A stretch of 64,000 bases of DNA from assembly GCA_910890315.1 (NCBI GenBank), contig CAJVGD010000052.1, positions 185,036-249,035 of the forward strand, written 5' to 3'. Shown in pieces: positions 1 through 64,000 of this stretch. A model generated the notes under the pieces. It saw only the letters and a list, made by a program, of their open reading frames with translations. It was not told the origin of the DNA and did not search any database. A program made the position numbers and the translations under genes. Source of the stretch: Serendipita indica DSM 11827 (taxonomy: Eukaryota > Basidiomycota > Agaricomycetes > Sebacinales > Serendipitaceae). Numbering within the stretch: position 1 is the first letter of the stretch; each line of letters starts with the position of its first letter.

Positions 1-1858
1 ATGTAAGCAAATCACGTTGCGATTCATTCAAGGCTAACTCTTCATAGTCGCACTCTATACGTCTTCAGGCAGTCAGCAGGCTTCGTCAGCCATATACAGA
101 GTCCTTGGTTCCTGAAAAGAACGAAGACACCGTTGCGGGTGATCTCGATATCGCCGACCAGACCTCGGGACCACGTATACCTGCATCGATCACTTTTCTC
201 GATCGGGCGGCTTCGACGTCGTCTCGCCGTATTCCATTCCAGAGCACGGATACATCGGTCGAAGGCTCGCCTAGCAGTGGATTTCAGGATATCTTGGTGT
301 TCAACCCTGCCAGCGGGCATGTCCTTCTATGGCGATGCTCTCTGGAAGCGTATACAGAGTCAGAGTCCCGAAGTGATCTCAGAGCGATGGAACGTACATC
401 TTCTGTTGTTCAGAATCATGACAATGATGTAGGACGCGCTTCGCCATCAACCAGCGCACCGCTGTCGAGCGTTCTCTCTGGGGTATCCCGAATGACGGGC
501 TTCGGAAATGCCGCCGTATCTCGCCTCGTAGGCTCGAAAGGATCGGGGAGGCTCATCGGGAGTAGCTCTGTCGTCGCGAGATGGGATCTGCAACGAGACG
601 AAGAGTGGCCCGAGATTCGCACAGACAAGGTTGCCGACACAACGTCCAGCAAGCCTACTCGTAGTAAAACCGGGTTTGTCTTTCATATTTTATATATTGT
701 GCATGCTCACGTCCCCACAGAGATCTGTCATTCGCCGAGCTCTCCCCTTTGCCCACTCGATCCACGCGGCTATCCCGTCCCATCTACATGTCCCACCAAT
801 TTCAGTTTGGTGCCCTCAGCACGGATTATCATGCCCTCGTCCGTCGTCTCGATTTGAACCCCCCTTTCGAGTCGCTGTCGTTCAGAAAGGACAGCGTCAT
901 CGTTCGGACAGGCGAGGGATTCACGGACTATGAACGGCAATCTGTTGTACCGAGCGACTTTGATTCCGAAGCAAACTTCCTCGGCTCAGATGGGCGTATA
1001 TTCGACCTCGGTGATAGTCCCATTCTCGGCGGACAATTGGGCTTGGCTACGGAACACATGCCTTTTCCTTCAAGTTTGACCAGCACAAGCAGCATGAAAT
1101 CTCGGCCGCTGACCCGCCAATCTTTCGACGATGTCCTCACGTCGGCGATGGACTCCAAGTTGCAGCTGGATGCATCCTATTCTCCAGTTGGCTCGCCATC
1201 GGACATTGGTAGTCCGGGCCACGTCATTCCTATGCTCCCTAACGGTCGTCCAGGTAGTGCTGGTAGTAGCATTGGATCAGGATTGGACGCAGTCGTTAGG
1301 GGCACTGCGCGCGTTGGGAAGGACGTTTTGAGTGGAATCACAGGCGTCAGAAGTCCCCGACTCATGCCGGCAAAGCGGGCGAGCACAGACCTTCTGAAGT
1401 TTGACGAAGCGGAAGAAATGTTCATCGTCGACGATCTGGATGGTCACGGAGAATTTCTGGAGCCGTCAAAGGCTCTTACTCCTATCAAGCATGAGGAGAG
1501 TGTGGCCACAATTGGTCCAGGCGCGTGGGCAAGCCCGTCAGGACATGGGTTCACATTGATGACAGACAGTGGGTTGACTGTCACCGGTGGATCAGCCCAG
1601 CCCTTGAACGCTCCGGAGACTACATGGATCGATCAGCCAGATATTTATGCCCAGGCAGTCGAGGAAGAGGCAAAGTTTGACGACGTGACGGGTATCCTAG
1701 ACGAGGAACGAAGAGAAAGAGAGGCACTCCGGCTCGCTGCCGAGCTAAATCCTTTCCTCCCACGGGCCTTGAGTCTCCAAAGGCCCGAGTGTCAAAGAAG
1801 GGGGCCCGAAAGAAGAAGAGGTGACTACGATTGCAGACTTGTACTTGTTATTGTCTAA
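1..1858 (+). CDS. BCAS3-like WD40 protein, 3' part (gene enters from the left)
   Basis: The window opens inside this gene. Exon pieces are 1-2, 48-673 and 721-1858. The first intron (3-47, GTAAGC, branch CTAAC, CATAG) is textbook. The second (674-720, GTTTGT to CACAG) is the choice that joins the two long open frames. The protein carries a propeller-like stretch (LVFNPASGHVLLW, VARWDL) followed by RDLSFAELSPLP and a low-complexity Ser/Gly/Pro tail. This order resembles fungal proteins with a BCAS3 domain after an Atg18-type WD40 propeller; BCAS3 family members act at phagophore membranes in animals. The last codons look shifted: one frame down, 1781-1825 would read a Lys/Arg-rich tail, as if one base had been lost near 1783. 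The identity rests on remembered family phrases, so another Atg18-like WD40 protein is possible. The N-terminus and promoter lie outside the window. Confidence 0.55.
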
Positions 1859-2637
1859 AGGCGAACCTTCACCAACAACGATTGCGCTAGCCATTGCAAA
1901 TGGGTATCTGTAATCTAATATACAGATATGGTTAGAGCGATGGGTGGGTATTAGCTTCCAGACCGATGTGGGCTTGGGACCTTGGTCATATACGCAGATA
2001 AGATGTCAAAGGTCATTCCTTAATATCTACTGTCAATTGTTTAAGGACCGTATTGATATATTTCATCCTGATGGCAGACAGCAGCAAGAGGCTGGATTCT
2101 GCGTGAACGGCATAGAAACTACATGCGTACTGATTTCCTTGTGCTGGTTTGCGTAGTTCATCTTGTATATTGACAGTACTGATTTCAGACATCCTTGAAA
2201 GCAAATGATAGAGGCCCTTGGCATATCCCATGGTGTTGTCAAATCCCTCTCGAGCCGTCTTCCTCAGTCACAGCCTGTCATAGATACTGACAATTCCGGC
2301 TGACTCTCGTTTTTCTACCACCAAGAGGACCCAGTGGCCAGGTGGTGGGTACCCACTGTCGATCATGGGAATCACGACTCGTGCCAGTTGATCAACCTCA
2401 ACGTTTAGATAAGAGGCGAGCAAAAGATGGAGTTTTTTTACCTGCTTGGCCCTCTCTCAATCCCGGCAGGCTGCCATCGCCAACTGTTGGGAAAAACTCC
2501 ACATCGCTAGACGGTATGGGCTATTTTGAGACTCGGAAAATCTTGCAAGATATCCAAAGGCAATTTGTTTGTTGATGGTGCTTTTTTACGCGTGGAGTCC
2601 TCAAAAGTTAGTAGGAGTGATTGTAATTGGCACCTTT
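1859..2637. other. intergenic, nothing recognised
   Basis: This stretch follows the BCAS3-like stop codon. Only short open frames occur, none with a recognisable motif or convincing intron pairs. It ends at the duplicated CCTTT target site of the solo LTR. Confidence 0.5.
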
Positions 2638-3065
2638 TGTAAGGTTTTTGGTGAGAGTGAAGACGTTGTGAACGTCGAGTCGAGACTTTGTATTCGAGGA
2701 ACGATGAATAAAGTCGACTTTAGACGAAAAGAACCTGTGTAACGCGTGTATATTGAGGACGGTTACAAGGGAGTACAAGTCTACTCTTCTGATACGAGAA
2801 CGGTCAAGTACTACAGGCTATATAGAGGGTGTGGAAATAGATCGGAAGGAATGGAGGAACTGAGGATGTAAATCGGGACGAGCAGAAGGCATCTGACTCA
2901 GGTATAGGGGTAAAAGAGTGACGATGGTCAGAGGACCATAAGGAACAGAACGGGAACAATGTAGCGAATGGAGATGGTAACTAGGACAAGGACTAATGCG
3001 ATGAAGAATAATCCCTGATTCGCACGAGGTAGCAGCGTCGTGCAGAGCAGACGCGCGAGCCTACA
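2638..3065 (-). repeat. solo LTR (428 bp) with CCTTT target duplication
   Basis: On the minus strand the element starts TGTAGGCTCGCG and ends ACCTTACA. It is flanked by identical 5-bp copies of CCTTT at 2633-2637 and 3066-3070, the signature of LTR retrotransposon integration. The same sequence, in the opposite direction and interrupted, occurs at 6568-7243. No internal domain is present, so this is a solo LTR left by recombination between two LTRs. The parent family is not identified; no coding part with this LTR lies in the window. Confidence 0.8.
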
Positions 3066-3640
3066 CCTTTATACCATTGAGCAACATCGCTCTGCTGACT
3101 CCATGCTCCGTCTGGGTGGCAACGACATCTGGGTCCAAACGTCAGGATACGGTGCTGTTTGTATAGAGGGACTTTCTCACTTTTCTTTGGAAGAGACAGC
3201 GTCGTCGTTCCCTTTCTCTTTGCTTCTTGTTCGTTGACTCCATGCAGCTGCGCAGGTTCTTCGGCTAAGTAGTGCAGAATTTGCGTCAACGTTTGCTCAG
3301 ACTTGATTGCACTTGCTCTCTTTGGCCGACTGCTGGATTGTGGAGGCTCCATCTTTGTTGGTCATTGTCAGGTCCCGGGACCACGCAAACCTCTGTGTCT
3401 GAGTTGCATGGTCTCCATGCCACATTTGGCTATCTATTCCCTGTCAAGGGGCCCAGGACGCGTGGATCGCCCCAAGGGTGTGAGGTATCCGGTTTGTTTA
3501 TGCTTTCAACTGCAGTCTAGTCAGATTTCAAACATCTAAACTATGGGGTAGAGAGCCTCTGTTTCACGTTTGGGTTCTGGACCAGGCCTCGAGGCCAGAT
3601 TTTGCAAAGTGTGAGATGCATTCTTTTGAGAGATATATAT
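3066..3640. other. intergenic, no supported gene
   Basis: A minus-strand ATG frame runs from 3352 into the LTR (119 codons), but it lacks motifs and ends inside repeat DNA. No other signal is seen here. Confidence 0.4.
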
Positions 3641-5260
3641 CTTTGTGAGGTTCACAGGGAGAACTCACCAGTACGAGGGCTATGCGAGGCCAAGTGAGTA
3701 ATACGTTGTCGTGCATACGCCATGACCCGTGGCGTCCTATCCTTTTCATAAGGTCTTCGATAGGTATGGCCATGTATGGCGTGAATCCTGCTACATTCGG
3801 CGGGAGGAATGGCGGTGCTGGTCGGGCGCAAAGCCAGGCTCTTGGTATAGTATTACGTCTGTGTATTGTAAATGTTCGGCATGGATGCTATTCATTACCT
3901 CTGTGCTACGGTTGGTGACGATCTGGAGTATCCTGACTGGTCTAGTGGTGACTTTCCTATTCCTTTAGTCATGATTAAATATCCATGGTATCAGTGTTCG
4001 TCGAGTTGTCTGCATTGCTCAGGTCATCCAATGTCGCCCTCGTTCTCCTTTGGCCCCTGCTTCGCTGCGCGACGGTAGGTGTTTCGTTGATACCCGTTGA
4101 GTCTGGGCGTTTGCTGGCTGCTGGTTGTCCTGTCTTTGCTATTGGCTTGCTTGCTTGCTTTAGCATTCCATTTTTTGGGTGCTCGCCCTCCTGGGGTCTT
4201 TGCTCCCTCCTTTACGGTACCTCGTCGCTTGATCCATACCGGGCATGCTAGATCTGTCGATGCGTGGTGCCCGGAGCAGTTGATGCATTTGAGGTCTGTG
4301 TGAGCGCACGTGGTTGGGTCCGTGCAATCACTGCATTTTGGTTGTTCTGAGGACTTGTGTTCGGCGCTGGTGCATTGCGCGCATCGTGGTCGGTTTGCGC
4401 ATTTTGTTGTACTGTGTGTTATCTCATGGCACCGCTGGCATCTGGCAATGCGGGCGGTTTCTGCATAGTCGCGGACCTCTCTGAACTCGTCCCTGAAGAA
4501 CGTACCTTCTTTGAGCCTACTGGCCTTGGTCTCGTCGCGAAGTGGCACTAGGATTGGGGCACGGTTGAGGGTCATTAGTGTGTCTGGTTTTGCGACAATC
4601 CGTGGTGGCATTGCCAAGTCATTGAGTTTGATCTCGGTCGCCTGTGTGAGGTGCGTGGCAATTGCATCTGCCGTTAGGGGCTGGTCGTGCTCGTCCCGGA
4701 TGAGCGCGCCTTGGATTACTACCTGGTGAATCTTCCTGTCCAGCCGTGCTGCCTGTGCGCCTTTGAGCATCTGTCGTCTCCACTGGTCGAAGTTGCCAGC
4801 TAGTGCTTTTGCGTGATCTGGTGTTTTGATTCTGATGACCAGGTTTCCTGCCTCGGTCCAATATACCCCGTTTACCGTCGCTGAATTGGCCTTGGCGAGG
4901 TGTACGTTTAGTGAGTCAATGATCCTGCCTGCCGCTGGTCTGTCGTCGTATCCAATCTTCTGGTCCTTGGGCCATGATACGATCACCCGGCAAGGGTGGT
5001 TGCGAAGCATTGGTGAGTCGTTCGCTTGTGGTGTATTGTTGGGTTTGCTGCCTGTCGTCTCGGCGGGTTTTTGCGTCGGTGCCCATTTTGAGATCCTGGC
5101 GTACGTGGTGTCAGAAAAGTGGCGGGTGCCTTGTAAGGGAAGGTGCCTTGTGATGGTACCGCAGGCCAAGTCCAAGCTGGGCCAGTTGCCTTACAAGGCT
5201 CAGGACTTAACCGACTTTCCAAGCATTGCCACTGGTTGACCTCATCCACAACCTTTGTAC
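3640..5260 (-). mobile_element. LINE fragment (family B): gag-like ORF1 plus start of endonuclease
   Basis: A minus-strand frame of about 383 codons (4024-5175) encodes a gag-like ORF1 with a Cys-rich end: CQRCHEITHSTTKC, CAQCTSAEHKSSEQPKC and CINCSGHHASTDLAC, which are CCHC-type zinc knuckles. Below it (about 3640-3965) a broken frame reads VRILQIVTNRSTEVM then YQEPGF and TPRVMAYARQR, the opening motifs of an apurinic-type LINE endonuclease. The ORF1 protein is clearly different from that of the LINE at 43-49 kb, so this is a second non-LTR family. Reverse transcriptase is missing. It is a dead fragment truncated at the 3' side. It lies next to a plus-strand zinc-finger ORF but shares nothing with it. 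Confidence 0.7.
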
Positions 5261-5343
5261 CGTATTTGCCCCGCTATAAACGATCCTTTTATGAACTAGC
5301 ATTTCTCATCGATAATATCAAGTCACTGGTGACTGTTTCGGCA

Positions 5344-5532
5344 ATGGAGAACGTGGGCAACATGGGACCACCAAGCAATCCAGGGCTCTTGAGGTGCCCT
5401 ATTTGCTATAAAGAGTTTCAAAGCGGCAGAGGCTACACAAGGCACTTTAACAGATGTGAAGAGAAGCAGCGAGAGCGGGAGAAGCTGGCGGAGGAATGGA
5501 AGAGACTCCTTGAGCAACGCAAAGGCGCGTGA
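5344..5532 (+). CDS. small C2H2/C2HC zinc-finger protein (62 aa)
   Basis: An ATG at 5344 opens a 62-codon frame with one zinc-finger motif, CPICYKEF...HFNRC (C-x2-C, a spacer of 12, then H-x3-C), followed by a highly charged Glu/Lys/Arg helix likely to form a short coiled coil. A His-to-Cys last ligand is acceptable for zinc binding. The frame is open further upstream (from 5143), so an unseen 5' exon cannot be excluded. It might be a real short regulator or the N-terminal exon of a transposon-borne gene. No function can be assigned. A copia solo LTR starts 85 bp downstream. Confidence 0.4.
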   Translation: MENVGNMGPPSNPGLLRCPICYKEFQSGRGYTRHFNRCEEKQREREKLAEEWKRLLEQRKGA

Positions 5533-5616
5533 AGGAGCAATCCATGATTTTAAGCGATACAATTAATCCGTATATACAGCTGGGAGAAAGAATATTCCTG
5601 CTGAGCGAGTAGCAGA

Positions 5617-5770
5617 TGTTGAAGGTTGACCCTTTGACTCTTAGCGCTCACTAAATAGACTCAGCCAATAGTAATAGCTCACGTCGTAACTCAATGTATT
5701 TAGGGACGCGGGACGATGCGGCCGGACCTTACTGGTCTTGCCTCTCACCTCACGCGTCCTAGTATCAACA
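5617..5770 (+). repeat. solo LTR of copia family 3 (short form)
   Basis: The element begins TGTTGAAGG and ends ATCAACA. It matches the 5' LTR of the copia element at 30727-30937 and the solo copy at 53238-53448. This copy lacks the internal 48-bp duplication (ACTGGTCTTGCC to CACACTATAT) that both other copies carry. No clear target-site duplication is visible. Confidence 0.7.
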
Positions 5771-5869
5771 AGTTTGGCCATCGGCTGCGTCAACGGATAT
5801 CTCTATACCCTTGCAATGGCTAGTTGAAATCTCGTTTATTCGATATTCTTATCTATTTACTAGGAAGTG

Positions 5870-6567
5870 ATGGTGACTAATGGCTCTCAATATGCTCGTC
5901 CTTGTTGGCCTCTGAGAGTCTCATCCTATCTCGCTAGCTAACAGACTATTTTGTTGATTTACATCACTTCCGTGCTTTTTAACTCTTCTCAGAGACATCA
6001 ACTCCTGCGTTGGTTCTGCCTTAATGTAACGCTCTCTTTGTCTACATTCATCCACTGCTAATACCTGTCAGTCACGACCTCGTAACAAACTGGCAATAGA
6101 AAACGCTATGGAAGAGTCTCAGGGAACGTCAATCTCATCATGGGTGGTGTAGGCAATCTCAGCATCGATGCCCAGTACAGGCTTTTATTTGAGCGCTGCA
6201 AGTGCAAGGTGGTCAGACCACTTGCCGCGTACATTCCGAGAGCGGTTAGCACGGTTAGGAGTCGAAGGTCATTGAAAGACGTATCCGAAAACCAAGAACT
6301 GTCCTCGAAACCTGCAATCCGTAGACAATCAACATTGCAGGATAACTTGACGACTTCTGCGGAGTCTACCCAATACCGCTCCCTCGGTACTAACGAGTTC
6401 GCGAGCGAAAATGCCGATAATACCAGACTCTGGCTGCTCTAATGTAGCTGAGAATCAATTCTACCGGCTTGATACAGCATTTAGACATCAACCGATGTCC
6501 TCTCATCTTCGACTAAATCCATCCGCACCTCGACTCCTCATCACTAAAGCGTTTCTCCCTCGCCGCT
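5870..6567 (+). repeat. low-copy duplicated segment X, copy A
   Basis: This 0.7-kb stretch resembles 11825-12560 (copy B) and more weakly 28690-29160 (copy C). Shared landmarks are CGCTAGCTAACAG, GTAGGCAATCTCAGC / GTAGGTGATCTCAGC and a GATACAGCA...CATCAACC block. A 100-codon frame (6140-6442) lies in it but is not conserved in copy B. It could be a decayed gene or 5' region belonging to the caspase locus. The solo LTR at 6568 cuts its right end. Confidence 0.45.
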
Positions 6568-7243
6568 TGTAGGCTCGCGCGTTGGCTCTGTGCGACGCCG
6601 CTACCTCGTATATATTGGCCACCTGATAGACAACGTCTAATTAGCTCACTGCGATCGTAGATTAACCGAGTCTAATACACTACCTGATAGACAACGTCTA
6701 ATTAGCTAGTATGGAGTGTGAGGGACGATCGCATGAGAGAGTCGGTGGCCTTACCTCACTGCGGTCGTAGATTAACCGAGTGAGGGACCACCGCCACCGG
6801 CGTTACGGGTGAAAGATAATACAAGCTAAGAATGTAATGTATAAACTAACAAACTAACAGTATATACCCAGGATTATCATTCATCGGTTTAGTCCTCGTA
6901 CTAGCAACCGTATCCACTCATTATCTCGTCGTACTTCTTTCCCTCACGGTCCTTTGACCCTTGCCACTCATTACCCCTATACCGCAGTTAGCTGCCTTCC
7001 ACTCGTTCCGATCTACCTCCTCAGTTCTTCCTTTACTTCCGATCTATCTCCTTAACGTCTATATAAGCCAATGTATCAGACTGTTCTCGATCCTTAGAGT
7101 AGACTTGTACTCCCTGGTGACCGTACTCAATATACGCGCGTTATACAGGTTCTATCTCGTCTAAAGTCGACTTTATTCATCGTTCCTCGAATTCAAAGTC
7201 TCGACTAGACGTTCACTTCGTCTTCACTCTCAAAAACCTTACA
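6568..7243 (+). repeat. solo LTR with CCGCT target duplication, split by another LTR
   Basis: Same LTR as 2638-3065 but on the plus strand: starts TGTAGGCTCGCG, ends AACCTTACA. The flanks 6563-6567 and 7244-7248 are both CCGCT, a perfect 5-bp target duplication. A solo LTR of a different family (6616-6860) sits inside it. Removing that leaves about 431 bp, matching the 428-bp intact copy. A TATA-like CTATATAAG lies near 7058. Confidence 0.8.
6616..6860 (+). repeat. nested solo LTR of copia family 1
   Basis: This matches the copia LTR at 19512-19761, including the twice-repeated block AGACAACGTCTA and the GCGGTCG...ATTAACCGAG hairpin. It is inserted at a TA-rich site (GTATATAT on the left, GTATATAC on the right) inside the older LTR 6568-7243. 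The uninterrupted site is readable in the other copy near 3020-3040. The insertion order is therefore certain: host LTR first, this LTR second. Confidence 0.75.
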
Positions 7244-8852
7244 CCGCTCCAGCGTCTTAATGGCTAACACCTCCGTCCCCAGGATGCTCGCTAGACCCAG
7301 TCTGCAACGCAAAAACAGCTCAAGGCGACGAAGCGTACACATAAAACAGCTCGCAAGGCGCACCTATGGCTCTGTCCAGTACATCAGCCGATAAATCCGC
7401 ATTTGGCGGTATCACTGGAGGTAACCGTCATCCTGGCGGCAATGTTTGAACATGTCGTTTTCTGCTTTTACAGCAGAACTCGGAACAAGAGAGGAGCAAG
7501 AGCCGTGACGCCGTTGCTCACATCTACCAAGTCGAACACCAAAGCGGGAAAACGACTGTCGATAAGCGCGGTGACGCAGGAATTGGACCCAATTATGTGT
7601 CCATTATCACGGTTCGTAAACTTTGTATCTGGTGAAGACGGCGAGCGGCCTCTCAACGGCCAGGTTGAATATGACATTGGCCATTCTCCGCACGCACACG
7701 TGGCAGGTCATCGAGTCGAGAGCTGCTGGTCACTAGCAGGCCACTAGAATGAAGAAGGCTACTGTACTAGCCCACACTCGATCAGTTACCAGCCTACTTA
7801 CCAGCCGTACCGAGATGTACCCTTGTACCCTGCCACTTAGTGGATGACAGCTGGATGGTCGAGACCAGATCAAAGGCGAGGAGACTGACTTTTTGTAGGT
7901 ACGTTTCGAGTAGTGGTGAACTTGACCTCGCTCTATGCGCTTGTCTCTCCATCTCGCCGTATCGATTGCGCCACCCGAACAGCCACTCACCTAGATAGAG
8001 ATAACGATAGTTGATTGGCCATTGAGGGTTGACTTCAAATCTTGTGCCCGATGAAGACGCGCCGGTGGGTGCTGTAGGTAGATGGAGATAGGAAAATGAC
8101 ATCCTTTGTACAACCAAAGCATTCTATGCCATCATCTGTAACCAACTCAAAAGTGATAGACATGCTAACCCCATAAACTTACAAACCCTCTGGGCTGTTA
8201 CTTACTCGGCTTCGAATGCACCGTCTTTGTCACATAAAAAACGCTATTTCCCGCCATTTTCCGTCCTCGTTGAACGCTCCAAGTACGCCCTTGCGCTGAT
8301 TTGTGCGCAACAGAGGTATGTGCGAGCTCAACGCGTTGCTTGCACCCTGGTCAACAACCTCGACCACCGAGGTCTCGGAGATCTCACGCTAGCTGAACGA
8401 TAACGCGCCTCTTCGATAGATAACCCGTTTATGATGGAATAGTGACGACTAGTGCTGCAAATCACGGCCATCTCCGTTCGTCTCCACGAGTTCTTCACGT
8501 ATTTTGCTAGCTAATATGAATCTAATGAATCTACATGACTTGTATAATTCATAACTCCTTCTAGATCCGCCGATAGTTTCCTTATTGTTCACCACGGTCG
8601 GACGAACGGATCGGTATTCCTCCACTCGCTTAGCTGCTCAATCAATTATAGCCTCTTCTCCCATACTATCCAATTTATTTTGACCAGGTTCTTCTAACCA
8701 GTCGACCATCCTTCGATTGCGGGTTGAGAAGCCGGCCTCCAGCTCATGTGAGCAACGAGGCCAGACTCGACCAGGATGAAGATAACCAGAGCCCCATAAA
8801 ATGTGTCGCTGGAGCATCGTGTGTCGAGATAGACGACCCTCATCCTTTCGTC
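7244..8852 (+). repeat. upstream region of the caspase gene; duplicated segments Y and Z
   Basis: No convincing coding exon is seen. 7680-8150 (segment Y) resembles 28040-28400, sharing GGCAGGTC-TCGAGTCGAGA, TGGTCGAGACC and CATTCTAT--CATCAT. About 8560-8745 (segment Z, just upstream of the caspase start) resembles 29375-29480, sharing AACCATCCTTCGATTG and GGTTGAGA. Together they show that the caspase upstream region was duplicated. Promoter elements of the caspase gene must lie here; none could be singled out. Confidence 0.45.
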
Positions 8853-10965
8853 ATGTCAGCTTCTCAGTCACCGTTTGCGCTCCTCATCGCCATCACCCAG
8901 TACAAGTATCCGATCCAATACAGAAAGCTGCACTCTCCCACCAGAGACGCTGAAGCTGTCAGCCAGTATCTTCAGGAGGAGATCGGAGCGACACCCTCCC
9001 GTATCCGCAAGCTCTACGATAGCTCTGCAACTCGCAAGGCGATAATCAGTGAGCTCAAATATCTTGCAAGACGCAAAGATATCCAGAAAGACGATCCCAT
9101 CATCATATACTATGCTGGCCACGGCTGCGAGGTCAAGGCGCCTAAGGGTTGGGACGATGCCGGCGAATACATCCAAGCTCTCATACCTCATGACTTCAAC
9201 GAAAGCAATCTCGACACGGCTCTTCCGGATCGAACCATCGGAGCCCTTCTCGCGAAAATTGCGGCAGCGCATGGCGATAACATTGTGAGTACTGATAAGG
9301 CGTAGCAGTGCCGAACTGATGACCGACAGACTGTGATTTTTGATTGTTGTCACTCCGGATCGATTACTCGAGGGGAAACTTCCGCCGCACACGGAAATAT
9401 ACGTGGGCTCGGCAGATTAGAAGGCATTATATCCCCTCAAATCGACGAAGAAATATGGGCTGACGTTGTGGAAAACCATCGCGGACTCAATCCTCAACAA
9501 AAACATCACCACAGCAGCTTGAGATCTCATGTATTACTCGCAGCATGCGGCGCCAAGGAAGAGGCCACAGAGTATTCCAGCGGAGGGGCCTTCACATCGG
9601 CTCTTCTTAAGGAGCTCTACTCAGTCGGCCATAGCCAAGTCACATACGCCGAGCTGATTCGTCGCCTCCCGTTAATACCAGGGTGAGCCTTGTCCAATTT
9701 CAGTGCGCCCAGCTAACTGCTCCTTCTGGCATAGACAAAACCCTCAATGCGAAGGACACAATGCTGGTCGTATTTGCTTCGACTCCAAACCACCCGTACC
9801 AAAGAGGCAGTGGTTTGGCATCAAGACTGGGACACAGAATGGCCGAGTATTCTACAAAATCGAAGCAGGCACGGCTCATGGAATTACGGAAGGCGCGCAG
9901 TTTGCCGTGTATCCCACTCAGACGCCCCTTCCAGATGAGGCCCCGCTCGTGCACGTTGTTGCTTCGGTGGTACGCCCGTACCAAAGCATAATAAAGCCTA
10001 TGTCGGGACCGCCATATCTAATCCTTACGCAAAAGTTCGCCGCTCAGACACGTGCAGGCACCAAAGAAGATCTCCGGCTGTTTATTCCAAAGAATGACAA
10101 GGATAATTCTTCTTTCAAAGTCGTATATGATACCCTTGAAGCGATGAGCGAAGTTCAGGTCGATCAAGCCGACCCTGCTCCCGCACCGGTAATTACTTGT
10201 ACAAAGAAGAGCAAGGCGGAGCTTGGTGTGCTACTCGATGGATCTAGGCTCTTTATCGAGATACTAGACCCGTTGATCACAGTGCATGGTTTGACAAGAT
10301 TGCAATACCCACTCCCTCGCCAGATTCCCTTGGCTGCTTCCTTTCTGCGAGCGGCTGCACACTATCATCGATACCTGCATCGTATCCAAGGAACCAGTGG
10401 ACTGCTCGATGACATCAAGATTGAGTTCACCGAGTTGGCGTCTGACGGAAATGGCTTCTGCAAGCCTACCGGAGACAACATGATAGGAGCCGGCGTGGTT
10501 GATATCCCTGTCAAGGAAGGGGTATTTTATGGAGTCAAAATTACCAATACGTCCAACAAGGATCTGTATCCCAGCGTATTCTTCTTCAACGCCCTCGACC
10601 TGAGCATCGGTACGTCATGAATATGTTTAGCGAGAATAGATAAACTGAACCGTTGGGTAGACTCCGTATACGAGTGCGCTGCCGCAAGAACAGGCAAGGT
10701 AGACAGCCCGCTTCCAGCCAAAGGCTGCCTGACCATTGGGTATGGTTCTGGAGGCAGTGAGCCATTCGACTTTTGCTTGTCCCAGGACGTCGAAGTGTCT
10801 TTGCTCAAGTTTTTCATTGCGGATCGATATGTGGATATGAGTCACGTCGCTCAGCGCTCTGCATTCGAGAAACGCGGCGGCAAGGAAGGGGAGGGCTTAC
10901 ACGGAAAGGAAGATGCTTGGTGTACTACCGTTGTCAGCGTCGTGCAACGTCGGCCTACCAATTAA
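8853..10965 (+). CDS. caspase-like (metacaspase family) protein, 654 aa
   Basis: Four exons close in frame without correction: 8853-9284, 9330-9682, 9735-10609, 10661-10965, with introns of 45, 52 and 51 bp. The open frame reaches further upstream but only to a TTG; 8853 is the first ATG and gives the usual caspase start (SPFALLIAITQY). The peptidase C14 fold is complete: His90 in IIYYAGHGCE and Cys151 in VIFDCCHSGS form the catalytic dyad. Metacaspases cut after Arg/Lys and take part in fungal stress responses and cell death. Beyond the caspase domain (about residues 1-260) is a long C-terminal region ending in GYGSGG...PFDFCL and VVSVVQRRP, common to basidiomycete caspase-domain proteins but of unknown role. 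The product is probably cytosolic; no signal peptide or membrane segment is visible. A decayed relative follows at 13.2 kb. Confidence is high for fold and model, lower for biological role. Confidence 0.88.
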
Positions 10966-13246
10966 TGCCCGATCGATTACGCCATCTGGAGATTGTCGAA
11001 TAGACCTGATGGCTCAAAGGGTTTCTGTTTACTCGAGCCCATTCTGTGCAAACTATGTACAACTAAACATAAAAAATAGCTTCAGAAGGAGACTGGAGTA
11101 CACTACAAGACTATGTACCTATGGCCTCATTTCGCCTTTAAGACGATTCAGACCCTATCCGATTCTCCCTAGTTGTTTGCAGTCGAACTACGACGAGATC
11201 CGCCTACTTTCAATTACCGTTGGGGCGACCGCGCCCTCGACATCATGAGTCACGCTTTACTCGACGTTTTTGATTGTAAAGGAGACAGACATACGAGACG
11301 TACAAACTTGAACACATTCCTTAGTGCCGCTTGCTAGGCGGAACGCCATATACGTCGCAGACTGCAAAGCTCCTCTTGCCTAATCCCCCCTCCAAGCTAA
11401 GCATTCCAGATAGGTACTCATGCCGACCATTTCGCGACTGCCTGCCCTCGCTAAGGCGTGGGCAGTCACTGCTCCGCGCGCCGCAATATGTCGAAGGTAT
11501 TACGATGACGACGAGGCTCTTTTAGCAGCCAGTAGGGTTTGTCCCTGGCGTTGTCGAGCGACCCGGGTTGGTTGATGCAGACGCAAACGAGAAACAGTGG
11601 CTGTAGTCTACTTTGACGTAGAGTTCTGTGATGCATAGAAACTTCAGCCACTCATTTCTGGAAATAGACGTCGTCTCTTCGAGTATGGTTACAGTTCAAG
11701 CTTGATCAGCGACCTCGTCCATGAACATTGTTACAACCTCAACATAACACGGCTTGTCGACGGACCGTCTATTCAATGTCCTCGTCTACTATTACAACAT
11801 AACGATGACTGACAACTCTGAATTCGTCGATGGTGGTCGGCCTCTTGAATCCTCAACTTGTTTCGCTAGCTAACAGGTATCTTGTTGATCCATATCATTT
11901 GTATGCTTTGCAGATACTCGTAGAGATATCAATATCGCCATCAACGTCACCATATTTCTCACCTTGCCCCTTTTATCTGACGCCACCACCCACCCACAAC
12001 ATATTCGCCAGTAAACTAACAAATAAAAACGGTGTAGAAGTGCCACTGGCAACGTCAATCTCACCACAAGCGGCGTAGGTGATCTCAGCCGCAATGGCCA
12101 GTCGAGTTACCAGTACGACGACTAGTCTGAGAGCGTCGAATACTCTCTCGGTCAGAGTACGTCGCTTGTATACATACTGAGTACAGCTAGCGTGCCTACT
12201 ACTACATGAAGGATATCGAGGGACATTTCCAAGAGTCAGGAACTGATGTCGAGTCTTGTAAATCTGTCAACACAGCCAACCTCAGAGAAACAGTAGAGGA
12301 TAACTCGATGTCGCCTGGTGAGTCTACGTGCCGTCACTCGGTATTCCTTAAATAGAAATACTCATTCAACCAGAGGCTGTATCTTCCAGCACGGTATCAG
12401 ATATCCGACAAGCAACTAGCCGCTCGATACAGCACCTTGGCGTCAACCAAACCGACTATCTACTCTCACTCTCTACCAAATGGATCACTTCAGACAGTGC
12501 CCTGGCTCCTTCATCAGCAAAACACTTCTTCCTGTCCTCTTCATCCTCGTCCATCACCAAAATCTCAGTTTGAGCTGCTACAAGGATGGCAAAACTACTG
12601 CAGGTAGCCGTTGTAGCGCTCCAGAGCCCTCCCTGGAGAAGCCGTAGCTATGGGAGTGCTAGCCGGAGCGGGTGGGGTTGCGACCGAGCTACCAAGCTCC
12701 AGAGCACTCCATAGCAAGCCTACATTTTCATGATGTCAAGATTGCCCCTTCCTCTTCAGGACCTCTGGTAGACCAAGCTCACTCCCTGTGTCAGAGTCTG
12801 TCGAGAATGTCGTTTCTTCTTTCACTGCTGAAGGAGGTACAGCAACTTGAGACGCCAAGGTCGTCACCCACGAGCAGCGACTCTGTCGATGTGGATAGGA
12901 ACGCAGAGTTTTCTTTGAGGGTCTTCATAATGACGGTTATTCAGCACCTTGTTCCCCTCCGTCTTTGGTGTCCTTAATGTGTTTTGGCATCTCATATGGC
13001 ATTAATGAGGGCTGCGGTATTCTCTATTGTCCCTTTTCTCTGTTAGGCAAGGTTCTGGCTGTTTTATTTATGCGTAGCTACGTCTGTTGGGTATCTAGGC
13101 GTGTTTACATTCTCTGGTTGGTTGCCTGGTTTCTACATCGTTTTCTGCCATCAAAAGAATGCTAAGACCGTGACGTTTGTGCCAGTCCTGCCGCTCTTTT
13201 GCTGCAAGGGGGGAGATAGGCCCAACGTGATCAGGTCCAACCCCCC
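10966..13246. other. intergenic; contains duplicated segment X, copy B
   Basis: No intact gene is recognised. 11825-12560 is the second copy of segment X (see 5870-6567). 12600-13240 holds only short frames. The region leads directly into the truncated caspase copy at 13247 with the segment that would code for its catalytic His missing. Confidence 0.4.
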
Positions 13247-14768
13247 GCCCCTCACAACTTCAAAGAAGACAATATTGACACAGTTCTTCCAGATAAAACC
13301 ATTGGAGCTCTTCTTGACAAGTTAGCAGCAGTACATGGTAATAATATTGTAAGTTCTGATTAGGTCGAGCGGTGCCAGACTGACTATGGACAGACTGTTA
13401 TTTTCGATTGTTGCAACTCTGGATCAATTACGAGAGGCAAATCTACTGCAGTTCACAGAAGAGTCTGTGGACTCGGCAAACTAAAAGGCGTTATCTCTCC
13501 TCAAATCAATGAAGATATATGGGCTCACCATGTGGAAGCTCATTGTGGTCACAACCTTGCAAAAGGCTTCCTCCATAGCAGCCTAAGCTCTCATGTACTG
13601 CTCACCACTTGTGGCACCGAGGAAATGGCCAAAGAATATGACAACGGAGGAGCTTTCACATCAGCTCTTCTTAAATTGCTCTCCTCAGTTTGCCACAGCA
13701 ATGTCATATATACCAAGTTAATTCATCATCTCCCGTCCCTCCCAGGGTAAGTGTTCCACCATTACAATGCAATCGCTCACTGTTTCTCCAAATACAGCCA
13801 GAATACTCAATGTGAAGGACACAACCGTGGTCGTATTTGCTTCGACTCCAAAGCACCTGTACCCAAAAAAGTGTGGTCTGGTATCAAGACTAAGACACAA
13901 TATATAAATAATTGGGTATTCTACAAGATCAAGATTGATGGCGGCACTGCTCATGGAATCACAACTGGTGCCCAATTTGCGCTGTATTCATCTTTGACAC
14001 CTGAGAAAGGTGAAAACCTCGGGGAGATACCTGAAGCTCACAGACAAGTTGCCGAGAAGAGATGCAGCGCTATTAATTCAGCTACGTACAGGGCACATTG
14101 GCCTGAACGGTCACCTGAATCGTATTAATAGGGCAGATTCACCATGGTATCCGCACTGCGGGGAAAGGAACTTCGAGAACCTAATGCACATACTATACAT
14201 ATGTCCCAAGTACAGAGAAGCCAGGAGGGAATGGGAAAGAAGTCTACAGGAGAAAACCAAAGACCTTAAGGAGGTCCTAGGATCGGAGGAAGGAATTGCA
14301 CAAACGCTCAAGTTCCTGCGCAAAACCGGGAGACTAAGAACAAGGAGGACGGGCGAAGAAGAATAGATGGAGGCAAATAGCGGGATACGATACAACGCGC
14401 CAAAAACAGCAGAAACTAATGGAAAAGAACGCGAGTGACGAAGGAGCGCTGGACAATGTCACGCCCAGAGGGGGAACCTAGCGAGGACGAGCACGACTAC
14501 CTGCCTGCGAGGAGTCGACTCGACCAAGGACACTAGGGATAACCCAGTAAGCGGACTATCGATATACCAATGTGCTATATTGGCGAGGCCACTGCACAAT
14601 AATACCTACCCAAAAAAAAAAAGGTGAAAACCCGCTGGCCTGCGTCGTTCTCTTGTCAGGATACCTGTACTGAAGCGTAGGCAGTCTTATACCGGGAACA
14701 TGGCATGGAGACCTTGCAAATGCTGTCGCCATCCAGACATGTACAGGCACTGAAGAAGCTCTCCAGCT
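13247..14768 (+). pseudogene. caspase-like pseudogene, truncated and LINE-interrupted
   Basis: Starting in the middle of exon 1 (HNFKEDNIDTVLPDKTIGALL), this copy follows the intact caspase gene through the first intron, exon 2, the second intron (about 13749-13799) and part of exon 3. The part coding for the catalytic His is absent. The Cys motif reads IFDCCNSGS, so the His after the catalytic Cys is replaced by Asn. A LINE has inserted at 14019; homology to the intact gene resumes at 14633 and then stops at the tandem array (14769). The two halves share a 13-bp duplication made by the LINE. It cannot encode an active protease. Confidence 0.85.
14019..14619 (+). mobile_element. 5'-truncated LINE (family A) with 13-bp target duplication
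   Basis: This is the 3' end of the LINE family found full length at 43-49 kb. It retains the C-terminal stretch RTGHIGLNGHLNRINRAD and the following Cys/His motif, the 3' UTR, and a run of A at 14612-14622. AAAGGTGAAAACC occurs at 14006-14018 and again at 14620-14632, as expected for target-primed reverse transcription. The host sequence is the caspase pseudogene. Confidence 0.88.
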
Positions 14769-16220
14769 GCTGCTTTTCTTGTCGTCATTCTCGCTTGGTC
14801 AACGTTTCCATTTAATCCTCGATTGTTTTCTTGTCCGTCACGACACGTCCTAGGTTTACTCTTAAGTGGGGGGCCTTCCAGGCGAGGCAGGCGTGGGCGG
14901 GAGTGGCTCTGGGTGGGATGGTGGGCCAACATCTCACGCTCACGCTCACGCCTGCAGAGCATCACCTAGGGCGCGGTGGGTGGGTCGACGAATTTTCAGC
15001 CTTTTGGGGGCCACGCTACGCCCGTGCTGTCGGCAGCGGGCTTGCGTTGATGTTGGTTGGCGGAGCCTTTCGTTTGCGGCTCTTGCCACCTCCACCCGCA
15101 CCTCCATTTTTCGATTTCATATTTCGTCGTTTGTCAATTAATTCTTTCCAATATATTCTCTATCTATACTGTTTTCCTTCTAAGTTCTATTCCTGGAGCT
15201 CCCATTCCTCGCTCGCTCTCGCAGCATGGCGAGACCTTCTGGTCTCCAACCAGCTGCTTTTCTCGTCGTCATTCTCGCTTGGTCAACGTTTCCGTTTAAT
15301 CCTCGATTGTTTTCTTGTCCGTCACGACACGTCCTAGGTTTACTCTTAAGTGGGGGGCCTTCCAGGCGAGGCAGGCGTGGGCGGGAGTGGCTCTGGGTGG
15401 GATGGTGGGCCAACATCTCACGCTCACGCTCACGCCTGCAGAGCATCACCTAGGGCGCGGTGGGTGGGTCGACGAATTTTCAGCCTTTTGGGGGCCATGC
15501 TACGCCCGTGCTGTCGGCAGCGGGCTTGCGTTGATGTTGGTTGGCGGAGCCTTTCGTTTGCGGCTCTTGCCACCTCCACCCGCACCTCCATTTTTCGATT
15601 TCATATTTCGTCGTTTGTCAATTAATTCTTTCCAATATATTCTCTATCTATACTGTTTTCCTTCTAAGTTCTATTCCTGGAGCTCCCATTCCTCGCTCGC
15701 TCTCGCAGCATGGCGAGACCTTCTGGTCTCCAACCAGCTGCTTTTCTCGTCGTCATTCTCGCTTGGTCAACGTTTCCGTTTAATCCTCGATTGTTTTCTT
15801 GTCCGTCACGACACGTCCTAGGTTTACTCTTAAGTGGGGGGCCTTCCAGGCGAGGCAGGCGTGGGCGGGAGTGGCTCTGGGTGGGATGGTGGGCCAACAT
15901 CTCACGCTCACGCTCACGCCTGCAGAGCATCACCTAGGGCGCGGTGGGTGAGTCGACGAATTTTCAGCCTTTTGGGGGCCACGCTACGCCCGTGCTGTCG
16001 GCAGCGGGCTTGCGTTGATGTTGGTTGGCGGAGCCTTTTGTTTGCGGCTCTTGCCACCTCCACCCGCACCTCCATTTTTCGATTTCATATTTCGTCGTTT
16101 GTCAATTAATTCTTTCCAATATATTCTCTATCTATACTGTTTTCCTTCTAAGTTCTATTCCTGGAGCTCCCATTCCTCGCTCGCTCTCGCAGCATGGCGA
16201 GACCTTCTGGTCTCCAACCA
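14769..16220 (+). repeat. tandem array, exactly 3 x 484 bp
   Basis: Units are 14769-15252, 15253-15736 and 15737-16220. They differ at only a few bases (for example the variants near 15500, 15953 and 16038). Each unit has a GC-rich half with CTCACG triplet reiteration, an AT-rich half, and a small perfect hairpin GAGACC-TTCT-GGTCTC near its end. Frames of 75-168 codons repeat once per unit on both strands but have no motifs and are best seen as by-products of repetition. The array separates the caspase pseudogene from the dioxygenase pseudogene. It could be a tandem LTR or an amplified noncoding unit. Confidence 0.85.
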
Positions 16221-17790
16221 AGAGCTAAACAAACCTGAATATTGGAGCAGCAGTACAGCCAGTTTGGACAGAAATGGCCAAGACCCCACATTTTTTGATG
16301 ATTCCAACACAATAAGTCACAATCAACACTATCCTACTGGGCTTCAGTCAATGGTGAGCAAGTTGGGAGGACTGCTTGCACCTGAAATAGATGTACCCCT
16401 ACCCTTACCAAACTCTGACTTGATGAGCAGGCTTCAGCTCAACAGACTCCGCTTTAAACAAATAGGAAAGAGCAATCACAAGAGGAGGCATGGAATGGAG
16501 GCAGCAGACAGGAAGGCAGCAGAGCAGGATTTGAAGAAAGTAAGATTGTAAGCAGGACACATATCTGCTAATAGTGACTCAGAATGGCGTGTTGTAGGGA
16601 GTCTCCAGTGGAGTATCTGGCCTACGTAATGCCTTCGGTTCCAAGGAGCATAGGGAAAGCCACACCCTCATTCTTCCTACAGAGACACTAGAGGGAAAGG
16701 TAAAGCCAAATGGATACATAGGAACTTGGTACGACGGAGCATTTTCTCCGTTTGCATTGGTTGAAGCAGCAGTCACTAAAGGCTATAAGCCTATACTTGC
16801 AGCTCCCAATTGGTTAGCAGGACTTGCCAGTGTACTGTTTGGGCTTAATCCTTGCAGCCATGTTCCGCTTCTGGATAAGAACAGCATGGTGATTGCATGT
16901 TGTGTCAGTGGCCCCCTGGTTTTGGGCAACTTCTTCAAGAGAAATTATGCCCTCATCTTGATAATGTGCAAGCTGCTCTTGGAGCACACTTCCAAGCCAA
17001 TGGCAGCACACATGGGATGCGGGTTTGGCTACACATTGGGATTCAATATGGGGGCGGAAAGAAACACCCTTATTTCTTCACTTTCTATGGCAAAAAAAGG
17101 CTCTTTCAAGCAGCGCAAAATTTGATGGATTCAGAAATCTATTCAGCAATGAGCAATCATGTAACAAGTGAGCAGTTTGTTCAATATCTCCCCTTGTTTA
17201 TTCTTGGCAGATGCTGTGAAGACTTGGTTCCCTAATCTGTCTTCCAAATTGGCGGAGCACCATCAGCAAGCATTGGAGGAGCTGTGGAGCCACAAACATC
17301 CTACCAACAGTAAGCTAACAAACCGCCACTTGATTTTGACTACAGTTACTTTCAACGTTGGTGATTGCAAAATTCTACCACCGCATTGTGATGCAGCAAA
17401 CATATCATATGGGATATGTGCAGTCATGCCCGTGGGCCTCTTTGAGCCATCTCAAGGAGGCCATTTGGTCCTCCACAAGCTCAAAATCGTCCTTGAGGTG
17501 CAACCAGGCAACGTGGTGTTCCTCCCTTCTGCACTTATAATGCATTCCAACATACCACTTCCTAATGGCGCCAAGCGCCAGAGCGTGGTTTGGTGGTCCT
17601 GTGGCAAAACTATTTGATACCTTAACTTGGACCAACTTTGGCTCAACAAACAGTTTGGCAAGGCAGAAGAGTATTGCAAAAAAGCAGCAGAGGCCTGGGA
17701 GTCAGGTATTTGGCTCTATTCTCAAATCCAAGCCCTTGCTTCAGACATCAAGCTTGGCGAAACAAAAGGAAATTTGGACAACAAATAGTC
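16221..17790 (+). pseudogene. Tet/JBP-like 2OG-Fe(II) dioxygenase, disrupted
   Basis: The decisive stretch is at about 17375-17600: PPHCDAANISYGICAVMPVG, then GGHLVLHKLKIVLEVQPGN and PSALIMHSNIPL followed by an Arg. This gives the HxD...H...R pattern of the double-stranded beta-helix oxygenases; the phrase GGHL-L--LK-V-E--PG is typical of the basidiomycete Tet/JBP-related expansion. In other fungi such genes often accompany KDZ transposons, and Tet/JBP enzymes oxidise 5-methylpyrimidines in DNA. An intron at 16540-16597 joins the N-terminal frame to VSSGVSGLRNAFGS. A one-base loss in the C run near 16912-16916 breaks the frame, and an in-frame TGA at 17615 is followed by 50-odd further sensible codons. 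The N-terminus is cut by the 484-bp array. Family assignment is from memory of the pattern. Confidence 0.6.
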
Positions 17791-18254
17791 TATGTGTTAG
17801 GGTACGACCTCTAGGCTCACGCTATACCAAGGAACAACATGGGCATGACCGCAAGCCCTCATCCAACAAAATACAGCCCACCACCACGTACGACCTCCCT
17901 CCCACTTCATCCTTTTGGCCGACTTCACATTTTCCTACTATCATAAGGACTAGAAGGCGCACAGACGTGAGTCAAAATGTGTTCTATGCTCCGTCACCTT
18001 TTGCATGGTTTCTTTGTACTAGTCTCACCTCTCATTCATATCCTTCTTGTTTGGTACCCTGACGGTTCACCTCCATGTGTCCTCAACCTTCCAAGCCGCA
18101 TCTTTGCTCTGTCTCCATTTTGCTTGTTGATATTCTCTCACAAAACCCGTGTTTTACTCTATAAAATCCCCTTAAATTTCCCTCGTTTTCACCGACGAGT
18201 ACCTAGATAAGCTGCCTGTATTTTCGGTAGTTTTCTACATGTTATTCCCTCTAC
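17791..18254. other. intergenic, nothing recognised
   Basis: Pyrimidine-rich DNA without a supported gene. It ends where the gypsy-type leader begins (TGTAACGCCC at 18255). Confidence 0.4.
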
Positions 18255-18640
18255 TGTAACGCCCTTGCGCCCTCGTGGCACAGGCCAGCCAGAGTCCCCT
18301 GGAGCTAGATAGCTAGTTTCTTACACTCTGGTTAGTCTCTTACACTCTCTAAGCAGCGCAGCAGCTCCGCTCTGTCTCATCTCCCTCACTTTTGTTTTGA
18401 CTTCGTCCTTTCTGTGTTTCGTCTCGCGCTCTCGCGCGTATATAAAGCCTCTAATAATCGAGAATCATGTATATAAGAAGAATTCCAGCTATTTTCCTTT
18501 CCATTGCTCGCCTACTGAGGCCCAATTCCCATATTTCCCGCTCGCTTTCATTCCCTTCTTCCAATCTCACATTACCCATCCTCGCCTCAACAAGCGTTCA
18601 CCCTTTTCATCTGGTGACCGAGGCAGGACAATCTCGATTC
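18255..18640 (+). promoter_or_regulatory. probable gypsy 5' LTR and leader with TATA box
   Basis: A TGTAACGCCC start, a TATA-like GCGTATATAAAGCC near 18437, and a CTCAACA end at 18592, directly upstream of a gag frame, suggest a 5' LTR. The inverted ends are not clean and no second copy is in the window, so the exact borders are uncertain. Confidence 0.4.
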
Positions 18641-18678
18641 AGACCAGCTCGACCACTGCAACCACCCACTCACCCAAC

Positions 18679-19511
18679 ATGACGATGCCCAACAATGCAG
18701 ATGGATCAGACAGAGGCACGTCAATGCCGCCATCGCTACCACCTCTCGCAAGTGAAGAGCTTCTTGCGGTTTTCCTGAGGACCACCAGCGAATTCAGTGC
18801 CAGCATAAAAGCTATCAGCAAGCGCTTTGAAAAGGACAGCCAGACAACAAAGGAAATGCTCACCGAGCTATTCAAGCACAACAGTCAAGCTGTTTCCGTC
18901 ACTCCAAGCGACTTCGATAAATCCCTCGAGAGACACGCCGCGTTGGCTCGAGATGCAGCCAGGATGCCTGATGCAGACAGTGCCCGCGCACCCTATTTTG
19001 CAGAAAGTCATGATCGGATGATGCTTCCTATGCAAAGGAGAGTGTGAAGGTCAACCGGAGAGCAACCAAGGATGCTGAGCTCATCAAAGAAGTGACAGAG
19101 CTATTGTCACCAAAGCCAGCCAAACCAGCCGACGAGATGGACGACCTAGTCAAAATGATGAGCCAACTGGCGCTTCCAGAATATGATCACACCTATTCGT
19201 AACTGGTTTCAAGAGAACCGAAGATTGCGACACGGCTGGTCTCTCCGGCCCTCCGATCCACATCGTCTACAGCATATGCACCCAGGAGGTCACCAGGCAA
19301 TAGAGCCACAGCATCTGCGCATTCATCGCCGCTACCACTGTGTTTCTATTACTTCGTACCTGGCTGTCGAATCGGCACGTGCCCGCACAAGAAACAGAAT
19401 CTGGAGAAGGGCTACATTCGTCAAGAGGGACATCGCATAGTGCACGCAGATGGTACTCCAATAGAAGCCGTCGAAATATCTCTGCGAGAAGCGATCATGC
19501 GCAAGATCTTT
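18679..19511 (+). pseudogene. Ty3/gypsy gag remnant
   Basis: An ATG at 18679 opens a 123-codon frame rich in Ser/Pro then helical (LLAVFLRTTSEFSASIKAIS). Shifted frames continue the protein (RATKDAELIKEVTELLSPK, DDLVKMMSQLALPEY) and near 19340 give CFYYFVPGCRIGTCPHKK and KGYIRQEGHRIVHADGTP, a Cys/His cluster characteristic of gypsy gag proteins in this fungal group. At least two frameshifts are needed. The copia LTR starting at 19512 interrupts it; pol does not reappear, because the copia insertion itself is incomplete on its far side. Confidence 0.65.
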
Positions 19512-19761
19512 TGTCAGCCTAACAGACAACGTCTAGTTAGCTCACAGCGGTCGTGGGTTAACCAAGTCAAATACACTACCTAACAGACAACGTCTAGTTA
19601 GCTAATGTAGGCGGTGAGCATTGATCACCCAAGTGAGCAAGTGGCCATACCTCACAGCGGTCGTCGATTAACCGAGTGAGGAGCACGGCCACCGGTGATG
19701 TATCGACCAATGGGAAGGGAGGCAACGTGACGGGTGTAATGTACACTAGCGTAAACTAACA
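19512..19761 (-). repeat. 3' LTR of copia element 1 (250 bp)
   Basis: On the minus strand the LTR begins TGTTAGTTTACG and ends GGCTGACA, and is preceded by a purine-rich tract (GTGAGGGGGAGT), the usual primer site for plus-strand synthesis. Homologous LTRs are at 6616-6860 and at 63899 to the window end. Internal palindromic blocks (AGACAACGTCT twice, and a GCGGTCG...AACCGAG hairpin) are conserved in all three. Confidence 0.8.
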
Positions 19762-22700
19762 CTCCCCCTCACACGGGATGTTGTGCCAAACCCATGAGGG
19801 AGACTAGATGTCAAAATACTTCAGGAGTGAGAGCTTTAGTGAACAGGTCTGCCATGTTTTCCGTTGAAAGAATCCACTCTGGCTTGATCAGTTCATCTTT
19901 AACGCATTCGCGAATAAAGTGATATTGTAGATCAATATGCTGAGTTTGCTGGTGCGACTTCAGAGCTTGAGTGAGGACCATGGCACCTAAATTGTCCATC
20001 CAAAGAGTGGTAGGTGATAATGAAGGCCATCCGAGCTCGGCAACCATCCGACGAAGCCATACAGCCCCCTGACGTGCAGGTACAGCGGCAACGTATTCCA
20101 CTTCAGTCGAGGATGTTGCAACAATGGATTGAAGTCTTGATCTCCACAAAATCACTCCCCCAGCCATTGTGAATACGAAACCGGACGTCGAGCGTCTTCA
20201 TTCAACGTCACCTGCCCAGTCGGAATTGGTGTGTCTGAGCGAGTATAAGTCAGGCTGAGGTCGGGATGGTTGCGAAGATACTGGAGGACGCGCAGCGCTT
20301 GGTTCCAATGACGGATCCCAGGGTTGGATAGGAAGCGAGAAAGGTTGGATAAGGCAAAGGTGATGTCAGGACGGGTACACGTGGAAAGATACATGAGAGA
20401 ACCTATAGTTGACGATAAGGATAACGATGTGAATCAAGAGGGGTGGCGGGACAGTCCATGACTGAGAAGATAGCTCCCCCTGCAATGGGAGTTGGAGCGC
20501 AACCAGATGGAACTTGAAATTGTGAGAGGAGTTGTTGAATGTAATGATTTTGTGAGAGTGTGTATGCGGAGCGTTGAGGGTCATAAATGACTTCGATGTT
20601 GAGGAGTTGTGTGACTGGGCCAAGATCCTTGATGGAGAAATGTGTCCAGATAGGAATTCCTTGATCTCATTGGCCATAGATTGGCAGCTGTAGGCAAGTG
20701 CCATGTCATCAACATACACAGCCAGGATGGCAACCTCGTTCTCGCGTCGATACACATAGAGGCAGAAATCACTCTGTAGTCGGATGAAGCCGAATTGACG
20801 TAGAATGCGGTCTAGGAGTGTGTTCCAGACTAGCGATGCCTGCTTGAGACCATAGAGAGACTTCAGCAGCCTCCAGAGCGACCCCAGATTTTTGGTCTCG
20901 AGCTTGTCCCAGCCAGCTGGTGGAAGGATGTAGATCTCTTCTTCTAGTTCTCCATGGAGGAAGGCTGTTTCAACATCAAGGTGGTCGACCTTCAGGCTAA
21001 GTTGAGCAGATAGTGCAAACAACAGGCGCACCGAGGTGGCTTTGACAACAGGTGCAAATGTTTCCTGATAGTCAATGCCCTGGGCTTGAGTGCGACCATC
21101 AGTCACCAGTCTTGCCTTGTACTTTTCGACCGCTCCCTCGACGGTACGTGACCTTCATGACTAGCAAGCTGTTGAGAGGACGTTTGCCAGCTGGGAGGGC
21201 CGGCAACTGGTTCGATCACTCCTTTCTCAATGAGTGAATCGAGCTCCCCATAGATAGCTTGGAGCCATTGGTTCCATTCCTTCTCAGGTAATGAGAGTAC
21301 TTGTTGGATGGTCTTTGGTGGCTCCTCGGGACCGGAGAGAGCAGAGAGGCATATTCCAATACCCCAATAGTCTACCTCCTTGTCTGTCCAATCCTTGAGA
21401 TACTCCCCCTGGAGCTCTGTCATCCACTCCTCCAAAGATGTTAGTGTTGTTGCAAGAGCGCCAATGTTGTCTGGATGGAGCTGGAAGGATTCATACAGCA
21501 TTTCCACTTTGTTCCGACAGCGACGGCGGGGTGGGGATGGCAGTCTCACTGGTTCCGGAATAGGAGAGGGCGGATGTGAGGGAGCTTCCAAAGCGGGTAC
21601 ATGCTCTGAGTTTGATGGAGCATGTGCCTCTGGCTGTTGGGCAATTGTCTCGTCTTCGTACTTCTCAGTGGTGAGAGTGACCTGCTGCTGAGTACTAATG
21701 GTATCAGCTGTAGGGACAGAGACGGGTGCTGCCTTCTCAGATAGAGTTGCGTCCACGATGGCATGAACATCTGAGATATTGGCGAGCGGCAGTAGAACTG
21801 CAGGAATGGGATTTGAGGCAACCAGGTCAAAGTGTACTTCGCGAGATACTAGGACACGTTTTTCCTCAGGACACCATAGTCGGTACCCTTTACTAGTTTC
21901 GCTCATGCCAAGGAATTGGCAGTACTTCGAGCGAGGAGCAACCTTTGTTGCAGAGTGATGGTCCAGTACAAATGCTGGGCAGCCAAACGGTTTGTAGTGT
22001 GCAATGAGCGGCTTTGAGCCATGCCATGCCTCAAACGGGGTGCGCTTTTGTTTGGAGTGTGGCCGACAATTGATGATGTCGTTGGCATGAACAAAGGCAT
22101 CAGCCCAGAAATCGCTTGAGAGTCGAGATTCCTCTAGCATGGCAATTGCAGTTGTGAGCAAAGTGCAATTCTTTCTCTCTGCCTTTCCATTTTGCTGAGG
22201 TGCATAGGGTGTGGTTGTCTGGTGCTCGATGCCCCGCATCTTTGAGATACTTCTCAAATTCCACAGAGGTGTATTCCCCGCTGTTGTCAGTTCTAAATGT
22301 CATAACCTGCTCCCCAGACTCCAGTTCAACCTGTGCTCTCCATTGCCAAAACCTTTCGAAGGTATTGCTTTTCTGTCTGAGTGGAAAAACCCAGCAGAAA
22401 TCAGAGAAGTGCTCGATGAAGGTCAAGAGATATTGAGAGCCCCCTAATGACTTGGGAAAGGGTCCCATCAGGTCCGAATGGATTAATTCGAGCTTTCTTG
22501 TCACTGTGCGCTCAGAGTCCGGGAATGGAGCTCTGGAGTGCTTTGCAACTACACATTCTGTACATAACTCCGCCTGATTTCCAATCAATGCATCAATATC
22601 ACCAACCATACGCTTAGCTACGACTCGCCGCATGTCATCATAGTTCAAATGTCCCATGATTCTGTGGAGCAGATTAATGTCAAGCGTGCGAGTGGCGGCG

Positions 22701-23965
22701 AGAAGACTTGCATGAGAGAAGGAACTTTTCGTAGTCCCAACAAGAGTGTACAAGTTGGTAGTTGGTGACTGTGGACAATGTGCTACTAAAAGGTTTCCCT
22801 TCTTGTAGTAGATTGCCGAGTCAGCTCTATTGAGGACCGTGATGAGACCATTGTCGTTTAGGAGTTGCGGCGAAATGAGTGTCGTTGCGAGTGTGGAACA
22901 GTATAGGACGCGGCGAAGTTGGGGCATGGTAGATGGAAGACCCTTTCGCGGTACGAGAAGACTGATGTTGCCACGGTGAGATGCATAAGCAAAGGAGTCA
23001 TCCCCAATCTTGATTGGAACTGGGGTGACTAGCATCTCGAACCCTTCGTCATCAAAGTAAGAGCGAACAGGCAACATGTGAACATTGCAGCTGCTATCAA
23101 CATTAATGGCGTCCTTGAACGTTGGCGACGCTGCAGATGCATGGATAATATTTGCTGCGAGTTTCGCGTCAATGAGCCGGCAGAAGGGCACGTGCTGAAT
23201 ATCGTTTCCCACAAATGTTGTTTCGTTTGCGAAGAATACCGTGCGTGCTGGGGACAGCGCCACTTGAGCAACATTTGTTTGAGTAAGTGCACCCCTTGCC
23301 TTCAGCGCCTTGAGCTCCTCGTGCGAGTTCTTCCAGCAGTCATCTGGACCATGCGCATGTCTGCAAAACTCGCATGTAGGGAATTCGGGCTTCTTCCATC
23401 CTTTCCCACTTGTTGCTGTACCTTTAGGCTTGGTGGATGCGGGAGTTGTCGCGAGCAGTGCATTTGTGGATGACGTTACTACGGAGTTGCCCTTGGTCAA
23501 AGAGAAAGGCACGCGATTCACATAGAAATCACGGACTGCTGCCGAAGTGAGCTTCGATGCCTCTTTCTCCAGTACCCATGCCTGCAGCTGCAGTACTTTC
23601 CATGCTGGTTCCTTGTGTCCAATGCTGTTGACCATGCTGATCGCAACAATTGAATCTGGAACCGACATGTTGTGCTGCTTCAAACGTGCATTTGCGTTCA
23701 CCATGTCATTGAAGTGCTGGATGAGGGATTCCTTGGTGTTTCCCGTGTACGTCGATGAGAGTAACATTTTATAATGAGCCGTTACAGCAATCACGTTGCC
23801 TTTCATCACATATGCCGTAGACAGGTATTCCCACTGTTCCTTCGCCGTGGCAAAGCTGCTGATTTCTTCCTTTATCTCCTCTCCTAAACCACGTTGTTCC
23901 GAAAATCTATCCCGAGACGTATAATCTTGGTTAGGTAGACTTATGACATCTTATTTGCGTTCACT
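19762..23965 (-). mobile_element. Ty1/copia element 1, 5'-truncated and frameshifted
   Basis: Reading on the minus strand: gag end with a zinc knuckle (CEFCRHAHGPDDC), protease-like DSSCNVHMLP, pre-integrase HRIMGHLNYDD, integrase core (HSDLMGPF, FRTDNSGEYTS, PYAPQQNGKAER), reverse transcriptase with AVYVDDMALA, and RNase H (SSTEVEYVAA, LWMDNLGAMV). The order protease-integrase-RT-RNase H defines copia. The frame breaks near 22250, 21105, 20380 and 20160, so no polyprotein can be made. The 5' LTR and gag start are missing; homology ends near 23965, about 200 bp from the CHAT stop codon. A 40-codon ATG frame (24063 down to 23941) at the junction is not recognised. Confidence 0.88.
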
Positions 23966-24170
23966 GGTACCACTTCGTTCTTTGGCCACAAGTGGTCTGC
24001 AAGGAGGTTTGGTTCTTCAGCCTCTGCTGGCGAAATAATCGCTTTACGTTTAGCACGCTTCATGATGAAGGTATAAGACGCTGGTTAAATACAAAGTACC
24101 AGAGTTAGAATCATTCCACTGCAATCCATCGACACGGCTCATAGCATCCTCACACGTCTCGTTGATCAGT

Positions 24171-27100
24171 CTAGCGACCAATATGGATGAAAGGAAGCCA
24201 GGAATCAAATCGTTCTCCGCTTTCTCGTAGCTTCCGCACGGCTTCATGCAACCCATAAACGGCCTCTTCCCGGTCTGCTTTCCCATCTTTGAGCATATAC
24301 CGATAGACATCTTTGGCGACGCAAGGAGCAATGCTATCTTTAATCGACCACATTGTTGCCACCGCTCCTCGGAAGCCTGCAAATAGCATTCCAGCTGCAA
24401 GATGTGCCGACTCCTCTGGAACTCCCTTATCTCCCATTGCAGTCTCGCATGCAGATAAGAAAACAAAATCGGCATGTGGAAGCTTCTTCTTGATGATCTC
24501 GGAGAGCTCGAGTTTTTCCGCATTGTCAAGGATAAGCCCACTCGACATCGGCTCCCCACCAACTTGGACGCCGTGGCAAGCAAGGTGAGCCCAGTCACAT
24601 CTTGGTAGCTCTTCCAACACCCGGCTCTTTGTCGCTTCTTCATTTTTTAGGCTGACTGTTTGCATGTTTGCTGCAAGACGGGTGAGGTTCTCGACCTCCT
24701 GTAGCGTGCTCGGGAGAGCCATCCCTGGCGTGTTTGACACCGCGACGGTGAGTAATTTGGGACTTTCAGGTGGAGCTAGACGTGATTGATCAAGTAGCGC
24801 GGCAATAGATGGGGTATATGATGAAACCACATAGTCGGAGAGCTTATTGCCAACCTCTGTTGATGCGTCGTACAATCCCGCGGCATGTAGAGGGAGGAAG
24901 GCAAGGGGACCTGTCGTGCACCACCATAGACGGGGTGGCCTTTTCTCATCGACAACCTTGTGATCAAGATGTCAGCGTAAATACAACAAAGCAGAGAATC
25001 GATGCGTACGGAATATCCCAATCCGTGGACAATCGGTTGAACATAGTCGGTCCATAGAATGTGAAGAATGTCCTTGAAACACGCTTCTGTGTCCCCCTTC
25101 GCCCCTCCACGACGAAACCTTCTGTAATCTCTCATAGAAATGCCAACATCGCAAAGCAGCTGCACGAATCTCTGTGACAGCTGCTCCGCTTTTTTAAGAG
25201 TAACGTGCTCCAGAGGTATATCCACAACATGGCCGGCACCCTTATCATCATTAAGAAGGACAAGGGCATCGCATTTTAAGCCAAGGTTGAGGAATACGAC
25301 CGGGCCATCCCGTGCCGCTGGGGCAAGGTGTTGAAGGGTGTTGGGTTTCATAAAGGTTTCGTTACCCGGAGTGCTTCTAATCCTATCGATTATTTCATCG
25401 CGCTCCCTTGCCAGCCTCATCCGATTGTCTGACCAGTGCGCCGGCCGTAATCCACCGAATTGTGTATTGGTCTCTGTTGTATCTTCCAGCTGTCTAGAAA
25501 CAGTCTGGAGTCTTGTGAAGGCCTCGGAAAGTTCTGGATACTGATGTGTAAATTTGTCTGGCAGCAACCGAAGACTAAGAAGGTTCTGCCATACGATCGA
25601 CCTTCCTTGCTCTGCCCATTCCAACGCCCTTGTAAGATCTCCTTCAAGGATTGCGGCAGACACGGCGTCTCTGGTATACTTGCTTACGTTGGCTAGTGCA
25701 GTGTATTGGTCTTGCACAGAGACACCAAGCCAAGCAACACGAGGAAGGAGGCTAACAGCGCATTCGAAAGCTGGAAGGGAGGTGGTTGATAATGAAATGC
25801 AGTATTGTGCCCATAAAACAGCACTCCTAAGCCGGTGAAAAGAAGGGGCGGAGATGACGTGTGTGGACTGTTTGGCAAGTGATAAGGCATCTAAGATATC
25901 GCTACGATCACCACGCAGTCGAAAGCGTCTGTGGAGTGCCTTTGCCAAGTTGAAAAGACTACCCAATCTCTCCGGGTGTTCACCTGGGGTGAGAGAGACG
26001 GCCAAACGGTTGCTTGATATTGCGTCCTCGAGATCAGCCAGCCCGCCAAGTCGGTCAAAACGTATCTGAAGAGAAATTCCGAGGCTGTTGAGGCGACCTG
26101 GCTTGTCTGGGTGTCCATCAGGAGTGAGAGAGATGACCAAACGGTTGTATGAGATCGCGTCGTCGAGGTCAGCTAGGTCGCCAAGTCGGTCAAAGCGTGT
26201 ACGAAGTGAATCTACGAGGTCATAGAGGTGTATTGGTTTGTCTGGGTGTCCATCTGGGGTGAGAGAGAAGGCAAAACGGTGACTTGAGATCGCGTTCTCG
26301 AGGTCAGCCAGCTTTCCAAGTCGATTAAAGCGCTCAATAAGAGCATTTCCGAGGTTGTGGAGGCAGCCTGGCTTGATTGGATGTCCATTTGGGGTCAGAG
26401 AGATGGCCAAACGGTTGGTTGAGATCGCGTCTTCGAGGTCAGCCAGCTCGCCAAGTCGGTTGAAGCGTGTTAGGAGTGCATTTCCGAGGTTGTGGAGGCA
26501 ACCTGGCTTGTTTCGGTGCTCATCTGGGGTGAGAGAGACGGCCAAACGGCTGCTTGAGATCGCATCCTCGAGGTCAGTCAGCTCGCCAAGTCGGTCGAAG
26601 CGTTTCAGAAGCGCAGTTCCGAGATTGCTGAGGCGAGGTGGCTTATCTGGGTCTCCATCTGGGGTGAGAGCGACAGCCGAACGATGGCTTGAGATTGCGG
26701 CTTCAAGGTCAACCAACCCGCCGAGTCGGTTGAACCGTGCTCGAAGTGCGTTTCCGAGGTTGTGTAGGTGAGCTGGCTTGCTTGGGTGCCCATTTGGGGT
26801 CAGAGAGATGGCCAAACGGTTGGTTAAGATCGCGTCCTCGAGGTCAGCCAGCTCTCCAAGTCGGTTGAAGCGTGCTAGGAGTGCATTTCCGAGGTTTTGG
26901 AGGCAAACTGGCTTGTTTGGGTCCTCATCTGGGGTGAGAGAGACGGCCAAACGGCTGCTTGAGATCGCGTCCTCGAGGTCAGCCATCTCACCGAATCGTT
27001 CAAAGCGTTTATGAAGTGCATTTCCGAGGTTGCTGAGGCCACCTGGCTTATTCGGGTGTCCGTCTGGAGTGAGGGAGTTGAGTTTTTGCAAGCTTGCGAT

Positions 27101-27506
27101 AGCTTGTTCCAAATCTTCCAAGCGTCCCCACCGTACGAAAGCGTTGTATGATTCAAGTGCTTTTGAATGCAAGCTTGAAATTTCGCTCTCCACGTTGTTG
27201 CCGTTTGTGCAGAGATTTTGTACCAACGATTCTAACTCACTAGAAGAGCGTAAGTTTTAGGCAGTGCCTTCAAAGTGAGACAAACCAAAGTCTGTGATCA
27301 TCGATTGCCTCCATTTTGGTCTGCTCCATGTCATTGATCAAAGTGGCTACACCGACAATCCTATCACTCGTCAACTACAAATTGTGACAAGAAATGACTC
27401 ACTTGAGCACCAAATTGTCGTCATCACATGTTGTTGCTAATGTCCCCAAACTCTCTAACATATTTCTTAGTCGCCGGGATACATCGTTCACAGCTATTTG
27501 AGACAT
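24171..27506 (-). CDS. TPR-CHAT protein, caspase-like HetF-associated protease, 1064 aa
   Basis: Four exons close in frame without correction: 27506-27403, 27360-27286, 27239-25010 and 24956-24171 (introns 42, 46 and 53 bp). After a 60-residue N-terminus (MSQIAVNDVSRRLRNMLESL) come 8-9 TPR-like repeats of about 51 residues with the signature KPG-L-NLGNAL--RF-RLG-L. A helical linker (ALEWAEQGRSIVWQNLL) follows, then the CHAT domain from about residue 740. The His/Cys dyad is present: His931 in WAHLACHG and Cys973 in FLSACETAMGD; the end, WLPFIHIG, is standard. CHAT domains are caspase-clan proteases; bacterial TPR-CHAT (Craspase) and separase show such enzymes cutting specific protein partners. 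In fungi the substrates are unknown. The TPR array probably binds a partner and controls the protease. No membrane segment is seen. The gene appears functional although retroelements flank it on both sides. Confidence 0.9.
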
Positions 27507-29508
27507 TTGGCTATCAGGTCGATAGACAGATCAAGTAGAGCTTAAGATGGGTCTGGGAGTCCGTGTAAGAGCTACAAATGGTCGAGTAATAGACGCGAAA
27601 TTCAAGCTCACCAGTAGCCGAGAGGAATCTGTCCGCTATCCTAAATCTACAGAGGGTTAATATATGCAAACTAAGATCACAGCGTACATGAGGCCTACGC
27701 AAGAATAACCCAAGTCATTCCAGCCTTGCGCGTCTAGCGGGGACTATCTGGGCTGGTTAATACGCCAGCTCCACTTCTTGACAAGCGTGCCATCAGGAAG
27801 ATAGCCAGCATACCCCATTTGTCGAGTAATTTCAAGAGTTCGTCTGACGTATACCAGATGGTGCTCGATGGCCCCCGACCCGGTTTGCCGCAGTGTCGAG
27901 GATTACACGAGCCCATATCTTTTTTCACGTCATAACGAGCCTGGTCCAGAGGATGGAATGTCTGGCGAACTTTCTGTTGCATTGGTGTGCGTGGTCGACT
28001 CCCGGGATTAGATCGCAAAGGCATATTGGGTGGACTTGACATCCCCACGCGCATTGTGGCAGGTCGTCGAGTCGAGACCTGCTGATCATCGGCAGGTTAG
28101 CAGAACGAAATGAGCCATTGCGATCGATCACATGTCCCCAAGCGGCGCCGTATACGGCCATTGACTGTTTCCAGGGTGGTCGAGACCGAATCAGTAACGA
28201 AGAAAGTGACACTCTTAAATTTCTTCTGAGTAGGCAGTCAACTTGGGCTCTCTCGCATTCCTCTGCTTGAACCTGAGATTCAAACGGGAAGGGATAGGCG
28301 ACAAATCCAATGGGAATGATATTCATAGTTCAATTAAGACATTCTATAACATCATTAGTATTGGGCACGAATGTGAGGGTGACGGACATGCCAAAATCTA
28401 TGGTTATCGTCTTCTTAGCCTGTTGTGTCCCAGGATATGAGCTTGATAAGATTTTCTACAATGTCTCCTATAAGATGCATTGTATTTTGAGTCACCCATT
28501 ATCCCGGCAGACGTCGTCCCGTCAGGTGCATGTCGCGGCTACAGTCAAAACTTGACCATCGACTTTGACCATCGATACCCTCGTAGCCTCTCAATGGCCA
28601 ATCGACGACTCGCCCATTTGATATGACACCTATCGATTACAAAGTGATGACAGCCAAGGGCTCAATATACAATCATCTCTCTTGGTAACTTGGACTCGTC
28701 GACTTAGTTTGCTAGCTAACGGAGATATGGTTCATTCACAGCACTTGTAGCCTTCACCTCTCTTCCTAGAGACATCGTCATTGTCATTGACGTTGCCCTA
28801 TCCTTTATGTCTAAAGCCAGACGCTGGTGCCAATACCATGCACCGTTCTCATAGGACAATAAGAAGATCTTCCAGCGATCACAGACCAAAGCTGAATTCT
28901 GCAAAACCGTCGAGTCACCTAGCCCCTCCGGAGACGGTATGGGATGTCTGGTGAGTCTACTCAAACGTTGCTGGGATCTGCTAATATGCCAATCCAAATT
29001 CTCACTTGATGAAGGCCCAATGTGCATCTTGTGGCCGGCCGATCCAAGAAGAACATGAACTCCTCCTGGCCTCATTCTTCAACAGTCCTTACCCTCTCCT
29101 AAGACTTGCCATAGCGCTCGTGTCTAGCATCGTCTCCTGGTCAATGCACAACACGTTTCACTACTCATCAGTGTAAGTTACCGCTGAACCAATGAGGAAA
29201 CATAGAAGTGAATTGATTAGGTTTTGACAGGAGATGGTTGTGAATTCACAAAAATGACAAAATGGGATGGGTTGCGTGGTGTAAATATTATGGATGGTAT
29301 GTAGCTTGCTAGCGTGCCACATGTATTGAGATCCCCAAAGATTAACAATTTTTCTAATACTACTCATGTAGCCAGATCAATTGCAGCCTCCTCTATCGAA
29401 TAATTGACACCTTCTGACCGGATCCTGTGTACCAGTTAACCATCCTTCGATTGCTGGTTGAGATGACAGCCTCCAGTAGAGCCAGTTAACAGCCCGCGAG
29501 GCCTAGAC
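27507..29508 (+). repeat. third copy of the caspase upstream region (segments Y, X, Z) without a caspase gene
   Basis: 28040-28400 matches segment Y (7680-8150), 28690-29160 matches segment X (5870-6567) and 29375-29480 matches segment Z, which precedes the caspase start at 8853. The order here is Y-X-Z, whereas near the intact gene it is X-Y-Z. Just past segment Z, where the caspase coding sequence should begin, a LINE tail begins instead. 27507-28040 holds no recognised gene; a minus-strand frame at 27734-28054 has no motif. Confidence 0.45.
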
Positions 29509-29757
29509 CTTTTTTTTTAGTATTAATGCAGTGGCACCACCAATATAGCACATTGTCTAACTGGAGCCCACTTACTGGGTTACCCTCGGTTTCATTGGCA
29601 TGTGCATCTCCTTGCAGGCAAGCAGTTGTTGCTCTCTTCGCCGAGATCTCCCTCTGGGTGTGGCTCTGCTATGCTACTGATCACCTTGACTGTCTATAAA
29701 GTTGGTTTGGCTTCAATACGCACTGTTGCTCTGGTGAGTTGGTTACTCTCTTTCCCT
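29509..29757 (-). mobile_element. LINE family A 3' tail (about 250 bp)
   Basis: This contains only the 3' UTR of the 43-49 kb LINE, reversed, with its poly-A as a T run at 29511-29518. The 5' break falls just at the end of ORF2. A target duplication is not obvious. It replaces the C-terminal codons of the DUF6698-like gene, adding about 20 alien residues to its frame. Confidence 0.8.
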
Positions 29758-30722
29758 TGAGGTGTCGAATGTGCATTATCGACGACACTCTGAGCGATAG
29801 TGGCAAGTTCAGCAAGTCTGGCAACCTGGAATGGAGCCAGCGCAGCGAGCTGTGCGGCCTGTGCCAAGGCCGCAAGCTCAGCTGGATCAAATTGAGCGGT
29901 ATCGGATGTGCTTGGAGGTCCCATCTCATTGGCAAGGGACTGAGTCGTGGTTGGAGAGGGTTGTACAACAGGCAAGGGTGAGGAAGGGTTGGAGCTGTGC
30001 ATAAATACGTGACTATTGAGACTAATAAACAAGCTAGAACACTTTTATCGTTACTGGTGTACCTACACAGTGGTGCTAGCTGCGGTTGGTGATGCCAAGT
30101 TGGATCTAGCGCAAGATTAACAATGTAAAGTTGAGAAAAAAGAGAGCCAAGTACCGATTATCATCTCCATAGGAGTCATGGTGATGCCTGTTTAATGGTG
30201 AGGTAGGCTCTAGTTAGAAGTAAGCAACATACTCGTGATTACGGTTCAACTCGTCAAGATTGCCCTGCTGATGTTGCACTGGTGGAGATTGGTCGAGTGA
30301 ATCTTCATTCATAGCATCGTCAAATTGAGACTGGCGAGAGCGAGCAGCTGGACGAGTTCTAGCTTGAGAGCGGGATACCAAGGTGTCAAGAAGTAGGTTG
30401 GAGAAATGGGAAGTGATGTCATTGAGCTGGCGATGTCCCAGGAGATTGGTCAAGTATTCAGACCAGTCATCCTCCCACCCAATAAGAGTTTGGTCGCCAA
30501 CTCGTTGGAACTTTGTATCGGCAGAATAAGCAAAGCGTGCCTATCAGTAGGGAGTAAGAAGTGTTATATATAACCAAGACCAAAGAAGTATACCAGGACA
30601 GCACAAGTCGCAACAGTGGAAGGTGTCACTGTAAAGAGTCCCTTCCAGCGACAATAGTTTGATTGTGAGGCAGGGTTTGTGACAGGTTTCTGAAGGGCAT
30701 CTGCACCATATAGCACGAGCTT
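29758..30722 (-). pseudogene. DUF6698-like gene remnant, cut at both ends by retroelements
   Basis: On the minus strand exons encode GADALQKPVTNP and PSTVATCAVLARFAYSADTK, then QTLIGWEDDWSEYLTNLLGH. This is the pattern of a basidiomycete-specific family (DUF6698) often found near transposons; the name is from memory. A 54-bp intron (near 30540-30593) joins the first two exons. Further small exons read HHHDSYGDDNRSNL, SPTAASTT and an Ala/Leu-rich tail (AALAQAAQLAALAPFQVARL). The N-terminal side stops at the copia LTR (30727) and the C-terminal side runs into the LINE tail (29757). Function of the family is unknown. Confidence 0.5.
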
Positions 30723-30726
30723 AAAG

Positions 30727-30937
30727 TGTCGAAGGTTTACCCTTTGACTCTTAGCGCTTACTAAATAGGCTTAGCCAATAGTAATAGCTCACGTCGTAAT
30801 TCAATGTATTTAGGGACGCGGGACGATGCGGCCGGACCTTACTGGTCTTGCCTCTCACCTCACGCGTCCTAGGTTTGCCACACTATATACTGGTCTTGCC
30901 TCTCACCTCACGCGTCCTAGAATCAACGGAATCAACA
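30727..30937 (+). repeat. 5' LTR of copia element 3 (211 bp)
   Basis: It starts TGTCGAAGG, ends ATCAACA and is followed at once by a tRNA primer site. It carries the 48-bp internal duplication with CACACTATAT. Solo copies of the family are at 5617-5770 and 53238-53448. Confidence 0.8.
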
Positions 30938-30949
30938 GGTTATGAGCCT
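30938..30949 (+). promoter_or_regulatory. primer binding site of copia element 3
   Basis: GGTTATGAGCCT directly abuts the LTR end. This is the complement to an internal part of initiator tRNA-Met used by many copia elements. The same site follows the LTR at 41109. Confidence 0.7.
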
Positions 30950-31147
30950 CTTGTTGCACTTGTCAGGAACGGCATAACATAACAAGAATGTCCGAAAGGC
31001 AGATCTTGCAGATCCGGCACAGCCATCGGAGCGACCGACAGCCACCAACCGCGAGGCACCGACTCACGTCACTAATGCCCTTGCCCTACATCTTCCATCT
31101 TCTACACGCTTCCGCATGGCTCCGATAATTTAAAACCTTCCGACCGC

Positions 31148-31259
31148 CTTCAGAAGCAGACAGCTTTGACCTCTTGTCTGCCTTCTGAAGGTATGCTCCT
31201 ATTTTCATGCGACTATGTACAGTAACTAACTAAATATACTTGTCTGCCTTCTGAAGGTT
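31148..31259. repeat. inverted and direct repeat in copia 3 leader
   Basis: CCTTCAGAAG-CAGAC near 31148 is the inverted complement of GTCTGCCTTCTGAAGG near 31177, able to form a hairpin. The second arm is repeated directly near 31243. It lies between the primer site and gag, where packaging or dimerisation signals would be expected; its role is unproven. Confidence 0.6.
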
Positions 31260-31387
31260 GAGACCTGACGTAATTGCTCTGGCCTCCGAGAGTCGAGGCT
31301 TAGGCTCACGCGTATACCACTCGTGACAGCACTAAAGGATCAAATTCACCAGTAATCTCGCCTCCGCGCACCCACTGCTACACAAAC

Positions 31388-34300
31388 ATGTCTACAAAGG
31401 ATTTCAGTGCGATCCCAGTCCTCACAACGGGCAACTACCTCGCATGGTCCCAAAAGATAGATGGATATTTCACACTCAACAACCTCGATGACCTTGTCTA
31501 CGGACTCGAGCTCAGCCCTGACTCAGCACCCAAAGACCCTTCCACTGGTACGGAAGGCGAGGGGAGTGAGAGTTCAGCCTCTTCCAAACAATACGTTGCT
31601 GATAATGCTAACGAATGGAAACGCCGCGCAAAACAGGCCTCCGCAGCCATCACACTCACTGTCGATGAGACCAACATGAGCCAGATCCGCAAACTCAAAG
31701 GGGATCCGGTCGCAATGTGGAATAAACTCGAGTCTATTCACAATGCAAAGTCATCAGTGACCCGCTTCAATGCGCTTGAGGCATTCTTCACCAAGACGAA
31801 GGCCGAAGGAGAGCCTTTGGCGTCGATCACAGCCGCCACCAATGCCCTCGAGGAGCAATTTAGATCACTCTGGACGACAGACTACGATGTAGACGCACTA
31901 CTGAACGACCCCGCTATGATGTCAAGCCTCCGCATGATCCCGCCTGAATCAATTCACGTCCGAACTTCGCTACTCTGCCAGCCAAATCTCACCTGAGATG
32001 TAATGATGCTCTCGTCAACGAGGACAATCAGCAGCGCAGGAACTCGCAGCCAGCCATCGCACTCCGGGCAGCCACTTCCCAGCCCATTACTTATCGCAGT
32101 ACACCTCCCCACCTCACGACCAAAGCCCACGGCCGCTGAACGCACACCAGGTGCCATATGCGATCATTGTGGCAAACGGAACCATACAGCCGCCCAGTGC
32201 TGGTCGAAGGCTGAAGCGACTGTCGCAAGCAAGAGGCCGCACGTGTTGCCAGCACTACAGACGGATCAACTACTGTACCAAATCCCCATGCCGCTCATGC
32301 AAGCCCTCTCCTTACCATCCACGGCTAGATCTGACCTGAACGCCGACACAGGGGCTACTCGGACAATGATGAGTGACGAAAGTTACTTTACTATGCTCCG
32401 CCCTTGGTCAGGTCGATCAAACTGGCCAATGGTGAAAGGATCTTCCACTGGAGAAGGGACGTTGTGTTTCAGCCGTGGATAGATGGTTACTTTAGTTCTG
32501 ATCTCGTTACTTTCCCTAATGTCCTCTTTGCTCCCGACTTACAATCGAATCTCGTCTCAGTTCTCTCAATGGCACGCAAAGAAGGATATGACATTCGCAT
32601 TAATCCGAAGCAAATGGAGTTCTACCTTGATGGTAAACTCCAAATGACAGCTCGTATCGATGACGACTGCGTTGCTTACCTTAATGGACGCGTTCTCACA
32701 TCCGAACAAGCGCATGCTGCCAGTACACTCAAACTGACCGAGAGCTATGGCATCGACGCCTAGGCCACTATCATCACGATGGAGTTGACACTCTTATCCG
32801 TCATAATCTGTTAATGGAATCAAGCTGACTCCAATGCAAAGCCCGACCCTATATGTGCTCCATGTATCGCAGGGAAACAGACTCGAGCCCCTCACACCAC
32901 GCCAGCAACTCGAGCTACAACTCCATTAGATCGTGTCTTTATTGATCTTAAAGGCCCAATCAATGTCGAGTCCATGCCGCACCGTGCCAAGTACTGGATG
33001 GCCATGGTAGACGATGCATCTAATTTCGTCACGCTGTCACTTCTTCACTCAAAAGATGGGGCGTTCAGAGCATTCTGCGAGTTCCATAAGCTCGCTGAGA
33101 ATCAGACCGGCCAGCACTTGGTACACCTGCGAGACGATAAAGGTGGCGAGTTCAGTGGGAAAGAGTTTGAAAAGTACTGTATATCTGCTGGGATTACAAG
33201 GGAACGCACCATAGTTGCCACACCAGAGCAAAATGGACGGGTTGAGCGAGCAAACCGATGGATAGCTGAAGGGACAATTGCTAAACTCACAGAAGCAAAT
33301 CTTCCACCATCTTTTTGGGGTTTTGCTGCCCTTGCCACTGTCCATGAGTTCAACCGTGCCCGTGTTCACAATGGAAAGACGCCATATGAACACTGGCATG
33401 GTGAAACTCCCAGTGTCGATCATTCGAGTATTTGGATGTCTCGCCTATGTCTTTGTCCCAAAATCACAGCGTGATGCTCTCGATTCGCACACTGACAAGT
33501 GTATCTTCGTTGGGTATCCATCCGACTGCCCTGGCTGGGTGTTCTGGAACCCACAGACACGAAAGATTATACACAGTGACAGTGCTGTATCTGATGAGAG
33601 AGTCTTTCCAGGCACATCACTTGCAAAGGAATCGATTCCAAACCTCTCCGACTACGTCCAGCTACCAGATCTCGAAGAAGCCACTGTATATCCATCATCC
33701 ATTCCACCTCCAAACCCCCACCCTGCTGTTCACGTTGCAGGACGACCTGTACTACACCTATACTACCTGAGCCTGCACACGAGCCTGTCCTCCACCAGCA
33801 CCAGCTCAAGCGCAACCTAAACCCACAGCTGGCGCGCGACTGAGTCGTGAGCTTGAGCACTCACTGACAAAACCAATTTCGAGAAGGCTCCAAATCTACC
33901 AGCAGCGCGACGACACAGTCGCGCGTCAGCCAGGCACTTTGACTGAATCTGATTCGGATCTCGAATTAAATGAGAGTTTCGATGAAGATAACGTTCAATT
34001 AGCCACAGAAGATGCATCCCTACCTCGACTTCCAGCTCTTATGTGCCAACTAAAGCTCGACGCTGGAGACCCAAGCCCAACTTCAAAGCGCCTGACCATA
34101 TCCTGATTCCCATTGTTGATGGTGTTGAAGCTGCTTTAAACACATCTACAATCCGCGAGCCAACAACACTGGGAGCTCTGAAACGCCCCTGACGGCGACA
34201 AGTATGTCCAAGCGGCTATAGAAGAGTCAGAGCTCACCTGGAAAATGGCACGTGGAAGCTTGTGCGACTCCCACAAGGCAAAAAGGCTATCGGCTCACGT

Positions 34301-34440
34301 TGGGTATTCAAAATCAAACGTGATGCTGACGGGTCTATTAGCAAATACAAGGGACGCATTGTGGCCAAGGGATATGCACAGCGAGAGGGAATCGACTACA
34401 CAGAGACCTTTGCACCGACGGCTCGCTTTGGCGCCCTTCG
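31388..34440 (+). mobile_element. Ty1/copia element 3, gag and partial pol
   Basis: An ATG at 31388 opens a copia gag (TGNYLAWSQKIDGYF) of 202 codons. Broken frames then give a zinc-knuckle remnant (CDHCGKRNHTAAQCW), a protease-like DTGATRTMMSD, and an integrase core (DDKGGEFSGKEFE, TPEQNGRVERANRW) in a 166-codon frame at 32974-33474. RT begins near 34262 with [16 protein letters not shown] and [20 protein letters not shown] reversed LINE truncates it just after the last motif. No 3' LTR follows. At least six frame breaks or stops make it inactive. Confidence 0.85.
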
Positions 34441-37066
34441 CACCATTTTTTTTCTTTTCATTTTTTTTTTTTGTTTAATTATTTTGGCAGTGGCACCGCC
34501 AATATAGCACATTGTCTAACTGGAGCCCTTACTGGGTTCCTCGGTTTCATTGGCGCGCATCTCTTGTAGCAGGCAGTTGCTCTCTCTCTCGCCGAGATCT
34601 CCTCTGGGTGTGGCTTGCTACATGCTACTTTTGTTTGCTTTCGATCGCCTTGACTGTCTGTGAAGTTGGTTTGGTTTCGATACGCGTTGTCTCTCTGGTG
34701 AGTTGGTTACTCTCTTTCCCTTCCGTTTGTGTCCTCCTCCGTCCCATCTTCAACCTCCCTGTCCTCCTGATAAACTTCAACGTCTCCTTGATTCCTCCTT
34801 TGTCCTAGTATCTCCGCTGGTTCTCTTGTCTTCACGCAATGCTCCTCCTATCTGCCTCGCGCTGCATTGTACGCTGGGCAGATGTGAGGAGATGAGTTCT
34901 GCATTTCTCCTCTCCACAGTGTGGGCCACGGTGCATCCGCTCTGTTGATGCGGTTCAGATGCTTGTTCAGTCCGATATGTCCTGTACGTAGCTGAATAAG
35001 TGCCGCTGCTTCTGCTCTCGTTAGCTCGTCTGTGATTTGGAGATATTTGTTGGATGGCATTGTCTCGTCGATGGGCCTGGTCCTGTCGTACCGTGCTGAA
35101 GATTTCCACTTGTCGTGTGCTGACTTCCTTGCTGCAAGTTTGAGTTCCTGTCTGAGTGCCGAGATATTCTGGGGAGGTGTCCTTCGTCCATGGTGGGAGT
35201 GTTGTTGCTGTGGATGATCCATCTGTGATGGTCTTCTTGGCCTCCTGTCCGCTGCTTCATTACCTCGATCCTTCATGACCTGGGACCCACGTGAGAGGAT
35301 CTGAGTTGATTGATCCTCGTCTCGTCATCGCTCGCCTCTACGAGTTCTTGTCTACACTTTGATCGTTGCGCAGTTCGTCTATTGCTCTGTGGATCTTGTG
35401 GATGATGTGTTGGCCGGCTTTGGCACTGACGTTCTCCATTCCTTGTATTGCTGCCTGGTTGTCGAGGCTGATCTTGATACGTGGTATGATGATCCTTTCC
35501 ATCTTGGCTAGCTGGACTTGAGTGCATTCCAACGAGTTCTCCTTTGTGTACCGTGTGCTCCGTGTCTTCTCCAAGCAGGAATCTTGCTGACTTTATATCT
35601 CCGTCTGTAGAGTACTGCACCTGCTCCTATCATGCCTTCCATTCCTGAGCCATCCGTATAAACTACTACCCCGCTCGTTGTTGCTGTTGTTGCTGTTGTC
35701 CACCTCTTTCGCTAACATCCGACTCCTCTATTGAGATAGTGAATGGGTTAGTGGCGTTGGGGTTGCGTGATGCTGGGGTGATGGTTTGAGGTCGTCTACT
35801 TTGAGTCGATGGAGTGGAAGATGCGATGTAGGGGGGCGTTGTGCCTGGAGGAGTCCTGATGCTCGTTTCACAAATTTGAGGATGGGTAGCGGGCAGGCTT
35901 GCCAGCCGGGCCGCCGCCTTCTGGCATGTGAGGCGTAGAGTTTCTTCGATTGGTAGCATATTGAGGTGCGCATCAAGGGTATCTCCTGCTGTTGTGCGGA
36001 TAGCGCCTGTGATACCGATGGCGGCTCTACGTTGGACGGCTTGCAGCTTCTTGGTGATGGCTACGGATCCCATCCGGCGTGCGGAGTCTGGCTTGGTGTA
36101 CAGTGGGGTGTACCAGATGTCTGCAGCGTATGTGATGCGAGGAATGGCAACGGAGTTGAAGAGTTGGCGGCCTGAGCGGATTGGGAGGCCATGGAATGCC
36201 CTGTGTATACGCAAGAATAGTGAGGTCCACTTTACTGCCCTTGTGTGCACGAGCTCCTGGTGCTTGTTCCACCGCAGTGACTGGTCGATCACACTACCCG
36301 CAACTGCAACTGTCAGGCTGAATCGTTACTGTTGACGTTCTGCCATTGCTGTCCTTTGGCCTCGAGGACCAGGGATGTGAGCCTTTGCGCTTTTCGGATG
36401 ACATGGTGAAGTCGACAAGCCCGAGTTTGTTGTTCTGAGTGGTGAGGAAGTGCGAACGTGACCAGTCTAGTACGCCTCCTTCACGTTCCATCATGTCCTT
36501 CAGTCCGAGGTGCGTGTCGTGGAAGTTCTGGCCAATGGCGATCAGGGTAGAGTCGTCCACAAACCCGAGGGTGAGCTGGTCCTTGCTGTTTGCGATTCCA
36601 GTAGTGGGGCAATGTAGAATAGGTAGAGGATCATCGAGTGGGCATCCTTGGCTGTTCGCTGGTGATAGCGCGGGGTGCGGAGTGCACCTCGTCGAATTTG
36701 AGGCGCGTGGATCTGCCTGTCAGCATGTTCTCGAGAGTCTGCACATACTCCTCTGGGATCTTTTTGCTCATGTTCTGCATGAGGACTGGCTTGACAACAT
36801 TGGGGAATGCTGCTTGGATGTCGAGAAACAGTGCACACCTTGACTCCTCCATGCCTTCTGATTGTGCTTGTGAGAAGGTGAAGGGCGTCCGTTGTTGTCC
36901 TTCCTGGTCGACCACCGAACTGAGAGTGTGGGAGCAGTGCATAGTGCTCGGACATGTAGGTGAGGTCCTCCGCCATGAGTGCCAAGAGAAGCTTTCCGAG
37001 GGTGTTGAGGAGCGCGATCGGTCGGTACGCTTTGGCTATATTGTACGCTGGCTTCCCTGGCTTTCC
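34441..37066 (-). mobile_element. 5'-truncated LINE (family A): RT C-terminal half, RNase H, 3' UTR
   Basis: The minus strand matches the LINE at 43-49 kb from the RT fingers (KPGKPAYNIAKAYRPIALL) to the poly-A, present here as T-rich DNA at 34446-34480. The RT active-site motif is intact (FVDDSTLIAIG), unlike the full-length copy. RNase H and the C-terminal Cys/His region (HICPAYNAARG) are split over several frames. It is inserted into copia element 3. Its 5' junction at about 37066 does not return to copia sequence, so a deletion accompanied or followed the insertion. Confidence 0.85.
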
Positions 37067-37373
37067 ATCAGGAAAATCTGTGGATCTAATTAGCGCACCA
37101 GTAGCGTTTGTTCTAATGGTTGGCAAGTTTAGCCTTATATAAGTCTAAATGTAGCTAATAGATGGCTTACCACCAGTTAATTAGCCTAAGTCTGTATTGA
37201 TTGGACTACCAGTGTAATGAATAGCACTTACATGTTCTCACTCTCTTCAGAATGAGCGATGTCTACGTGGAAATTGCATATTCACCCTTAGACTCTTTCT
37301 TAAAACTCAGTGCTCCCTTCTCAGCTCATGTGAAATATATATTATTCCTATTGTAAGCTAAACAGGACCCTCT

Positions 37374-37631
37374 ATGGCGCCAAATTCCGCCGGAAATGAG
37401 AGTCGCTTACCCGAGTCACCTGTGCAACAACAGTTTCTGCCCAAGCCTCGCATGATTGGGCTGGCCAGTACCGTCCCATCCTCTTCGCAAACTATAACAT
37501 TGTACTCTGGTGGTGAGAGCGATGCAGACTCAAGCGAGTGTAATCTCGACCCGCGACCCCAATTGAGCACGCGAGTATCAGGAAGGGACATGTTGACAAA
37601 AATTGATCCTCTTCAATCTATAATGGCATAA
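37374..37631 (+). CDS. hypothetical protein, 85 aa
   Basis: An ATG-started single-exon frame of 85 codons, Ser/Pro-rich (TVPSSSQTITLYSGGESDAD), with no known motif, signal peptide or membrane segment. Flanking DNA (37067-37373) has nothing recognisable. It may be a genuine small gene, one exon of a larger one, or chance. Confidence 0.25.
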   Translation: MAPNSAGNESRLPESPVQQQFLPKPRMIGLASTVPSSSQTITLYSGGESDADSSECNLDPRPQLSTRVSGRDMLTKIDPLQSIMA

Positions 37632-37799
37632 TCAACGACTGGCACACGCTTCCATCATGAACAAAGAGAATACTTATGTCCATTTTGGCTTTGAAAGGAG
37701 AGACAAAGAGAAGCGACTTGTTCTTGAACAGTCGAGTGAGAGTGCCCGGATTCTCATGCATATCACGCAGAGACTGCGGGTGGTCGCCCTGTGGGAGGA

Positions 37800-40380
37800 T
37801 TAAGCACCAACGGCGCTATACCAAGATAGGCATATATGCAACCCATACGCACCGGAACATGAGAGACTTTGTGAGCATAAAACCTCCCGACAAAATTGAA
37901 TAGTGACGCATGGAAACAGATGCTGAGATGGCGCTCAAAACTTGCTGGCGCAGTTCACGCACGAGAGAGTGGAGGTCGATGTAAAGTGGGTCCTTGGACA
38001 AAGAGCGATATGCTTCTGGTTTACGTGTGACCGAGTTGCTGTCAAAAGGCGGCACCAGCGACAGACTTGGATCGTCAGACGGTCAGCATGATGCCTTTTC
38101 AGGTCAAAGGGACCAGCTCACCAGTCCCGTAGTCGTCCTAATGAAGCAAACGAGGAAGAATTCACCCATTGCCTAAGCCAGATCTCGTCTCGGCAGTGAG
38201 TATATACCCGACGGCATCAATGCTTCGTGCACGTATTCAGTCGTACTCAGGTAGGATTCATAGACGCGTGCATGAATGAGAGCAAATCTGCCAGATATGA
38301 GAAATCCAAGTGTGCGAGGTGATGTCCAGCTGTTGTAGCCTGCAGAGAAGCCAATAACGAGCACGGCCGTTCCGCCCATCAAGAGGAACCTGAGAGTTGA
38401 CGCTAATGAGATTTTTATAGACCTCTAGGTGTAAGACTCACAACCCAATGTAGTCAAAAGTTCGATACGCCTGCCTGAACACTTCACGTCTTGTCCGGGT
38501 CTTCTGAACAATCCGGGAGTCTGCGAACGAGCTTAATTTGCCGAAGAAGATACCAAACGACCGTTAGAGCTGCAAGAAAGATTGGAATATTGATAAAGAC
38601 TGCCCAGAGGGCGCGAGAGTCAGCCAAGTCGATGACCGTACAAGCTGCAATGGACACTCACAAACCCATCGACACGAGACCTTACCTGATGCATCGTCCA
38701 GGGCATAATCATACTATCATATTTGCATCATCCATCAAATAAAGGGCGGTGATCTGATAAACCGGTAATTGTTGGCCGAAACAACAGAAGAGTGGGGCGG
38801 TAGTTTGACAATGATAGTTGCCAAAGGTGGGCGCCGTGATTTGGACAAGAATCGAGGGTGGTCAAGGGAGATGCGGTCGGGCAGAAACCCAAGTAGCGAG
38901 GTTGAAAGACAAGCTCAGGGCACGCATTGGTCGAGCGAGCCATGGTAAATGGAGTTGTCAGTTGCGATGCAGCAGGCAGTAGCCCCAGAAGGAATCGAAA
39001 CAGTGAAATCGAGCGAGCCGAGTTCGCGCGCAACGAAGAGGAAGTCGACAAATGCGAGAACAAACGTCAGTATTATGACTGGTATCGACGGCATTCAAGA
39101 GAATGACAAGGGAAGGAGAAGCTAGTGCCCATCAAGCTGCTCCCTCAGCTCACTTGAGTGGCAGGTCGGGCCCAGAGCGCAACAGGAGCGCAACAAATAT
39201 GTAGATAAGGCGGATGGAGAACGGAGGAGGATGCCCAAATGGGAAAGAAGGAACTCACCCGTGAACAGACCACCAAGAATCAGGTAACACTGAGGGCTTG
39301 AGACCATTTAGCACGTGTGCCTGGTGGGACAACGTCCGTAGTTAGTATCCAGACGCTATTGACGATGCCACCGCCTCCAATGCGGGAGAGCGCGCGAGAG
39401 AGAATAAGGAAGCGCATGCTCTGGCGATAGGACCGAGGCGAGCAGACGGATGGTGATGGCCGGGTCACAGTCAGAGATTCAGATCTGTTACAACTCAGGG
39501 AGCAACTCACCTGCGCAGCATCGCACAGGGCAGACTTGATGAGGAAGATGACCGTGCTTGCATAGATGACCGGTTATACTATTGTCATCGTTTGCATTAT
39601 CAACATCAGGTGGTCAGTCACGAGTATGCATGCACAGGAATACTGCTTACCCATCCCCCAGCAATATCGGCAAAGCTTGCCATATAGAGGCTGAAATGCC
39701 GTCTGCGTAAGCAGATATGCAACCGGAACCCATGCATATTCATTCTGTGACCTGTGCAGCTCGGCGACAATTGTGGGTAAGCTCGTCAATACAATTGTCT
39801 CGGGACGCGGTCAGTGGCAGACGAGCTGTCCGGGAACGAATACGAACCGCATCGCCCGTAGCCAGAAACTGATTAAACATCAATCTAGAACATGAAAATC
39901 AACGTGTCAGAATGAATGACCCATGCCGAACTAAGAAGAGAAGCGGGTCCGTACGTGATCACGATGCAGAGCGTTGTTCGGAAAGGGAGAGCTGTCTCGA
40001 GCGTCTCCGAGCTTGCACAGACCATCTTTTCCTTTGTTGTCGTCACTCGGGGTGCGTTGAGCGAGATGGGAGCTGAAAGGGAGCGCGCAGAGACGCGTGT
40101 CAGGAACGGGCACGGAGGTGTAGACGACAAAGACGAACATTTTGCACGCGTTGTAGTCGTGCTGTGAAGTATAGCATAGTCTTGCGGGTGCATCGTCGAC
40201 GCGTTTGAGACTGGCGAGGCAAGCGACAACTCGTCGATCAGTAGATGACTGGAAGATGAGCACTTTAACACGGAACAATATCTCTTTGATCTCTGATAAA
40301 TCATTTCCAACTGCGTTGTGATCGTGTTGTGTCCGTCGAACTGCTGGAGAGGGACACGAGGAGGCTCCATTGTCGATGTA
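37800..40380 (-). pseudogene. MFS multidrug-type transporter, degraded
   Basis: Minus-strand pieces in the expected order match a 14-helix drug:H+ antiporter: LPTIVAELHRSQNEYAWVPV and LLTQTAFQPLYGKL, then an exon VIFLIKSALCDAAQ, then MRFLILSRALSRIGGGGIV and RAKWSQALSVTW, then transmembrane-like GGTAVLVIGFSAG and MGEFFLVCFIRTTTG, and a C-terminal PLYIDLHSLVRELRQQVLSAI. Introns with good borders separate several pieces. The frame is broken inside PLYGKL (one extra base) and after WSQALSV, where several residues are missing before LILGGLFT. The N-terminal frame at 39885-40400 has no convincing MFS motif. Such pumps export drugs or metabolites at the plasma membrane; this copy is unlikely to work. 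Confidence 0.65.
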
Positions 40381-40855
40381 TGACACGCGAACTCATCCAA
40401 GTTTTCTCTTCATATTCCCATTTCGAACTTGAGCGTGTTTCTGCGGCAATTCGAGTCATTCGATGGTTTCAATGCTGATTATTGGCGACCGCCCACTCAT
40501 GAAAACTAAGCGCGACCATGAAGCTTGAGTAGTTTGAAGCAGTTGTTAGCAGCTGTTCAACGGTATTCTGTCGCGCTAACGCACCAAAAATGAGTGAGAG
40601 GAAGTCTCCAAACCAAAACCCCTGCGTCGTTGATTGGATTTGAATGGAGTGAGGAGTATCTCTTGAAGTCTTCAAACCAAATTGATGGAATTTCGTGAGG
40701 GTTTAATGGTGTTTTCCCGAAAATGAATGTTGTCGTCGAGGTCAAGTTCTGTCAGTGGCAGTCGACCGTATCGCGGACGTTTCGCGCCGAGCTGAAAGTT
40801 ATACACTACAGTGAATACTTTAGGTATTCGTTCGATCGGAGCTATCAGTACTGGC
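40381..40855. other. intergenic, nothing recognised
   Basis: Only short frames. It lies between the transporter pseudogene and the copia element 2 LTR. Confidence 0.4.
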
Positions 40856-41109
40856 TGTTGGAAGCGCAAGCACGGCTGACACGAAGAGTCAGCGGAGCCA
40901 GGCTCTCCGCAGGCTAATCACTATAGCCTCATAGTTTATCCTAGTTAGTCATCATCAGCTCGAGCATGTATATAAGAAGCTATGAGCTGCGTCTCGATCT
41001 AATATAGAACTTATCTCCCCACTCTCATTCGTCTACCAGGACTCACCGCCTGAAGAGTCTCTGCGTATATATTCGCTCTACATAATCTGTACACACATAG
41101 TATTCTACA
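40856..41109 (+). repeat. 5' LTR of copia element 2 (254 bp)
   Basis: It starts TGTTGGAAGCG and ends ATTCTACA, followed directly by the primer site GGTTATGAGCCC (41110). A TATA-like CATGTATATAAGAAG lies near 40965. No other copy of this LTR is in the window, so the start is inferred from the TG border and spacing. Confidence 0.7.
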
Positions 41110-41200
41110 GGTTATGAGCCCTGAGCTCTAACCATCGACAAAACGATTACACCCCTATTTGTCAGACTCTTTATAATACACATATCAGCAAGCGATCGCC

Positions 41201-43245
41201 ATGGGAGAATACAAACCATCATATACAATCGATAGACTCAACTCGGGAAACTGGGAGTCGTGGAGACTTCACATGCAGGCGCTCCTAGAAGAGCGAGAGC
41301 TCTGGGATATCGTCACAGGTGCATCACCCAAACCAGTCACAGGTCCAACAGAATCGGACACGCAAAAGGTGGCACTGGAGGAGTGGAATAAGAAGGATGG
41401 AAAGGCCAGGCGACAGATGATTCTGTGCATGGATAGCAGCGAGCTGCGTGGTACAAGCGGAGCCACTACTTCGAAAGCACTATGGGATCTGTTGGTCTCA
41501 CGGAAGGAGTCGGCAGGAAGTGCTGGGCTGAATAGTGCGCTAGCATCGCTATTCCAAGCGAAGGCCGAAACTGAGGCAGACATTCCGGAGCATCTTACAA
41601 AGATCAAAGAACTCCAAGCGCGTATCAACACCTACGGGTTAAAATATGCGCTTAATCTGCCCGATTGGATGTTTACGGCAATCATGATCAACACTTTACC
41701 AAGTTCTTGGGAGGCGTTTACTAATGCGTATGCGGGGTCCCTAGTTGCCAAGAAAAGTGACGAAGAGGCTTCCCCATATCGTGTTAGCTCTCAGGAGATG
41801 GAATCAATCCTTATGGATGAGTGGAGACGACGAAACCCCAGCGGCACAGTGGTTGAAGAGACGGCACTCTTCACAAAGCAAAATGGGAATAATAGGGGAA
41901 TTAGGACGAATGAAAAGATGAAGTGCTTCAATTGCAATAAAATGGGGCACAAAAAGGAGGATTGCTGGGCACCCGGAGGTGGCTCAGAAGGAAAAGGGCC
42001 AAGGCAGAAATCGTCAAATGGTGGAAGGGGAGGTGGCCATAGAGCCAACTTCACTGACGTTGACAAAAACCCATTCAAATTGGTGTACTCAATAGAATCA
42101 AGCGAAGCCTTTACTCCTTATACGTGGCTTGCTGATTCAGCGTCATCAACACATCTCGCATTAAAGCGGGAGTTCTTCACGGAATACGAACCACTAAACA
42201 ACATGACGATTCGACCCATATCTGGAACACCAATACCCGCTGCAGGTCGCGGCACAGTTTTGCTAGATTTTGATCTAGGAACGTCACGGATTACCCATAC
42301 GCTGAAAGACGTCTTACACGTCCCAAATGCAAAGCATAACCTTGTTTCGACAAGCAGAATCGACGCGGCAGGCCTACACATGGTATATGGTGGCGGCATG
42401 TGCCAAATCACAAGAGGAAGGCGTATAATGGGGACCGGACGATGCGTACAAGGAATGTACGTACTAGATGCGAAAGCAAGAGGGCGCATGGAGCGCATAA
42501 TGACCGTATCGGAGGAGAAAAGCATTGGCTGGGACGAACTACACCGGCGTTTTGGGCATGTATCGACAGCAGCGCTGATGGAAATGAAGAAGAAGGGCAT
42601 GGTTAATGGATTAAACGTCGACGAGACGAGCAAAATGACGGATTGCGAGGCATGCATCAAGTCAAAGCTTGCGCACCGTCCATTTCCAGCTGAGGCATCA
42701 ACAAGGGCAGACAAGCCTGGAGAAAGAACCTACAGCGACCTGTGGGGACCATGTCAGACAACAAGCATAGGAGGAGCACGATATTTTATGACGCTCACCG
42801 ACGATTATTCACGCCGATGCTGTGTAATATTCCTACGAGACAAATCACAGGCAGCAGAGCGTATGAAGGAGTACATCACCTGGGTCAAACGACGATGGGA
42901 TCGACAACCAAAGGTGATAGGAGTGGATAATGGGAGAGAATTTGTCAACCAGACGCTGCAGAGTTGGTGCCAGAGCCAAGGCATCGAACTTCAAAAGACA
43001 GCACCTTACTCACCCAGTCAAAATGGCGTTGCCGAGCGATTCAACCGCACACTAGTCGAGCTATCACGAGCTATGTTGATAGCAAGGAACCTACCGAACT
43101 ACCTGTGGGCAGAGGCAGTCAGATATGCGGCCTATGTGCGTGGATGCGTACCCTCGAAAGCTCTGGGGGACATCACACCACATGAGGCATGGACTGGCCA
43201 GAAACCAGATGTAGTGCACTTGAGAGAGTTTGGCGCAAGGACTTT
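41201..43245 (+). mobile_element. Ty1/copia element 2, gag-protease-integrase in one open frame
   Basis: One uninterrupted frame from the ATG at 41201 encodes gag (LNSGNWESWRLHMQALL), a zinc knuckle CFNCNKMGHKKEDC, a protease-type WLADSASSTHLA (the usual DSGAS becomes DSASS), pre-integrase HRRFGHVSTAALM, CEACIKSKLAHRPF, and integrase DDYSRRCCV, VIGVDNGREF, YSPSQNGVAERFN. It stops being copia around 43245, where the 5' end of a LINE joins in frame and leads to a stop at 43426. RT and RNase H are absent. Of the copia elements here this has the best preserved coding frame, so it was probably interrupted recently. Confidence 0.88.
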
Positions 43246-43358
43246 TGGACCTAACCACCTGCGCGGCGTCAGCGACCAAACTAGATCATACGACACGAAG
43301 GGGTCGAACCAGCATATATCAAACGTAGTAGAGCAATTCGAGCAGGAGGCCGACCGGC

Positions 43359-45086
43359 ATGGCAGCGACAGGGAGCGCAGCAGCGAGGAGAAGCCAAATG
43401 AGGTCGGAGATGACAGGAATAGATAAAGAGATAGTACACGATAGGGACTCAGCAATCAAATACATGAAGAAGCGAGGATGGTTAGAGGATGACACGACCA
43501 TCACAACAGTGCTCATGGCGGACATCTGTCGGCAGGCAGCGGAAAAAGCGGGAGTGAGTCAAGAAGCGAAACACATGCTGAAAGCCTTCTCTTTTGTGCT
43601 CGAGACGGCAGCAGTGGACCCTCTCCTCGAAAGCTTCAACAAGACAGCTACCGCAAAACTCGATAGCCTAGTCGACGCGACAAAGCTGAAGCTCAGCCAA
43701 ACTATCGAGTCAACCACCAAGCACCTGGACGCCGTCAGCTTGAAGTACAGCGAACTCACCATCTCAGCTTCCGAAGCGGTCGCGGCTCTCAAAGCGGCAC
43801 CAGTTCATCGACTGTACAGCCAAGCACTAGCAAGCAATGCATGCACCAAGCTCAGCCAATCCCTCATCCTCGACGACGCCAAAGCAATCAACATAGTCAA
43901 CGCTAGGGAACGACTAGTCCTATTCAACACTCCAAGCGCCGTCGCAAAGGAACGAGGAATATACACTAGGGACGACATCAACGCTTACAAGGACACACTC
44001 AACGTAGCGCTAGAGAAACTCACGGATGGAGCAAGCAAGAAGCGGATAGTAGGCTTGTGCATTATACGCACCGGGATGCTCCTGGAGCTGGACTCTGCAG
44101 AATCCGCTAGGTGGCTAAAGGAGAATAACAGGTGCGCAGAGATGGTAAAGAAGGCTTACATCTCGAGAGAAGAAGAAACGAAAGTCATCCCTCGCGCGCA
44201 CGAGCTGATGGTACGCTTCATCCCTGTGGACTTCGACCCCCACGAAGAGGAAAGCCTGCACTCAGTGGAATTGGAGAACGGCCTACCGCCACACTCAATC
44301 ATCTCTGCATCCTGGATCAAGGACCCGTCAAGGAGGTACGAAGGACAAGGATACGCCAATGTCAAGATCAACTGCGCCTCACCCAAAGTAGCCAACCACA
44401 TGATCCTCGGCCCCACAAGAATTGGTAACCACTCCGTCAAGGTGCAAAAAGAACATAGGTTAGTACCCATCTGCGCCAAATGTTCTCACCATGACCACTT
44501 CCTGGCGGCATGCAAGGTGGAGAGGTTCACCTGCCGATTCTGCGCGCAAGAGCACAGCTCTTGGGACTGTCCGGACAAAACGCAGACCAAATGCACCCCA
44601 TGCGGGTCCAGCCGACACTCCTCCGGGGACGAAAGGTGCATAGAAAGCAAGTCCAGACAGGACAGGCAAGCGGAACATGCGCCAGAAACGAGATCCAAAT
44701 TCTTCTTCACCAAGGACCGATGGACATATAACGAGTCAATCAATGCCCCATGGAACTCGGGATACCTGCGCCCAGAGATCGAGACCGAGACCTCGCAAGA
44801 ACAAGCAGGCAAGCAGCTCACAACGGCGGCTGCCAATGCCTCACAGGGAGTCACCAACAAGTCCAGAAAGATCAACCAGATGAAAAACCGACAGATAACA
44901 CTTGCCCAATACGGCATCCCAACACAAGCCGCACGAAGCGTCCAGCACCCCGGGCCAACTCCCAAGACCCAAACCACCCCCGATTCATCGCAAGAAACAA
45001 CCTCTTCACCATCCTCACTGCCCCCCGCTCAAACCCAGCCATCCATCGCGACCAGTAATGCCCGGCCAACCGACCCCTCTGCATGA
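43359..45086 (+). CDS. LINE ORF1, gag-like RNA-binding protein, 575 aa
   Basis: Intact ATG-started frame. The N-terminal half is helical (coiled-coil-like, DSLVDATKLKLSQTIESTTK), which would support multimerisation. The C-terminal half has three Cys/His clusters: CAKCSHHDHFLAAC, CRFCAQEHSSWDC and CTPCGSSRHSSGDERC. A Gln/Thr/Pro-rich tail follows. Such proteins coat element RNA. The stop TGA overlaps the ORF2 start as ATGA (45083-45086). A longer upstream open frame is copia-derived, so 43359 is the best start. Confidence 0.85.
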   Translation: MAATGSAAARRSQMRSEMTGIDKEIVHDRDSAIKYMKKRGWLEDDTTITTVLMADICRQAAEKAGVSQEAKHMLKAFSFVLETAAVDPLLESFNKTATAKLDSLVDATKLKLSQTIESTTKHLDAVSLKYSELTISASEAVAALKAAPVHRLYSQALASNACTKLSQSLILDDAKAINIVNARERLVLFNTPSAVAKERGIYTRDDINAYKDTLNVALEKLTDGASKKRIVGLCIIRTGMLLELDSAESARWLKENNRCAEMVKKAYISREEETKVIPRAHELMVRFIPVDFDPHEEESLHSVELENGLPPHSIISASWIKDPSRRYEGQGYANVKINCASPKVANHMILGPTRIGNHSVKVQKEHRLVPICAKCSHHDHFLAACKVERFTCRFCAQEHSSWDCPDKTQTKCTPCGSSRHSSGDERCIESKSRQDRQAEHAPETRSKFFFTKDRWTYNESINAPWNSGYLRPEIETETSQEQAGKQLTTAAANASQGVTNKSRKINQMKNRQITLAQYGIPTQAARSVQHPGPTPKTQTTPDSSQETTSSPSSLPPAQTQPSIATSNARPTDPSA

Positions 45087-48000
45087 ACAACGGCACCCCA
45101 CTCACAACAAGCAGTTATCTAAGAATCATACAGATCAACCTCAGAAAATCCTTTGACGCCCACCACAAATTCATCAACACAGCCTCACCAGACAACTGGG
45201 ACGTTATTGCAATCCAAGAACCAGCACTCAACTCCCTCGGCAACACTCGGGCTAACAGGAAATGCCAGTCGTTTTACCCATCCACCAAGGCTCATGAAGG
45301 CCACGGCAGAATACGTGCTGTAATGCTAGTCAGCACACGCGTCGGTGCGTGCATGCAGATAGACATTGATTCAAGCGACATTGTAGGAATAAGAGTGGGT
45401 ACTGCATTGGGCCTCTGCACCATCTACAACATCTACAATGAAGGCACCAGCAACGATACATTGGACCAGCTCACCCAACACCTTGAAACGCACAATACGC
45501 CAACGTGGGCCAACCGGCTCAAAGTATGGCTCGGGGACTTCAACAGGCACCACCACACCTGGGAGGGGGACAACAACCGTCACCTACGCAGTCTGACTGA
45601 CGCCATCACTCCACTACTCAACCTGATCATCGAACACGGCATGCAGCAACTCCTACCAGCCGGAATACCCACACAAGAGGAGAACGGGAGTCAAACTAGG
45701 CCAGACAACGTGTGGGCATCAGGCGATATTGTCCACCGACTTGTAGAGTGCAATACATGGCCAGACCTTCGTCCAACAACAACGGACCACATCCCAATCA
45801 CCTCCATCATCGACCTCTCAGTTGCAAAAGTGGCCATCACACCAAGGCCAAACTACAGAAGGACAAACTGGGAGAAATTCCGGGAAGGCATGGAAGACGC
45901 AGTCAAGAACGACCCAAGACTGGTAATTGAACCAACGCGCCCCGAGGAGCTGGAGCAGCTTGTCGAGCTACTCACAGGTTACATGCAGACAAAGCTCAAG
46001 GACATGACCCTGCTCAGCAAGGACCCAACATTCCGCAAGCCGTGGTGGAACAAGCAATGTCAGGATCTTCACAAATGCAAATGCCAAGCATACACAGAGT
46101 CGCGGTACTGGCAAGCATCCCCAGCCCACCCAAGTCATCAGTTTTACAAGGCACTGTGCCAAGAGATGAAGGAGATGGTACGAAGGAGCAAGGAGGCATT
46201 CTGGTGGAAGTGGATCGACGAGGCATCCGACACTGACCTATGGAACATCAACCGCTTCATCAAGCGAGGCGCCAACGATGGAAGTAGCAAGAGAATCCCC
46301 CCACTCAAAAAGCCGAATGGCACACTAACGCAAAGTAACGAGGAGAAAGCAGAGCTACTATGCAACGCATTCTTTCCACCTCCACCTGCACTCACTCCCC
46401 AGACCAAGGCCGGCACCTCAAACTGCACTTCCTCAGTGGACACCATACTCGATAAAGAGGGTGAGCAAGGCAGTTGGACGTCTCAAGCGTGACAAGGCAC
46501 CAGGCCCGGATGGTATCCCAAATGCAGCAATCCAGGAAGCGCTCCCAGCTATCAGTTGCATCCTCAAGAACATATTCAATGCGGCCATTCGACTCCGGCA
46601 CATTCCAAAGCAGTGGAAGGAATCAACTACAGTGGTCCTACGAAAGCCAGGGAAGCCAGCGTACAATATAGCCAAAGCGTACTGACCGATTGCGCTCCTC
46701 AACACCCTCAGAAAGCTTCTCTCGGCACTCATGGCGGAGGACCTCACCTACATGTCCAAGCACTATGCACTGCTCCCACACTCTCAGTTTGGTGGTCGAC
46801 CAGGAAGGTCAACAATGGATGCCCTTCACCTTCTCACAAGCACAATCAAGAAGGCATGGAGGGAGTCAAAGGTGGCCAGCGCACTGTTTCTCGACATCCA
46901 AGCAGCATTCCCCAACGTTGTCAAGCCAGTTCTCATGCAGAATATGAGAGCAAAAGGGATCCCAGAGGAGTATGTGCAGACTCTCGAGAACATGCTGACA
47001 GGCAGATCCACACGCCTCAAATTCAACAAGGTGCACTCCGCACCCCGCGCTATCAACAATGGGAACAGCCAAGGATGCCCACTCTCGATGATCCTCTACC
47101 TATTCTACATTGCCCCACTACTGGAGATTGCAAACAGCAAGGACCAGCTCACCCTCGGGTTTGTGGACAACTCTACCCTGATTGCCATTGGCCAGAACTT
47201 CCACAACACGCACCTTGGTCTGAAGGACATGATGGAACATGAAGGAGGCGTCCTAGACTGGTCACGTTTGCACCACTCACCACTCGAGAACAACAAACTC
47301 GGGCTCGTGGACTTCACCATGTCATCCGAAAAGCGCAAAGGCTCACATCCCCTGGTCCTCGAGGCAAAGGACAGCAATGGCAGAATGTCAACAGTAACGA
47401 TTCAACCTACCGACAGTTGCAAGTTACTTGGAGTGGTGATCGACCAGTCACTGCGGTGGAACAAGCACCAGGAGCTCGTGCACACAAGGGCAGTAAAGTG
47501 GACCTCACTATTCTCGCGTATACACAGGGCATTCCATGGCCTCCCAATCCGCTCAGGCTGCCAACTCTTCAACTCTGTTGCCATTCCTCGCATCACATAC
47601 GCCGCAGACATCTGGTACACCCCACCATACACCAAGCCAAACTCCATACGCCGGATGGGATCCGGAGCCATCACCAAGAAGCTGCAAGCCGTCCAACGTA
47701 GAGCCACCATCGGTATCACAGGCGCTATCCGCACAACAGCAGGAGATACCCTTGATGCGCACCTCAATATGCTACCAATCAAAGAAACTCTACGCCTCAC
47801 ATGCCAGAAGGCGGCGGCCCGGCTGGCAAGCCTGCCCGCTACCCATCCTCTCTCCAAATTCGTGAAACGAGCATCAAGAGGACTCCTCCAGAGGCACAAC
47901 GCCCCCCTACATCGCATCTTCCACTCCATCGACTCCAAAGTAGACGACCTCGAAACCATCACCCCAGCATCACGCAACCCCAATGCCACTAACCCATTCA

Positions 48001-49064
48001 CTATCTCAATAGAGGAGTCGAGGATGTTAGCGAAAGAGGCGGACAACAACAGCAACGGCAACAACGAGCAGGTAGTAGTTTATACGGATGGCTCAGGAAT
48101 GGAAGGCATGATAGGAGCAGGTGCAGTACTCTACAGAGACGGAGTACGGATAAGGTCAGCAAGATTCCTGCTTGGAGAAGACATGGAGCACACGGTACAC
48201 GAAGGAGAACTTGTTGGAATTGCACTCGGAGTCCAGCTAGCCAAGATGGAAAGGATCGTCATACCACATATCAAGATCAGCCTTGACAACCAGGCAGCAA
48301 TACAAGGAATGGAGAACGTCAGTGCCAAAGCCGGCCAACACATCATCCGCAAGATCCACAGAGCAATAGACAAACTGCGCAATGATCAAAAGCATAGACG
48401 AGAACTCGTAGAGGCGAGCGACAATGAGACGAGGATTAATCGATCGACTCAGATCACTCTCACGTGGGTCCCAGGTCATGAAGGGATCGAGGGTAACAAA
48501 GCAGCGGACGAGGAGGCCAAGAAGGCCATCACAGATGGATCATCCACAGCAGCAACACTCCCACCATGGATGAAGGACACCCTCCTGCAAAATATCTCGG
48601 CACTCAGACAGGAACTCAAACTTGCAGCAAGGAAGTCAGCACACAACAAGTGGAAATCTTCAGCACGGTACGACAGGACCAGGCCCATCGACGAGACAAT
48701 GCCATCCAACAAATATCTCCAAATCACAGACGAGCTAACGAGAGCAGAAGCAGCGGCACTTATTCAGCTACGTACAGGACATATCGGACTGAACAAGCAT
48801 CTGAACCGCATCAACAGAGCGGATGCACCGTGGTGCCCACACTGTGGAGAGGGAAATGCAGAAAACATAACTCATCTCCTCCACATCTGCCCAGCGTACA
48901 ATGCAGCGCGAGCCGAATGGGAAGGAGCATTGCGTGAGAAGACGAGAGAACCAGCGGAGATACTAGGGACAAAGGAGGGAATCAAGGAGACGTTGAAGTT
49001 TATCAGGAGGACGGGGAGGTTGAAGATGGGACGGGAGGATACAAACGGAAGGGAAAGAGAGTAA
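45083..49064 (+). pseudogene. LINE ORF2: endonuclease-RT-RNase H, inactivated
   Basis: From the ATG at 45083: AP-type endonuclease (IIQINLRKS, IAIQEPALNS, WLGDFNRHHHTWE, TTTDHIPITS), RT (KAPGPDGIPNAAI, LFLDIQAAFPNVVK, GNSQGCPLSMILYL), RNase H (VVVYTDGSGMEG, HEGELVGIALG, ISLDNQAAIQG, WVPGHEGIEGNKAADEEAKK) and a C-terminal CPHCGEGNAENITHLLHIC. Three lesions: one extra G at about 46458-46460 shifts the frame; TAC-TGA-CCG at 46683 is a stop where the other copy has CGA; and the RT motif reads FVDN instead of FVDD (about 47160-47171). The endonuclease and RNase H domains look intact. Confidence 0.88.
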
Positions 49065-49568
49065 CCAACTCACCAGAGAGACAACACGTATTGAAACCAA
49101 ACCAACTTCACAGACAGTCAAGGCAATTGAAAGCAAGCAAAAGTAGCGTAGCAGAGCCACACCCAGAGGGAGATCTCGGCAAGGAGAGCAACAACTGCCT
49201 GCCTTCAAGGAGATGCACGCGCCAATGAAACCGAGGGTAACCCAGTAAGTGGGCTCCAGTTAGACAATGTGCTATATTGGCGGTGCCACTGCACAATAAT
49301 ACTTAACGCAAATAGTGCAAAAAAAAGGCAGCGCTGACATGACTCAAAGGGGGTGGATGTTTTAACAAGGCACCAAGCGAGACGCCGCCATACTGTCGCC
49401 AACGAACAAAGCTTGGTCAATGCCGCAAGGTCATCAGGTGTATTCAACCACCAAGCCAGACCACAGGCCGGAGCCAAACCAGGACCATCTTCTCAACTGC
49501 CGCCTCGACAGTCCATTCAAGCCATTTCGCAGCGAGATCCACCTCCAAACCAGCTTGCCCGAGTAGCC

Positions 49569-50796
49569 ATGTCACCACTCGTCAGACGTCCATCTCTCCC
49601 CATCCTTGGAGCAGTGCGCTTCACCAATGCAGAAGACGAGTCGGCACCAGACCCAACAAACACTCGCAAGCGGCGTCGAACCAGTCACCCGGCACCATAT
49701 CAGATCACTTCATACGAACCAAAGCAGCGCATCTTGCTGCGTGCTGCCAAGGCGACCTATGCTCTTCGTATTGCCATGGTCAATGCCTACCCAACTCCTG
49801 CTGAACGAATGGACGGTGCTCGAGCCGCATTCGATGTAGCTGAGGGAGAGTTTCATCTGCCGGGCCAGGACAGTGAGCTATTCCTTGATCTGAATTCACA
49901 CTAACTCACCAGGTGTTAGGGAGATCGATCGAGTGGTCTCCCAATAAGTATCGCTTGGTAAGCATTACTATTTGACAAGTAACCTGCGCTTACTTGTATA
50001 GATCACGGACGCTGCATGGCCTATACGCAGCCGTGTCAAAGCCACGGCAGCTGCCCTTGTTAGCGTGGTCTATTGCTTTGAGATGCCACAGCGCTTAGTG
50101 GATTTGTGGAATGGGCCAGTTACCACTGCGGATCATACTCGTTACATTTGGGAGCGAGTTGCATACCTGCTTGAAAATGGTCATTATCTCCGAGGCTCCT
50201 TTGGACGCGTACGTGCTCTACTTCTTATGTAAGATGATATTGACTTTTGATCCAGCGCACTTCCATGCTGTATGCACACCCCATTCTTCAACAGATTATC
50301 AAGCAATCGTTGTACCGCCCCGCCAATGCAGATCAACGTGTCCACTTCTCACCAATGCCCGCAGGCGCAATTGCCCTTGCTGCTACTGCTGTAGGTACAC
50401 TTCCTGACTCGATGTCTAAGACTCATTTGTTACTAGACCTTTAGTGCCCTTGAGGAGTGGAAGACGGGGTTACGTCAGAAGATCCCCTTCACCGAGGAGA
50501 GTTACCGACGCACCTACGCGATGCACCTCAGGAATATCAAATGCATGATTGATACTATTCCTGATCAAGCGGCCTCATTGATGATGAGTATGGCGGACTA
50601 CTGCATGTAAGTGCCATTCCACATTCTTTAGCAATATCTCACCTACTGTAGCGCATGCAATCAGGCCCCTGCGCCCCTACCAAGCGAGAACCAAGACGAA
50701 CTCAATGAATTGGACTTTTTTGGTTTGGACAACAACATCACTGATGTTGACAAGGACAATGCCAGCCTCAAAATCTTTGATGCATATGACCAGTAA
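49569..50796 (+). CDS. DUF6532-like protein, 332 aa
   Basis: Six exons close in frame without correction: 49569-49872, 49920-49957, 50002-50208, 50256-50390, 50437-50606 and 50652-50796. A disordered N-terminus is followed by the conserved core: LRAAKATYALRIAMVNAYPT, WPIRSRVKATAAALVS, SMLYAHPILQQIIKQSL, AGAIALAATA-TFSALEEWKT and FTEESYRRTYAMHLRNIKCM. These phrases fit the basidiomycete family DUF6532, whose role is unknown and whose members are numerous near transposons. The end is acidic (LDFFGLDNNITDVDKD). The start is the first in-frame ATG; the frame is open back to 49338, where the LINE tail begins, so an upstream exon may have been lost. No membrane segment is visible; nuclear or cytosolic location is a guess. 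Confidence 0.72.
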
Positions 50797-51119
50797 TCTA
50801 CTAAGGTTCCATGGATTTGTGACTGCACCAGTACAACCAAAAAACCGCCTAAAAAGTTCAAATCGTCAAAATCTACAAAACAGTGCCTGCTCTTCTCGAC
50901 TCCAACGTACCATACACGTGATTCCCTTCCCACCTACGCCTTTCACTGATCATCACCTACCCCGCCACCCATGCAACCGCAATGGTGTCCTCCAGCCATG
51001 ATTATCTTGATGTCGTCCACATTGTGCTCTCATTGCTCCGTCTACTCTACATTCGTCTTCATCACCCGACCCCTGCCATGCTGTACCAGCTTGCCCTTTA
51101 CCAACCATTTTTGGTGAGC
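50797..51119. other. intergenic, nothing recognised
   Basis: DNA after the DUF6532-like stop codon, with only short frames. It leads into the tandem repeat. Confidence 0.35.
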
Positions 51120-51830
51120 GCTATATTTGCCGTGCGTCAACACGCTGCTAACACCCTTTCTTGCACCCTTTTACTCCGTCCTCGCTCCATTGTCTTCAAC
51201 ATCCTTTGCCACCCGTCAATGCCACTCGTCTACGTGGTGCTCGTCTACATTGCATCTGACACTCATCTACGTTGCATCTGCCATGCTCGTCTACATTGCG
51301 TCTGGCCCCTTGCCTACGCTGCATCTTGGTCATTCATCTACACTGCCCTAGCTTGCCCTTTACTACTTCTCCATTGTCGGTGCTGTTAGGTTAGTGTTTC
51401 TATCTGCCACGTATCATGCCGCTAACACCTTATCTTACACCCTTTTACTCCGTTCTTGCCGCATTGTCTTCAACATCCTTTGCCACTTGTCAATGCCACT
51501 CCTCTACGTTGCATCTGCCGTGCTCATCTATATCGCATCTGGCCACTTGTCTACGCTGCATCTCGGTCACTCATCTATGCTGCCCTAGCTTGCCCTTTAC
51601 TTCTCCATTGTCGGTGCTGTTAGGTCAGTGTTTCTATCTGCCACGCATCAACACACCACTAACGCCTTATTTTACACCCTTTTACCCCGTCCTTGCTGCG
51701 TTGTCTTCAACATCCTTTGCCACCCGTCAATGCCACTTGTCTACATTGCATCTGCCGTGCTCGTCTACATTGCATCCGGCCGCTTGTCTACCTGCATCCT
51801 TCTTACTCGTCCCTTGATTTTCATTCCAAC
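51120..51830 (+). repeat. degenerate tandem repeat, about 3 units of 234 bp or more
   Basis: Units begin with variants of CGTCAACAC-CTAACACC, run through TTGTCTTCAACATCCTTTGCC and CTACGTTGCATCTGCC, and close with TTCTCCATTGTCGGTGCTGTTAG. Unit 1 is about 51120-51390, unit 2 about 51391-51625, unit 3 about 51626-51830 (incomplete). Inside, a shorter motif around GTCTACATTGCATCTG is itself reiterated. Frames through it are by-products of the repeat. Confidence 0.7.
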
Positions 51831-52373
51831 CCACCATACACGCATCAATAGTAAGACCTGGCATCTGGACTGCATCTTGTCTGTCATGTAATTAGTTGTT
51901 TTCAATTATAGCTTTTAGCGATTATGACAAGGAATCAGCTTAAGATTTTATATATCTATATCTGTGACTTGGAGTCTGGTGATGACGGCTTTGCACAATC
52001 AAAAATACCTTGAGCCAATCTTCGAGCTTAGGCCAGGTGTTGGTGCCACAGGACATATGAGCTTTGAGTAGTTGTATGAGGTAGTATGCATACAAAAACT
52101 TTGCATTTGGATTTGTGTATACAATGAAAGATGAATGAATCAGAGTTATCCTTTTTTTCTTGCACTAGGCATATATGAATATAACAGTGGGAAAATGGAT
52201 GAAAACAGTAAGGATATCAATGTACATATAAGCATGTGACTACAACTGAGAATTCGTACAAGTAATTAGCAGTAAGAGCAGTTAAGCGGCTAATTAGGGG
52301 GGGGGACTAGCTAGTCCACCTAACGTGCTAAAGGCACCCGATTTGATCTAATTAGCAGCTTCATATTTTACTG
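51831..52373. other. AT-rich intergenic DNA
   Basis: No gene recognised. It is AT-rich and includes a G9 run near 52299. It probably holds the promoter of the small gene that follows. Confidence 0.35.
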
Positions 52374-52818
52374 ATGGACAACTCACACACCCTTCAGGCT
52401 GTGTCTGCAAAAGCCACAGCTGTCATTGGTTGTCCAGTCACTGAAGTCCCAAGTTGCTTCTATATCAGCATCAAGGAAGAATCTGCGCCAGGAATTCATT
52501 GGTTCCTCCAGCCAGTGCTGATTGGTTCTGACCCTTGTATTCTCTATGCGTACGTAATACATCCTGTCACGGATATTTGACACACATATTGTCTGATAGT
52601 ATCTATGAACCTGGCAGGCATGGCCACTGGGAACTTCTAAGTGCAAACAAGAAGGAACCTGTAAGCTTGCTCAAATCCTGGATCCATAGATATGTAAACT
52701 TTGTTTTATGTAGGTTAAACTCAACAAGGAACCAACTGATGATGAAAACAAGCCAGTTCCCACCCATTTTACTCCAGAGGCACTTTGGCTCTTTGAGTAT
52801 GTCACAGGTGCTGAGTAA
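52374..52818 (+). CDS. hypothetical protein, 113 aa, three exons
   Basis: Exons 52374-52549, 52600-52660 and 52714-52818 join in frame. Introns are 50 bp (GTACGT to GATAG) and 53 bp (GTAAGC to TGTAG). The ATG is the first in the frame. The protein starts MDNSHTLQAVSAKATAVIG, has a central FLQPVLIGSDPCILYAIYEP and ends THFTPEALWLFEYVTGAE. No signal peptide, membrane helix or known motif is visible. The clean splice sites and uninterrupted frame amid decayed DNA suggest a real, expressed gene or an intact module of a larger transposon-linked family. No homologue is recognised. Confidence 0.5.
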
Positions 52819-53237
52819 ACTAGAAGTATATAAGGAACCCTTTGATGCTACATCCTTTATCTAGTGGAGGCAAACCTGCCCTTGGTCATTAGAGATTGAA
52901 TAACCAGGCTCTCCTGATCCAAATTGGTGGGAGGTGGCCTAACTACCCCGTAAAGAGAGCACATATTGAAATCAGACTCTAGAAAGTGGATCCATGGTAT
53001 CTTGATCACAATTGTTTCCATTTGAATGTACCGTTGACATACACATGCAGCTGTTAAGAGGCAAAGAATAGATCAAGTCAGACGTGGTTGATGTTCACAA
53101 TTGAATAACTGGGGACTAAAGGCTACGCTCTGATCTTGTGGTATTTATCAACTGCTCTGACCAAGGACAAGCAAGCCTCTCAACTCAACTGCATATGAAG
53201 TAAAGATGGCCACCAAATCACTTGGTTGATCCCTCGG
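52819..53237. other. intergenic, nothing recognised
   Basis: No supported gene between the 113-aa gene and the solo LTR. It may include the far side of the gene fragment cut by that LTR, but no continuing frame was identified. Confidence 0.35.
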
Positions 53238-53448
53238 TGTTGAAGGTTTACCCTTTGACTCTTAGTGCTCACTAAATAGACTTAGCCAATAGTAATAGCT
53301 CACATTGTAACTCAATGTATTTAGGGACGCTGGACAATGCAGCTGGACCTTACTGGTCTTGCCTCTCACCTCATGCCTCCTAGGTTTGCCACACTATATA
53401 CTGGTCTTTCCTCTCACCTCACACATCCTAGAATCAACAGAATCAACA
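53238..53448 (+). repeat. solo LTR of copia family 3 (long form)
   Basis: It starts TGTTGAAGG, ends ATCAACA and includes the 48-bp internal duplication. It shows more CpG-to-TpG or CpA changes than the copy at 30727 (for example CACACATCC for CACGCGTCC), suggesting it is older. No matching target duplication is visible. Confidence 0.72.
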
Positions 53449-53720
53449 TATTTCAAACTGATTATGAGATATATGTCTCCTATGTAATTGGCTAATTGGT
53501 TGTGATGGAATGAGGGAATGATGCCATCTACCCATTCTAGTGGTGCCCAGATAGTCATGTCAGCTACAAGGTGTGCCAAGTCAGGGCAAAGAGCCTCTCC
53601 AAAGTGACTTTTGTTCCCAACAAGCTCTTTGAGCAGAACCAAGGTCTCTTCAACAAACCATCCCCTCGTTAGAGTGTCAAACCAAGCTGCATTGTATCTG
53701 AGATACAGTGGGCTCTAAAA
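53449..53720 (-). pseudogene. unknown gene fragment ended by the solo LTR
   Basis: The minus strand encodes RYNAAWFDTLTRGWFVEETL, continuing LLKELVGNKSHFGEALCPDL and WAPLEWVDGIIPSFHHNQL without a stop, until the LTR at 53448 ends it. Composition and conservation-like periodicity suggest a former coding exon. The family is not recognised. Confidence 0.35.
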
Positions 53721-53950
53721 CTGTTCCAATGTTGGTCACAGGTGGCTTGTTGGCCTGATTACTCAATAAGGGCCTATACTAAGCTCATGAAACCTTTATG
53801 ATAGATACATTAGCTTTCTTATCCCATCTCTCCATGATCTCTGCATCATATTCTCAGGCACTCTGCAGGAGCGGCAAGGCAAATCAAATTTTATTGTCCC
53901 CACTTGGCAATAGCACCATTTATATGCTAGGCTGATACATTCACTCATAA

Positions 53951-56900
53951 CTATGAGCTTGTTCGAACTTTGGTCCACAATGTCCCACACTGGAAATTAG
54001 TGAAATCAAGTTTGGTCGCTCTAAGGTGACTTGAAGTGGGCATAGTCAGAACAAGACGTGGGTGCTCCAGTCCATGACGATTATTAGGTGGTACCCAGAA
54101 GAGGTATTGACCAGAAGACTCTACCCATCCGTCAGGCAGCAAAGAACAATCACCAAATCTAGGTATAAAGAGAACTGGAAAAAACTTGATATGGCCAGAG
54201 AAACGTGTTCTATTTGATAGATTACCTGCATTTAGCATACGGTCAGTCACCATAACAAACTGACCCTACAAACCAAAGAGATATTCAGAATCGACTCACC
54301 ATTGTCCGAACTCGAGATTTGAATTGTCCTACTAATGGAGCCAGAGACAACTTGTGTCCCATCTGGTGAGAATGCGACAGCCATGACCTCGTCTTCATGA
54401 CCTTGGAGTGGCTCTCCCAATGGCTGGCCAGTCTCTGCATCCCACTGCCGAATTGTGCTGTCCCTTGAGCCAGAGACGATTCGTGTGCCATCTGGTGAGA
54501 ATGCGACAGCGTTCACCGAGGATTCATGATCTTGGAGTGGCTCTCCCAACGGCTGGCCAGTCTCTGCATCCCACTGTCGAATTGTCCTGTCCCTTGAGCC
54601 AGAGACGATTCGTGTGCCATCTGGTGAGAATGCGACAGCGTTCACCGAGGATTCATGACCTTGGAGTGGCTCTCCCAATGGCTGGCCAGTCTCTGCATCC
54701 CACTGTCGAATTGTCCTGTCCAAAGAGCCAGAGACGATTCGTGTGCCATCTGGTGAGAATGCGACAGCCATCACCGGGTCTTCATGACCTCGGAGTGGCC
54801 CTCCCAACGGCTGGCCAGTCTCTGCATCCCACTGTCGAATTGTCCTGTCCCTTGAGCCAGAGACGATTCGTGTGCCATCTGGTGAAAATGCGACAGCGTT
54901 CACCGAGGATTCATGACCTTGGAGTGGCTCTCCCAATGGCTGGCCAGTCTCTGCATCCCACTGTCGAATTGTCCTGTCCAAAGAGCCAGAGACGATTCGT
55001 GTGCCATCTGGTGAGAATGCGACAGCCATGACCTCGTCTTCATGACCTTGGAGTGGCTCTCCCAATGGCTGGCCAGTCTCTGCATCCCACTGTCGAATTG
55101 TCCTGTCCAAAGAGCCAGAGACGATTCGTGTGCCATCTGGTGAGAATGCGACAGCGTTCACCGAGTATTCATGACCTTGGAGTGGCTCTCCCAATGGCTG
55201 GCCAGTCTCTGCATCCCACTGTCGAATTGTGCTGTCGCTTGAGCCAGAGACGATTCGTGTGCCATCTGGTGAGAATGCGACAGCGTTCACCGAGTATTCA
55301 TGACCTTGGAGTGGCTCTCCCAATGGCTGGCCAGTCTCTGCATCCCACTGTCGAATTGTGCTGTCCAAAGAGCCAGAGACGATTCGTGTGCCATCTGGTG
55401 AGAATGCGACAGCGTTCACCGAGTATTCATGACCTTGGAGTGGCTCTCCCAATGGCTGGCCAGTCTCTGCATCCCACTGTCGAATTGTGCTGTCGCTTGA
55501 GCCAGAGACGATTCGTGTGCCATCTGGTGAGAATGCGACAGCGTTCACCGAGTATTCATGACCTTGGAGTGGCTCTCCCAATGGCTGGCCAGTCTCTGCA
55601 TCCCACTGTCGAATTGTCCTGTCCTTGAGCCAGAGACGATTCGTGTGCCATCTGGTGAGAATGCGACAGCGTTCACCGAGTATTCATGACCTTGGAGTGG
55701 CTCTCCCAATGGCTGGCCAGTCTCTGCATCCCACTGTCGAATTGTGCTGTCGCTTGAGCCAGAGACGATTCGTGTGCCATCTGGTGAGAATGCGACAGCC
55801 ATGACCGGGTCTTCATGACCTTGGAGTGGCTCTCCCAATGGCTGGCCAGTCTCTGCATCCCACTGTCGAATTGTCCTGTCCCTTGAGCCAGAGACGATTC
55901 GTGTGCCATCTGGTGAGAATGCGACAGCCATGACCGGGTCTTCATGACCTTGGAGTGGCTCTCCCAATGGCTGGCCAGTCTCTGCATCCCACTGTCGAAT
56001 TGTCCTGTCCCTTGAGCCAGAGACGATTCGTGTGCCATCTGGTGAGAATGCGACAGCCATGACCTCGTCTTCATGACCTTGGAGTGGCTCTCCCAATGGC
56101 TGGCCAGTCTCTGCATCCCACTGTCGAATTGTCCTGTCCCTTGAGCCAGAGACGATTCGTGTGCCATCTGGTGAGAATGCGACAGCGTTCACCGAGTCTT
56201 CATGACTTTTGAGTGGCTCTCCCAATGGCTGGCCAGTCTCTGCATCCCACTGTCGAATTGTCCTGTCCAAAGAGCCAGAGACGATTCGTGTGCCATCTGG
56301 TGAGAATGCGACAGCGTTCACCGAGGCTTCATGACCTTGGAGTGGCTCTCCCAATGGCTGGCCAGTCTCTGCATCCCACTGTCGAATTGTGCTGTCGCTT
56401 GAGCCAGAGACGATTCGTGTGCCATCTGGTGAGAATGCGACAGCGTTCACCGAGTATTCATGACCTTGGAGTGGCTCTCCCAATGGCTGGCCAGTCTCTG
56501 CATCCCACTGTCGAATTGTCCTGTCCAAAGAGCCAGAGACGATTCGTGTGCCATCTGGTGAGAATGAAACTGCTGTGACACTACCCTGGTGACCTAGCAG
56601 CGTTCTGGGAAGCTCACGAAATGTTTCTTCAAGCCCTCTGGTCACAATTAACGAATTCATATACTCCTTTAAACCCTCCGTATGAAGTACCGACTTCTGT
56701 GGACTGAATGGGAGAGATGAGATGTAGATGTGGTGCGCTGTCTTGGATTGGTACAGAGAATGCCATCAAAACCGTCTGATGTCATTCATCCGACCTCGGA
56801 TCTCTTGCTCAAGCTATCTGTTGCTTTAGTAATCGGAAGGTCTCAAATAGTCCACGCACACTCTTATGTTGCGTCGCAGCTCGCAATCCAGATACTGCCC

Positions 56901-59720
56901 GCATGACTCCTCCAGTCACGCTGAGGATCTCCATCCAATAGAGTGCGAATGGACTTTTGACTATCCGTGCCAGCTCATTCCTTAGCCTGCGACCCCAGTC
57001 ACTGTCCATTGCAGCAACATGGAACGACCAGTGCAAACTAGCATAGCGAAGCCTCCGCGAAATGAATTTCGCCACCCGGGCGTCAAGGTCTGTAATCTGC
57101 CTATTCAGATAGAAGGATGACTCGATTTGGCAAATATTAAACTTGAGCCCCTCCTTGCGCGATTTGAGAGTGTGAAGACACCATGACGCGGCTTGGCCAT
57201 GTGCACGCGCGATGTTGATAAGATTCCTGTCGCAATCGCCGATAATTTCGGTGCTACAACGTCGTCGAAGGTATTCGACAAACGTGGGATGGCGAAACTG
57301 GATCAAGCATGTGATTGGATCCTGCTTGAGCACGCTTCCCAGATTCTGTACTAGCGCACTGGCACTTCCATGTACACTCGCATGCTTCGCAAGGTCGTCT
57401 AAATCGTCCATGGTGAGTGGCTCAATTGCGGAAAGCAGTATACCGAGCATTTCAACGATGACTGGTTGGGACTCTTGCTCAATCCGCTCGAAAATCACGT
57501 CGTATAGACCGTCGATGGCACCAGGCTCATCGATGGACATCAGGCGATCATATATGACCTCTGTATTGATCACCGATAACTTGTTGTCGAGCATCCGGCA
57601 CGCAGTGCTTGCCCAAATAAATAGCCCGTTGGCCTTATTGACCAGTCGCTGCCTCTTATCGTAGGCTAGCAGACTGCCGAGCGATCGATGGACGTATATC
57701 GCAATGTCATCGATGTTGTCGCGGTGGCTAGCATCGTGGAGCCGATCTGTCAACTTGGCCTTGATCGAAAGAGGTTCTAAAACCCTTTCAACCACAGGGT
57801 CTGGTCGACTTGTGATGAATATCCGAAGATTCTTGCTCTCCTGAGCAGCAGAAGCGAGAGTCTCAACCAGTTTTTTCTCTGTGCTCCAGACTTGCATTCG
57901 TCGAGTGCATCTAAGACGAGGACTACTTGCTTCTGTTGATGCTGGAGGGGACCGGTGATGAGCATTCGAAACTGTTGATCAAAAGAGGCTCGTAGGAGAG
58001 CAGGATTCCGCTTTACTATCTCCGCAATCGGTGTCCCAAGCTCCGGAATATGTTGAGCGAGTTCCCTCGCCATGGTCGAGCAAAACTTTTCGGTGTCTGA
58101 GCTTTCGCTGCTTGCCATGGAGAAGAAGAATCCGCCGCCTAAGATTCCTTGCTTCTTCCACTTCTCCATTGCAGTCATCGCGACGGTCGATTTTCCAGAG
58201 CCAGCTATATCACATAGCCAGAAGATCGGTTTTTCTGATGAATCGCCATCGGCCCATTGCGAGATTGTCTCGAGGACAGCCTGGCGAGTTCCTTTGTAGA
58301 CAGGTGGTATGGACAGAGGATGGGGCGAATGCGACTACCGGCAGTTGAGATACGAAAGCGCGTCGTCTTGAGAATATTAGTAAACCTTCGTGTACACGAG
58401 ATAGTTCATACCTGGTTGAGGGATGGTTCCTCCCTTCACGACGGCTACTCGTGGGTCAGGAAAGAATCAGCGATGAGTATGTTACGAACTGCGCAAGTTA
58501 TTCTCCATAAACCATTTTGTGCACGGCATCGGGGCGTTCTCAGCGCACTCCGTGAGATAGTAAGCAACTGCTTGGTAATCTTCACTCTCTTCCGTCTGGA
58601 ATCTGACAAGGTTCTGGTGATCGCTATGGAGTACGACCGCAATAGCGTTTTGATCGCCAGCGATCACCGCCGAGTGATACGGAACATTCTATAAGCCAGT
58701 TAGCACCCACCCATAAGACGATTTAGCGCACCTACCAAACGTATCTGCTGTTCGTCGGCTCCGGTGCTGTATTCCTCGCAGAAGAAGACGCTGTTTATCT
58801 TTTTACTCGCGGTGAGATACAAGCTCTGGATGTTTTCGAGTTCATCCGAGTGAGCGTGAAGGTTCTTGACAATGACGTCTGTTGATTCCATACATGGTGC
58901 TGCCAGGCGAACGATCTTCTTAAGGAGCGTTTCTTCTACGCCGGAATGCGGGGTTCCAAAGAAGAGGATGGAATGGGTGGATACCACGATATTTCGTAGG
59001 CCGTCTTTTGATTCCAGGTCCTCATTGTTGCATATGACAAGCGCCTATGAGACCGTCAGGGTCAAAATGTAGTGGACATCCTCGGACGAACCCATTTGAG
59101 AATGATGCCTCCCAAATCGTGAGCAACAAAGATGATGGGGCGCTAGGGTGATTAGGGAACAAGGCACCGGTTTACGGATGCCACTCACTCGAGGAGCATC
59201 TTTACGCTTCCGTAAAATAGCTTGAGCCAGACCGACGGCGTGGCGGCGCATAGTCTGGTCGATACGCACTCCGTACTGTGAGTGTCGGCGTCGTAGCCAT
59301 AGGTCAGGATACGGGCACGAGGCAATGAGGACGGCAAGAATTGGCGTAGCCAAAGAACGCCATCGTCTGTCATCCAAGTCTTTTCTCTGTGACCATTCGC
59401 CGTGGATTGCTATGATACTGGAGTGGGAGGTCAGCACGAAGCGACTACAGTGCCCCGAATGTGCTTACTCGACGGTGGGATCCTCTGGGCATACCAATTC
59501 CAGGAATCCAAGGTCTTCCTTCTTGGTTTTGGACGTAGAGGATTTCAATGTTCTAGGATGTTCACTTGCAGCAGTCCGATCGTTCAGTCGTTGCCAAAGT
59601 CGGGCAACATGATTTAGAACCTCGTGGAAATGGCCGTGCTTTGCCTTGCTCTTGTGACATTGTGCGCTCTTGAGTTGTTCAAACAGTCGATAGTGTCGTC
59701 TGAACGGGCCTTAGGACGCG
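53951..59720 (-). pseudogene. NLR-type protein: alpha/beta-hydrolase - NACHT - WD40, frameshifted
   Basis: On the minus strand: N-terminal helical part (FRRHYRLFEQLKSAQ), a serine-hydrolase-like domain (CPEDPTVDIIAIHG, ILTYGYDAD, IIFVAHDLGGIILKW, LFFGTPHSGV), NACHT with Walker A IAGSGKST (58185-58202) and Walker B VVLVLDALDEC (57895-57927), a helical region (LDDLAKHASVHGSASALVQN), about 18 WD40 repeats (54300-56610), and a C-terminal exon ending FTNFQCGTLWTKVRTSS. Introns with good borders split the hydrolase part. Single-base frameshifts lie near 58290, 57872 (A run), 56815, 56760 and 55625, and a compensating pair near 59395 and 59252. Fungal NLRs of this build govern allorecognition and cell death; here no full product can be made unless the shifts are assembly errors. 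The start codon was not found. Confidence 0.85.
54300..56610 (-). repeat. array of about 18 near-identical 129-bp WD40-coding repeats
   Basis: Each 43-residue unit reads GHE-xx-V-x-AVAFSPDG and [20 protein letters not shown]. DNA identity between units is so high that most differ only in the two codons after GHE (YS, AS, DS, SS, DE, DP), the following N or M, and the SGS-(S/L/R)-D-(S/R)-T positions. The first unit ([15 protein letters not shown]) and last unit (QVVSGSISRTIQI) are divergent, as expected for array ends. One base is missing at about 55625 (CCTT for CCCTT). Confidence 0.9.
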
Positions 59721-60785
59721 CTGGGGTTATACAGTCCTAGAGGTGTCGGGAGCAAGCCTCATTGTTTCCAGACGAACCAGCCGGATGACCGGTCAGTAGG
59801 CTGATATGAATCGTCCAATCGCAGTTCGATTCGATAGACGCCAGAGTCTGATTGGTGTGTGACTTTGTATTCGGATAAGATGGCATCTCAGAATAGCGGT
59901 ACTAATCGTGTCCACCAGCATGCGAGGACTCGCTGGGATCTGGCATTATATGGCCAAAACGAGTTGACCTTTGTTTGACCAAGTGTTCGCGCCGACCGCG
60001 ACTCTGTAGTCTGCGGCTCTCGGTCCATTGCGCTGCGAGTTGTACCAATGTGTACAAGAAATTCTAGTATAATACAGACTGATTCCTTTTCTACCGCGAC
60101 TATGCCTAGGGAAGCGTCCTTCGTGACTCTTCTACGGCTAGCTGCTCACGATGCGACTCTTTCGCCTTGAAAGTATCAACATTCGAGTCCTCAGCTCACC
60201 TCAAATCGACTCCCACTTCTTTGGCGTCGATCCGCTCCAGCGTTGGAGATTTGAGGCCGTCATCTAGCAGCCGCAGTCTGGCCCTATTCGACGCGGAGTG
60301 ACCTTGGTATCGCTCGTTCAATCATCATGAGTGCGTAGTCTCATTCTACTCGACGCTCGACGTCTCCACGCGATTTCTGGACTTGCTTCGCTAACATGTT
60401 CGAGGTCGAATACATCTTTCGAGTCAGACATGAACTGTATTTAGTACCAAACCTGTGTTTTCTAGTCGAGGAGTGCCTTGCGGGGTCAGTCGTTATGCTT
60501 GCGAGCATCCTGGACAAGAGAAATGGTCGCGATGGGTGGGGAAAGGACGTCATTTGAACACTCCGGTAGACATGCGCCTGCAGAGATATGTTTCGCGATA
60601 GCCATTGGACCCAGTGCGAGCGTCGACGCGCTGTTGGGTGCAGCGTCAAGATTTGCAGTGCGGCAGATGCACATCTCCTCTTGTATGCAGTGGTACGTGT
60701 CTATTCCACTTGTCCAACACAAATGCATGCGCCATCCCATCCATAATCTGGTACGCGGTGTCAACGAGGATACATCCCAGGTAGA
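59721..60785. other. intergenic; likely lost or unseen start of the NLR gene
   Basis: No recognised gene. The NLR reading frame meets a TAA just upstream of 59720, so either another exon lies here or the 5' end has decayed. Confidence 0.35.
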
Positions 60786-62570
60786 TTGGCGACGGGAGAT
60801 CTACAAGGCACTCGTTGTGCAGTGGCCAGAGTCTCTTTTCCCTCGTCTCTGTTCAACCGCCCATCATCACCTTGCTGCCACACAGTCTCGGCCCTCGCCC
60901 TGCGCTATGGTCCTCCTCCTCTCCATGGTTATACCCATACACCCAGTCACCACCAGCACGCATACTCCATGTCAGTCGGTTACAACGTTGATACGCTTCC
61001 TCAATATGCAACCCCGCATCCACCAGCCCACCCTCCTAGGTCGAACTCGATGAGCGAGGCGGGTCAATACCAGGCGCCATGCCATACATACGACTATTCT
61101 CCTCGATCACCGCTGTCTCATTATCCAAACTACTATCCACCGCCTGGAGAACCGCACCCGTCTGTTTACTATGGCTATCACGCTCGCTCTCAATCGTACA
61201 ATGGCTCTCCCCCAAACGACTATCAATACCATCCTGCGCCTGCGCATCATCCTCCCTATTATTGTGAACCGGCTATGACCCAGTCCGACAGTCCCTCGGA
61301 AATGCACATGACCCGTTAAATGTCATACCCACTCGCCGCATGGCAGACATACGACCATTCATTTGCATACCAGCTACCGACTCTCACTCCAGCGCCCGCC
61401 GATGCAGCGCCAGCTCAACAGTTGCCCACCCCACCTACCCAAAGTCCCGAACATCGTTATGCTGTCGCCGCACCTCTACACCTGCAGGTACCAACTCATA
61501 TACGCAACTTATTCGGGCTCTGTGGATAATGGACATGCATACGGATCACCCAGTCCAGCAAATGCGGGCGTGCGTAGTCCACCCAGTGGTGTCGTACGAA
61601 CAGGGCGAAAGCTGCGTAGATAGGATGGCACTCGAGGGACGTGGGTCCATAGACGCTAGGACCTCTCAATTTTCGCCCTATGGTCGTCCCATTAACCTCG
61701 CCGACACCCAGCCGTGGAGTTTGCTCCGTCCAGTGGTCATTTCGACCCGTTCCATCCACCTCTTATCGAGTCAGGTCAGCAATCACGTGCGTCTTCGATA
61801 CCGAGTAAGACGTCCCCAAACGGTTTCTTGAACGAGGCTGACTCGACGACAGGCAACGCCTATACACCTCGGCCTGCGAGTGATTCGCATAATCAACCTC
61901 CTGGACCACATCAGGTTGGGTATACATATGAACGCGATCCCTCCTGGTCAACCCAATGGTCCACCGAACACCCCTCGGTCTCCTTACAATCCCAGAGCGC
62001 ATATGCCATGCCCGCCGACGGAAGAACGCGATTTCGTAATCCAGCCACCCGACAGAAAACTAAACATCACCTCAGCCAACCACTGCGACATTTCCAACCG
62101 CAACTTGAACCGTGCAATCCAGACGGCTCGCCTCCGTTTACGCATTTCCTTTTCCTCTGGAACCGATATTGCAAACGTCACCAGCGCGAGTCGTGAGTCT
62201 AGTTGTAGCCTATAGACGTCTCATTGACGCAACGCCAGCAGAGGGCTCTGACGTCGTCAAACGGGACAACTGCAAGCGCTCACGTTCCGTCTTCATCGGC
62301 ACCACTAGCCAAATGGACATGAACATTACAGGCGGAGTACGACGAGTCAAACGAGCGCAACATGTGCAACGGGTGGTGGTTAGTTCAAAGTTGGGCCCAC
62401 TCACGCCGTCGACACATCATTCGCGTGACCTGCATGACGAACGTGTGATCGAGCTGCTCAGTCGTGTCGCTACCGGGACGACTACGCCAGTCGCGACTGC
62501 ACCCGAACAGTCGATGGCTGGAGCTGATGGCGGGACTGCAGGCAACCTGACAGACTCAAACGACTGATAT
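60786..62570 (+). pseudogene. Pro/Tyr/Ser-rich protein gene, frames broken
   Basis: Plus-strand frames encode YGPPPLHGYTHTPSHHQHAY, YDYSPRSPLSHYPNYYPPPG and HARSQSYNGSPPNDYQYHPA, then an in-frame TAA at 61317 directly followed by an ATG and more of the same composition to 61529. After frame changes near 61500 and 61710 the series continues (NAYTPRPASDSHNQPPGPHQ) and a final frame ends at 62567 (TGTTTPVATAPEQSMAGADG). This composition is common in fungal transcriptional regulators and RNA-binding proteins, but no DNA- or RNA-binding domain is visible. Either several introns or indels separate the frames; typical intron borders at the breaks were not found. Confidence 0.35.
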
Positions 62571-63898
62571 TGGTGAGACCCCTTCCTACTCGTATTTCAG
62601 ACGGTTTGGTAACACTTGTGCAGACTTTGTGACTCGACACGGACTTTTCGTACCTAGTGGCGTACACCTCTCATGGACTAGTGGTTCTCTCAAAGCCGTG
62701 TCATCGTACCGTTCTTGTCTAATACATTTACCTTTTGTATGCCACTGCTAGTGTTTCGCACCGTATGCAGAATGCAATATGTCTTCTTGATATCAAGCCT
62801 TCGTTGCGATAACAGTCTAGTGGCAGACAATCTCTTTGTGATCGTAGTATCGCCGTCTGGCAGTCTATGAGGCAGCGATGATACGGTGGTCAGGAGTCAA
62901 AAGGGCGCTGATATTGGAGTCGAAATACCACTTGAAGCGTCTACAGCTCAGCAAGAGCAACTACGAATGTCTCTGTTCTCCTGTCCTCGATACCAGCCCC
63001 TGGGCATCGGCAGTGCTCAACCTCGAGGTGTATACAGTACAATGACATGATACCCCATGAACGAGATGAATCGGTCATCCTCCTCTGATCTCTCCTCACC
63101 TAGCACCTTGTGTTAGTTTATTGCCTTGTTGTCTCGTCTATGTATATATGGCGAGTGAGTAGCCAGTCAAACCTACTGGTTTGACTACAACGCTCACTTG
63201 CCTAAGCATACTCTGCTCTGTTCAACACTTTGTGTAACCTCTAGCTGTGGGAAATGGAACAAGCTGGATTCTGCCCTGACTTAGCCGTCAGACCACTAGA
63301 CTATAGTGTCCCTCTTTTCCTCTAAAGTCACAGTACCTCCATGACCCCTGTTACTCAGGGTATTCCTAACCTGGTCGGCCGGGCTCTGACCTGTAAGGTG
63401 AGCCAACTTGGTGCAGGGCCCAGGGGGACAAATCGCCGCTCTAAGCCCTCTCGGTGTCTGAATAACGTATAAGAGTGTTCTGCTGTCAGATAAGTTCTAT
63501 TGTGTAAGAATATTGTCATATTTTAACCCGGCGTCTCTTATAGGCGTCTTGGAAGTCTTAATGAACCTCAACGGAATTGGAGCTAAGGAACGCATAGGCC
63601 GACTAGAAGTGCATGTAATATTATTCTAAATCAAGTCTGAAAAAGTTTGAGGTATATAATTCGAGCCTCTGTCCTGCTGGAAGGGCCTAGTTAACCCGCC
63701 GTGTGCGGAGATGAAGGACTGAAGCAGTCAAATGGTTACTAATAATGCATGGATGCTTGTATGCGTCTGTAATTTCATCGATAGACTGCATATATGTCGC
63801 ATATTTGGCCATCATGTGTTCCTAGATTACCACAAAGCCGCTACTACTCTTGGACATATGTAGAGACCACAGCTAGAGAGCGCCTTGCCTGCAATTTT
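62571..63898. other. intergenic, nothing recognised
   Basis: No convincing gene, tRNA fold or repeat was seen in this stretch. Confidence 0.4.
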
Positions 63899-64000
63899 TG
63901 TCAGGACTAACAGACAACGTAGTTAGGCTCACAGCGGTCGCTGATTAACTGAATCAAATACACTACCTAACAGACAACGTCTAGTTAGCTAATGTGGGCG
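63899..64000 (-). repeat. LTR of copia family 1, continues past window end
   Basis: TGTCAGGACTAACAGACAACG followed by the hairpin block and the second AGACAACGTCTA matches the first 100 bp of the LTR at 19512. Orientation is as for that element. Whether it is solo or borders an element is outside the window. Confidence 0.75.

Follow-up and report, generated by a model that had tools for sequence, protein, structure and literature searches.

The window, the whole stretch of 64,000 nucleotides analysed here, forms the end of a contig (C50) in a 24.7 Mb, 55-contig assembly of Serendipita indica DSM 11827 and has a G+C content of about 50%; the genome report for Piriformospora (Serendipita) indica gives 24.98 Mb and 50.68% G+C (PMC3192844). 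On its minus strand, from position 56594 down to 54274, it carries an array of 18 WD40 units with a period of 129 bp, recognised by PF00400 over both of its open frames and running from unit 1 (56594-56466) to unit 18 (54402-54274, the end of which is fixed by convention). TRF describes the array as 17.3 copies of 129 bp with 94% matches, and unit starts are spaced by 129 bp in 16 of 17 cases and by 128 bp in the other. The preliminary description of this DNA had placed about 18 near-identical 129-bp units at 54300..56610, which is borne out in number and, to about 30 bp, in position. The 15 full internal units (2-7 and 9-17), on which all variant counts for the window are based, are uniform, with a DNA identity of 89-100% (mean 94.8%), while the caps, units 1 and 18, are partly diverged. 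Compared at the protein level with one seven-unit stretch of the array, three further such stretches, two of which overlap it, show 92-94% identity, and the array is a ‘HIC’ repeat as defined by more than 85% identity over at least 100 amino acids. Long open frames also cross the array on the plus strand and were considered as antisense genes; the variation follows the minus-strand codons, and we therefore take them as by-products of a stop-free repeat.

The short unit is unit 8 (55564..55691, minus strand), which at 128 bp lacks one base and shifts the frame, and the array lies in two minus-strand open frames, one holding part of the linker and units 1-8 (55545..56765) and the other units 9-18 and the 3' end of the array (54247..55683). 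Upstream of the linker, an alignment of 21 copies points to a 46-bp intron between the NACHT and WD40 exons (56814..56859, minus strand), placed by eye on fungal-type splice sites and a branch point. It is preceded by a NACHT/NPHP3_N NTPase with a helical region (56809..58334, minus strand; frames 57777-58334 and 56809-57978). A fragment from the window matches PF24883 at E 4e-13 and PF05729 at 2e-6, as an NTPase of the NACHT type does. This region is split by a frame break in the window, and is a single open frame at two related loci, L021 (520 aa) and L023 (522 aa). The L021 frame matches PF24883 at E 1.7e-27, and its NACHT exon had no match among PDB sequences up to E 0.01.

The 5' part of the gene is predicted to encode an alpha/beta hydrolase of the SesB/DUF676-like type, in two exon-bearing stretches with approximate ends (58700..59041, and 59180..59420, where the hydrolase HG motif lies and the frame of the window copy is disturbed) and, between them, a short exon assigned by eye (59092..59142), all on the minus strand. 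Taken singly, the window's own N-terminal exons gave no Pfam match. The N-terminal counterpart from L023, spliced by hand, matches DUF676 (‘putative serine esterase’) at E 1.4e-4 with 21.9 bits, the cut-off being 20.3; next come PGAP1 (E 0.021) and Abhydrolase_6 (E 0.046), and no HET domain was found on it up to E 1. Among PDB sequences, the first hydrolase exon of L021 has matches only at E 0.37-0.65, and the spliced domain none up to E 1. From these matches the gene is best described as SesB/DUF676-like hydrolase - NACHT - WD40 and not as HET - NACHT - WD40. The short exon carries the motif AHDLGG where the nucleophile elbow GxSxG would stand. The same AHDLGG occurs in nine of nine near copies (the window and L021-L028) and AHNLGG in L029, L031, L032 and L034; a search with the elbow pattern gave no match in the other eight of the 12 distant loci. 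An esterase elbow is expected to carry a serine, so that an elbow of this kind makes a non-catalytic or unusual role of the N-terminal domain possible.

Elsewhere in the window, a TPR array of 135-bp units (about eight copies, 77% matches) lies on the minus strand at 24171-27256, followed by a CHAT domain (PF12770, E 3e-34) in a different frame; this TPR-CHAT gene is a second repeat-bearing gene in the window, possibly of the cell-death type. A caspase-fold domain (Peptidase_C14, E 2e-11) is found on the plus strand at 8652-9305. Further tandem repeats comprise a 484-bp unit in three copies of 99% (14769-16220) and, at 51239-51798, repeats of about 237 bp (2.3 copies, 86% matches), which coincide in part with arrays of 22-24-bp words.

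The array DNA has at least 243 matches in the genome. We compared 20 further array-bearing loci, L021-L028 as near and L029-L040 as distant copies, and saw more arrays outside this set, for example on contigs C5, C17, C18 and C2. Flanking sequence common to the near loci and the window aligns in blocks several kb long with about 88-95% identity. In the 1.8 kb upstream of the array, identity to the window is 88-94%, and identity among the near loci themselves reaches 99.33%. For the unit statistics the window and L021-L026 form the near group, in which 82 of 100 units, 59 of them distinct, were kept after removal of the units at either end of each array and of five units that deviate in length; L022 still contributes one last unit, the terminal unit of that locus not having been found. 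L027 and L028, which share the flanks and differ in unit consensus, are counted apart. The distant set consists of 105 internal units of exactly 129 bp from twelve loci; L035 and L034 overlap, and the first seven of 12 detected units of the former and the last seven of 13 of the latter were used.

Variation within the array is concentrated in very few codons. The 15 window units show 21 distinct variants, of which codons 4, 5, 7, 23 and 25 carry 11 where 2.46 are expected; in 20,000 random placements none reached 11 at five codons, the best reaching 10. All 11 are non-synonymous. The same codons hold 48 of the 66 off-consensus letters, or 57 if the linked silent changes of codons 6 and 22 are added. 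The ten distinct variants outside them, seven of which occur in one unit each, mean that the preliminary description was right about the focus and slightly too strong in calling the variation confined to a few codons. Across the near group, amino-acid entropy is 1.29-2.14 bits at the five codons and at most 0.54 at all others, and the 59 distinct units give a piN/piS of 3.56 at the five (0.407/0.115; 2.6-16 over 100 resamplings across loci), compared with 0.0115/0.0232 at 36 other codons. The distant loci have the same five codons as their most variable (2.29-2.93 bits, next 1.34). Two results count against a uniform picture: five-codon piN/piS in the distant loci is only 1.32 (0.478/0.362), and the 18 units of L027/L028 vary most at codons 4 and 23, with 5 and 7 modestly variable and outside the top five.

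This distribution bears on whether the array could be a decaying minisatellite, that is, a dead gene whose units are homogenised by neutral unequal crossing-over without selection. Tandem arrays do homogenise neutrally, and the window copy has frame breaks. Neutral turnover, however, would spread variants evenly, and here 11 of 21 lie in five of 43 codons and every one of them changes an amino acid; moreover, the same codons vary in the distant loci L032, L036 and L037, which have open NACHT and WD40 frames. We regard such neutral decay as improbable. Focused variation might instead be made by targeted hypermutation, through a diversity-generating retroelement or RIP, the more so as a reverse transcriptase is encoded nearby. 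This we consider scarcely credible: none of the 11 five-codon variants in the window (7 of 28 in the near group) is C>T or G>A and only one of 11 is a transition, which is unlike RIP; variants starting from A make up 3 of 11 (9 of 28 in the near group), so that the changes are not adenine-specific; and the nearby reverse transcriptase frame also carries RNase H, a combination we take to mark a LINE-like element. Elements that look LINE-like or Copia-like by eye lie at 43332-49064 (plus strand), 41177-43426 (plus), 21103-23950 (minus), 31304-33820 (plus) and 35666-37144 (minus), reverse transcriptase and RNase H being confirmed only for 46731-49064.

The variable residues appear to sit on the face of the propeller that binds partners. 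A model of units 9-15 is a confident propeller (mean pLDDT 97.4), every unit of which has its strands at residues 6-11, 17-22 and 27-31. Its best PDB matches are seven-bladed or highly repetitive propellers, among them 2YMU and the seven-bladed 7BIE (TM 0.93-0.94 by query length), bacterial or designed proteins that share the fold built of near-identical units but are only about 48% identical to the window propeller. In the model, codon 7 falls at the beginning of strand a, the loop ahead of that strand contains codons 4 and 5, and the turn from strand b to strand c contains codons 23 and 25. This puts the variable residues within or next to the d-a and b-c loops. Wu et al. give a sequence rule for the top-face interaction hot spots R1-2, R1 and D-1 (PMC3419727); applied by our own mapping, it makes codon 5 R1-2, codon 7 R1 and codon 23 D-1. 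Model, motif rule and published mapping thus support a predicted position in or beside the top-face loops, at the level of the model rather than of atomic coordinates, and argue against the buried core that the preliminary description had named as the contrary outcome. In bacteria, 19 loci were found that are 29-61% identical in their best segment, and a regular-expression scan detected at most four units per locus.

While the five codons vary, the remainder of the array is far more alike between loci than the flanking gene. Over the 21 pairs of seven near loci, the median third-position difference is 10.6% in the NACHT exon and 1.0% in the constant codons of the array (36 codons, leaving out the five variable codons and the linked silent codons 6 and 22). 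Between the window and L021 the values are 10.6% and 0.74%, and between the window and all six other near copies 10.6-16.8% against 0.7-3.3%; the smallest contrast, which counts against the general pattern, is that of L023-L026, with 2.9% in NACHT and 1.2% in the array. Purifying selection on the protein does not account for near-identity at silent positions. Whole units recur as well, 32 of 82 (six of 15 in the window) being found letter for letter at another near locus, and the number of units ranges from 7 to 18 across the nine near copies. The arrays could in principle be alike because they are young, the product of recent segmental duplication without later exchange, and several copies are indeed 98-99% identical upstream. 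The third positions of the window speak against this, since its NACHT exon differs at 10.6-16.8% of them and the constant codons of its array at 0.7-3.3%; so do the diverged caps beside uniform internal units, and L022 and L024, which are 99.33% identical over 1.8 kb upstream and have no exact internal unit in common. We therefore hold recent duplication alone to be very unlikely. Unit number and order differ among close paralogues of one genome. In a longest-common-subsequence comparison the 21 near pairs share 0-4 units, not beyond shuffled orders, a test of low power given the few exact shared units.

Linkage between variants suggests how much sequence is exchanged at a time. Within the blocks formed by codons 4-7 (block A) and 23-25 (block B), seven codon pairs are linked with z 5.7-29 in the near group, whereas eleven pairs between blocks, in the same or the next unit, give z -0.9 to 2.0; one of the eleven, 7-25, is nominally linked (P 0.04) and counts against full independence. 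Block A has 22 alleles and block B 12, and they occur in 50 combinations in the 82 units. Recurrent mutation could mimic part of this pattern, but several alleles differ by two or three linked bases, silent ones included. As linkage is tight within blocks and about nil between blocks some 50 bp apart, tracts shorter than one unit are probably exchanged, a length judged here from the decay of linkage. The preliminary description had assigned the array to the HNWD mode of unequal exchange with diversification at ligand-contacting residues. The same four codons do vary, with codon 4 in addition, and unit order and number do differ, here among paralogues; ‘unequal exchange’ by itself is too coarse, because the variable blocks of a unit reassort. 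The overall pattern indicates exchange of repeats both inside a locus and from one locus to another, among paralogues of a single genome. Units might also have been homogenised artificially when a repetitive assembly was polished, but polishing should then have flattened the five codons too.

Whether the gene is alive is a separate matter. Breaks interrupt the window copy in its NACHT region, in the linker that follows the intron and within unit 8, and the NACHT or array frame is broken in eight of nine near copies. L021 has an open NACHT frame of 520 aa and an open WD40 frame of 732 aa, and three of the 12 distant loci (L032, L036 and L037) have both frames open; open copies therefore exist. 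The breaks, and possibly part of the homogeneity, may instead be artefacts of an assembly with unpolished repeats, the gene being intact in life. Against the nine-copy consensus, the 2.9 kb upstream in the window has 11 indels, nine of them deletions and none a multiple of 3, and six of its seven one-base events are in homopolymers. This is partly like uncorrected long-read consensus error, so that the copy may not be a pseudogene; what the preliminary description reported as a frameshifted gene is broken in its letters, with one base missing from unit 8, and is perhaps whole in the organism. Such errors would leave the five-codon variation unexplained, and the window's indel/substitution ratio of 0.10 is not extreme beside 0.39 in L022 and 0.32 in L027; in the same region L027 has 22 indels and L028 only one. 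We rate assembly error a little below an even chance. Units that lack one base, in the same part of the unit, are seen in the window (unit 8), L022 and L025; they may have spread by exchange, or reflect recurrent slippage or a systematic error of sequencing. As for the window copy, it may be a pseudogene that serves as donor or an intact gene that looks broken through assembly errors, and the broken frames in eight of nine near copies may mean that selection on this subfamily is past, or may again be errors.

None of the nine near copies is more than 35 kb from a contig end. The distance is 7.4 kb in the window, about 7.6 kb on C40, 5.6 kb on C14, 34 kb on C1 and 26 kb on C29; C41, C51, C38 and C23, which carry the others, are 18-52 kb long. 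For the five copies on large contigs, it is the 5' end of the gene that faces the near contig end. Exact runs of three or two TTAGGG units were absent from the whole assembly and no tandem repeats were found in two contig-end pieces; as repeats themselves break assemblies, a subtelomeric placement of the near copies is only a possibility. The last 1.2 kb of the window (62800-64000) has its longest matches, at 92-97%, on C51, C21, C1, C29 and C23, which fits shared chromosome-end DNA or dispersed repeats. Taken together with the broken copies, the placement allows a more speculative reading, to which we give only modest weight, in which receptor copies, often broken, make up a dispersed, mostly contig-end and possibly subtelomeric library that donates half-unit cassettes to a few intact receptors. 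If true, the arrangement would resemble the silent gene libraries that feed antigenic variation, and as blocks A and B combine almost freely, each blade would be assembled combinatorially.

The explanation we favour, and judge likely as a whole, is that the array is the sensor part of a fungal NOD-like receptor, diversified at its ligand face and recombining. The near-identical units would fold into seven-bladed propellers; ectopic and intra-array recombination would copy units and half-units among a large dispersed family, through unequal crossing-over and through gene conversion of tracts between some tens and about a hundred bp long; and diversifying selection would keep variants at ligand-facing positions. 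The sensors might then recognise a variable partner, a molecule of another individual or of another organism, upon which oligomerisation of the NACHT domain would switch the N-terminal domain to a cell-death or defence response. For the window gene we infer every step that follows from a propeller with a diversified top face. In this family a ligand on the top of the propeller releases the NACHT switch, and the ensuing oligomerisation activates the N-terminal domain; in Podospora such activation ends in cell death upon contact with non-self.

It is with the HNWD/NWD genes of Podospora anserina (het-d, het-e and het-r) that the window gene has most in common. Both join a NACHT domain to WD40 units of very high identity (PMC1805685, PMC2873952, PMC12222747, PMC9262711). 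Codons 7, 9, 25 and 27 of the HNWD unit are reported to be positively selected around conserved codons 8 and 26 (Paoletti et al., PMC1805685); shifted by 2, these correspond to codons 5, 7, 23 and 25 of the unit described here, which have the same spacing and likewise a conserved V and a conserved D between the pairs. According to the same published work, the Podospora genes likewise vary at these four codons in each unit, evolve in concert between loci, differ in unit number and retain uniform repeats in degenerate copies. The reassortment of codon pairs also has its counterpart there, seen in mutants in which the pairs 7/9 and 25/27 are shuffled (PMC2873952). The two systems differ in that the N-terminus is SesB/DUF676-like here and HET in HNWD, that a fifth codon (4) is strongly variable here, and that the variation described here is among paralogues of one genome, not among strains. 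The window gene would work like HNWD, without being a member of the HNWD family.

The architecture itself is not peculiar to the window. SesB-like/NACHT/WD40 proteins are tabulated for P. indica, with 274 NLR candidates, and the window gene shares this architecture with those of P. indica and other fungi; highly conserved repeats, moreover, are common in fungal NLRs, amounting to 21.6% of WD repeats (PMC4986451). Unit-level exchange in P. indica is not described in the sections of that survey we consulted, and among the matches listed in the open-licence literature none concerned the exchange of WD40 NLR units, or a chromosome-end position of such genes, in basidiomycetes, Serendipita included. 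In the genome analysed here the NPHP3_N model has at least 150 matches, comprising all that were scored of 258 candidates; it also matches 9 of 14 prokaryote control genomes, and is therefore not specific to fungal receptors.

What our analysis adds to the knowledge of such receptors is how widely exchange reaches within a single genome, how linkage decays from one half-unit block to another, and that exactly the HNWD codons recur under a different N-terminal domain. Since linkage drops from strong at a distance of about 10 bp to near zero at about 50 bp, long reads could be used to study directly how long the cassettes are and which copies donate them. The scheme of recognition diversity best studied in fungi, that of the ascomycete Podospora, would thus extend, at the same codons, to a basidiomycete with a very large repertoire of receptors.
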